From Clostridia bacterium (GTDB lineage Bacteria > Bacillota > Clostridia > Peptostreptococcales > Anaerovoracaceae): a stretch of 39,211 nt of DNA. Made by a program: the position numbers and the translations under genes. The stretch lies in assembly GCA_900754805.1 (NCBI GenBank), contig CAAEEE010000262.1, positions 1-39,211 on the forward strand. Direction: 5' to 3'. Below are positions 1-39,211 of this stretch, piece by piece. The notes beneath the pieces were generated by a model. That model did not search any database, had not been told where the DNA came from, and saw only the letters and a list, made by a program, of their open reading frames with translations. Every line of letters begins with the position of its first letter. Positions within the stretch are counted from its first letter, which is position 1.

Positions 1-355
1 GCTTGATGGTTGTAATCGGTTCGGTAACAGGAATCATGCCTGTTTCTATTAGAGCGACGGAAACGCCGATCGTATCGTGTCCGCACATTGGAAGCCAGCC
101 GCTGGTTTCAAAATAAAGGATACCAACATCGGTTCCCGGAGTGCAAGGTTCTGTAACGAGTGTACAGGACATATAGTCGTTGCCTCTCGGTTCATAGGAC
201 ATAAGAGTACGGAACCAGTCCTCGTGCTCTTTCATGTAAATAAATTTCTCAGCCATAGTGTTTCCCGGAACGTGGGGGAAACCGCCGACGATATTTCGGG
301 TAGGTTGTCCGAGCGTATGTGTCTCCACGGTTCGGAAGACTTTTTTTGCATTCAT
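1..355 (-). CDS. Proline racemase / hydroxyproline 2-epimerase family protein (3' part outside window)
   Basis: This is the first 118 codons of a proline-racemase-family enzyme; the rest lies beyond the left edge. The family epimerises C2 of proline or hydroxyproline with a pair of Cys acid/base residues. The first Cys is visible at residue 91 in MCGHDTIG; the second would lie outside. The N-terminus (RTVETHTLG, then YEPRGN and TEPCTPG) aligns closely with the complete paralogue at 13736-14743, and both have Cys91. The start is the ATG at 355-353, seven bases after GGAGGT (plus-strand ACCTCC 363-368). It is transcribed divergently from the first GRE and has its own sigma-54-type promoter, so it is probably co-induced with the GRE operon. 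Its likely role (inference) is making trans-4-hydroxy-D-proline from cis-4-hydroxy-L-proline. Exact substrate is not readable from sequence. Confidence 0.88.
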   Translation of the reverse strand, partial: MNAKKVFRTVETHTLGQPTRNIVGGFPHVPGNTMAEKFIYMKEHEDWFRTLMSYEPRGNDYMSCTLVTEPCTPGTDVGILYFETSGWLPMCGHDTIGVSVALIETGMIPVTEPITTIK

Positions 356-418
356 ATGTAATACCTCCACAAATTTATAATAGATTTAGGTCAGTTAATT
401 GTTAATGCATATATAATA

Positions 419-435
419 AGCAACATTTGTGCCAA
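419..435 (-). promoter_or_regulatory. Sigma-54 (-24/-12) promoter for the racemase
   Basis: The minus strand reads TTGGCACAAATGTTGCT. It has the -24 GG and the -12 GC separated by exactly 10 bases, as the RpoN consensus TGGCAC-N5-TTGCW requires. It points toward the racemase at 355. Confidence 0.82.
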
Positions 436-482
436 CGAAATGAGCAGAAAAAAACGGAAAAAGCATGAGAAATTTAGACAGG

Positions 483-501
483 TGTGCAAAAAATATACAC
501 G
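483..501. promoter_or_regulatory. Candidate upstream activator site of the sigma-54 regulator
   Basis: This is an imperfect dyad, TGTGCA-N7-TACACG. The 15-base stretch AAAAAATATACACGC (488-502) recurs identically at 9204-9218, upstream of the activase sigma-54 promoter. The dyad ends 80 bp before the -24 GG of the GRE promoter and 79 bp before it at the second locus. It sits between two divergent sigma-54 promoters and could serve both. The binding protein is inferred to be the regulator at 7310-9172. Confidence 0.6.
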
Positions 502-529
502 CAATAAAAAGAAGTGAGAAAAAGAGCGT

Positions 530-547
530 ACAAAGATGCTGCTTTGT
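530..547. repeat. Inverted repeat in the divergent control region
   Basis: ACAAAG-ATGCTG-CTTTGT is a perfect 6-bp dyad with a 6-bp spacer. It lies between the candidate activator site and the plus-strand sigma-54 promoter. It may be a second operator or IHF-type architecture; no copy was seen at the activase promoter. Confidence 0.35.
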
Positions 548-579
548 GTCAAAAAGAAGCAAATACGTGGGAAATTTTT

Positions 580-595
580 TGGCATATTTTTTGCT
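580..595 (+). promoter_or_regulatory. Sigma-54 (-24/-12) promoter of the GRE1-ortA-ortB-GRE2 operon
   Basis: TTGGCATATTTTTTGCT has GG at 581-582 and GC at 593-594, spaced by 10 bases. Transcription would start near 605, leaving a leader of about 65 bases before the ATG at 672. Confidence 0.82.
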
Positions 596-671
596 TGTTA
601 ATATTGTGATGTATTAGATGAGATAAATTTTTTGTATTCGTATTTAAAGGAAGAACTACAGAGGTGATTGA

Positions 672-3035
672 ATGATTTCAGAAAGAGTGAAAAGATTAGC
701 ATCGAAGGTCAGAAACACACCGCTGACAATCTGTCTGGAGCGGGCGCGTCTGATTACGGATTTTTACAGTGACCCGTCGATGGAACCTTTTATCTTAAGG
801 AGAGCGAAGTCTTTCGAGTATGTACTGGACAGAAAGAAAATCTTTATCGATGATGATTCGATTCTGGCAGGACATCTTGGCTCAAGACTGCGCAGCGTTC
901 CTCTTTACCCTGAAATGACGGCATGGCTCAGAGATGACCTTGAGGAATTGGATACTCGCGATACCGATATCTTAAACTTTTTACCGGGCGAAAAGGATGA
1001 ACTTCGCGAAATGGTGAAAAAATGGGAGGGAAGAACTTTTGGAGACTTGACCGCCGCTCTGGCGACAGATCAGCTCAACGAAATGGTTGACATCGGTGTT
1101 TTCACGAAGGGCGTGTCGAATAAATCGACCATGTGCCATGCTCCGTTCTATGAGGAGCTGGTGAATAAGGGATACCGTCCTTACATCGAGGAATGTAAAA
1201 GAAAGATGGAAGAGATGGAAGATATGACAGTGGAATCCATCGAGTCCTATTATACTTGGCAGGCGATGGTCATCGTCATGGAAGCTTTGATTCGTTTCGC
1301 GCACAGATATGCGAATTTAGCTGAAGAAATGGCAGCAGAATGCAAAGATGAAAAGCGCAAGAAAGAGCTTTTGGCTATGGCAGAAAACTGCCGCGTTGTA
1401 CCGGAAAATCCGGCTCAGAATTTCCAGCAGGCAGCGCAGCTTATCTGGTTCACACACCTTGCGCTCATGATGGAAGTTAACAGTAACGACCACTGCATCG
1501 GAAGATTCGACCAGTTTATGTATCCGTTTTACAAGGAAGACCTTGCAAACGGCGTGGAAGAAGCTTTCATTGCAGATATCATCCATGAATTTAAGCTGAA
1601 AGTTGCGGAAATGTGGGAGGTCAGAACCAACAGAGAGACTTCGGCTTATCCGGGATGTCCGCTTTGGATGCACATCATTCTCGGCGGCGTTCTGCCGGAC
1701 GGCAGCGACGGATGCAATGAACTGACCCGCCTGTTCCTGCACTGCATGGAAGATTTACAGACGAAAGAACCTTGCATTTCCTTCCGTTACCACAGCAAAG
1801 TCGATCCGGAAACCTTCCGCATAGCATTATCGGTTGCCAGAGACGGAGGAAGCCACCCGGCATTCTTTAACGATAAGACAAATATCTCGCTTGCGATGGG
1901 ATTCGGTCACACGATTGAACAAGCAAGAGACTGGGGTATCTGCGGATGTATAGAACCATCTGTTCCTGGAATTACGGACTACCAGTCCAACGCCGGATAC
2001 TTCAACATGGGCAAGGTTTTCGAAATTATGCTCAACAACGGTGTTGACCCACTGACGGGTAAACAAATCGGTCCGAAAACCGGAGATGTAAGAGAGTTCA
2101 CGAACATTGAACAGTTCAAGCAAGCCTTTGCGGCACAGCAGGAATACTTCTTCAAATATTATATGATAATGTTCGACAGAATCGTTTCCTGCCACGGCTG
2201 GGTTGTTCCGACAATTACGGGCTCCGCATTTACACACGGATGCATTGAAAAAGGCCGGGTACTGCAGCGTAAAGGTGCTGACTATCGTTATACGGTTGTA
2301 GGCGTTACAGGTCTTGCGAACGTTGCGGATTCCTTCGCGGCGATTGAGACCTGCGTACTTGATAAAAAATATCTGACGATGTCCGAGCTTATGGACTTGC
2401 TCGCAACGAACTTCGAGGGACAGGAACATATGCGCCGGATGCTCTTGAACAGGGCGCCGAAGTTTGGTAATGACATTGAAGAGGTTGACAAATATGCGCA
2501 CTGGCTGTCGCAGCTTTGCAATAAGCAGATGTGCAAGTGGAAAGACGGAAGAGACGGACAGATGTCCTTCAACTTCTCAACACAGTCTTACAATGTTGTT
2601 CTCGGCGAGTTAATCGGAGCACTTCCGGACGGAAGAAAAGCGCATACGCCGATTGCAGATAACGCATGCCCGATGATTGGTGCAGACGTGGAAGGCCCGA
2701 CCGCTGTTATGAAGTCGCTTGGCGCGATTGACCCACTGCTTCCACAGGGCGGCGTTCTGGTAAACCAGAGATTTGATCCGGCAATCGTAAAGGGTGAGAA
2801 GGGTCTAGATATCCTTGAAACAGTTATTACAACCTATTTTGACGAGGAAAACGGACAACACATTCAGTTAAATATTGTTGACGATGAAACATTGCGTGCA
2901 GCGCAAAAAGATCCGACGAACGAAAAGTACAAGAATATACTTGTTCGAGTTGCCGGGTACTCTGCGTACTTTGTGGATCTGGAAAAAGGCATCCAGGAAA
3001 ATATTATTGCACGTACGCTTCAGCAGTCACTTTAA
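672..3035 (+). CDS. Glycyl-radical enzyme 1 (HplG-like eliminase family)
   Basis: This 787-residue GRE has a PFL-like domain and a C-terminal glycine-radical domain. The thiyl Cys and general-base Glu are in GCIEP (Cys426, Glu428), the arrangement of GRE dehydratases and C-N lyases, not the CC pair of pyruvate formate-lyase. The radical glycine is Gly762 in RVAGYS. An AGAGGTGATTGA ribosome site precedes the ATG. It heads an operon with ortA and ortB, whose substrate 2-amino-4-ketopentanoate is the product of trans-4-hydroxy-D-proline C-N lyase (HplG), so a hydroxyproline-type ring-opening role is likely. It is clearly more diverged than GRE2 and GRE3 are from each other. Active-site neighbourhood differs: NSNDHCIG instead of GGDHCLG, and GCIEPSVPG instead of GCIEPIVVG/HVLG. 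The true HplG could be this one or GRE2; sequence alone does not decide. Confidence 0.9.
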   Translation: MISERVKRLASKVRNTPLTICLERARLITDFYSDPSMEPFILRRAKSFEYVLDRKKIFIDDDSILAGHLGSRLRSVPLYPEMTAWLRDDLEELDTRDTDILNFLPGEKDELREMVKKWEGRTFGDLTAALATDQLNEMVDIGVFTKGVSNKSTMCHAPFYEELVNKGYRPYIEECKRKMEEMEDMTVESIESYYTWQAMVIVMEALIRFAHRYANLAEEMAAECKDEKRKKELLAMAENCRVVPENPAQNFQQAAQLIWFTHLALMMEVNSNDHCIGRFDQFMYPFYKEDLANGVEEAFIADIIHEFKLKVAEMWEVRTNRETSAYPGCPLWMHIILGGVLPDGSDGCNELTRLFLHCMEDLQTKEPCISFRYHSKVDPETFRIALSVARDGGSHPAFFNDKTNISLAMGFGHTIEQARDWGICGCIEPSVPGITDYQSNAGYFNMGKVFEIMLNNGVDPLTGKQIGPKTGDVREFTNIEQFKQAFAAQQEYFFKYYMIMFDRIVSCHGWVVPTITGSAFTHGCIEKGRVLQRKGADYRYTVVGVTGLANVADSFAAIETCVLDKKYLTMSELMDLLATNFEGQEHMRRMLLNRAPKFGNDIEEVDKYAHWLSQLCNKQMCKWKDGRDGQMSFNFSTQSYNVVLGELIGALPDGRKAHTPIADNACPMIGADVEGPTAVMKSLGAIDPLLPQGGVLVNQRFDPAIVKGEKGLDILETVITTYFDEENGQHIQLNIVDDETLRAAQKDPTNEKYKNILVRVAGYSAYFVDLEKGIQENIIARTLQQSL

Positions 3036-3066
3036 AAATATATATGTTTAAGAAAAGGAGAACAAA

Positions 3067-3369
3067 ATGGCAAAGAAAAATGATTGGGTTCGCATTCATA
3101 ACGTTGTATTGAAGGCGCAAGACAGAACGGCCAGAATTCCTGATGACACAAAGGAATGTGACCTTGAAATGTGGGTCAAAGGGCAGCTTCTTGATGAAAC
3201 TGCAGAAATCGGTGATATTGTAACAATCAAAACTGCAACAGGTAGAGAAGAAAAGGGAACCTTACTTGAGGTTGGGCCTTATTATACACACAGTTACGGC
3301 AAATTCGTGCCGGAAATCATCGAAATCGATAATATTCTCAGAGAAGAAATGTTCGGAGGTGACAAATAA
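3067..3369 (+). CDS. ortA: 2-amino-4-ketopentanoate thiolase, alpha subunit
   Basis: This 100-residue protein is the small subunit of AKP thiolase. The enzyme cleaves 2-amino-4-ketopentanoate with CoA to acetyl-CoA and alanine; it is known from clostridial ornithine fermentation and the HplG hydroxyproline pathway. Family features are WVRIHNVVL at the N-terminus, LEMWVKGQLLDE, and a C-terminal YGKFVPEII. An AAAAGGAG site precedes the ATG. Its stop codon overlaps the ortB start by one base (TAATG), implying translational coupling and a fixed subunit ratio. No ornithine aminomutase or 2,4-diaminopentanoate dehydrogenase gene is in the window, which argues for use in the GRE pathway here rather than classical ornithine breakdown. 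Confidence 0.9.
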   Translation: MAKKNDWVRIHNVVLKAQDRTARIPDDTKECDLEMWVKGQLLDETAEIGDIVTIKTATGREEKGTLLEVGPYYTHSYGKFVPEIIEIDNILREEMFGGDK

Positions 3370-4787
3370 TGGCATTAGCAAAAGACTATGATTCCGTAAT
3401 GAAGAGATCCGATGAGATCATGAAAAAGACTTTAGGTCTTGACTATAGCAATTTTGAAAGTGGCTCCATCGCATTCGATTACGAAGCTTTAATGGACGCA
3501 GCGACTTACAGCCTGGAAGAAATTCAGGCAATGCAGGCAGAAGTAGGTGTTGGCAACACTCCGATGCTTGAACTGAGAAACATCACGAAGCTTGCAAGAA
3601 AGTACTCCAAACCGGGATACGGCGCAAGAATTTTCACAAAGGACGAAGCAGCTAACCCATCCGGTTCTTTCAAGGACAGAAGAGCTTCCATCGCGGTTGC
3701 TCATGCTAAGAAGCTTGGCTATGAAGGCGTAATCGCTGCTACTTCCGGAAACTACGGTGCTGCTGTTGCATCTCAGGCTGCAATGCGTGGAATCAAATCC
3801 ATCATCGTTCAGGAATGCTATGACTCCCGTGGAGTTGGACAACCTGAAATCGTAGAAAAAGCCAGAAAGTGCGAAGCAATGGGCGCAGAAGTCATTCAGC
3901 TCACTGTTGGACCGGAACTTTTCTACGAACACCTTTCCGTAATGGAAGACACAGGCTATTTCAATGCTTCCCTGTATTCTCCGTTCGGTATTGCCGGCGT
4001 TGAAACACTTGGATATGAAATCGCTACAGAAATCCGTGAAAGATGCGGAAAAGACCCTGCAATAGTTGTATGTACATATGCAGGCGGCGGCATGATTACA
4101 GGCTGCGCAAGAGGCGTAAGAAGAGCCGGATGCGAAAACACGCAGATTATCGGTGCTTCTATCGACTTGACAGGTCTTTCCATGGCTTCCGATAAGCAGT
4201 TCAACATGAAGTCCTGCACAACCGGACATACAGGATTCGGCGTTCCTCACGCAATGAACCCGGATACAGGCGACATTCCAAGAAGTGCTGCCCGCCCGCT
4301 TAGATACATGGACCGTTATGTAACGACAACACAGGGCGAAGTTATGTTTATGACTGAAATGCTTGCAATCTTAGAAGGTATCGAAAGAGGGCCCGCAGGA
4401 AATACAGCATTAGCTGCTGCATTCGCACTGGCTCGTGAACTTCCGGAAGACGAAATTATCGTTGTTTCCGAAACTGAATACACAGGTGCAGGCAAGCACA
4501 TCCAGCCGCAGCTCGACTTTGCAAGAGATAACGGCATCGAAATCAAGTTCGGAAATCCTGCAGAAGAGGATATCCCGGGAACAAACGTTATCCTTCCTGC
4601 AAACGTTGGTCTCTTCCACTATAAAGATGAAGACCTTAACCGTTTGAGAAAGGGTCTGATTAAGAAGTCAGCAGCTCGCGCAAACGGCAAGACTCCGACA
4701 GCGGAAGATGTCGCATTCCTTGCAGCAGATACAAATACAGACGAAGAATATGTAAAGAATGTTTTGAAGGAATTAGGGCTTCTGTAA
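3369..4787 (+). CDS. ortB: 2-amino-4-ketopentanoate thiolase, beta subunit (PLP enzyme)
   Basis: This 472-residue fold-type II PLP protein is the catalytic subunit of AKP thiolase. The PLP lysine lies in NPSGSFKDRRAS, followed by the ATSGNYGAAVA phosphate/substrate loop shared with threonine-synthase-like enzymes. It starts at the ATG overlapping the ortA stop and is followed after 28 bp by GRE2. The thiolase gives acetyl-CoA and D-alanine in the HplG pathway, so it links ring opening to central metabolism. Placement between two GRE genes suggests that at least one makes 2-amino-4-ketopentanoate. A threonine-synthase assignment is less likely because of the ortA partner. Confidence 0.92.
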   Translation: MALAKDYDSVMKRSDEIMKKTLGLDYSNFESGSIAFDYEALMDAATYSLEEIQAMQAEVGVGNTPMLELRNITKLARKYSKPGYGARIFTKDEAANPSGSFKDRRASIAVAHAKKLGYEGVIAATSGNYGAAVASQAAMRGIKSIIVQECYDSRGVGQPEIVEKARKCEAMGAEVIQLTVGPELFYEHLSVMEDTGYFNASLYSPFGIAGVETLGYEIATEIRERCGKDPAIVVCTYAGGGMITGCARGVRRAGCENTQIIGASIDLTGLSMASDKQFNMKSCTTGHTGFGVPHAMNPDTGDIPRSAARPLRYMDRYVTTTQGEVMFMTEMLAILEGIERGPAGNTALAAAFALARELPEDEIIVVSETEYTGAGKHIQPQLDFARDNGIEIKFGNPAEEDIPGTNVILPANVGLFHYKDEDLNRLRKGLIKKSAARANGKTPTAEDVAFLAADTNTDEEYVKNVLKELGLL

Positions 4788-4815
4788 TATACGATAAAAC
4801 AGAAAGGAGCACACT

Positions 4816-7173
4816 ATGTTAACACCAAGAATTGAAAGACTGAATGATAAAGTAAGAAATACACTCCCAACAATCGACTTAGACCGCGCGAAGTTGATGA
4901 CAGAATTCTATAGCCAGCCATCCATGGATAATTATGTGATTCACAGAGCGAAAGCTTTTGCATATTTCTTAGAAAGAAAGAAAATTTTCATAGATGAAGA
5001 TTCCCGGCTTGTCGGTCATGTTGGTGATAAGTTCCAGGCTGTACCGCTTCATCCGGAAGCAACAAAGTGGCTGTACGATGACTTCGACACCTTGGATTGC
5101 AGAATTTCCGACCATCTGAAATTCAACAGCGAAGAAGAGAAGCAGGAATTAAAGGAAATCGTAACGAAGTGGCACGGACATACATTTGGTGATTATGCTG
5201 TCTCTTTAGAAGATCCGGATGTAAAGGAAATGCTTGACGCGTTAGTGTTCACACACGGCGTTTCGAATCAATCCACCATGAATCACTCGCCTGATTACGA
5301 CAATCTGATTAAACTCGGATACCGTCACTATATCGATGAATGTAAGGAAAAGCTTACAAACTTCCAATGCAATGATGTATATGATATGGAAAAGAGAGTA
5401 AACTGGGAAGCGATGATTATCGTTATGGAAGCGATTATCAATTTCTCACATCGTTACGCAGACCTCGCTGAAAAACAGGCTGCTGAATGCAAGGACGAAA
5501 AGAGAAAAGAAGAGCTTTTGACGATGGCGGAATGCTGCAGAACCGTTCCGGAATATCCGGCACAGACTTTCCAGCAGGCTTGCCAGATGGTATGGCTCAC
5601 TCATCTCTGCATCTGCCTTGAAGCGGTTGGCGGAGACCACTGCCTCGGACGTTTCGACCAGTACACCTATCCGTTCTGGCAGAAAGAATCCGCGGCAGGA
5701 AAAGATGAAGTTTACTTCCAGGAATTCATTCACGAATTTAAGCTGAAGGTTGCAGAACTTTGGAACATCCGTCAGTATAAGGAATCTATCGCTGTACCGG
5801 GCTGCCCGCTTTGGATGCATGTTATGCTCGGCGGCGTGAAGGAAGATGGCAAGGATGCCTGCAATGAAGTAACCGACATTTTCCTTCGCTGTCTGCTTGA
5901 CCTTCAGACAGACGAACCTTGTATTTCCTTCCGTTATCATCAGAATGTTAACGAGGAAACTTTCCGCCTTGCGATCAGAGCGGCAAGAGATACCGGTGGT
6001 CACCCTGCATTCTACAATGATGACTCGGCAGTCCTTTACCTGCTGAGCTTAGGCTTCACTTTGAAGGAAGCGAGAAACTGGGGTATCTGCGGATGTATCG
6101 AGCCAATCGTAGTCGGAAAGACTGACTTCCAGAGTAACTCCGGAAACTTCAATACAAACAAGGTTCTGGAAATCGCGCTTCATGATGGCGTAGATCCTCT
6201 GACAGGAAAGCAGCTCGGACCGAAGACAGGCAAGGCAGCTGATTTCAAATCCATCGAAGATGTTAAGAAGGCATTCGAAATCCAGCTTGACTTTTTCATG
6301 GAAAAACTGATTCGTATGCATAATACAACAATCGGTGCGCATGCAGTAATGTTCCCGACAATTACAGCATCCTGCTTCTCACAGGGCTGTATCGAAAAGG
6401 GCAAGACGCTGCAGCAGAAGGGTTCCGACCACCACTATACGACGGTTTCCATCGCAAGCATGGCGAACACAATCGACTCCTTCGCAGCAATGGAAGAATG
6501 CGTATTTAACAAGAAGTATCTGAACATGGAAGAATTAGTTCATCTTTTGGATACGAACTTCGAAGGTGCGGAAGATAAGAGACAAATGCTGATTCACAGA
6601 GCACCAAAGTTCGGAAACAATATCGAACAGGTTGATAAGTACGGATACTATGTAGTAAACAGAATCGATGAATCTCTGCATAGATTCAGGGATGCACATG
6701 GCGGACAGTGGACAAGCCTTCATGCAACAGTTGTATATAATGTAGAAATGGGTAAGAAGGTTGGTGCCCTTCCGGACGGCAGACTTGCACATACACCGCT
6801 TGCTGACAACGCTTCCCCGATGATTGGAATGGACGTAAACGGACCGACGGCAGTTGTTAACTCGCTTGCATGCTGCGACGAAATGCTTCCACAGAGCGGA
6901 ATGCTTCTCAACCAGAGATTCGACCCTGCAATTGCAGCAGGCGAAAAGGGTCTGGACATTATCGAAACTGTATTCCGAGCACACTTTGCACAGCATGGTT
7001 ATCATATTCAGATTAATGTATTGGATGATGAAACGCTTCTGGCAGCGCAGAAAGAACCGGATAAGTACCAGAATATCGTGGTTCGTGTAGCAGGGTATTC
7101 CGCTTACTTCGTTGAATTAGGAAAAGAAATTCAGGATAATATCATCGCAAGAACGATTCAGCAGGGACTTTAA
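4816..7173 (+). CDS. Glycyl-radical enzyme 2 (HplG-like eliminase family)
   Basis: This is a 785-residue GRE. Catalytic Cys427 and Glu429 are in GCIEP, with a further Cys425 two residues earlier (ICGC). The radical glycine is Gly760 in RVAGYSAYF. AGAAAGGAG precedes the ATG. It is the last gene of the sigma-54 operon and is followed by a hairpin terminator. Long stretches match GRE3 (for example STMNHSPDYDNLIK and WGICGCIEP), so these two are the more recent duplicates. They differ just after the catalytic Glu (PIVVGKTDFQSNSGNF here, PHVLGKTDFQSNPGYF in GRE3), hinting at altered substrate or stereoselectivity. Operon position beside ortAB makes it a strong candidate for trans-4-hydroxy-D-proline C-N lyase. 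It needs the radical-SAM activase at 9361. Confidence 0.9.
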   Translation: MLTPRIERLNDKVRNTLPTIDLDRAKLMTEFYSQPSMDNYVIHRAKAFAYFLERKKIFIDEDSRLVGHVGDKFQAVPLHPEATKWLYDDFDTLDCRISDHLKFNSEEEKQELKEIVTKWHGHTFGDYAVSLEDPDVKEMLDALVFTHGVSNQSTMNHSPDYDNLIKLGYRHYIDECKEKLTNFQCNDVYDMEKRVNWEAMIIVMEAIINFSHRYADLAEKQAAECKDEKRKEELLTMAECCRTVPEYPAQTFQQACQMVWLTHLCICLEAVGGDHCLGRFDQYTYPFWQKESAAGKDEVYFQEFIHEFKLKVAELWNIRQYKESIAVPGCPLWMHVMLGGVKEDGKDACNEVTDIFLRCLLDLQTDEPCISFRYHQNVNEETFRLAIRAARDTGGHPAFYNDDSAVLYLLSLGFTLKEARNWGICGCIEPIVVGKTDFQSNSGNFNTNKVLEIALHDGVDPLTGKQLGPKTGKAADFKSIEDVKKAFEIQLDFFMEKLIRMHNTTIGAHAVMFPTITASCFSQGCIEKGKTLQQKGSDHHYTTVSIASMANTIDSFAAMEECVFNKKYLNMEELVHLLDTNFEGAEDKRQMLIHRAPKFGNNIEQVDKYGYYVVNRIDESLHRFRDAHGGQWTSLHATVVYNVEMGKKVGALPDGRLAHTPLADNASPMIGMDVNGPTAVVNSLACCDEMLPQSGMLLNQRFDPAIAAGEKGLDIIETVFRAHFAQHGYHIQINVLDDETLLAAQKEPDKYQNIVVRVAGYSAYFVELGKEIQDNIIARTIQQGL

Positions 7174-7186
7174 TCTATAATTGTAA

Positions 7187-7222
7187 AAATTCCGGGCGAG
7201 CAAAAAGTTTGCCCGGGAATTT
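7187..7222 (+). terminator. Hairpin terminator after GRE2
   Basis: AAATTCCGGGC (7187-7197) pairs with GCCCGGGAATTT (7211-7222), with one bulged base. It begins 13 bases after the GRE2 stop. The following U-tract is weak (TTTGTATG), so some read-through into the regulator is possible. Confidence 0.6.
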
Positions 7223-7242
7223 GTATGTGGGGGCACTGTTTG

Positions 7243-7251
7243 TGGTATAAT
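7243..7251 (+). promoter_or_regulatory. Sigma-70-type extended -10 promoter of the regulator gene
   Basis: TGGTATAAT is an extended -10 element. A possible -35, TTGTAT at 7221-7226, is 19 bases upstream, which is long. This suggests the activator is made constitutively while its targets use sigma-54. Confidence 0.5.
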
Positions 7252-7309
7252 GATTGTTGTAGCAAACAAAATTGTGAAAATGGACTAAAAAAGATTAAAG
7301 GAGGCAACT

Positions 7310-9172
7310 ATGCCAGAAAATGCAAAAAAGTTCAAACAAATTGCCTTGCAGGCTGAGCCGATCAGACTATACGGACGGAATTTGATGGTGCGTGACTTGT
7401 TTCGTGTCTTTGCGAAGCAGAATGCTCAGAAAATCCCACTGCTTGTGCTGAGCACGACAGAGGGACGGATTCTATCTTTCTTGCAGGATGACGTAGAGGA
7501 TGCAGAGCTTGAAGGCAGACAGGTTTCTGTAAAAGAACGACGTGACCTCTGTCCGGAATGGACGGAATTTAAGTGCAATGAGGAATTTTTGCTGCTCGCT
7601 CCTGCAGATTCTGCGGAAGCTGCAGGGATACAGGCGATGCTGTCCGGAGCATTGGAAAGCGTTGACGCAAACGAACAGCGGAACGAGGACCTTCTGAAGT
7701 CTTTAGATGTAGTGCAGAATGCCATTTCCATCTGCGACAGAGAGGCGAATATTATATTCGCGAATCGCAGATACTGGGAAGACTTTCATATTAACGTAAA
7801 AGAGAAGCCTTTAGGCATGAATATAAATGATATTACTTCAAAGTATGGCGTGAACATCAAGAATTTTGACCCTACGAATAACGGAAGCTTGAAGATGTTT
7901 GACGTCTTAAGTGAAGGTGAGCCGGCTCTCGACTGGGAAGTACGGCTGGAGTTTCCGAAAAGCGGCGAGCCGTCGCAGCTGGTTTCCAATGATATGTATC
8001 CGATTAAGGATGAGCGAGGAAACGTAACGGGAATTGTGGAGATCACCCGTTCCAGACAGCAGGATTTAACAACTGCCCGTAAGATTGTCGGACTTGCTGC
8101 AGACTATACTTTCGCGGACATTATCGGTTCCAGCACACAGATTCAGCAGAAGATTCACATCGCGAAGGAATATGCGAAATCCGATTACAGCATACTGATT
8201 ACGGGGGAAAGCGGCGTCGGCAAGGAGTTGTTCGCGCAGTCGATTCATAATTTCAGCCCGAAACGTAAAGGACCGTTTGTGGCACTCAACTGTGCAAACT
8301 TCCCTGAAAACCTTATCGAGAGTGAACTGTTCGGCTATGTTGCAGGAGCGTTCACAGGTGCCTCGAAAAAAGGCGGCGTCGGCAAGTTTGAACTTGCAAA
8401 TCATGGCACACTGTTTTTGGATGAAATCGGTGAGCTGCCATATCATTTCCAGTCCAAGCTGCTGAGAGTGCTTGAAACGATGACGGTTACGAGAATCGGC
8501 AGCAATCAAAGCATTCCGATTGATGTGCGTGTCGTTGCGGCAACCAACCGTGACCTTAGAGAGATGGTTAAAAACGGATTCTTCCGTGAAGACCTTTATT
8601 TCCGTCTGGGTGTACTGAACGTTGATGTACCGCCGCTACGTGACAGAAAAGAGGATTTGCTGCAGCTTGCAGAGGCACTTTTATCACAAAGTAAGGATCC
8701 GATGTCCTCAAAGGCGAAGAGGTTAAGCGCAGATTCCGAAAAGATTCTTGAGGCATATGACTGGCCGGGAAATGTGCGTGAGCTGCGCAATGTACTCAGC
8801 CGCGCCGGCATTTTATCAAGAGGTGAGGAAATTTCTGCGGAAACCCTGAAGCGGTGCATTGATCCGACCCGGATAATGGAAACTGAAGCGATGCAAGAGG
8901 AAGGCGGCATTGCTTCAGCAGCTGAAAAGGAAAGCATTTCCTATGATAAAGTGTATCAGAACTACCTCGACTCCCTTGTGGAGAACGCAGATGCCGAAGA
9001 TGACGAGAAACTGGCGGAAGTGCTTCAGGAATCTCAGAAGAAGCTTTTAGAGGTTCTGATTCGTAAAGCTCTGGAATATACCGGAGGAAATAAGAAGCGC
9101 GCGGCAGAACTTTTGCGGATGTCCAGAAAGACGCTGTATAATATTATGAGCCGTGAAAAATGGGATGTATAA
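7310..9172 (+). CDS. Sigma-54-dependent transcriptional activator with PAS domain
   Basis: This 620-residue enhancer-binding protein has an N-terminal region (about 1-125) of unclear type and a PAS-like sensor segment (about 125-245, around SICDREANIIFANRR). The AAA+ sigma-54 interaction domain carries the Walker A GESGVGKE near residue 298 and the sigma-54 contact loop GAFTGA at about 346-351, followed by FLDEIGEL (Walker B). The C-terminal Fis-type helix-turn-helix (GGNKKRAAELLRMSRKTLYN) lies at about 585-610. The start is preceded by AAAGGAGG. It sits between two transcription units that both have RpoN promoters, so it very likely controls the island. The inducer, presumably an amino acid sensed through the N-terminal or PAS region, is unknown. 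No receiver domain was seen. Confidence 0.93.
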   Translation: MPENAKKFKQIALQAEPIRLYGRNLMVRDLFRVFAKQNAQKIPLLVLSTTEGRILSFLQDDVEDAELEGRQVSVKERRDLCPEWTEFKCNEEFLLLAPADSAEAAGIQAMLSGALESVDANEQRNEDLLKSLDVVQNAISICDREANIIFANRRYWEDFHINVKEKPLGMNINDITSKYGVNIKNFDPTNNGSLKMFDVLSEGEPALDWEVRLEFPKSGEPSQLVSNDMYPIKDERGNVTGIVEITRSRQQDLTTARKIVGLAADYTFADIIGSSTQIQQKIHIAKEYAKSDYSILITGESGVGKELFAQSIHNFSPKRKGPFVALNCANFPENLIESELFGYVAGAFTGASKKGGVGKFELANHGTLFLDEIGELPYHFQSKLLRVLETMTVTRIGSNQSIPIDVRVVAATNRDLREMVKNGFFREDLYFRLGVLNVDVPPLRDRKEDLLQLAEALLSQSKDPMSSKAKRLSADSEKILEAYDWPGNVRELRNVLSRAGILSRGEEISAETLKRCIDPTRIMETEAMQEEGGIASAAEKESISYDKVYQNYLDSLVENADAEDDEKLAEVLQESQKKLLEVLIRKALEYTGGNKKRAAELLRMSRKTLYNIMSREKWDV

Positions 9173-9198
9173 AAAAGCTGTTCAAAGAATACACAAAT

Positions 9199-9217
9199 CG
9201 AGTAAAAAATATACACG
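9199..9217. promoter_or_regulatory. Candidate upstream activator site for the activase-GRE3 operon
   Basis: CGAGTA-N7-TACACG is an imperfect dyad lying 27 bases after the regulator stop. It shares AAAAAATATACACGC exactly with the site at 483-501. Its end is 79 bp before the -24 GG at 9296. Confidence 0.6.
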
Positions 9218-9294
9218 CATAAGGAGCTTGTGACGAAAGAATCGCTGCAAGCCCCTTTTTTGTTAAAAAAAGCCGAAAAAAGGCAAATGAAAGT

Positions 9295-9310
9295 TGGCAC
9301 GATAATTGCT
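9295..9310 (+). promoter_or_regulatory. Sigma-54 (-24/-12) promoter of the activase-GRE3 operon
   Basis: TTGGCACGATAATTGCT (TTGGCAC begins at 9294/9295) matches the RpoN consensus. GG at 9296-9297 and GC at 9308-9309 are separated by 10 bases. Confidence 0.85.
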
Positions 9311-9360
9311 TGTTATAATGGTGTCAAAAGATATTAAAGAAATCGTGAGGAGGGAGACCA

Positions 9361-10290
9361 TTGATTTTCAATGTTCAAAAGTGTTCCATCCATGATGGAG
9401 AAGGATTGAGAACCATCGTTTTTTTCAAAGGCTGCCCGCTTCGATGCAAATGGTGCGCGAATCCGGAGTCGCAATTATATACTCCGGAGATTATGGAGTA
9501 CCCGAGAAAATGTGTCGGAGACGGAAACTGCGTTAAAGTTTGTCCGGTAGGAGCGATTCATCCTACGGAGGAAGGTTTTAAGATTGATAGAGACAAGTGC
9601 ATAAAGTGCTTCAAGTGTACAGATGTCTGCCACGCTATGGCGAAGGAGGTCTGCGGCATGGAAAAGACTGCGGACGAACTGTTCAAGGAAGTCAACAAGG
9701 ATCGTCATTTTTATCGCTTGAAAGGCGGTGGTGCAACCTTCTCAGGAGGAGAACCGCTGACGCAGCCGGAACTTCTGACGGAGCTTGCGAAAAAATGTAA
9801 AGCAAATCGGGTCAGCACAACCATTGAAACTTGTGGTTATGGAGATTACGAAAAATTTAAAGAAGCAATCCCGTATCTCGATCATATCTTCTTTGATGTG
9901 AAAGCAATGGATTCTGAGCTGCATAAAGAATTGACAGGGGTAACAAATGAAGTGATTTTGGGAAATCTGAAGAAGATTAACGACTTTGGAGTCCCGATTA
10001 CAATTCGTACTCCGGTCATTCCGGGAAGCAACGATTCGATTGAAAACATTCAAGCAATCGCTGACGCCATCAAAGATTTAAGCAGCGTAAGAGAATATGA
10101 ACTCCTGCCTTATCATAACCTCGGAGAGTCGAAGTACAAAGCACTCGGAAAGCACTATGAGCTGGAAGAAGTAAAACCTCCGGAAGATGATTTCATCAGA
10201 GAACGCGTGAAAGCCGCGAACCAAATATTGAAGCCGTGTGGAAAGGAATGCTTCTACACGAAGAAAAATGCAAGAGAAGTTGTTATATAG
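9361..10290 (+). CDS. Glycyl-radical enzyme activase (radical SAM)
   Basis: This 309-residue activase uses S-adenosylmethionine to install the glycyl radical on GREs. The radical-SAM motif CPLRCKWC (Cys25, Cys29, Cys32) is near the N-terminus. A ferredoxin-like insert follows with CVGDGNCVKVCP and CIKCFKCTDVC, as in activases of GRE eliminases and unlike the short PFL activase. The GGGATFSGGEPL motif is present. The start is a TTG at 9361, with GAGGAGGGAG at 9347-9356; the mature family N-terminus (IFNVQKCSIHDGEG) begins at residue 2, and no ATG or GTG is in frame nearby. It is the only activase in the window, so it presumably serves all three GREs; a second one elsewhere in the genome is possible. 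Confidence 0.93.
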   Translation: MIFNVQKCSIHDGEGLRTIVFFKGCPLRCKWCANPESQLYTPEIMEYPRKCVGDGNCVKVCPVGAIHPTEEGFKIDRDKCIKCFKCTDVCHAMAKEVCGMEKTADELFKEVNKDRHFYRLKGGGATFSGGEPLTQPELLTELAKKCKANRVSTTIETCGYGDYEKFKEAIPYLDHIFFDVKAMDSELHKELTGVTNEVILGNLKKINDFGVPITIRTPVIPGSNDSIENIQAIADAIKDLSSVREYELLPYHNLGESKYKALGKHYELEEVKPPEDDFIRERVKAANQILKPCGKECFYTKKNAREVVI

Positions 10291-10331
10291 CAATGACATT
10301 TAAAAGAGAAAATCTGAAAGGAGAACAAAAA

Positions 10332-12686
10332 ATGTTATCAGAGAGAATTCAAAGATTAAGCAACAAGGTCAGAAATACGCAACCTACAATCGACCTTAAC
10401 AGAGCAAGACTGTTTACAGAGTATTACAGCCGCCCTTCCATGGACAACTACATCCTGAGAAGAGCAAAAGCGTTTCGCTACTATCTGCAGAACAGAGAAA
10501 TCTTCATCGACGAAGATTCCTGGCTTGCAGGACATCAGGGCGGACAGTGGGAATCCGTTGTTATGTTTCCGGAATCAACCAAGTGGCTGTATGATGATTT
10601 CGAAACTCTGGACAAGAGACCTTCCGACCACTTCCGGTTCAGAAGTGAAGAGGAAAAGAAGGAACTCAGAGAAATCGTTGAAATCTGGAAAGGTCAGACT
10701 ACAGGCGACTTCATGGACGGTCTTCTTGATGACAACATGAGACCGATGCTTGACCTCGGCCTTATGACTCACGGTATTTCCCAGCAGTCAACAATGAACC
10801 ATTCCCCTGACTATGATAACTTAATCAAGAGAGGATATCGTTATTACATCGATCAGTGCAAGAAGAGCCTTGAAGAACTGAGAGTTAACGACGTAGCTGA
10901 TTTTGAAAAGAGAATTACATGGGAAGCTATGATAATTGTTATGGAAGCAGTTATCGAATTTTCCCACAGATATGCTGACTTAGCAGAAAAGCTTGCTGCA
11001 GAATGCACAGATGAAAAGAGAAAAGCAGAACTCCTTACTATGGCTGACAACTGCAGAAACGTACCGGAAAATCCTCCTCGTACCTTCCTTGAAGCAGCTC
11101 AGTTCGTTTGGATGAACCACTTAGCGCAGTCTCTGGAAGCTGCAGGCGGCGACCACTGTCTTGGAAGATTTGACCAGTATATGTATCCATTCTGGCAGAA
11201 TGAAAAGGATAACCAGCCGGAACAGTACTTCCAGGATATTATCCATGAGTTAAAGTTAAAGGTGGCTGAAATGTGGAACGCTCGCTGCTACAAGGAATCC
11301 TTGGCTGACCCCGGTAACCCGCTGTGGATGCATATCATCCTTGCAGGTCAGAAGGAAAACGGCAAGGACGCTTGTAACGAAGTTACAAGAATCTTTCTCA
11401 GAGCAATGAGAGACCTACAGACAGATGAACCTTGCATTACTTTCCGTTATCACCAGAATATTGATGAAGAAACATTCCGTCTGGCAATCGAAGTTGCAAG
11501 AGACAATGGCGGACACCCGGCATTCTATAATGACGCAACAGCAATTACATACCTTCTCGGCCTTGGCTTCAGTTTGAAGGAAGCAAGAAACTGGGGTATC
11601 TGCGGATGTATCGAACCACATGTTCTTGGCAAGACAGACTTCCAGAGCAACCCTGGATACTTCAATCCAATCAAGATTTTAGACCTTACTCTGCATAATG
11701 GCTACAGCCCTGAAATCAAGCAGCAGATTGGTCCTAAGACAGGCGATCCGAAGGAATGGAAGAGCATTGAAGACGTTAAGGCTGCATTTAAGACACAGCT
11801 TGAGTTCTTCATGGAACGTTTTGTATCCATGTTCAACAGAACATTAGCAGCCCACGCATATGTGTTCCCTACAATCTTAGGCTCCTGCTTCTCCGTTGGG
11901 TGTCTGGAAAAGGGTAAACTGCTTCAGGATAAGGGTTCTGATCATCACTACTCCGCAATTGCAATTGCAGGATTCGCAGATATGGTTGACTCCCTTGAAG
12001 CAATGGATAAGTGTGTATTCCGAGATAAGTCTCTTACTATGGAAGAACTTGTTCATCTCCTTGATACAAACTTCGAAGGCGCGGAAGACAAGAGGCAAAT
12101 GCTTCTTAACAGAGCACCTAAGTTCGGTAATGACATTGAAGAAGTAGATGAATATTCCTACTGGGTACTTGACACATTAGATACTTGCATGAAACAGTAC
12201 CACGATGCACAGGGCGGACAGTTTACTTCATTGGTGGCAACGCAGGCTTACAACGTAGAAATGGGTAAGTGGGTTGGTGCAACTCCAAACGGCAGACTTG
12301 CGGGTACTCCGCTTGCAGACAATGTATCCCCATCCGTAGGTATGGATACACATGGACCGACTGCAGTTGTTAACTCCCTTGCTTGCTGTGACGAACTCGT
12401 TCCGCAGAGTGGACTTCTTCTAAACCAGAGATTCGACCCGGCTGTTGTTGCAGGCGAAAAGGGACTTGATATCATCGAGACTGTATTCCGTGCTCACTTT
12501 AACCAGAACGGATATCACATTCAGATTAACGTATTCGACGATGAAACTCTGAGAGCTGCTCAGAAGGATCCGGACAGCTACAGAAACATCCTCGTTCGCG
12601 TAGCCGGTTACTCTGCATACTTCGTAGATCTGAGCGAAGAAGTACAAAACAACATTATTGAGAGAACAATCCAGACAGGACTGTAA
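10332..12686 (+). CDS. Glycyl-radical enzyme 3 (HplG-like eliminase family)
   Basis: This 784-residue GRE has catalytic Cys426 and Glu428 in GCIEP and radical Gly759 in RVAGYSAYF. The ATG at 10332 was chosen because AAAGGAG lies just upstream and the protein start (MLSERIQRLSNKVRN) aligns with GRE1 and GRE2; the open frame extends back to 10236, inside the activase, without support. It is the partner of the activase, 41 bp downstream of it and under the same sigma-54 promoter. It is the closest paralogue of GRE2 but has His rather than Ile at the residue after GCIEP, and GSCFSVGCLEKGK in place of ASCFSQGCIEKGK. The substrate is not established; a hydroxyproline isomer or related cyclic hydroxy-amino acid is the natural guess. 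Confidence 0.9.
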   Translation: MLSERIQRLSNKVRNTQPTIDLNRARLFTEYYSRPSMDNYILRRAKAFRYYLQNREIFIDEDSWLAGHQGGQWESVVMFPESTKWLYDDFETLDKRPSDHFRFRSEEEKKELREIVEIWKGQTTGDFMDGLLDDNMRPMLDLGLMTHGISQQSTMNHSPDYDNLIKRGYRYYIDQCKKSLEELRVNDVADFEKRITWEAMIIVMEAVIEFSHRYADLAEKLAAECTDEKRKAELLTMADNCRNVPENPPRTFLEAAQFVWMNHLAQSLEAAGGDHCLGRFDQYMYPFWQNEKDNQPEQYFQDIIHELKLKVAEMWNARCYKESLADPGNPLWMHIILAGQKENGKDACNEVTRIFLRAMRDLQTDEPCITFRYHQNIDEETFRLAIEVARDNGGHPAFYNDATAITYLLGLGFSLKEARNWGICGCIEPHVLGKTDFQSNPGYFNPIKILDLTLHNGYSPEIKQQIGPKTGDPKEWKSIEDVKAAFKTQLEFFMERFVSMFNRTLAAHAYVFPTILGSCFSVGCLEKGKLLQDKGSDHHYSAIAIAGFADMVDSLEAMDKCVFRDKSLTMEELVHLLDTNFEGAEDKRQMLLNRAPKFGNDIEEVDEYSYWVLDTLDTCMKQYHDAQGGQFTSLVATQAYNVEMGKWVGATPNGRLAGTPLADNVSPSVGMDTHGPTAVVNSLACCDELVPQSGLLLNQRFDPAVVAGEKGLDIIETVFRAHFNQNGYHIQINVFDDETLRAAQKDPDSYRNILVRVAGYSAYFVDLSEEVQNNIIERTIQTGL

Positions 12687-12706
12687 ACCATACACAAAAT
12701 TCTTTT

Positions 12707-12739
12707 ACCTGCGTGCGTTTAAACTAAACACACGCAGGT
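12707..12739 (+). terminator. Strong hairpin after GRE3
   Basis: A 15-bp stem with one mismatch pairs ACCTGCGTGCGTTTA (12707-12721) with TAAACACACGCAGGT (12725-12739), closing a 3-base loop. It starts 20 bases after the GRE3 stop. It has no T-run, so it may act with the next hairpin or stabilise the mRNA 3' end. Confidence 0.55.
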
Positions 12740-12749
12740 ACGGTAGATT

Positions 12750-12774
12750 TCCCCGCCGCTAAAACGGGGATTTT
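12750..12774 (+). terminator. Second hairpin with T-run after GRE3
   Basis: TCCCCG (12750-12755) pairs with CGGGGA (12765-12770), followed by TTTT. Flanking TACGG/CCGTA can extend the pairing. This is the more typical intrinsic terminator of the two. Confidence 0.55.
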
Positions 12775-12918
12775 GCCGTATATAGAAGATTGAAAAACGA
12801 GAGTGAACCTCATACTGCCGATGGTAAGTCGCGCAGAAAAGGAAATTGTGTGCACTCGCACGAATTCATAAAGAGTAGGATGTTGAATTTTAATTCAGAA
12901 ACAAAGGAGGTTTAAGCT
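12775..12918 (+). other. Leader region of the dehydrogenase-racemase unit
   Basis: No gene is seen here. It contains small inverted repeats, GTGC-ACTC-GCAC (near 12850) and TGAATT-TT-AATTCA (near 12890), before an AAAGGAGG ribosome site. No RpoN promoter and no known riboswitch consensus could be recognised; no sigma-70 promoter is convincing. Confidence 0.35.
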
Positions 12919-13662
12919 ATGCTACTCAAAGACAAAGTAATTTTAATTACCGGTGCAGCTACAGGAATAGGCAGAGAAACTGCCCTGCTGTTTGCAAAGG
13001 AAGGTGCTGACCTGGCACTTTTGACAGGAAGAAATCAGGCAGCGCTTGATGAAGTTGCAGAAGAGGCAAAGAAGCTCGGCAGCAAAGTTTACCATGGTCT
13101 TGCTGACGTTGCAAACAAAGAGCAGATTGAGAATTTTGTAAAGAACAGCGCAGAGTGCTTCGGTAAGCTTGATGGACTGGTTTGCTGCGCAGGTTTGTTT
13201 GAACCGACACCGTTTTTAGAAGGCGACGAAGAGGTTCTCAGACGCGCGATTGATGTCAATATGATGGGCGTTTGGTACGTAACGAAGGCAGTTGCTCCAT
13301 ATCTGATTGAACAGGGCGGCGGCTCCATGGTTGCAATTACTTCTTCCGATGCTTTCACAGGCTGCATCAACTATGCTCCGTATTCAATGGCAAAAGCAGG
13401 CGTCGTAGGTTTATACCGTACAGCAGCGCTGGAGCTTGGACCTAAGAATGTCAGATGCAATATGATTGCGCCGGGAATCACAGATACCGCGCTTGTACAC
13501 GACAGAATCGTGGCAAGAAGAGAAATCTATCTGGACGGGTCTGCGCTCAGAAGAATCGGCGAACCAATCGATATCGCCAACGCTTGTCTGTATCTTTCCT
13601 CGGATATGAGCCTTCAGCTTACAGGTCAGGTTCTTCATATCAACGGAGGATGTTATTTTTAA
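12919..13662 (+). CDS. Short-chain dehydrogenase/reductase
   Basis: This 247-residue classical SDR has the Rossmann motif TGAATGIGRE near the N-terminus, CCAG in the NNAG position, a catalytic Ser in ITSSDAF, and the YSMAK Tyr/Lys pair. The C-terminal GQVLHINGG is typical of FabG-like family members. Acidic or basic residues deciding NAD versus NADP are not clear. It is 73 bp upstream of the complete racemase gene, so the two may be co-transcribed. In this setting it might interconvert hydroxy and keto forms of the cyclic amino acid or reduce a downstream ketone; that is inference. A general 3-oxoacyl reductase role cannot be excluded but is less likely outside a fatty-acid cluster. Confidence 0.88.
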   Translation: MLLKDKVILITGAATGIGRETALLFAKEGADLALLTGRNQAALDEVAEEAKKLGSKVYHGLADVANKEQIENFVKNSAECFGKLDGLVCCAGLFEPTPFLEGDEEVLRRAIDVNMMGVWYVTKAVAPYLIEQGGGSMVAITSSDAFTGCINYAPYSMAKAGVVGLYRTAALELGPKNVRCNMIAPGITDTALVHDRIVARREIYLDGSALRRIGEPIDIANACLYLSSDMSLQLTGQVLHINGGCYF

Positions 13663-13735
13663 AAATTGTTAATCATCGGAATTCTAACTGCCGAAAAAAA
13701 TACGTTATAACTGATTTTACTAAGTGAGGTAATAT

Positions 13736-14743
13736 ATGAGAGCGAAAAAAACGATCAGAACAATTGAGACTCATACTTTAGGTATGTGTACTCGAAATGT
13801 TGTAAGCGGACTTCCGCCAATTCCGGGTAAGACTATGCAGGAAAAGTTCTTATATTTAAAGGAAAACTTTGATTCCTTCAGAACTTTTGTTTGCTGGGAA
13901 CCGAGAGGAAATGCTGACATGTCAGCAACCATTTTCACAGAACCATGCACACCGGGCTGTGACATCGGTATTATCTATTTCGAAGCAAGTGACTGGCTTC
14001 CGATGTGCGGACACGACACAATCGGTGCGACTGTTGCTTTAATCGAAGGCGGTTTAATCGAAGCAAAAGAACCAATCACAACGATTAAGATTGATACGCC
14101 TGCAGGCGTTATCGAAGTTACTGCAGAAGTGAAAGACGGAAGCGTTACAAAGGTTTCCTTCCTGAACGCACCGGCTATGCCGCTTCTTCGTGACGTAGTT
14201 CTGAAGACAAAAGAATACGGCGACTTAAAGCTTGATGTATCCTGGGGTGGAAATGTTTACGCAATTCTTCCAGCAGAATCCGTTGGAATTGCAATCGAGC
14301 CATCCAATGCAGACGCATTCATCACAGCAGCAAACATCATCGGCGCATACTGCAATGAACAGCTTGAGATCAAGCATCCGGAACTTGATTTCGTAAACAA
14401 AGTAACTCACGTTGAGTTCTACGGACCTCCAAAGAGCGAAAAGGCAGACATTCAGAACTGCGTTGTAGCTCTTCCGAAGGTAGTTGACCGTTCCCCATGT
14501 GGAACAGGAACATCTGCGAAGGCAGCTCTTCTGTATGCAGAAGGAAAGCTTGGCGTAGGCGACAGCTTTGTACACGAAAGCATCATCGGCTCCCTGTTCG
14601 AATGTAAAGTTGCTGAAGTATGCGATGTAAATGGCGTAGAAGCAATTAAGCCTATCGTTTCCGGAAACGCAGCAATCTGCGGTTTCGCAACATGGATTCT
14701 TGACCCGAAGGATCCGTTCCCAGAGGGATTCTTACTGATCTAA
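13736..14743 (+). CDS. Proline racemase / hydroxyproline 2-epimerase family protein
   Basis: This is a complete 335-residue enzyme of the two-base racemase family. Both catalytic cysteines are present: Cys91 in MCGHDTIG and Cys255 in DRSPCGTGTSAK. The second Cys separates it from trans-3-hydroxyproline dehydratases, which carry Thr there. Asp follows CGH in the first motif, where many family members have Gly or Asn. GTGAGG precedes the ATG. It is the paralogue of the truncated gene at the left edge. Its likely job is C2 epimerisation of a hydroxyproline, feeding one of the GREs with a D-isomer. The pairing of two racemases with three GREs suggests different stereoisomers or substrates. Plain proline racemase activity is also possible. 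Confidence 0.92.
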   Translation: MRAKKTIRTIETHTLGMCTRNVVSGLPPIPGKTMQEKFLYLKENFDSFRTFVCWEPRGNADMSATIFTEPCTPGCDIGIIYFEASDWLPMCGHDTIGATVALIEGGLIEAKEPITTIKIDTPAGVIEVTAEVKDGSVTKVSFLNAPAMPLLRDVVLKTKEYGDLKLDVSWGGNVYAILPAESVGIAIEPSNADAFITAANIIGAYCNEQLEIKHPELDFVNKVTHVEFYGPPKSEKADIQNCVVALPKVVDRSPCGTGTSAKAALLYAEGKLGVGDSFVHESIIGSLFECKVAEVCDVNGVEAIKPIVSGNAAICGFATWILDPKDPFPEGFLLI

Positions 14744-14760
14744 TCATAGTAAAGAACATA

Positions 14761-14792
14761 AGGGGGTTTCTCGTCTTTTGGAGGAATCCCCT
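14761..14792 (+). terminator. Hairpin after the racemase
   Basis: A 12-bp stem (14761-14772 with 14781-14792, including two G-U pairs) closes an 8-base loop. AATCATAG at 14742-14749 can pair alternatively with CTATGATT at 14791-14798, so two exclusive folds are possible. There is no T-run. It lies before the EamA gene and may be attenuator-like. Confidence 0.45.
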
Positions 14793-14824
14793 ATGATTAT
14801 ACAGAAGGCATTTAAAAAAATAAG

Positions 14825-15769
14825 ATGGACACAAAAAAAATTTTGACAAACCCTGTGGCGGTTCCGCTCCTTGCACTTTTGACCTGTGCGTTGTGGGGGA
14901 GTGCTTTTCCTGCGATAAAAATAGGCTTTTCTTTAATGCACATTGAAACGGTTGGCAGCAAAATTTTGTATGCAGGCACCAGATTTATGATGGCCGGAAT
15001 TATGACGGTAATTCTTGCGAGTATCATTGAAAAAAGATTTGTAATCATTAAAAAGAGCTCTATTCCGGCGGTTTGCACACAGGGACTGATTCAGACAACG
15101 ATACAGTATATCGCCTTTTACATAGGCCTGTCCTTTACCTCTGGGGCGAAGGCATCGGTCATTAACGGCGGAAACACCTTTTTTTCAATTATTGTGGCGC
15201 ATTTTCTGGTGAAGGGTGAAAAGATAAACGCAAGAAAAATTATTGGATGCGTCATCGGCTTTCTTGGAATTATTATTATCAATATGAAAGACGGAAATTT
15301 ATTTGGAGATTTTAGCTTTGCAGGGGAGGGAATGATCTTAATCTGTACAGCAACTTACGGTACCAGCTCGGTAACAACTAAGATTTTCTCCAAGCTGGAG
15401 AGCCCAGGTGCTTTGGCAGGATATGAGCTGATTTTTGGCTCGTCACTGCTCTTAATCATCGGCTTTTTAGCAGGAGGCCATTTAAGCGGCTTTACAGTGA
15501 AATCAGCATTACTGCTTTTTTATCTTGCGCTTTTAAGCACAATCTCGTTTTATCTGTGGGCTGCGCTTCTGAAATACAATTCGGTCAGCAAAGTCACCGT
15601 CTTCGGACTTACAGTGCCAATCTTCGGTGTTTTGCTCTCGGCACTGGCACTGGGTGAAAAGGTAATGACGCTCACTAACGTAGTGGCACTTCTGCTTGTA
15701 TGCGGCGGAATTGTAATCGTTAATCGTATGCCGAAAAATGAAGAAAATGCAGACTTAGAGAATCATTAA
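14825..15769 (+). CDS. EamA/DMT-family transporter
   Basis: This 314-residue membrane protein has about ten hydrophobic segments in two repeated halves, as in the drug/metabolite transporter superfamily. The first helix carries the family signature LTCALWGSAFPAIKIG; the second half starts near GEGMILICTATYGTSSV. No good ribosome site lies in the usual window: the nearest purine tract, AGAAGG, ends 16 bases before the ATG at 14825, and an A-rich stretch lies between. Translation may therefore be low or linked to the hairpin upstream. It lies in the same orientation as the racemase and could import or export an amino acid of the pathway. DMT proteins are mostly exporters of amino acids or metabolites; substrate unknown. 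Confidence 0.88.
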   Translation: MDTKKILTNPVAVPLLALLTCALWGSAFPAIKIGFSLMHIETVGSKILYAGTRFMMAGIMTVILASIIEKRFVIIKKSSIPAVCTQGLIQTTIQYIAFYIGLSFTSGAKASVINGGNTFFSIIVAHFLVKGEKINARKIIGCVIGFLGIIIINMKDGNLFGDFSFAGEGMILICTATYGTSSVTTKIFSKLESPGALAGYELIFGSSLLLIIGFLAGGHLSGFTVKSALLLFYLALLSTISFYLWAALLKYNSVSKVTVFGLTVPIFGVLLSALALGEKVMTLTNVVALLLVCGGIVIVNRMPKNEENADLENH

Positions 15770-15776
15770 GAAAATC

Positions 15777-15806
15777 AGGGAAAAGGCGATGTGCCCTTTC
15801 CCTTTT
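15777..15806. terminator. Terminator between convergent genes
   Basis: AGGGAAAAGG (15777-15786) pairs with CCCTTTCCCT (15794-15803) with one mismatch, followed by TTTT. It terminates the EamA gene. On the minus strand the same stem is followed by GATTTTC, so it may be bidirectional. It overlaps the amidohydrolase stop codon. Confidence 0.75.
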
Positions 15807-17262
15807 ATAATTGCTGGGACATCATTAAATTGTAAAGCTCTATGTCATTTTCCGCTTCAGCATCGTAAATGATTTCACCGTTTAATACGGTCATGGAAGC
15901 GTGAAGTCTTGGTATCAGTTTTACCTCGCATTCCAGAGGGTTTTCATCGAAAATCGTGAAATCTGCAAGTTTTCCTGCCTGAATGCTGCCTAAAGAATCC
16001 TGCATACCGATAATCTTCGCGGCTTCCGTCGTCAGCTGGTCGATAACGCCTTGCGCAGAAGAAATCTCACCATAGATGCTGCGGTCAGACAGCAGGTTCG
16101 TACCCCAAGTTTTATACACCGTATCGGAAGCAGGACGCTCAGAAAGCGCTTCTTGTGTAAGCGTATAGTCGGAAGCGATAGTGAAAGTATTGCGGTAGCC
16201 CTTGCTTCTCACCCATTCTAAGGCATCGTACGCCATAACCATATCGCTTTGCTCAATTGCTTCAATAAAGATACCGAAGTTTTTATCGGAAACCTCTTCG
16301 GCAATCGTATTCAACGCCTCCTGAGAAAACGGAACAGGAGAATTTTCGTTGTCTAAATACAGGAAAAGCGTGTCTGCATTTAAAAGTCCATTCATCTCCA
16401 GACAATTCGTGCGGCGGTTCATCAGCTTGTGAACCAACGGCTGTGGCATGAGAGGGCGGTTCATATAATAAGAACCGAAGAAACGCTGGCGGATTTCTCC
16501 CTCATTATACAGCCCGATTAAGGAGTCCTGATACAGATTTTCGAAATAGTCCGGTGTACCCAGATTCAGTACAGTTGTAAATCCACCGTCTGAAAGAGCT
16601 TCGATTTCCTGCTTCACATCGTTTTCCACTTCTTCAAAATCAAATGGAATTAAAAGGTTTAAGATATATCCTACCGTTATGGTTTCAACGACCTCTTCTT
16701 CAGCAGTCGCTGCGATAATTTCATCTGCGGCAAGGTTTGTCCAGCAGTCGATGCAGTTTTGACAAAGGAGAAGAACAGGTCTCTCTTCGCATGCCTGACT
16801 GAGCAAAGACGCTGAAGCCGAGATAGGTGTCTCGTCGCCTGCCGGGATTTCGGCTTCGGAGGCATCCACTTCATCGTCCGGCACCAAATCATCCCGATAG
16901 CCGTAGCCGAATAATATTTCATCGTCAGGATTATCTTCTGCCCAGTCTGCAACAGCCTTTAGGACTTCTTCCGTTGAGGAACAGTCCGAAAGATCGAGGA
17001 ATTTGCCATCGAATACTTTAAGGACAGGGCTTCTGTGGACGTCGATGAAGCCCGGAAAAAGATATTTACCATCAAGGTCAATAACTTGTGTATGTTTGTC
17101 AATCAGGCTTTCCATACCTTCGAGATTGCCGACTCCCATGATTTTTTCTTTGCGGCAGGCCACGGCATCGGCCCACGGCAGCTCAGGATCCTGCGTAAAG
17201 ATATGTGCATTATGAAAAATCAAATCCGCGGTTTCAGTTTTCTTAAAAAATCCAAAGGCCAT
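15805..17262 (-). CDS. Amidohydrolase-family (YtcJ-like) protein lacking metal-ligand residues
   Basis: This 485-residue protein has the two ends of the amidohydrolase fold: an N-terminal beta-sandwich part (ADLIFHNAHIFT) leading to FPGFIDVHRS, and a C-terminal LGSIQAGKLADFTIFDENPL segment as in YtcJ-type enzymes. The normal HxH metal motif after PGFID is reduced to HRS (His76, Ser78). The usual HAxGD position reads EAIEQSD, and no RIEHA-type motif is seen. It is probably a pseudoenzyme or has a changed function. The ATG at 17262 was chosen because GGAG sits about seven bases upstream; a GTG at 17280 would place that site inside the gene. It is divergent from the CofE-like gene. Substrate unknown. 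Confidence 0.8.
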   Translation of the reverse strand: MAFGFFKKTETADLIFHNAHIFTQDPELPWADAVACRKEKIMGVGNLEGMESLIDKHTQVIDLDGKYLFPGFIDVHRSPVLKVFDGKFLDLSDCSSTEEVLKAVADWAEDNPDDEILFGYGYRDDLVPDDEVDASEAEIPAGDETPISASASLLSQACEERPVLLLCQNCIDCWTNLAADEIIAATAEEEVVETITVGYILNLLIPFDFEEVENDVKQEIEALSDGGFTTVLNLGTPDYFENLYQDSLIGLYNEGEIRQRFFGSYYMNRPLMPQPLVHKLMNRRTNCLEMNGLLNADTLFLYLDNENSPVPFSQEALNTIAEEVSDKNFGIFIEAIEQSDMVMAYDALEWVRSKGYRNTFTIASDYTLTQEALSERPASDTVYKTWGTNLLSDRSIYGEISSAQGVIDQLTTEAAKIIGMQDSLGSIQAGKLADFTIFDENPLECEVKLIPRLHASMTVLNGEIIYDAEAENDIELYNLMMSQQL

Positions 17263-17278
17263 TTTTTTCTCCGTTTCC

Positions 17279-17298
17279 ACGCGCGTAAACCTGCGCGT
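17279..17298. repeat. GC-rich inverted repeat in the divergent gap
   Basis: ACGCGC-N8-GCGCGT is a perfect 6-bp dyad just upstream of the amidohydrolase ribosome site. It could be a leader hairpin or an operator. Confidence 0.4.
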
Positions 17299-17337
17299 AT
17301 ATTGCTATTTAAAGTATTTCAAACGTTTTATAAAATA

Positions 17338-17346
17338 ATTGTACCA
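17338..17346 (-). promoter_or_regulatory. Candidate extended -10 promoter of the amidohydrolase-like gene
   Basis: The minus strand reads TGGTACAAT, an extended -10 element about 75 bases before the start codon. No clear -35 was seen. Confidence 0.4.
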
Positions 17347-17361
17347 CAAATACGAAAGGTG

Positions 17362-17370
17362 TGATATACT
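17362..17370 (+). promoter_or_regulatory. Candidate extended -10 promoter of the CofE-like gene
   Basis: TGATATACT fits TGn plus TATACT. A dyad TTGTG-N8-CACAA (17375-17392) covers the start region downstream and could be an operator. Confidence 0.45.
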
Positions 17371-17474
17371 TAATTTGTGTGATTTTGCACAAAAAAATAT
17401 TGTTTTAGAACGCCGAAAAGGTTAATCTGCATGAACGGATCCGGCAGGATACTTATGCAAAGGAGAATAAAATT

Positions 17475-18665
17475 ATGACAAGAAGAATCGGTACAGTGTC
17501 CCGCGGCATTCGCGGACCTATCGTACAAGAAGGAGACGATCTCAGAAAGATTGTAGTTGACACATTTATGGCATGTGTGGAAGGCGGAGATTTTGAAATC
17601 GGAAACAAAGATGTCCTTGCTATTACAGAATCTATTCTTGCGCGCTCGCAGAAAAATTATGCGACCACAGAGCAGCTTGCAAAAGATGTAGCAAGCAAGC
17701 TCGGAGGAGAAACTGTCGGAGTGGTTTTCCCGATTCTCAGCAGAAACAGATTCGCAATCTGTCTCCGCGGAATCGCAAAGGGGTGCAGGAAAGTTGTTTT
17801 GATGCTCAGCTACCCGAGTGACGAGGTGGGAAATCACATTTTGGATCTTGATTTGATGGATGAAAAGGGGATTGACCCGTACAGAGATGTTTTGACGCAG
17901 GAAAAGTTCGAGGAACTTTTCGGAAAGTCCCGTCATCCATTTACAGATGTAGACTATGTAAATTACTATAAGAGTTTGATTGAGGAGGAAGGTGCTGAGG
18001 CGGAAATTATCTTTGCAAACAACCCAAGAAAAATTCTTGAGTATGCAGACAGTGTAATCTGTGCAGATATTCACACAAGAGCGAGAACGAAGAGACTGAT
18101 TAAGGAAGCAGGCGGCAGGACTGTTCTCGGAATGGATGACCTTCTGAATGCACCTGTAGACGGTTCCGGCTACAACCCTGACTACGGTATTTTAGGCTCA
18201 AATAAGGCGACGGAAGGTACAATTAAACTGTTCCCAATCAACTGCCAGGAATTCGTAGAAGGCATTCAGGCAGATATCAAGGAAAAGACCGGAAAGACGA
18301 TTGAAGTTATGGTCTATGGAGATGGTGCTTTTAAAGATCCGGTGGGAAAGATTTGGGAGCTTGCAGATCCGGTTGTTTCACCGGGATTCACAAACGGACT
18401 GATCGGGCAGCCGAACGAGCTGAAGCTGAAGTACCTTGCAGACAATGATTTCGGTGATTTGAGAGGGGATGAGCTGAAGGCGGCTATTGAAACAGCTATT
18501 AAGGAAAAGGATGCAAACCTTGTCGGACAGATGGCAACGGAGGGCACGACACCGAGACATCTGACGGACCTGCTCGGCTCGCTGTGCGACCTGACATCGG
18601 GCTCCGGAGACAAGGGAACACCGTTTATTTACATTCAGGGATATTTCGATAATTACACAGACTAA
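17475..18665 (+). CDS. Coenzyme F420-0:L-glutamate ligase (CofE)-family protein
   Basis: This 396-residue protein resembles the CofE/FbiB ligase family. The N-terminus (TRRIGTVSRGIRGPIVQEGDDL) and the KDVLAITESILAR segment are typical, as is the late glycine-rich SPGFTNGLIGQPNELKLKYLAD region. Family members form gamma-glutamyl amides using GTP. Clostridia generally do not make F420, and no other F420 gene is in the window, so the real substrate is unknown and the common database name should be read as a family label. AAAGGAG precedes the ATG. It is followed 55 bp downstream by the Cys-rich DUF2284 gene in the same direction, with at most a weak hairpin between, so the two may share a transcript. 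Confidence 0.8.
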   Translation: MTRRIGTVSRGIRGPIVQEGDDLRKIVVDTFMACVEGGDFEIGNKDVLAITESILARSQKNYATTEQLAKDVASKLGGETVGVVFPILSRNRFAICLRGIAKGCRKVVLMLSYPSDEVGNHILDLDLMDEKGIDPYRDVLTQEKFEELFGKSRHPFTDVDYVNYYKSLIEEEGAEAEIIFANNPRKILEYADSVICADIHTRARTKRLIKEAGGRTVLGMDDLLNAPVDGSGYNPDYGILGSNKATEGTIKLFPINCQEFVEGIQADIKEKTGKTIEVMVYGDGAFKDPVGKIWELADPVVSPGFTNGLIGQPNELKLKYLADNDFGDLRGDELKAAIETAIKEKDANLVGQMATEGTTPRHLTDLLGSLCDLTSGSGDKGTPFIYIQGYFDNYTD

Positions 18666-18720
18666 AAAGTAATCAAAGAGTGTCTATAGGTGCTCTTTTG
18701 CATCAAGGAGGGCTTTTATA

Positions 18721-19254
18721 ATGTATACAATTGAAAAGCACGAAGCGGAAATTTCGATAAAGGACTATATGGAGCAGTACGTAAATGTTGCGGAATTCCT
18801 GGAATGCTGCAAAGCTTGCCCAAACTACGATAAAGTTTGGTCATGCCCGTCGTATGACTTCAACCCTGAGGATTATTGGAAAAAATATAATACATTGATG
18901 GTCAGAGGCTATAAAATTATTTTCGATCCGGAAACCACTTCCTTGGATGACAGCTTCGCAGCGATGAAGGAAGTAAAGGCGCAGATGAGCAAGGAACTGT
19001 TTCAGCTTGAGGAAGAAATTCCGGAATCGGTTTCTCTTTCCGCCGGCAATTGTATAACCTGTGGAGAAGATAACTGCAGCAGACCTTTAGATGAACCGTG
19101 TCGTTTCCCGGAAAAAATGAGATATTCGATTGAATCTATCGGAGGCAATGTCGGCAAGACCGCGCATGACTTACTCGGCTGTGATATAGAATGGATGGAA
19201 GAAGGAAAAGTTCCATCGCACTTCGTTCTTGTGGGCGGACTGCTGAAGCCGTGA
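18721..19254 (+). CDS. DUF2284 predicted metal-binding protein
   Basis: This 177-residue soluble protein has two Cys clusters: CCKACPNYDKVWSCPSY (about 40-56) and CITCGEDNCSRPLDEPC (about 104-120), then an MRYSIESIGGNV segment. This pattern is that of DUF2284, a family predicted to bind iron-sulfur or another metal; its function is not known. AAGGAGGGC lies upstream of the ATG. It follows the CofE-like gene and is closed by a strong terminator, so the two probably form a unit. Nothing in the sequence tells whether it acts in redox, sensing or maturation. Confidence 0.85.
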   Translation: MYTIEKHEAEISIKDYMEQYVNVAEFLECCKACPNYDKVWSCPSYDFNPEDYWKKYNTLMVRGYKIIFDPETTSLDDSFAAMKEVKAQMSKELFQLEEEIPESVSLSAGNCITCGEDNCSRPLDEPCRFPEKMRYSIESIGGNVGKTAHDLLGCDIEWMEEGKVPSHFVLVGGLLKP

Positions 19255-19298
19255 GGCATAAAAACAAGGCTGCGAATAAAAATGCATATATTAATTAT

Positions 19299-19336
19299 AA
19301 AGCCCGAGAAAGCATGTAAGCTTTCTGCGGGCTTTT
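19299..19336. terminator. Strong bidirectional terminator
   Basis: AAAGCCCG-AGAAAGC (19299-19313) pairs with GCTTTCTGCGGGCTTT (19320-19335) with one bulge, followed by T. The reverse strand also has TTTATAATTAATA after the stem, so it can stop both the DUF2284 transcript and the oncoming nfn transcript. Confidence 0.85.
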
Positions 19337-19360
19337 AAAGTAAACTTGAAATTTATTTCA

Positions 19361-19387
19361 GGTGGCGGAGTGAGCGCCACCGTTTTT
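19361..19387 (+). terminator. Hairpin with T-run at the nfnB 3' side
   Basis: GGTGGCG (19361-19367) pairs with CGCCACC (19375-19381), followed by GTTTTT on the plus strand. Its polarity fits plus-strand transcription, protecting nfnB from antisense read-through; on the minus strand it may act as a 3'-end structure. Confidence 0.6.
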
Positions 19388-19405
19388 GTTGTTTAGGAAT
19401 CTGTC

Positions 19406-20797
19406 CTATTTCTTTGAAAGGTATTCGTCAATGCTTGCAGCAGCAGTTTTGCCTGCGCCCATAGCCTTGATTACGGTTGCAGCACCTGTTACAGCGTCGC
19501 CGCCTGCGAAGATACCTTCACGGTTCGTTGCAGCTGCAGCATCCGTTCCGATTCCGCCCTTCTGGTTTGCTTCGAGCTTTTCAGTAGTGTCAAGAATCAG
19601 AGTGTTGAGCTTCGTTCCGATGGACATGATAACCATGTCTACAGGAATTTCGAAGTTGGAACCTTCTTTTGCGATAGGTTTTCTTCTTCCGGAAGCATCC
19701 GGTTCGCCGAGTTCCATTTCAACACATTCGATGGCTCTTACGTTGCCCTTTTCGTCGCCGAGAATCTGAACCGGGTTGTTCAGAAGCTTGAAGATGATAC
19801 CTTCTTCCATAGCGTGGTGTACTTCTTCCGCTCTTGCAGGAAGTTCATCCATACTACGACGATAGATGATATATACTTCGCTTGCGCCCATTCTCTTTGC
19901 ACAGCGAGCAGCGTCCATAGCTACGTTACCGCCGCCTACGATAGCAATCTTGTCTGCGTGCATGATTGGAGTATCATATTCAGGAAGGTAAGCCTTCATC
20001 AGGTTGATACGAGTTAAGTATTCGTTTGCGGAGCAAACGCCGATGAGGTTTTCGCCCGGAATATGCATGAAGGAAGGAAGACCTGCGCCTGTTCCGATGA
20101 ATACGGATTCATAGCCTTCTTCTTTCATAAGTTCGTCAACTGTGATTGCGCGTCCTACAACTGCGTCTGTAACGAACTTAACGCCCTTTGCTTCGAGCTT
20201 TGCAACTTCAGCAGCTACGATTTCCTTCGGGAGACGGAACTGAGGGATACCGTAAACGAGTACGCCGCCCGTCTTATGAAGAGCTTCGTAAACTGTTACT
20301 TCATAACCCTTGTTGATTAAGTCGCCCGCGCATGCAAGGCCTGCAGGGCCTGCACCGATGATAGCAACTTTGTGACCGTTTCCTTCTACAGGAGCGATTT
20401 CTTCGTCGCCAAAGTTTGCTGCGTGCCAGTCTGCTACAAATCTTTCAAGACGGCCGATTGCAACGGATTCGCCTTTACCACACTGTACGCACTGACCCTG
20501 GCACTGGTTTTCCTGAGGACATACACGACCGCAGATTGCAGGAAGGGAGCTGTCCTGGGAAATGATTTCATAAGCTGCTTCGAAGTCACCTTCCGCAACC
20601 TTTGCAATGAAATCAGGAATCTTGATGTTTACCGGACATCCGGAAACACAAGGTTTCTTGCGGCATCTCAGGCAGCGCATTGCTTCTCTGATTGCCATAT
20701 CTTCTGTATAACCTGTACATACTTCCAAGAAGTTTTTGTTTCTTACGTCAGGAGCCTGTTCAGGCATAGCATTTTGCTTGTTTACTAAATTAATCAT
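19406..20797 (-). CDS. nfnB: NfnB / GltA-type NAD(P)H oxidoreductase, large subunit
   Basis: This 463-residue protein is the large subunit of NADH-dependent ferredoxin:NADP+ oxidoreductase (or the related sulfide dehydrogenase/GltA-like family). The N-terminal iron-sulfur part has CLRCRKKPCVSGCP and CGRVCPQENQCQGQC. An FAD site GAGPAGLACAGDL and an NAD(P) site GGGNVAMDAAR follow, and the end has FAGGDAVTGAATV. The ATG at 20797 follows AGGAGGTG by eight bases; a longer frame from a GTG at 20809 lies inside that site and was rejected. It overlaps the end of nfnA by 8 bases, so the two are translationally coupled. Nfn couples reduced ferredoxin and NADH oxidation to NADP+ reduction by flavin-based bifurcation, fitting its place behind PFOR. 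Confidence 0.88.
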   Translation of the reverse strand: MINLVNKQNAMPEQAPDVRNKNFLEVCTGYTEDMAIREAMRCLRCRKKPCVSGCPVNIKIPDFIAKVAEGDFEAAYEIISQDSSLPAICGRVCPQENQCQGQCVQCGKGESVAIGRLERFVADWHAANFGDEEIAPVEGNGHKVAIIGAGPAGLACAGDLINKGYEVTVYEALHKTGGVLVYGIPQFRLPKEIVAAEVAKLEAKGVKFVTDAVVGRAITVDELMKEEGYESVFIGTGAGLPSFMHIPGENLIGVCSANEYLTRINLMKAYLPEYDTPIMHADKIAIVGGGNVAMDAARCAKRMGASEVYIIYRRSMDELPARAEEVHHAMEEGIIFKLLNNPVQILGDEKGNVRAIECVEMELGEPDASGRRKPIAKEGSNFEIPVDMVIMSIGTKLNTLILDTTEKLEANQKGGIGTDAAAATNREGIFAGGDAVTGAATVIKAMGAGKTAAASIDEYLSKK

Positions 20798-21644
20798 GGT
20801 AACGAACACCTCCTGTTAATCTGCAAACGTGAGCTCTGTCTTCTGCTTCCTGATCTTTGTAGTAGTTTGATCTCTTGAGGAGGTCATCCCAGTCTACTAA
20901 AGAACCGTCGAATTCAGGTCCGTCCACGCATACGAATTTGTCTTCGCCGCCGATCATGCATCTGCAGCCGCCGCACATTCCTGTACCGTCGATCATGTAA
21001 GCGGTAAGGGAAGCAACGGAAGGGATGTTGTACTTCGCAGCGATTTCACAAACGAGTTTCATCATGATTGGAGGTCCAACCGCAACGATTTCGTCGAATT
21101 TTTCGCCCTTCTGGATGAGCTCTTCGAGCTTCTGTGTCGTGAAAGCTTTTTCGCCGTAGGAACCGTCGTCGGTTACAACGTAAAGTTCATCAACATTTTC
21201 TCTGAATTCGTCTTCCAGAATAACTAAGTCTTTATTCTTGAAACCTTCGATCATTGTTGTTCTTACGCCATGGTCATGCATGCCGGAAGCGAGAGGATAA
21301 GCAAGTGCGTTACCGGTACCGCCGCCTACAACGCATACGCTCTTCAGTCCGTCCATGTGGGTCGGCTTGCCGAGAGGGCCAACGATGTCAGCGAAGCAGT
21401 CGCCCACTTCGAGCTGGTCCATAAGCATGGTTGTTCTGCCTACTGCAGCGTAGATTAAATCGATAGTTCCGTCTTTTTCATTGTGTCCTGCCATGGTGAG
21501 AGGAATTCTTTCACCAAATTCATCAGTACGAAGAATGATGAACTGACCAGGTCTTGCTTTACGAGCAACAAGCGGAGCATAGATCTTAAGCCATACCATG
21601 TTGTCGTTCAGTCTTCTTTTATAAGTTACTTCAAACCTTTTCAT
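20790..21644 (-). CDS. nfnA: NfnA, ferredoxin-NADP+ reductase-like small subunit
   Basis: This 284-residue protein has an FAD-binding domain (RPGQFIILR near residue 35-45), an NAD(P)-binding domain (VCVVGGGTGNALAYPLA) and a C-terminal [2Fe-2S] site with MCGGCRCMIGG and CVDGPEFDG. This order is that of NfnA and of the HydG/PyrK-like reductases; pairing with nfnB fixes the assignment. The ATG at 21644 lies nine bases after AGGAGG; an in-frame ATG at 21653 is directly against that site and is unlikely. It follows PFOR by 17 bp. It probably provides NADPH from the reduced ferredoxin that PFOR makes. Confidence 0.88.
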   Translation of the reverse strand: MKRFEVTYKRRLNDNMVWLKIYAPLVARKARPGQFIILRTDEFGERIPLTMAGHNEKDGTIDLIYAAVGRTTMLMDQLEVGDCFADIVGPLGKPTHMDGLKSVCVVGGGTGNALAYPLASGMHDHGVRTTMIEGFKNKDLVILEDEFRENVDELYVVTDDGSYGEKAFTTQKLEELIQKGEKFDEIVAVGPPIMMKLVCEIAAKYNIPSVASLTAYMIDGTGMCGGCRCMIGGEDKFVCVDGPEFDGSLVDWDDLLKRSNYYKDQEAEDRAHVCRLTGGVRYHD

Positions 21645-21661
21645 GTAAATCATCCTCCTTT

Positions 21662-24600
21662 CTATTTCTCAAAGCTGTCCTGACGGTGCTTGAGTGTCTT
21701 ATATCTGTCAAGAGCTATTTCTTCACCCTTTTCGAAGAGTTCTTCAGCTCTTTCAGGGAATTTAAGCTCAAGTGAGTTGTAACGAACTTCGCCCATGATG
21801 AAGTCTTTGTAGCTTTCGGTTGGAGCAGCACTGTCGATGGAAAGCGGATTCTTGCCTTCTGCCGCGAGAGCAGGGTTGTATCTTAACAGATCCCAGTAAC
21901 CGGAGCGTACTGCCTTCTTCATTTCGAGCATTGACTTGTTCATGCCGGCTTTGATACCGTGGTTGATACATGGAGCGTATGCAATGATGAGGGACGGTCC
22001 GTCATAGCTTTCCGCTTCGCGTAATGCTTTCAGAGTCTGTTCCGGATTTGCACCCATAGCAATCTGAGCTACATATACATAACCGTAAGCCATAGCGATC
22101 TGAGCAAGATCTTTCTTCTTTACGGATTTACCGGAAGCTGCGAATTTCGCAACAGCACCGATAGGAGTTGACTTGGAGGACTGTCCGCCTGTGTTGGAGT
22201 AAACTTCCGTATCGAATACAATGATGTTTACGTTTTCGCCGGATGCCAGTACGTGGTCAACGCCGCCGTAACCGATATCGTATGCCCAGCCGTCACCGCC
22301 GAAGATCCACATGGATGGCTTAATCAGCATGTCTTTATTGTCAACTACATATTTAGCGTCTGCATTCTTGTCTGCAATCTTTTCTGCTTCTGCAAGGAGG
22401 ATGTTTCCTGTAACTTCTGCCTGTTTTGCATTGTTCATGGAAGCAACCCATGCTTTTGCAGGAACGCCGATTACGTCATAAAGTCTTTCTGCTGCGGACT
22501 TCAGTTCGTTTCTTCTTGCGTTCATGGATGTTGCCATACCGAAACCGAATTCAGCATTGTCTTCGAATAAGGAGTTAGCCCAAGCAGGTCCTTTACCTTC
22601 CTTATTTACTGTGTAAGGAGTGGAAGGAGCTGATGCACCCCAAATGGAGGAACATCCTGTTGCGTTTGCGATAAACATTCTGTCACCGAACAACTGAGTG
22701 ATTAACTTAGCGTAAGGAGATTCGCCGCATCCCGGGCAAGCGCCTGAGAATTCCATAAGAGGAGTCTTGAACTGGGAACCCTTAACTGTGTTATCCTTGA
22801 ACGGAACTTCTTTTTCATCGATGTCTTTGTATAAGTGATCGAATTTAGCCTGCTGAGCATGCATGAATTCGTCTTCTGCAGGAGCCATGGTGATAGCTTT
22901 GTTTCTTGCAGGACATACTTCTGCGCAGGAGCCGCATCCGGTACAATCCATGAGGGAGAATCCAAGGGTGAACTTGTATTCCTTAGCACCCTTCATTGCA
23001 GTTGTATCTGTAACGCCTTCTGCCTCAGCATCTGTAAGTACGAACGGTCTAACAACACCGTGCGGACATACATAAGAACACCAGTTACACTGCATACAGT
23101 TCTTGATGTTCCAGTGCGGAAGATCTGCAGCGATACCACGCTTTTCGTAAGCAGCGGTACCTGCAGGCATCATGCCGTTTGCTGTGGATAAGAACTTGGA
23201 TACAGGAACGTTGTCTGCTGTGAGGTTTCCTGTCGGAACGAGGATGTCGTTCAGGAATTCAGTGTGGAGCTGATCGCGGCCTATAAGTGCAGGAGCCGGT
23301 GCGTCGTCTTCAACTGTCTTCCAGCTTTCAGGAACTTCAACTTTATGGATATGAGTGATACCCGCATCAACAGCAGCACAGTTCATGTCTACGATGTTTT
23401 GACCCTTTCTGCCGTATGTCTTCTTGATTGCGTCCTTCATATAACCAACCGCTTCATCAATCGGAATGATGTCAGCAAGTTTGAAGAATGCAGCCTGAAG
23501 GATAGAGTTGGTTCTTCTTGCGCCAAGACCGATTTCCTTAGCAAGAGAAACAGCGTCGCAAGTGTAGAACTGAACATTGTTCTGTGCGATATATCTCTTA
23601 ACCTGTCCCGGTAATTTTTCTTCAAGTTCATCATCTGACCATGTGCAGTTGAGCAGGAAGAATCCGCCCGGTTTTACATCCTGAACCATTTCATACTTAT
23701 ACAGATATGCTTCATTGTGACATGCAACGAAGTCAGCCTGTTTTACATAATAAGTCGAACGAATCGGTTCATGTCCGAATCTAAGGTGAGAAATCGTCAC
23801 ACCGCCGGATTTCTTGGAGTCATACTGGAAGTATGCCTGTGCCTTCATGTCAGTATGGTCACCGATGATTTTAACAGAGTTCTTGTTTGCACCAACCGTA
23901 CCGTCAGCACCAAGACCCCAGAATTTACAAGCCTTTGTTCCCTTAGGAGCAACATCCGGATTTTCGGAACCGTGGATGGAAAGGTTTGTAACGTCGTCAA
24001 AGATGGAAAGTGTGAATTCTTTCTTAGGTGCATCCGACCATAAGTTTTCATATACTGCAAGTACATCGCCAGGCTGTACGTCCTTGGAACCAAGACCGTA
24101 TCTGCCGCCGCAGATGAAGCAGTTTTCGAATTCTGTTCCTCTGATTGCAGCAACCATGTCGAGGAATAAAGGTTCGCCGAGTCCGCCCGGTTCTTTTGTT
24201 CTGTCAAGTACAGCAATCTTCTTAACTGTCTTAGGCATAACGTTGAAGAGGTACTTGTTGGACCAAGGTCTGTAAAGGTGAACTTCGATGATGCCGACTT
24301 TCTTGCCCTTTGCATTGAGGTAATCAATAACTTCTTCTGCACATTCACAAACAGAACCCATCGCTACGATAACTTCTGTTGCATCCGGAGCACCATAGTA
24401 GTTGAACGGCTTATAGTCTGTACCGATCTTAGCGTTAACTTTTTCCATATATTCATTAACGAGATCCGGAGTTTCGTTGTATACAACGTTACATGCTTCT
24501 CTGTGCTGGAAGAAAGTTTCCGGTTGTTCCGCGGAACCCATTGTGTGTGGGTGGTTTGGATGAAGTGCGTTGTCCTTGAATGCCTTGAGTGCATCCCAGT

Positions 24601-25183
24601 CAACCATTTCCTTCAAATCTTCGTAGTCCCATGTTTCGATCTTCTGCTGTTCGTGGGAAGTTCTGAAACCGTCGAAGAAGTGGAGCATAGGAAGATGTCC
24701 GCCGATTGCTGAAAGGTGAGCAACTGCGGCAAGATCCATAGCCTGCTGTACAGAGTTTGATGCAAGCATCGCAAAACCTGTCTGACGACAACCCATAACG
24801 TCGGAGTGGTCGCCGAAGATATTCAGTGCATGTGTAGCAACGCAGCGAGCAGCTACGTGGAATACAGTAGGAGTCTGTTCGCCGGCTAATTTATACATAT
24901 TCGGAATCATAAGAAGCAAGCCCTGGGAAGCTGTGAATGTAGATGTCAGAGCACCGGCAGCGATAGCACCGTGAACCGCACCTGCAGCACCTGCTTCGGA
25001 CTGCATTTCTACGATTTTAACTTTTTCGCCAAAGATGTTGGTTCTGTCCTGGGAAACCCATTCGTCCATGTTTTCTGCCATAGGTGAGGATGGTGTAATC
25101 GGATAAATTGCAGCAACCTCAGAGAACGCATAAGCAACATGAGCAGCAGCGGCGTTTCCGTCCATAGTTTTTAATTTTCTCAT
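21662..25183 (-). CDS. nifJ: Pyruvate:ferredoxin (flavodoxin) oxidoreductase
   Basis: This full-length 1173-residue single-chain PFOR oxidises pyruvate with CoA to acetyl-CoA, CO2 and reduced ferredoxin. The N-terminus has the pyruvate-binding AYPITPSSPM-like loop (IYPITPSSPMAE). Two [4Fe-4S] sites are CMQCNWCSYVCP and CTGCGSCAEVCP, and a proximal cluster motif is GACPGCGESPYAK. The thiamine-diphosphate site has GGDGWAYDIGYGG and FDTEVYSNTGGQ. It lies two bases after the polyferredoxin gene and 17 bases before nfnA, so all four are one operon. In this cell it would burn pyruvate, including that from alanine released by OrtAB. Confidence 0.96.
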   Translation of the reverse strand: MRKLKTMDGNAAAAHVAYAFSEVAAIYPITPSSPMAENMDEWVSQDRTNIFGEKVKIVEMQSEAGAAGAVHGAIAAGALTSTFTASQGLLLMIPNMYKLAGEQTPTVFHVAARCVATHALNIFGDHSDVMGCRQTGFAMLASNSVQQAMDLAAVAHLSAIGGHLPMLHFFDGFRTSHEQQKIETWDYEDLKEMVDWDALKAFKDNALHPNHPHTMGSAEQPETFFQHREACNVVYNETPDLVNEYMEKVNAKIGTDYKPFNYYGAPDATEVIVAMGSVCECAEEVIDYLNAKGKKVGIIEVHLYRPWSNKYLFNVMPKTVKKIAVLDRTKEPGGLGEPLFLDMVAAIRGTEFENCFICGGRYGLGSKDVQPGDVLAVYENLWSDAPKKEFTLSIFDDVTNLSIHGSENPDVAPKGTKACKFWGLGADGTVGANKNSVKIIGDHTDMKAQAYFQYDSKKSGGVTISHLRFGHEPIRSTYYVKQADFVACHNEAYLYKYEMVQDVKPGGFFLLNCTWSDDELEEKLPGQVKRYIAQNNVQFYTCDAVSLAKEIGLGARRTNSILQAAFFKLADIIPIDEAVGYMKDAIKKTYGRKGQNIVDMNCAAVDAGITHIHKVEVPESWKTVEDDAPAPALIGRDQLHTEFLNDILVPTGNLTADNVPVSKFLSTANGMMPAGTAAYEKRGIAADLPHWNIKNCMQCNWCSYVCPHGVVRPFVLTDAEAEGVTDTTAMKGAKEYKFTLGFSLMDCTGCGSCAEVCPARNKAITMAPAEDEFMHAQQAKFDHLYKDIDEKEVPFKDNTVKGSQFKTPLMEFSGACPGCGESPYAKLITQLFGDRMFIANATGCSSIWGASAPSTPYTVNKEGKGPAWANSLFEDNAEFGFGMATSMNARRNELKSAAERLYDVIGVPAKAWVASMNNAKQAEVTGNILLAEAEKIADKNADAKYVVDNKDMLIKPSMWIFGGDGWAYDIGYGGVDHVLASGENVNIIVFDTEVYSNTGGQSSKSTPIGAVAKFAASGKSVKKKDLAQIAMAYGYVYVAQIAMGANPEQTLKALREAESYDGPSLIIAYAPCINHGIKAGMNKSMLEMKKAVRSGYWDLLRYNPALAAEGKNPLSIDSAAPTESYKDFIMGEVRYNSLELKFPERAEELFEKGEEIALDRYKTLKHRQDSFEK

Positions 25184-25185
25184 GT

Positions 25186-26295
25186 TTATTCTCCTTCCTT
25201 GATGCCCAAAGCTTCACGCTGCATGAAAATGTATTCCGGAACTTCCATTTCCTTAATAACATTTCTAGGGCATACATATTGACATACATGGCAGTCTTCA
25301 CAGATTTCAGGATCGATAATTGTGTGAGTGCCGTCTGCATAAATTGCGAGGTTTGGGCAGTTGGACTTGCAGTCTTCGCAGAATAAGCATCCTGTGCTGC
25401 AGACTTTTGCCTTTGTTTCACAGTCGTCTTCCGACGAGCAAGCAACCATCTTTTGACCCTTGTATGGAACAATGGTGATTAAGTGCTGCGGACATGCAAA
25501 AGTACAATCCTTACAGCCTACGCACTTGTCAGGGTCAACATAAGCAACACCGTCTACAACCTTTACAGCATCATAGCGGCAAACCGCTGTGCAGGCACCC
25601 TGACCAAGACATCCTGTTGTGCAAAGCCCCAAAGCCTTGAGATCCTGCTTAGCAGCTTCCTGACAGGTCTGAATGCCCATTTCCTTCAGCTTAGCAGAAG
25701 CTCTGCCGTCGCCGGAGCATTTTACGAAAGCAACATTTGCTTTTAAAGCTGTTAAATCGTGAAGGGTATCAACGATGATTTTCTTTTTGCATTTAACCAT
25801 GCAGGCAACGCAGCCTACACATTTGTCATAGTCGATAACTGCATGATTGTCTACGATATGTACTGCGCCTTCCGGACACGCTCTTTCGCATTCGCCGCAG
25901 GCGATACATCCGAAACCGCAGGTTTTTCTAACAAGTTCGTCGTCTTCTTCCGTGGAGGAACAAGGGATAAAGTTGGTAGCATCTTTCGGAATCATGTGAA
26001 TCAAGTGCTGTGGGCATACGCCTTCAGCCGCACAGTCGCCACAACCGTCGCACTTATCAGCATCGATTACAACTTTTCCGTTTTCGAGCTTCATAGCACC
26101 TTGTTTGCAGACCTTAATGCAATCTCCGACACCGCAGCAGCCGCTCTTACATTCGCCGCGTTTAAAGCCTGCCTCAATTAAAGCAGCGCAGGACTCAAAC
26201 TCTGCGGCTCTGGCTTTTCCCGCAGACCAACCTGCGCAAGCCACATAAGCGACCAAATTGTTTTCCCCTGTAGCAGGGGAGACATTGGTTTTCAT
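25186..26295 (-). CDS. Tandem RnfB-like polyferredoxin
   Basis: This 369-residue iron-sulfur protein has two copies of an RnfB C-terminal-like module. Copy 1 starts at VAYVACAGWSAGKARAAEF and copy 2 at VAFVKCSGDGRASAK. Each continues with a Cys cluster (CCGVGDCIKVC / CLGQGACTAVC), then CDGCGDC / CVGCKDC, CPQHLI, PCSS / ACSS, and CIACGECERACP / CLFCEDCKSNCP, ending in another four-Cys cluster. No membrane helix is seen, unlike true RnfB. The ATG at 26295 is ten bases after AGGAGG; the frame extends to 26388 without a ribosome site. It is the first gene of the PFOR operon and probably carries electrons from PFOR to Nfn or other acceptors. Confidence 0.85.
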   Translation of the reverse strand: MKTNVSPATGENNLVAYVACAGWSAGKARAAEFESCAALIEAGFKRGECKSGCCGVGDCIKVCKQGAMKLENGKVVIDADKCDGCGDCAAEGVCPQHLIHMIPKDATNFIPCSSTEEDDELVRKTCGFGCIACGECERACPEGAVHIVDNHAVIDYDKCVGCVACMVKCKKKIIVDTLHDLTALKANVAFVKCSGDGRASAKLKEMGIQTCQEAAKQDLKALGLCTTGCLGQGACTAVCRYDAVKVVDGVAYVDPDKCVGCKDCTFACPQHLITIVPYKGQKMVACSSEDDCETKAKVCSTGCLFCEDCKSNCPNLAIYADGTHTIIDPEICEDCHVCQYVCPRNVIKEMEVPEYIFMQREALGIKEGE

Positions 26296-26361
26296 AACTT
26301 TTTTGCCTCCTTTTTCAAGTTTACTATTACATCTTGTGTCATCACTATTGTACAACCGAAA

Positions 26362-26379
26362 ATGTTGAAAATTTAACAA
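26362..26379 (-). promoter_or_regulatory. Rex-like operator
   Basis: The minus strand reads TTGTTAAATTTTCAACAT. The first half is a perfect Rex half-site (TTGTTAA) and the second matches TTAACAA at five of seven bases. It lies just downstream of the predicted transcription start. Rex represses when NAD+/NADH is high, fitting a redox operon. Confidence 0.5.
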
Positions 26380-26393
26380 GCTGTACACATAAT

Positions 26394-26422
26394 ATACTAC
26401 TCTTCTGTGTATACAAAGTCAA
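26394..26422 (-). promoter_or_regulatory. Sigma-70-type promoter of the polyferredoxin-PFOR-Nfn operon
   Basis: On the minus strand, -35 TTGACT (26422-26417) and -10 TAGTAT (26399-26394) are separated by 17 bases. Confidence 0.65.
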
Positions 26423-26547
26423 TATTTTTGTCGAATGTTCTTACAAAAAAACGAAGGAAAATGTTTGAAAACAAGCGATACGTGGTAAGCGAAGGCTAAC
26501 TCGAATACTGAAATAAAAAATGTCTGTCCTAAGACAGCCGGAAGCAG

Positions 26548-26594
26548 AAAAAAGCTGTGCTTTTCTACATATTTCTTCGAAAAGTACAGCTTTT
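26548..26594 (-). terminator. Terminator of alr
   Basis: A 16-bp stem pairs 26550-26565 with 26579-26594, with one G-U pair. On the minus strand it ends in a six-T run (plus-strand A at 26548-26553). A weaker stem, CTGTC-TTAG-GACAG followed by ACATTTTTT on the minus strand (26510s-26536), lies just beyond. The rest of the 26423-26547 gap holds nothing recognisable. Confidence 0.85.
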
Positions 26595-26629
26595 ATGTAA
26601 ATCGTATTCAGATGGAGTGACAGCAAAGT

Positions 26630-27766
26630 CTATTTCACATAAACCTTCGGAAGTCTCTGACCGAAAGCACAAGTGATTTCGTAGTTGATGGTTCCGGTTG
26701 CCTTTGCAATATCGTCTGCAAGGATTGTGTTGGTGCCGTCGGTTCCCATCACAATAACTTCGTCGCCGAGTTTTACATCAGGAACATCGGTAACATCGAT
26801 CATGCACTGGTCCATGCAGATGTTGCCAGCAATCGGTGCGATTACGCCGTTTACGATAACCTTTGCGTTCGGGGAGTATGGACGAGGATAGCCGTCTGCG
26901 TATCCGAGCGCGATGGTTGCGATTTTGCTCGGCTTCTTGGATATGTATTTACGTCCGTAGCCAACCGAGAAATCCGCAGGTACATCTTTCAGGTGAACGA
27001 TGTTTGCTTTAACCGACATAACCGGTTTGATGGAAAGCTCGTTTACATCAACCTCATCCGACGGATAGCATCCGTAGAGGATGATTCCCGGACGGCATGC
27101 ATCGAAGTGAACGGTCGGAAGTTCCATGATGGAAGCACTGTTTGCAAGAGTTCTGAACGGAATTTCGATTCCTGCTGCGGTAAGTGCTTCGTAGAATTTG
27201 TTGAACTTCGCCTCTTGCTGATGGGAGTATGTTTTGTCGTAAGCATCTGCTGTGGACATATGTGAGAACATACCTTTAATTTTGAAATTCTCGAGAGCAG
27301 CGATTTTCTTTACATCGGAAACCGCATAGTCGATGTCATCAGCAAGGTAGCCGATTCTTCCCATTCCGGTGTCCACTGCGATGAGGGCGTGCACGGTCTT
27401 TCCGTGCTTCTTTGCTTCTGCGGCGAAAGCTGCTGCATTTTCGCTGCTGCAGACAACCGGAGTGATGTCATATTTCACAATTGTGTCGGCATACATATCC
27501 GGTGTCAGACCGAGCATGATGATTTCTTCCTTGGCGCCTGCTTCACGGAGTGTTACAGCTTCCTGAAGAGTTGCGATTGCGAAAGTTTTGCAGCCATTTT
27601 CTCTGAGAACTTCCGCAACTTTTACACTGCCGTGACCGTATGCGTCGGCTTTGATAACGCCGATCATTTCTCTGCCTGCGATTTTATTCTTAATTTGCTT
27701 GATGTTGTAATCCAGGTTTGACAAGTTGATTTCTGCCCAAACCGGTCTTAACGCTTCTTTGTACAT
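26630..27766 (-). CDS. alr: Alanine racemase
   Basis: This 378-residue fold-type III PLP enzyme interconverts L- and D-alanine. The PLP lysine is Lys39 in VIKADAYGHG. GYGRKYISKK and IALGYADGYPR carry the conserved active-site region, and GNICMDQCMIDVTD is the C-terminal barrel signature. AAAGGAG lies upstream of the ATG. It has its own promoter and terminator, so it is not part of the PFOR operon. Beyond cell-wall D-alanine supply, it could convert D-alanine released by OrtAB in the HplG pathway to L-alanine for transamination to pyruvate; that link is inferred from proximity only. Confidence 0.95.
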   Translation of the reverse strand: MYKEALRPVWAEINLSNLDYNIKQIKNKIAGREMIGVIKADAYGHGSVKVAEVLRENGCKTFAIATLQEAVTLREAGAKEEIIMLGLTPDMYADTIVKYDITPVVCSSENAAAFAAEAKKHGKTVHALIAVDTGMGRIGYLADDIDYAVSDVKKIAALENFKIKGMFSHMSTADAYDKTYSHQQEAKFNKFYEALTAAGIEIPFRTLANSASIMELPTVHFDACRPGIILYGCYPSDEVDVNELSIKPVMSVKANIVHLKDVPADFSVGYGRKYISKKPSKIATIALGYADGYPRPYSPNAKVIVNGVIAPIAGNICMDQCMIDVTDVPDVKLGDEVIVMGTDGTNTILADDIAKATGTINYEITCAFGQRLPKVYVK

Positions 27767-27815
27767 GATTAATACATCTCCTTTTCACTATGAATCGTGT
27801 CATTTGAATAAGGTA

Positions 27816-27844
27816 ATTATAGACTTCTTTCCAAAGAAATTCAA
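27816..27844 (-). promoter_or_regulatory. Promoter of alr with an internal dyad
   Basis: On the minus strand, -35 TTGAAT (27844-27839) and -10 TATAAT (27821-27816) are 17 bases apart. The spacer holds TTCTTT-GG-AAAGAA (27825-27838), a perfect 6-bp dyad that could be an operator. Confidence 0.75.
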
Positions 27845-27857
27845 GCCTTTCATGTAT

Positions 27858-29135
27858 TCAATTTTTCAGTGCGGTAATCGGCACCACGTACACACCGTCG
27901 GGGCGCTTGTATGCGGCATTCGCCAGTCCGCAGATTACGCATAAAACCTTTGGGGGTCTGCCTTTTGGGTCGTTCTTGATTTTTTGGTTAATATCCAATA
28001 GATTTTTGGCTGCCTCGTCAATTTGATTAGCCCCCAGTTTTATTTCAAAAGCACACCAGTCCCCATTTTTAAGCTCTATGACAGCGTCAATCTCCTTGTT
28101 ATCATATCCTTGATAATGGTACAGGGAAGCACCGAAAGACTCTGCATAAATTTTCAAATCTCTTTCGCAAAGTGCCTCAAACAAAAATCCAAGTGTCCGC
28201 AAATCGTTAATCAGCATTTCGGGTGTTGCCTTTAACAGAGCACATGCAAGGGACGGGTCGCAGAAATGTCTTTTTTCTGCCTGTTTGACTCTTACAGATA
28301 AACGAATATTGGTAGAAAACGGAGGCTGATTGTCCGTGATGAAAAGCCTTTGAAAAATATCTAAATATTCGGCGACGGTATCTTTGTCAATATCGGTATC
28401 ATCCATTTTCTTCATGTCCTTTGCAAGAGATACATTTGTGACGGTAGTTGCTTCGTTTCTGGCTAAGGAGCGCAGCAAAAGCTTCATCTTCTCCTTGTTG
28501 CGCTTCAGACCGTCGATTCTGTACACGTCATCGTCGATAATTGCATCGATATATTGAATCGGCAAAAGCGCGGCCTGTTCTATCGGCGCGTCCAGATTGC
28601 CGGGCCAGCCGCCTTTGATAATATATTCGACTAAATCCATTAAGTTTACTTCTCCTGTCATAACGGGCGTAAGCTTGTCGCTGCACAAGTCCTCCAAAGA
28701 AACATCACCACAGGAATTTCCGGATTCATATAATGACATAGGGCGCATTTTTATTCTGGCAATTCTTCCTGCGCCGCTGTGCATAATTCCTTTGTGATTC
28801 GGCGTTGCTGAGCCTGTTAGGATGAACTGACCCTTTTCACCGGTTTGGTCGACTCTGTGTCTGACCGCATCCCAAAGCGCCGGAACCTCCTGCCATTCAT
28901 CGATAAGGCGCGGAGTTTCTCCGTTTAAGACCAAATCAGGGGACATTTGCGCAAGCACTCTGTTTTGGAAATTGCCGGACGGATCTCCGACAGAAAATTC
29001 GCTGCTGCTGTGGTAGGACGAAGTCCATGTCTTACCGCACCATTTCGGACCTTCCACGCAAACGGCACCGAAGCTCTTTAAATATTGAATAATCGTTTTA
29101 TCAATAATTCTTGGTTTATAATCTTTTCTGTTCAT
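27858..29135 (-). CDS. AAA_14 / DUF4143 ATP-binding protein 1
   Basis: This 425-residue P-loop ATPase has Walker A GPKWCGKT near residue 32, a Walker B-like LIDEW (PRLIDEWQEVPALWD), sensor-like ILTGSATP, and a C-terminal restriction-nuclease-like DUF4143 part ending near YDNKEIDAVIELKNGDWCAFEIKLG. That last segment (D-x-V, E-I-K) resembles a PD-(D/E)xK core. The ATG at 29135 follows GGAG at an 11-base spacing; the upstream in-frame ATG at 29189 falls on the promoter. Function of this widespread family is not established; similar genes are often found in variable genome regions. It is expressed from a promoter within an iteron array. Confidence 0.82.
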   Translation of the reverse strand: MNRKDYKPRIIDKTIIQYLKSFGAVCVEGPKWCGKTWTSSYHSSSEFSVGDPSGNFQNRVLAQMSPDLVLNGETPRLIDEWQEVPALWDAVRHRVDQTGEKGQFILTGSATPNHKGIMHSGAGRIARIKMRPMSLYESGNSCGDVSLEDLCSDKLTPVMTGEVNLMDLVEYIIKGGWPGNLDAPIEQAALLPIQYIDAIIDDDVYRIDGLKRNKEKMKLLLRSLARNEATTVTNVSLAKDMKKMDDTDIDKDTVAEYLDIFQRLFITDNQPPFSTNIRLSVRVKQAEKRHFCDPSLACALLKATPEMLINDLRTLGFLFEALCERDLKIYAESFGASLYHYQGYDNKEIDAVIELKNGDWCAFEIKLGANQIDEAAKNLLDINQKIKNDPKGRPPKVLCVICGLANAAYKRPDGVYVVPITALKN

Positions 29136-29160
29136 AAGCCTATTATCTCCTATGCTTTGA

Positions 29161-29189
29161 ATTATATACCAACCCGAAAGATTTAGCAA
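29161..29189 (-). promoter_or_regulatory. Promoter of DUF4143 gene 1 inside the repeat array
   Basis: On the minus strand, -35 TTGCTA (29189-29184) and -10 TATAAT (29166-29161) are 17 bases apart. The gene-proximal repeat (29171-29183) lies entirely in the spacer, so a protein bound to the repeats would block the promoter. Confidence 0.75.
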
Positions 29190-29275
29190 GCATAATCGGA
29201 GAGATTTTAGATTTTTAACCCGAAAGATTTGGCAAGTACAATCGGAGAGATTTTAAGCTTTCAACCCGAAAGATT
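29171..29275. repeat. Five 13-bp iterons at 23-bp spacing
   Basis: Alternating boxes AACCCGAAAGATT (29171, 29217, 29263) and AATCGGAGAGATT (29194, 29240) start every 23 bp exactly. They form two near-identical 46-bp units and part of a third. The pitch is about two helical turns. Confidence 0.85.
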
Positions 29276-29281
29276 TTAAAA

Positions 29282-29310
29282 TTGAATCTTCCATAGATAT
29301 GTGATATTAT
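29282..29310 (+). promoter_or_regulatory. Promoter of the symporter-kinase unit
   Basis: -35 TTGAAT (29282-29287) and -10 TATTAT (29305-29310) are separated by 17 bases. It lies back to back with the iteron array of the divergent ATPase gene, so the array could also affect it. Confidence 0.6.
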
Positions 29311-29373
29311 TGACAGGCAAAGCAAAAAATTACAAGCGCGGAATGAGCGCAAAAAAAGGAGAACAGAAATAAC

Positions 29374-30753
29374 ATGGAAAGAGACCGATTCAGAACCCGA
29401 ACAGGCTTTATCATTGCTTGTATCGGCTCGGCAGTTGGAATGGGAAACATCTGGCGTTTTCCGATTATGGTATCGAAATACGGCGGAATGACTTTCTTCG
29501 TCGTGTATATCTTATTTGTAATACTTATCGCTTCGTCAGGCATGATTGAAGAATTTGCGCTCGGACGCTGGGCGGAAGCAGGCCCGGTGGGAGCCTTCGG
29601 CAAATGCACCAAAGAGCGTTTCGGCAAGAGGAGCATCGGCGAAGCAATCGGCGCGCTGCCGGTTATCGGCGCGATGGGACTGGCAATCGGATACACGGTC
29701 GTAATGGGCTGGATTTTCAAATACTGCTTCATGGGAATTTCCGGGGAGCTTTACGCTATGGGAACCGATATGGCTGTGATTGGCGGAACCTTTGACGGTG
29801 CAGCACCGGGAGCGAAAACTTTGGGCGAAGCGATTAAAATGATGATAGACGGCGGCATATTCAATGTCGGAAACGGTACATGGCAGATCGTCGGTCTTGT
29901 GGTTGCTCTTGCCATTATGGCAATGGGTATCGGCGGCGGAATTGAAAAAGCAAACAAGATTATGATGCCGCTGCTCTTTGGCTTATTCTTGATTTTGGGA
30001 GTCTATATTGCATTTCTTCCGGGTGCGGGAGAAGGCTACAGATATATATTTACGCTGGATACGAAGGGATTACTGAATCCGGAAGTATGGATTTTTGCTT
30101 TCGGACAGGCGTTCTTCTCGCTTTCGGTTGCAGGAAACGGTTCGGTAATATACGGATCTTATCTGGACAAGAGAGAAGACCTTCCTGGAGCTGCGCGCAA
30201 TGTTGCGATTTTCGATACGCTTGCGGCGACTCTTGCGGCACTGGTTATCCTGCCGGCAATGGGTGTCGGAGGTGTAACACCGGACACGGCAGGTCCCGGG
30301 CTCATGTTTGTTTATTTGGTAAATGTGCTTAATGGCATGGCAGGCGGCCGCGTTGTGGGAATGATTTTCTTCATATGCGTTCTGTTTGCGGGAGCAACCT
30401 CAATTGTGAACCTTTACGAGGTTCCGGTTGCTTTTCTTCAGGAAAAACTGAGATTTAGGAGAGTGCCTGCGGTGCTGACAATCGGCTTAATCGGTGCTGC
30501 CGTTTCAATAATGATTCAGCCGTGGACATCGCAGTGGATGGATGTAGTTTCGATTTATATCTGCCCACTCGGAGCACTTCTTGCAGGAATCATGTTCTTC
30601 TGGGTTCTCAAGAAGGAGACCGCGCTCGAAGCTGTAAGCGAAGGCAGCAAGAAGCAGATAGGAAGCTGGTTCCATCCGCTCGGGAAGTATCTTTACTGCG
30701 TATGTGCGCTGGTTGCGCTGATTGCGGGTGCAATGCTCGGAGGAATAGGTTAA
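29374..30753 (+). CDS. Sodium:neurotransmitter symporter (NSS/SLC6) family transporter
   Basis: This 459-residue membrane protein belongs to the LeuT-fold NSS family, which imports amino acids with Na+. The unwound helix 1 signature is IGSAVGMGNIWRFP near residues 13-27. The length and about eleven hydrophobic segments resemble the shorter bacterial members (MhsT type) rather than 12-helix LeuT. FGQAFFSLSVAGNG in helix 6 is also typical. AAAAGGAG precedes the ATG. It ends six bases before the kinase-like gene, so both are probably co-transcribed. Substrate cannot be read; a hydrophobic or aromatic amino acid is common for the family. It could supply a fermentable amino acid. Confidence 0.92.
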   Translation: MERDRFRTRTGFIIACIGSAVGMGNIWRFPIMVSKYGGMTFFVVYILFVILIASSGMIEEFALGRWAEAGPVGAFGKCTKERFGKRSIGEAIGALPVIGAMGLAIGYTVVMGWIFKYCFMGISGELYAMGTDMAVIGGTFDGAAPGAKTLGEAIKMMIDGGIFNVGNGTWQIVGLVVALAIMAMGIGGGIEKANKIMMPLLFGLFLILGVYIAFLPGAGEGYRYIFTLDTKGLLNPEVWIFAFGQAFFSLSVAGNGSVIYGSYLDKREDLPGAARNVAIFDTLAATLAALVILPAMGVGGVTPDTAGPGLMFVYLVNVLNGMAGGRVVGMIFFICVLFAGATSIVNLYEVPVAFLQEKLRFRRVPAVLTIGLIGAAVSIMIQPWTSQWMDVVSIYICPLGALLAGIMFFWVLKKETALEAVSEGSKKQIGSWFHPLGKYLYCVCALVALIAGAMLGGIG

Positions 30754-30759
30754 AGGAAT

Positions 30760-32274
30760 ATGGATTTCAATACAGTTATTAGCAAATATAAGGTATCAGA
30801 ATACAAGGAACTTAGCCAAAAACCGGATAGCGGAGTATACTTAATGAGCCGAGGCGAGGAAGACTGTTTCGTGCTGCGCATATACAGCCATGAAATGCCG
30901 GTGTATGAAATGTTAAAAAAACAAGGATACAAGGGATTCCCACAGGTTTACGACTGCCGATGGGAGGATGAATTCTTTGTGGTTGAGGAACAGTTTGTTG
31001 ACGGTGTTTCTCTTCAGGAACTGATCGACGGTGGCGAGAAAATGGATGAAAAGCGAGCGATGAATATTACCGCCAAAACCTGTAACGCACTGGATTTACT
31101 CCATCGAAGCGGTTTCATTCACCGGGATGTCAAACCAGAACATGTAATGATGAATCAGCAGGGCGAAATCTTCTTGATTGACCTTGATGCAGCCATGAGA
31201 ATAGAACCCGGCAAACGGAACGACACGCGAGTTTTGGGAACGGCGGGATATGCGGCACCGGAGCAATTCGGGCTGACCCGTTCGGATATCCGTACTGACA
31301 TATATGCGGTGGGAATCCTTTTGAACACATTGCTTACGGGGCAGCACCCGGCAGTTTTGCGGTATCGCAACGGCGGAGCAGAGAAAATAATTCAGAAGTG
31401 TACAGAAATGAATCCTATGGATAGGTACCAGGACATGACGGAACTCTGCTATGCAATTTCCCGGGAGGAACTCAAAGATACCTCAGAAGAAGCCGGCACA
31501 ACAGTGAAACGAAAAAAGTGGATTTTGTTATGCGTCATAGCACTTGTGGTTGGTGTTGCGGTCATTATAGGAATAGGCTTGGACGGCAATCGGAATGATT
31601 CACATAGCGAAATGAACAGAGCCGAAAACGGCGAACTGCAGCTCCACCTTGCCGGTGCACAAGGGGAAACTCTGCTGTATAACTCCCGAGGTGGCAGCCA
31701 GTGCCTTCCTATGTACACAGAAGATGGCGTGAGCGTTGACGACACATGGACGGTCTATGCGGATGAACAAATCGGAAGAATAATCGGCTACGAAAAGGAA
31801 TGGCTGGGATGGAGGCTTGACTCGAATGGGATGGAAACCGGTGTGGACGGGTTCGTGCATGCAGAGAAGAACGGGGAGAAATATGCGGTTCGCGTCATGG
31901 TGACTGCAGATCCGGTGAGTGCATACAGTGCGCAGCCTGATTTTAACAAGATGGCAGAGAACTGGCTTAAACCGACTTGGGATGCATCCGATGAAGTTAC
32001 GGCTGTACGGATAGACTATAAGGCTGCAGACAAGGTAACCCTTTATCTTGCCTCTACGATTAACTTTGAGGGCTCAGATCCTATCTGTGACGACGACAGG
32101 GTTACCATAGAGCCATGTGAAAAGGAAAACAGTTGGCCAAACAATGAAATCTACAAGATGACATTCTACAACCCGGACGGTGGGGATGCACTGATTCAGG
32201 TGGGTCATAACTATGGCAGACTGACATTCAAGTTCAGCGAAAATAAAAATTTCTATAAAAAACTTATCACTTAG
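30760..32274 (+). CDS. Membrane-anchored Ser/Thr protein kinase-like protein
   Basis: This 504-residue protein has an N-terminal cytoplasmic kinase domain (about 10-240), one transmembrane helix near 250-272 (WILLCVIALVVGVAVIIGIG), and an extracellular C-terminal domain. The catalytic loop HRDVKPEHVM has Asp123, and the APE-type motif is AAPEQFG. Two residues depart from the consensus: the N-lobe Lys position reads Arg40 (FVLRIYS), and the DFG motif is DLD (141-143). Activity may be weak or atypical. AAAGGA lies only two or three bases before the ATG. It follows the symporter by six bases. The outer domain shares no clear PASTA repeats. Its terminator stem begins inside the last codons. Confidence 0.85.
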   Translation: MDFNTVISKYKVSEYKELSQKPDSGVYLMSRGEEDCFVLRIYSHEMPVYEMLKKQGYKGFPQVYDCRWEDEFFVVEEQFVDGVSLQELIDGGEKMDEKRAMNITAKTCNALDLLHRSGFIHRDVKPEHVMMNQQGEIFLIDLDAAMRIEPGKRNDTRVLGTAGYAAPEQFGLTRSDIRTDIYAVGILLNTLLTGQHPAVLRYRNGGAEKIIQKCTEMNPMDRYQDMTELCYAISREELKDTSEEAGTTVKRKKWILLCVIALVVGVAVIIGIGLDGNRNDSHSEMNRAENGELQLHLAGAQGETLLYNSRGGSQCLPMYTEDGVSVDDTWTVYADEQIGRIIGYEKEWLGWRLDSNGMETGVDGFVHAEKNGEKYAVRVMVTADPVSAYSAQPDFNKMAENWLKPTWDASDEVTAVRIDYKAADKVTLYLASTINFEGSDPICDDDRVTIEPCEKENSWPNNEIYKMTFYNPDGGDALIQVGHNYGRLTFKFSENKNFYKKLIT

Positions 32275-32293
32275 CATGGTGCATAAGTTTTTT
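32257..32293 (+). terminator. Terminator overlapping the kinase stop
   Basis: AAAAAACTTAT (32257-32267) and ATAAGTTTTTT (32283-32293) form a perfect 11-bp stem ending in a T-run. The kinase stop codon (32272-32274) lies in the loop. Confidence 0.8.
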
Positions 32294-32379
32294 AATTCCA
32301 TTCATGTTAAAATGTTAGAAGTGACACATCTTTAACTAATATGGCGATGGTCTCATTGCCTGAAAGGAGTAGGAAGAAT

Positions 32380-35367
32380 ATGAAGAAAAAAGTTTTTGCG
32401 CTTATGCTGACGCTTTGCATGGTACTGACCATGATGCCGAGCATGGCGTGGGCAGACAGTGGAGAAGCAAATACTCAAAATCCGAGGGTAGAAAAACTAT
32501 ATTGGATTTTTTGTAGTGATAATGTTGTGGTTGAAAATGATATTATCAAAATAACAGAAAATGGGAAAAAACTGACGCAAAAGGAGGTCTTTGCGGAGGA
32601 AGGTAAATATGTTAAGGACAAGATAGATATGTCCGCCGGTAACGGAGTAGGCGGATATTTCGTGATAAAAGATAATTCCGAGCTTCGGGCACTACATGGC
32701 ATACAATCCGGTAATGAGCACTGCGTTGAAATTCGGGAAAATCAAAATGGCGTTTGGGAGATCATGGGTAAAAATCCCGGAGAGGCTATACTATCTTTGA
32801 AAAGTGATAATGGGAGCATTTCCTATGAGCTAAAGGTTACATGTACAGCAACCGGTATAACACTTAGAACCAATGAGTTTACGGCAGTGGGCGATGATTC
32901 GTTACAATCCTCAATGGGAAATGGTTTCTTTTGGACAGATATTACAATGTATGACGGAGAAACAAAAGTTGCTGTAACAGTGGACGATATTTCTATCATC
33001 AATAAGGATAGCACAAATGTTGACAACAATGGGTACGGCTTGAGTACAGCGGCTAAAGAAAGACTAAATGAATGCAGTGGTGACGGAACGATAGAACAGG
33101 GAACTGCTCCAAACAGTTTTCGATTCACACCCAGCAAAGCCGGCGATGCGGTTTTAGTGATAAAACATAATGAACACTATTATTTCTACAAACTATTCAT
33201 TCATCCGAATGATATCAATCCGGGCGGTGGCGGCGATACGCCATATAAGCCGGAGCATACCACTTTCTTTTTTGGAGACGAAAACATCTCCGGTGACATT
33301 TCCGATAAGGATATTTCCTATGAGGATAAATACATCAATATGAGTTTGTTACCGACAGCGGATGAAAACTGCTTCTATTTAGCGATTCCTGATGGGGCGA
33401 ATTATCAACCTCAGGCATTTCAACTGATCAACGGAGCGGCGAAAGATTCCAAGGACGAAGGGGATAGCCGGGACAGAAACCCGAATGAACTGCGGTGCGA
33501 AGGGAACGATTTATTTGAGAATTATTTTGAAAAAAGCGAAGGTAAAACAGTTACGATAGATTCTAAAGAATATCAGGTATACAAGATCAACCTGACAAAG
33601 TATCTGGGACACGGCGACCTCAGAGTCATCGTAAAAGAAGATGAGGGCAGGGAAAACCATGTGGATTTAAGATTTGCCCTTAATGTTACGGTAAAGGGCG
33701 ATGCAGAGGGTGTTAAACGTTTGTATAATGCCGCAGATGCACAGAGAAATCTGTTTGGCTTTGAGTCGGAATATGAGGACATTCATCTGGAGTCCAATGG
33801 CAAAGACAGAACCGGAACCTATTACAATGCTATGGATGTGTACTATGAGGGGAAAAAATATAAGCAAGGCGATTATTCCGAACTGGCATTGGAACTGGAG
33901 GATGGCTATGTGCTGAACAACATCAGCTTCCTTGTCGGAGGCGAAGAAAAAGCGGCATCCTTCTCGGTAGAAAGGCAGTATGAATATGCGGTTCTGGATG
34001 CAAAGGGAAATGTGCTTCAGGATAACGGCGAGCATTTCACCGATATCGGCTGGAAAGGTGCCAGTGGAAACTATGGCGGCATTGTCAAGGACGGACCGGA
34101 GAAAGGACAAAGAAAGCAGCAAGGCTTTGTCATGACGAAACAGGTGGTGCTGGGCGCCGGTGCGGGGGCGAATACCCAGCAGGATGCGGCTGATTTTCTT
34201 GCAAAACAGTCATATGAAGGGACGCAGTATAGCTTGAAATATTTGGGTGTTGTAACGCCGTATTTAGTCTTCTATGAGCAATATTATAAATCCGAAAAGC
34301 CGATTGAAATCGTCTTCGATGTACAGAAGCTGCCAAAGGCTTCGGAGGTTAATGTAGAGGATTTCGATGGTAAAATATGCATTATACCGGAAAGTAACCA
34401 AGGTGGGCATAAATTTGTAGTCACATCAGAAGTACTGCAGGATTTTGTGCTTACAGGCAAGGACGGTTTGAATGAGAAACTGAAAAAGGAATATCACGAT
34501 GGCTATACGGTTGAAAAAGTCTTTGAGATTAATGCAACGACGGAAGCCGGTCAGGGCGTGTCTGATTTGAAGTCTTATGTTACCATTACCATTCCTCGCA
34601 GTATGTTCAAGGGAAATCCGAAACACTATAAGGTTATGAATGTGGATGACAAAGGCAATATGGTGGAGATGGAAACAACCTACGAGGAAAGCGGAGGTTA
34701 TATCGTATTTAAGACGGGTCATTTATCCAAGTATGCCATTGTTACCAATGAAGATTTGACTTCAGGCGGCGGCACATCCGGTGGTTCCTCCTCCGGCGGC
34801 GGTGGATTCGTAACTCCTGCCGAAACTCCGCTTGACAAAGCGAAAACTGAGGCTAATACTGCTATCTCCGCAGCAGCATCCGCTAACAAGTACGATGATG
34901 CTGAACAGGCAGAAGTAAAGGCTATCCTCGACAAGGCAGCAGCTGACATCAAGAACGCTAAGACGGAAGACGAAGTAAAGGCAATCCGGGAAGCAGCTCA
35001 GGCAGAAATCGACAAGGTTCTCACCACTGAAGAAAAAGCTCAGATTAAGGCGGTTGGTTCCGTAGATAAGGAAATCTTCAAGGCGAAATCTAGATACTTC
35101 AAGCTGAAAGGCAAGAGAGCCATCAAGATTACTTGGAATGTTCCAAACGGAATGAAGTTCGACGGATTTGAAATCTACAGATCCACGAAGAAGTTCTCCG
35201 GATACGGCAAGACTCCTTACTTCACAACAACCAAGACAAGCTATATCAACAGCAAGGACTTGGTTAAAGGTAAGACGTATTACTACAGGGTAAGAGCATT
35301 CGTTATCATCAACGGCGAAAAGTTCTATACAGACTATTCAACAAAGGCTTTCAGAACGATGAAATAA
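32380..35367 (+). CDS. Large secreted surface protein with Big-like and fibronectin-III-like parts
   Basis: This 995-residue protein has a classical signal peptide (KKK, hydrophobic core, cut likely after AWA at about residue 25). An Ig-like/Big2-like stretch follows (near GVWEIMGKNPGEAILSLKS). The large middle is unrecognised. A Gly/Ser linker sits near 792-808 (SGGGTSGGSSSGGGG), then a helical Ala/Lys/Glu-rich segment (about 810-890) and a C-terminal fibronectin-III-like domain (FEIYRSTKKFSGY, then GKTYYYRVRAF). No LPXTG or SLH motif was seen. The ATG at 32380 follows AAAGGAG; the upstream ATG at 32341 would spoil the signal peptide. From the linker onward, codons look richer in C-ending forms than the AT-rich middle, suggesting a mosaic origin. 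Confidence 0.82.
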   Translation: MKKKVFALMLTLCMVLTMMPSMAWADSGEANTQNPRVEKLYWIFCSDNVVVENDIIKITENGKKLTQKEVFAEEGKYVKDKIDMSAGNGVGGYFVIKDNSELRALHGIQSGNEHCVEIRENQNGVWEIMGKNPGEAILSLKSDNGSISYELKVTCTATGITLRTNEFTAVGDDSLQSSMGNGFFWTDITMYDGETKVAVTVDDISIINKDSTNVDNNGYGLSTAAKERLNECSGDGTIEQGTAPNSFRFTPSKAGDAVLVIKHNEHYYFYKLFIHPNDINPGGGGDTPYKPEHTTFFFGDENISGDISDKDISYEDKYINMSLLPTADENCFYLAIPDGANYQPQAFQLINGAAKDSKDEGDSRDRNPNELRCEGNDLFENYFEKSEGKTVTIDSKEYQVYKINLTKYLGHGDLRVIVKEDEGRENHVDLRFALNVTVKGDAEGVKRLYNAADAQRNLFGFESEYEDIHLESNGKDRTGTYYNAMDVYYEGKKYKQGDYSELALELEDGYVLNNISFLVGGEEKAASFSVERQYEYAVLDAKGNVLQDNGEHFTDIGWKGASGNYGGIVKDGPEKGQRKQQGFVMTKQVVLGAGAGANTQQDAADFLAKQSYEGTQYSLKYLGVVTPYLVFYEQYYKSEKPIEIVFDVQKLPKASEVNVEDFDGKICIIPESNQGGHKFVVTSEVLQDFVLTGKDGLNEKLKKEYHDGYTVEKVFEINATTEAGQGVSDLKSYVTITIPRSMFKGNPKHYKVMNVDDKGNMVEMETTYEESGGYIVFKTGHLSKYAIVTNEDLTSGGGTSGGSSSGGGGFVTPAETPLDKAKTEANTAISAAASANKYDDAEQAEVKAILDKAAADIKNAKTEDEVKAIREAAQAEIDKVLTTEEKAQIKAVGSVDKEIFKAKSRYFKLKGKRAIKITWNVPNGMKFDGFEIYRSTKKFSGYGKTPYFTTTKTSYINSKDLVKGKTYYYRVRAFVIINGEKFYTDYSTKAFRTMK

Positions 35368-35384
35368 GTACAAAAAATACACAA

Positions 35385-35413
35385 AGGGCGGCCCGATTGG
35401 ACCGCCCTAATTC
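35385..35413 (+). terminator. Terminator after the surface protein
   Basis: AGGGCGG (35385-35391) pairs with CCGCCCT (35402-35408), followed by AATTCTTT. It ends the surface-protein transcript just before the repeat array. Confidence 0.7.
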
Positions 35414-35416
35414 TTT

Positions 35417-35509
35417 GATATTGAAAAAAATATACTTTTTGCTGATTTCGATATTGAAAAAAATATACTTTTTGCTGATTTTGATGTTGAAAAAAATATA
35501 TTTCTTGTG
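35417..35509. repeat. Three direct repeats of 33 bp
   Basis: Units start at 35417, 35450 and 35483, each beginning GATATTGAAAAAAATATAC or a close variant; the third is partial (27 bases) and has a few changes. Each unit holds ATATT-GAAAAA-AATAT, a 5-bp dyad. The pitch of 33 bp is about three helical turns. Confidence 0.85.
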
Positions 35510-35515
35510 TAAAAT
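35487..35515 (+). promoter_or_regulatory. Promoter of DUF4143 gene 2 inside the repeat array
   Basis: -35 TTGAAA (35487-35492) and -10 TAAAAT (35510-35515) are 17 bases apart. The -35 lies in the gene-proximal repeat, the same layout as DUF4143 gene 1. Confidence 0.7.
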
Positions 35516-35570
35516 GTATATGAGAACCGCATTCGGTTTAGAATAGTCGTGACTGGGGGAGTGTTATATC

Positions 35571-36905
35571 ATGTTCAAAAGAAAGGCATATTTGCAACTT
35601 TTAGAATGGAAAAATGAATGGAATGGAAAGTACGCTTGCTTACTTGAAGGAGCAAGGCGAGTAGGCAAGACAACGATTGCCGAGGAATTTGCACGAAATG
35701 AGTATGATTCACATATCCTGATCGATTTTTCAAATGCAAGCGATGAAATGCTCGATATTTTCAAGGATATTTCAAAACTTGATCGTTTCTTTTTGCGGTT
35801 GCAGATGGAAACAGGGGTGGAATTATATGAAAGGAAATCGGTAATTATCTTTGATGAAATTCAACTGTTTCCAAAGGCGCGGCAGGCCATAAAGCACCTT
35901 GTAAAAGACGGACGATATGATTATATAGAAACAGGTTCTTTGATATCCATAAAGAAGAATGTAAAGAATATCTTGATACCATCAGAAGAACATAAAATTC
36001 ACGTATTTCCGATGGATTATGAAGAATTCCTATGGGCGATAGGCGGAAATCCGGATGTATTAAATATGGCATATAAAAGCGATATGGAACTCGGTAATGT
36101 AGCAAACCGCAATGCAATGAAAGACTTTCGTACTTATATGGCAGTGGGAGGAATGCCACAGGCTGTCGAGCGCTATATTGATACAAATAATTTCGAAGCT
36201 GTGGACAAAGTGAAGAGAGAAATTCTTGAATTATATTACGATGATTTGAAGAAAATTGATGGCTCCGGCAGAATAACCGATATGTATAAGTCTGTTCCAT
36301 GCCAACTTGCATCTAAGAAAAAACATTATGCCATAACAACCGCAATAGGCAAACAAAAAACAAGGAAGGACGAAGAAAGACTTTTTGAGCTAATCGAATC
36401 GGGACTGGTTTTGCCATGCTATAATGTGTTAAACCCGGCACTTTCCCTTTCCCAAACCAAAGATATGAATTGTTTTAAGTTGTATTTGTCAGATATAGGA
36501 CTTTTCACGACAATGCTGTTTAACGATACTCAGAACGGAATTGCAGATATTTATAGAAAGCTGCTAAGTGATGCGCTATCTGCTGACTTGGGATATTTGT
36601 ATGAAAATGTAGTAGCTCAATTAATTAAAGCCTCGGGGAGAGATTTGTATTACCACACATGGAAAAAAGAAGGAAGTACACATTCCTTTGAAGTGGATTT
36701 TATAGTAACATCGAAAAATAAAGTTATTCCCATGGAAGTAAAATCTTCTGCAGTAAAAAACCACAAATCAATAGATGCTTTTGAGAAAAAATATTCAAAG
36801 TATGTGGGAGAACGATATCTGTTATCTCAAAAGGATGTTGGAAAAGTAGGAACACTAAAATTAAAACCTGTATATATGATAGGTTTCCTGCTAAAAGACT
36901 TATAA
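35571..36905 (+). CDS. AAA_14 / DUF4143 ATP-binding protein 2
   Basis: This 444-residue P-loop ATPase has Walker A EGARRVGKTT near residue 27, Walker B VIIFDEIQLFP, and IETGSLISI as a sensor-like strand. The C-terminal DUF4143 part ends in HSFEVDFIVTSKNKVIPMEVKSS, where Asp and E-V-K resemble a PD-(D/E)xK nuclease core. A GGGGGAG ribosome site precedes the ATG. It belongs to the same family as the ATPase at 27858-29135 but is a distant paralogue. It converges on the Xre gene with only three bases between stops and no terminator. Role unknown; defence, toxin-like or mobile-element function has been suggested for such genes, but the sequence does not show which. Confidence 0.82.
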   Translation: MFKRKAYLQLLEWKNEWNGKYACLLEGARRVGKTTIAEEFARNEYDSHILIDFSNASDEMLDIFKDISKLDRFFLRLQMETGVELYERKSVIIFDEIQLFPKARQAIKHLVKDGRYDYIETGSLISIKKNVKNILIPSEEHKIHVFPMDYEEFLWAIGGNPDVLNMAYKSDMELGNVANRNAMKDFRTYMAVGGMPQAVERYIDTNNFEAVDKVKREILELYYDDLKKIDGSGRITDMYKSVPCQLASKKKHYAITTAIGKQKTRKDEERLFELIESGLVLPCYNVLNPALSLSQTKDMNCFKLYLSDIGLFTTMLFNDTQNGIADIYRKLLSDALSADLGYLYENVVAQLIKASGRDLYYHTWKKEGSTHSFEVDFIVTSKNKVIPMEVKSSAVKNHKSIDAFEKKYSKYVGERYLLSQKDVGKVGTLKLKPVYMIGFLLKDL

Positions 36906-36908
36906 AAA

Positions 36909-37334
36909 TTATTCCAGCAACACCTCCCCATGTTCGTATAGCCTGCAATTAAGCTGCATGAGGGTTTCCCCATGGGAAATCGAAAAAAGAATAATGCTAT
37001 CCCGCTGATTCCGCACATAAAGAGGCGCAAATCCGCCATGAATGAGCAGCTCACGTGTTTCATCAAGGGTAGCACGCATCGCAAAGCATAGGCACAAAAG
37101 CTTGTCTCTGGAAGGTCTGCGGGCGCCTGAAATAATCTGATAAGCATAAACCTCATTAAGATTGCAGGCTTTGACGACATCGGCTCTGGTGAGCCCTTTG
37201 CTTTCAATGAAAGCCTGAATCTGCTGTGCGAGAGAGGTTGTAGCGAGTTCCATTTTGTTCACATTCAAAAAATCTTCCAGCGTTTCACATCGCTTCAACT
37301 CGTTTTCAAGATTTGTGGTAGTTTTCTTTGGCAT
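36909..37334 (-). CDS. Xre-like helix-turn-helix regulator
   Basis: This 141-residue protein has a lambda-repressor-type DNA-binding domain at about 30-85 (LAQQIQAFIESKGLTRADVVKACNLNEVYAYQIISGARRPSRDKLL), followed by a 55-residue C-terminal tail without a recognised domain. The ATG at 37334 follows AGGAG by six bases; the in-frame start at 37406 lies in the operator region. Two palindromic sites lie immediately upstream of the gene, so it is probably autoregulated. Related small Xre proteins are often encoded near clostridial Ser/Thr kinases, though here the kinase is 5 kb away. Target genes unknown. Confidence 0.78.
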   Translation of the reverse strand: MPKKTTTNLENELKRCETLEDFLNVNKMELATTSLAQQIQAFIESKGLTRADVVKACNLNEVYAYQIISGARRPSRDKLLCLCFAMRATLDETRELLIHGGFAPLYVRNQRDSIILFSISHGETLMQLNCRLYEHGEVLLE

Positions 37335-37371
37335 TGCGTACTCCTCGTAATGAATAGCGTATGATAGACAG

Positions 37372-37413
37372 TTTAGCACAAAGCTAAATAAAAGTGTTAT
37401 GCACAATGCTAAA
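37372..37413. promoter_or_regulatory. Pair of palindromic operators upstream of the Xre gene
   Basis: TTTAGC-ACAAA-GCTAAA (37372-37388) is a perfect 6-5-6 dyad. TTATGCACAATGCTAAA (37397-37413) is a second, imperfect copy. Their centres are 25 bp apart. A minus-strand extended -10 (TGCTAAACT) overlaps the first site, consistent with autorepression. Confidence 0.65.
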
Positions 37414-37433
37414 TAAGTGGAAAAACTCTCAAA

Positions 37434-37712
37434 CTATAATCTTTCGAAGCCGCCGGACACGTCATGTTTCACCCGGTCAGCCTCCTCGGCAGCCTTCGCA
37501 TCGTTCCAGTGGTCCATCGTACCTACCAGATAGCCGGTAATTCTCCGTATTCTTTCAAACGAAGCCGGTTCAAACTCATAATTTAAATCGGCATAATCGC
37601 CGTCAATTGCGACATCCAGCTTTTTCAGCTTTCTGTTATATTTCTTTTCAAGATAGTCCACATAGGCTTTTCCTTCCATTAGGGATACATTTCCGGTTAC
37701 TGCGACACCCAT
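37434..37712 (-). CDS. Small protein resembling the C-terminal part of anaerobic ribonucleotide reductase (NrdD)
   Basis: This 92-residue protein contains ERIRRITGYLVGTMDHWNDAKAAEEADRVKHD, which resembles the RVTGYL...WN..K..E...R segment near the C-terminus of NrdD. It has no CxxC zinc site and no radical glycine, so it is not a reductase. The ATG at 37712 follows AGAGGTG by six bases; a GTG at 37721 overlaps that site. Short NrdD-like proteins of this type are common in Clostridia; their function is unknown. It has its own promoter upstream. Confidence 0.6.
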   Translation of the reverse strand: MGVAVTGNVSLMEGKAYVDYLEKKYNRKLKKLDVAIDGDYADLNYEFEPASFERIRRITGYLVGTMDHWNDAKAAEEADRVKHDVSGGFERL

Positions 37713-37739
37713 TTTCCGCACCTCTCTTTCGTAAAACTG

Positions 37740-37755
37740 AATCTATATTTAGATT
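37740..37755. repeat. Inverted repeat in the leader of the NrdD-like gene
   Basis: AATCTA-TATT-TAGATT is a perfect 6-bp dyad between the promoter and the start codon; it could be an operator or a leader hairpin. Confidence 0.4.
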
Positions 37756-37774
37756 ATTATCGTTATATATATGT

Positions 37775-37803
37775 ATTATACACCTATATATAGTGGAGTT
37801 AAA
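37775..37803 (-). promoter_or_regulatory. Promoter of the NrdD-like gene
   Basis: On the minus strand, -35 TTTAAC (37803-37798) and -10 TATAAT (37780-37775) are 17 bases apart. Confidence 0.55.
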
Positions 37804-37825
37804 CAAAATTTTTAAAATATGCGTA

Positions 37826-38464
37826 TCAGACAATAAAATCACGAATCAGAATGAGCAAAAGATTATTGTCGTAAATATCCTTTGCGAAATAAGATCCTTC
37901 AAACCATTGCGGCAGCGTTTCACTCCAGGAAGGAACGACGATTCCGACCAGCGGAAGCAGGAGTGCCAGAAAAAGCAGTATGTTAAAAATTGCGATAATG
38001 ATTCCGAACAGAAGCCCTAAAAGCCTGTCCGAGAAACCGATGAAACCGCCGCGCTCCTTATGCGAAAAAAGCTTTTCGGCAGCAGAGGCGAGAAGTCGAA
38101 CCCCCACCAGAATCAGGAAGAAGGAGAGAATCGTAAGAAACAGCGCGGCAAGCCTGCCTGCACCTTCATTGATGAGCAGATTCGAAATATTGTTTTCCCC
38201 CGAAGAGAAAAGCTCAGGGAGGGCCTTGTAAATATCGGAGTTCTCCCAGCGGACGGAAAGCTGCTGCGAGATTTTTTCCACAGCGAATGCATGAACAGCA
38301 GGGACTTTCAAAAGCATGGCGGCAAGGTCATCGCAGAAAAACCATGCGAGTACGACTGCGGCAATTCCTTTAAAAAATCCGACAAGCGCCGCCGCGAAAC
38401 CTTTGCGCAGGGAAAAGAAGATTGATAGAGCGAAAACTGCCAGAACCAAAATATCCATTATCAT
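37826..38464 (-). CDS. CvpA-family membrane protein
   Basis: This 212-residue protein has about four hydrophobic segments and the CvpA-type start ILVLAVFALSIFFSLRKGF. A soluble loop (about 60-100) separates the first helices from the last. CvpA proteins are linked to colicin V production in enterobacteria and to envelope functions generally; the molecular role is not settled. The ATG at 38464 follows AGGGGTG by six bases; a GTG at 38473 overlaps that site. It is divergent from the unknown gene at 38528. Confidence 0.75.
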   Translation of the reverse strand: MIMDILVLAVFALSIFFSLRKGFAAALVGFFKGIAAVVLAWFFCDDLAAMLLKVPAVHAFAVEKISQQLSVRWENSDIYKALPELFSSGENNISNLLINEGAGRLAALFLTILSFFLILVGVRLLASAAEKLFSHKERGGFIGFSDRLLGLLFGIIIAIFNILLFLALLLPLVGIVVPSWSETLPQWFEGSYFAKDIYDNNLLLILIRDFIV

Positions 38465-38511
38465 ACGAAGCACCCCTGATTACATATTATACTATGTATA
38501 TTTTACTAAAA
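38465..38511. promoter_or_regulatory. Short divergent promoter region
   Basis: Overlapping -10-like elements face both ways: TATAAT on the minus strand (38491-38486) and TATACT on the plus strand (38488-38493). Clear -35 elements were not found. Confidence 0.35.
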
Positions 38512-38527
38512 AAGGAGGCGGAAGGCA

Positions 38528-39016
38528 ATGGGAAATCAGTACGGACCATATGTAATGTATTTTTTGAGCAGGCTTATACAAAAGCAAAGGGAGGCGGCAG
38601 ACATAAATGAGGCGGACGCGACCGGCAGTGCAAAACTGCAAGAACAGATCGGCAAGGAAAGCGAGACAGAGGAAAGGCTTTTCGCCCGCGACGAAACGCA
38701 TAGCCACTGGCATAAGGAAACAAAAATAGAACTGCTTGAAAGCTTTTGCCCGGAGGGGGCGGGGCTGGCGAAAAAATACGGTCATTTTATTATAGGACAA
38801 TCGGCAGATGGAAACTTCATCGGAATACCGGGACGCTTTTTAAAGGAAGAACAGCCGGCAGAAGGCAAAACCGGATTCACGCTCTGGCAGCCGATACGGG
38901 GTGGGGAGGCGTTTTATGAAGACCTTGAGGAGCTTGAGGACGAGCGTGCGGACTTCCTCTACGGCTACTGGATTGCGGCTTTGAATGAAAAAACGCTGAA
39001 AATTTCAGAAGTTTAA
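38528..39016 (+). CDS. Conserved-looking protein of unknown function
   Basis: This 162-residue soluble protein is not assigned to a known function. The N-terminal 60 residues are polar and charged. The C-terminal 100 residues look like a folded domain with YGHFIIGQSADGNFIGIPGRF and a Gly-rich TGFTLWQPIRGGEAFYEDL, ending in FLYGYWIAAL. I have an impression of similar domains in other clostridial proteins but cannot name the family. There is no signal peptide and no Cys cluster. AGGAGG lies nine bases before the ATG. It is divergent from cvpA and precedes tadA. Confidence 0.7.
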   Translation: MGNQYGPYVMYFLSRLIQKQREAADINEADATGSAKLQEQIGKESETEERLFARDETHSHWHKETKIELLESFCPEGAGLAKKYGHFIIGQSADGNFIGIPGRFLKEEQPAEGKTGFTLWQPIRGGEAFYEDLEELEDERADFLYGYWIAALNEKTLKISEV

Positions 39017-39059
39017 CGAAAAACTTGGCGTTTTGTACAGAATTGTATGCAAAATACAG

Positions 39060-39088
39060 TTGAATAATGCCCTAAAATATGATATGAT
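39060..39088 (+). promoter_or_regulatory. Promoter of tadA
   Basis: -35 TTGAAT (39060-39065) and -10 TATGAT (39083-39088) are 17 bases apart. The predicted transcription start (about 39095) lies within a few bases of the ATG at 39099, implying a nearly leaderless mRNA, or the gene starts elsewhere. Confidence 0.6.
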
Positions 39089-39098
39089 TCTAAAATAT

Positions 39099-39211
39099 AT
39101 GGAAAAGTTTATGTTAGAGGCTTTGAAAGAAGCGGAAAAGGCTCGCGACAAGGGTGAAATCCCAATCGGAGCGGTTATTGAAAAAGACGGCGTAATCATC
39201 GGCAGAGGACA
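39099..39211 (+). CDS. tadA: tRNA-specific adenosine deaminase, N-terminal part (cut by window end)
   Basis: The visible 37 codons (MEKFMLEALKEAEKA, then GEIPIGAVIEKDG) match the N-terminus of TadA, which deaminates A34 to inosine in tRNA-Arg. The zinc-binding HAE and PCxxC motifs lie beyond the window, so the assignment rests on the N-terminus alone; a related cytidine/guanine deaminase is the main alternative. The start is uncertain: ATG 39099 fits the family, an in-frame ATG at 39084 overlaps the -10 element, and no ribosome-binding site precedes either. Confidence 0.75.
   Translation, partial: MEKFMLEALKEAEKARDKGEIPIGAVIEKDGVIIGRG

Follow-up and report, generated by a model that had tools for sequence, protein, structure and literature searches.

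Three glycyl radical enzymes of the HplG superclade beside ortAB in a Clostridia bacterium, and their possible role in opening different hydroxyproline isomers

Gene content of the island

The window analysed here is a stretch of 39,211 nucleotides from a Clostridia bacterium of the Anaerovoracaceae (contig CAAEEE010000262.1). It carries genes for three oxygen-sensitive glycyl radical enzymes (GREs), together with an activase, a thiolase and two members of the proline-racemase family (Table 1). A first-pass annotation had described three full-length GREs with GCIEP and RVAGYS motifs and a single radical-SAM activase beside ortAB, and this inventory held. The three reading frames are uninterrupted and each encodes both motifs and the Pfam domains PFL-like and Gly_radical. 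OrtA and OrtB score above their equivalog cut-offs and the activase above its subfamily cut-off, and one activase was found in the window both by profile search and by tblastn (a single ActE match). The frame of GRE3 is open from a GTG at 10236, and the ATG at 10332 is where HplG starts. The best named relative of the regulator is PrdR, with a score (NF041552, 380 bits) below the cut-off of 795.

Table 1. Features of the island, with positions in the window
Feature	Position	Strand	Details
ProR2, 5' part of a second proline-racemase/hydroxyproline-2-epimerase family gene	2..370	-	Open frame; crosses the left edge of the window
GRE1, clade B of the HplG superclade	672..3035	+	787 aa; Cys426 codon 1947-1949; Glu428; Gly762 codon 2955-2957
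ortA, 2-amino-4-oxopentanoate thiolase small subunit	3067..3369	+	NF040739, 128 bits (cut-off 70)
ortB, 2-amino-4-oxopentanoate thiolase PLP subunit	3369..4787	+	NF040741, 785 bits (cut-off 550)
GRE2, clade A2	4816..7173	+	785 aa; Cys427 codon 6094-6096; Gly760 codon 7093-7095; clamp codons V327 5794-5796, N444 6145-6147, V639 6730-6732
Sigma-54-dependent regulator	7310..9172	+	Pfam Sigma54_activat
Radical-SAM GRE activase	9361..10290	+	TTG start; TIGR02494, 344 bits (cut-off 174); Radical_SAM and Fer4 domains
GRE3, probable HplG orthologue, clade A1	10332..12686	+	784 aa; Cys426 codon 11607-11609; Gly759 codon 12606-12608
Short-chain dehydrogenase (SDR)	12919..13662	+	
ProR1, two-Cys proline-racemase family enzyme, probable hydroxyproline 2-epimerase	13736..14743	+	Pfam Pro_racemase
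EamA-family transporter	14825..15769	+	

ProR2 runs across the edge of the window, so the island begins outside the segment from 672 to 12686, and there may be more genes to its left, possibly with another activase among them. Its visible part holds a catalytic cysteine in the motif MCGHDTIG, the region of the second cysteine lying outside the window, and shares 67% identity with ProR1 across 118 aa and 88-89% with the copies at two related loci (L103 and L105); a short 22-aa match to L101_4633 was disregarded. ProR1 has both catalytic cysteines and is thus of the racemase/epimerase type, not a dehydratase. It scored below the cut-offs of all 7 NCBIfam families that it matched, including 4-hydroxyproline epimerase (301 against 376) and proline racemase (365 against 556). 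Both proteins have Ser at the site of F102 of T. cruzi proline racemase and ProR1 has Ala at that of F290; the two cysteines, this Ser and this Ala were found in 15/15 full-length copies compared. We take Phe102 and Phe290 to be the two Phe sites of the study discussed next. An excerpt of that study (PMC4364671) proposes the two sites to be important for proline, gives Cys or Tyr at the second in known hydroxyproline epimerases and uses Ser at the first in mutants mimicking HypE. The Ala of ProR1 at the second site matches neither the racemase nor these epimerases, so ProR1 is a likely hydroxyproline 2-epimerase and no more than that. For the SDR, a role like that of mammalian BDH2, which is described as a 4-oxoproline reductase in an excerpt of PMC11199699, was considered but is no more than a possibility: the sole PDB match of the SDR at E 1e-45 or better is a chain of (3R)-hydroxyacyl-CoA dehydrogenase.

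Phylogeny and substrate pockets of the three GREs

The three GREs are 55-69% identical to one another over their full length, which rules out chance resemblance. HplG, which opens the ring of trans-4-hydroxy-D-proline according to what is reported of the 2022 JACS work of Duan et al., is the best solved relative of each (PDB 7vua; 1040, 1321 and 1439 bits for GRE1, GRE2 and GRE3, the next structures reaching 522, 490 and 524), with identities of 56%, 70% and 76.6%. All three stay below the NCBIfam cut-offs for HypD (NF043068; 538, 522 and 520 bits against 1100) and CutC (TIGR04394; 425, 402 and 412 bits against 1050), and their PFL2-3 subfamily scores of 592-608 lie under the cut-off of 678. 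Identity with CutC was rejected by score, and identity with HypD both by score and by the missing equivalent of its Asp339.

A first tree was built from 269 of 274 GREs, the 5 under 700 aa being excluded, and a second from 55 chosen rows, in a short search under LG+G4 without a mixture model; the second drew a warning about the meeting of long branches, in parts of the tree other than the superclade described here. Homologue lists comprised the best 120 of 852, of 473 and of 3258 matches, and 79 distinct GRE frames were kept from 109 in the loci. All three GREs fell within one superclade of 214 sequences, that of HplG, which is separate from HypD and the remaining GREs analysed, and were split among its groups. 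GRE3 belongs to A1 (n = 64) with 7vua itself, GRE2 to A2 (n = 33), nested in clade A, and GRE1 to clade B (n = 63), outside clade A, where the GRE of Pelosinus propionicus is also found. There is in addition a group C, and 8 of the 214 rows lie outside the four groups (L044, P0054, P0057, P0058, P0061, P0085, P0095 and P0108). Cys427, Glu429 and Gly760 (HplG numbering) are kept in 214/214 members, and dN/dS against the relative locus L101 is 0.018 for GRE2 and 0.023 for GRE3, with dS near saturation. GRE3 is very probably HplG; no activity is known to us among the members of A2, B and C.

Pocket positions were taken from HypD. An excerpt of PMC7077986 gives Ser334, Tyr450 and Thr645 as the ligands of the substrate carboxylate in HypD, and places Phe333 of glycerol dehydratase in the same space as Ser334. 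The HypD contacts of this excerpt were transferred by alignment to 12 positions in HplG numbering, not read from coordinates of HplG with its substrate: Tyr450 corresponds to 444, Thr645 to 639, Trp277 to 273, Asp278 to 274, Phe340 to 333, the CXE motif to 427-429, Phe152 to 148, and His160 to 157 in the HMMER alignment or 156 with MAFFT. For Asp339, only the HMMER alignment gives a partner, 332, and Ser334 corresponds to 327 via glycerol dehydratase Phe333, counted off the HMMER alignment; in the MAFFT alignment both lie inside a HypD insertion and have no partner.

GRE3 has the HplG residue at 12/12 mapped positions, including D326, Y443 and Q638. GRE2 differs from HplG at three, with Val327, Asn444 and Val639 in place of Asp, Tyr and Gln, which leaves its pocket less polar. 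GRE1 differs at two, with Asn272 and Tyr326 (HplG 273 and 327) next to a conserved D273, Y443 and Q638. The pair of residues Ser334 and Asp339 of HypD is absent from all three: in the HMMER mapping (MAFFT gives no partner), position 327 is Tyr, Val and Asp in GRE1, GRE2 and GRE3 and position 332 is Leu, and the latter is Leu, Met or Val in 206/206 grouped sequences. As first described, NSNDHC in GRE1 contrasts with GGDHC in GRE2 and GRE3, and the residues that follow GCIEP are different in all three. The first-pass annotation had tied simple gene dosage to a common HplG clade with identical contact residues and the same activity; the superclade is indeed common, yet the three GREs divide into A1, A2 and B and their mapped contact residues are not the same.

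The pocket differences follow the clades. With 95% fixation in both groups, A1 and A2 differ at 4 of 785 positions (327, 444, 518 and 639), three of which align with HypD Ser334, Tyr450 and Thr645 (3/4 in the pocket set of 12, Fisher p = 1.1e-5); A2 being a single clade, these pocket changes possibly represent one event. The enrichment was also seen at 90% (3/7, p = 9e-5) and 80% fixation (3/16, p = 0.0014), and it fell to 2/4 (p = 0.001) when position 327 was left out of the pocket set. Between A1 and B, the pocket share was 1/9 at 95% (p = 0.13), 1/17 at 90% (p = 0.23) and 1/40 at 80% (p = 0.47), so the pocket divergence of GRE1 does not go beyond its general divergence. It was GRE1 that had first been singled out as diverged around the active site. 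Clade B does differ at 327, yet its fixed differences are not dense in the pocket, and the sharper pocket change is that of GRE2. Read over positions 273/274/327/444/639, the signature is GDDYQ in 63/64 members of A1 and in GRE3, GDVNV in 33/33 of A2 and in GRE2, and xDYYQ in 60/63 of B (the rest being RDHYQ in 2 and SDYFQ in 1), with NDYYQ in GRE1; it is mixed in clade C. Gly273, as in HplG, occurs in 13/63 clade-B members. Across A1, A2 and B, Asp274 and Trp333 are kept in 160/160 sequences and His157 in 158/160.

Gene neighbourhoods in relatives

A marker search led to the relative G107, and close GRE relatives were present in 12/349 genomes of its family. None were found in class- and order-wide genome samples (0/391 and 0/198). 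A scan of genome contigs returned distant GREs only (30 loci, best 36-37% identity), plasmids gave GREs under 60% identity only (25 records), and viral contigs no relative. One related GRE, in genome G590, has an in-frame TGA exactly at the catalytic cysteine codon. In this fragmented assembly none of selB, tRNA-Sec and selD came over the cut-off, and selenocysteine is not claimed for this GRE.

Neighbourhoods were counted over the window and 20 loci annotated by tblastn, several of them cut by contig ends. Clade-B loci in relatives (n = 6) have an activase directly upstream of the GRE in 6/6, ortAB after it in 4/6, a ProR gene in 5/6 and ProC in 5/6, above the cut-off in the five scanned. With the window counted, where tblastn found no ProC match, ProC stands at 5/7 clade-B loci (p = 0.08). 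At the six GRE2-type loci, window included, another superclade GRE adjoins in 6/6, as contig-end fragments only in L108 and L114. The SDR (at least 40% identity) accompanies 5/6 GRE2-type loci and 0/15 others (21 loci, p = 3e-4), and a ProR with the motif PRGND[Y/I]MS 5/5 against 0/9 (p = 5e-4), the identity limit and the motif both having been chosen after inspection of the data; these Fisher p values overstate independence, since L100 and L101 overlap and L099-L104 come from one genome (G851). EamA matches were also present at L101, L104, L108, L116 and L117.

The locus L101 of G851 reads ProR, ortA, ortB, GRE2 (92%), regulator, activase, GRE3 (92%), SDR, ProR1 (95%) and EamA, which is the island of the window minus GRE1. 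We infer that GRE1 was added to, or lost from, such an arrangement. One activase stands beside two GREs at L100, L101, L103 and L105, so activase sharing would recur in these loci. Three is the highest number of GREs per activase and ortAB observed in the window and the 20 loci; in G851, a stretch of about 21 kb holds four superclade GREs, although two activases and two ortAB sets go with them.

Proposed working of the island

We propose, with a probability of about 0.58, that the island serves the fermentation of 4-hydroxyproline as a multi-isomer unit, in which three GREs deliver one product to OrtAB. The two proline-racemase-type epimerases would equilibrate L- and D-hydroxyprolines at C2, and the glycyl radicals of the three GREs would come from the activase that they share or from further activases encoded outside the island. 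The ring opening is modelled on HplG, where H is taken from C4 and the C5-N bond is broken. By analogy, the Cys thiyl radical of each GRE would abstract H from C4, break C5-N and open the ring to 2-amino-4-oxopentanoate, which OrtAB and CoA would cleave to acetyl-CoA and alanine. GRE1 and GRE2 would open the ring of other stereoisomers in the same way, but hold the carboxylate in another position. The residues acting on the C4 hydroxyl and the nitrogen (Cys, Glu, Asp274, His157 and Trp333) are kept and those on the carboxylate side are altered, at 327, 444 and 639 in GRE2 and at 327 and 273 in GRE1, as a change of isomer rather than of reaction would require. Judged from its sequence, GRE2 probably takes a substrate other than that of HplG, and the same is expected, slightly less firmly, of GRE1.

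As to which isomer each GRE takes, our working guesses are tentative: cis-4-hydroxy-D-proline for GRE1, which an epimerase would make from the trans-4-hydroxy-L-proline of collagen, and cis-4-hydroxy-L-proline for GRE2, with the C4 configuration of the GRE3 substrate and the carboxylate on the opposite face. The first-pass annotation had proposed that at least one GRE may act on another hydroxyproline isomer or another cyclic hydroxy-amino acid, and such activity is plausible. 3-Hydroxyproline and hydroxypipecolate were rejected as substrates in a pathway with OrtAB, by the reasoning that C-N cleavage would not yield 2-amino-4-oxopentanoate from them; hydroxypipecolates are thus unlikely if OrtAB takes the GRE product. 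Some observations count against a multi-isomer unit. ProC at clade-B loci is a possible hint of a pyrroline-5-carboxylate product, ProR1 has Ala at its second site where known hydroxyproline epimerases have Cys or Tyr (PMC4364671, in excerpt), and the pocket differences of GRE1 are unenriched, Gly273 being found in some members of its clade.

The leading alternative is gene dosage or differential regulation, with all three GREs opening trans-4-hydroxy-D-proline and the changes neutral or affinity-tuning. It would fit the closeness of GRE2 and GRE3 to HplG (70-77% identity) and the single ortAB and activase of the window. It is nevertheless unlikely, because the carboxylate positions of GRE2 differ and the clade of GRE1 has its own activase and usually its own epimerase and ortAB: the A2-specific changes fall on carboxylate ligand positions and are fixed in 33/33, A2 enzymes adjoin a second superclade GRE in 6/6 loci and come with one epimerase variant, and clade B has clusters of its own in relatives. 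We hold it somewhat less likely still that GRE2, and perhaps GRE1, act on a derivative without free acid or amine, such as an N-methylated hydroxyproline (4-hydroxyproline betaines), a hydroxyproline amide or a peptide, to give a modified aminoketone. The less polar Val, Asn and Val of GRE2 would suit such a substrate, and the titles of PDB entries 8iof and 8id1 refer to GREs acting on N-methyl-cis-4-hydroxy-D- and -L-proline. These enzymes however share just 28-30% sequence identity with the models of GRE1 and GRE2, and neither a demethylase nor a corrinoid methyltransferase is among the best 25 NCBIfam families listed for the 26 window proteins. That GRE1 is a HypD-like dehydratase, forming pyrroline-5-carboxylate for the ProC found near many clade-B clusters to reduce, is improbable: ortAB lies in 4/6 of the same clusters, the HypD score of GRE1 is about half the cut-off, tblastn gives no ProC match in the window, and in the HMMER mapping the essential Asp339 of HypD is Leu or Val in 63/63 clade-B members and Ser334 is Tyr or His. 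Finally, a role of GRE1 or GRE2 as a helper in mixed dimers with another GRE, or as a gene heading to loss, would agree with the adjoining GRE at all six GRE2-type loci and is very improbable given the radical residues kept in 214/214 and the low dN/dS of GRE2.

The multi-isomer unit can be set against the known systems. With HplG the island shares superclade, fold, the CIE and RVAGYS motifs, nearby ortAB and epimerase and, in GRE3, the whole mapped pocket; it differs by the Val-Asn-Val of GRE2 for Asp-Tyr-Gln, by the more distant GRE1 (56% identical), in which positions 327 and 273 hold Tyr and Asn, and by having three GREs. HypD too is a GRE eliminase of hydroxyproline, and the equivalents of its Asp278, His160, Cys434 and Glu436 are kept, whereas the window GREs lack that of Asp339 and adjoin ortAB. 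The N-methyl-cis-4-hydroxy-D- and -L-proline dehydratases indicate, by their PDB titles, that hydroxyproline GREs named for single isomers exist, although HplG is far closer to the GREs described here. OrtAB resembles the thiolase of ornithine fermentation but stands among GREs, and neither ornithine mutase nor diaminopentanoate dehydrogenase appears among the best 25 NCBIfam families listed for the 26 window proteins. To our knowledge, a single GRE has been characterised for hydroxyproline ring opening. The abstract of Duan et al. (JACS 2022) is said to name propionate producers; with Pelosinus propionicus in clade B, that paper may mention relatives of GRE1. In the open-access literature, searched by titles and abstract openings with subscription papers outside its scope, we found no paper on further HplG-type specificities.

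The odds appear even that the groups of the HplG superclade (A1, A2, B and C at the least) are ring-openers, each specialised in its stereochemistry and with epimerase variants to match, which would let one bacterium ferment several isomers via one thiolase; GRE1 and GRE2 would then be two new specificities among C-N-cleaving GREs, GRE2 arising by little more than a swap of the clamp. The contrast between A1 and A2 is clean, three of its four fixed differences lying in the clamp, and lends itself to a direct test by exchange of residues. Hydroxyproline is an amino acid of collagen. If the paralogues take other isomers, they would point to a route by which anaerobes might use collagen trans-4-hydroxy-L-proline without HypD and the proline path, and would offer natural variants of a carboxylate clamp in one scaffold for studying how a radical eliminase reads stereochemistry.

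Clade C and an in-frame TGA at the catalytic cysteine

In all 46 clade-C sequences the thiyl motif reads CTE, not CIE, and position 333 (HplG numbering) is occupied by a tyrosine; Asp274 is absent from 27 of the 46. Judged from these residues, clade C may carry out a different chemistry inside the superclade. In the clade-C GRE of L110, a stretch fetched from the genome of a relative (G590), the codon position of the catalytic cysteine is an in-frame TGA, the single one in a frame of 786 codons that is otherwise intact. A selenocysteine at this catalytic position would be remarkable. Searches of the fragmented G590 assembly gave no selB, tRNA-Sec or selD above cut-off; in another relative, G762, these genes are grouped on one contig, so that the loss of a single contig from G590 could account for their absence. 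The TGA may instead mark a pseudogene, or may be a sequencing error.

Features of the window and of stretches from relatives' genomes
Feature	Location	Strand	Remark
ProR2, second proline-racemase-family gene	window 2-370	minus	truncated by window edge
PFOR, sulfide/dihydroorotate-dehydrogenase-like FAD/NAD-binding protein, GltA-type protein	window 19406-25183	minus	grouped
Ser/Thr-kinase-like protein	window 30760-32274		NF033483, 119 bits vs cut-off 450 (not reached)
1008-aa frame	window 32341-35367		next after kinase-like protein
Clade-C GRE with internal TGA	L110 7235-9592 (G590:C29:40235-42589)	minus	adjoins ortAB
GlmL-like protein and protein with C-terminal B12-binding domain	L104 12370-15535		3' of a GRE
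Same pair	L116 8065-11261		3' of a GRE
Same pair	L118 4419-6604		3' of a GRE
Same pair	L102 8965-12085		3' of a GRE

Other genes of the window

ProR2 carries PRGNDYMSC, the same variant as the epimerases that accompany GRE2-type enzymes. PFOR and the two proteins grouped with it are a possible electron-transfer set serving the fermentation. The 1008-aa frame had no counterpart among the NCBIfam matches listed.

Gene neighbourhoods and copy number in relatives

A single genome, G851 (loci L099-L104), shows an unusual expansion: 13 GRE matches with E no higher than 1e-90, and 6 for ortB with E no higher than 1e-80. Downstream of the GlmL-like/B12-domain pair lie ortAB and ProC in L104 and L116, and ProC in L102. 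The B12-binding-domain protein measures 590-620 aa in L104 and L116, and its N-terminal part in L116 is without Pfam match. The pair possibly represents an uncharacterised B12-dependent mutase acting alongside the GREs.
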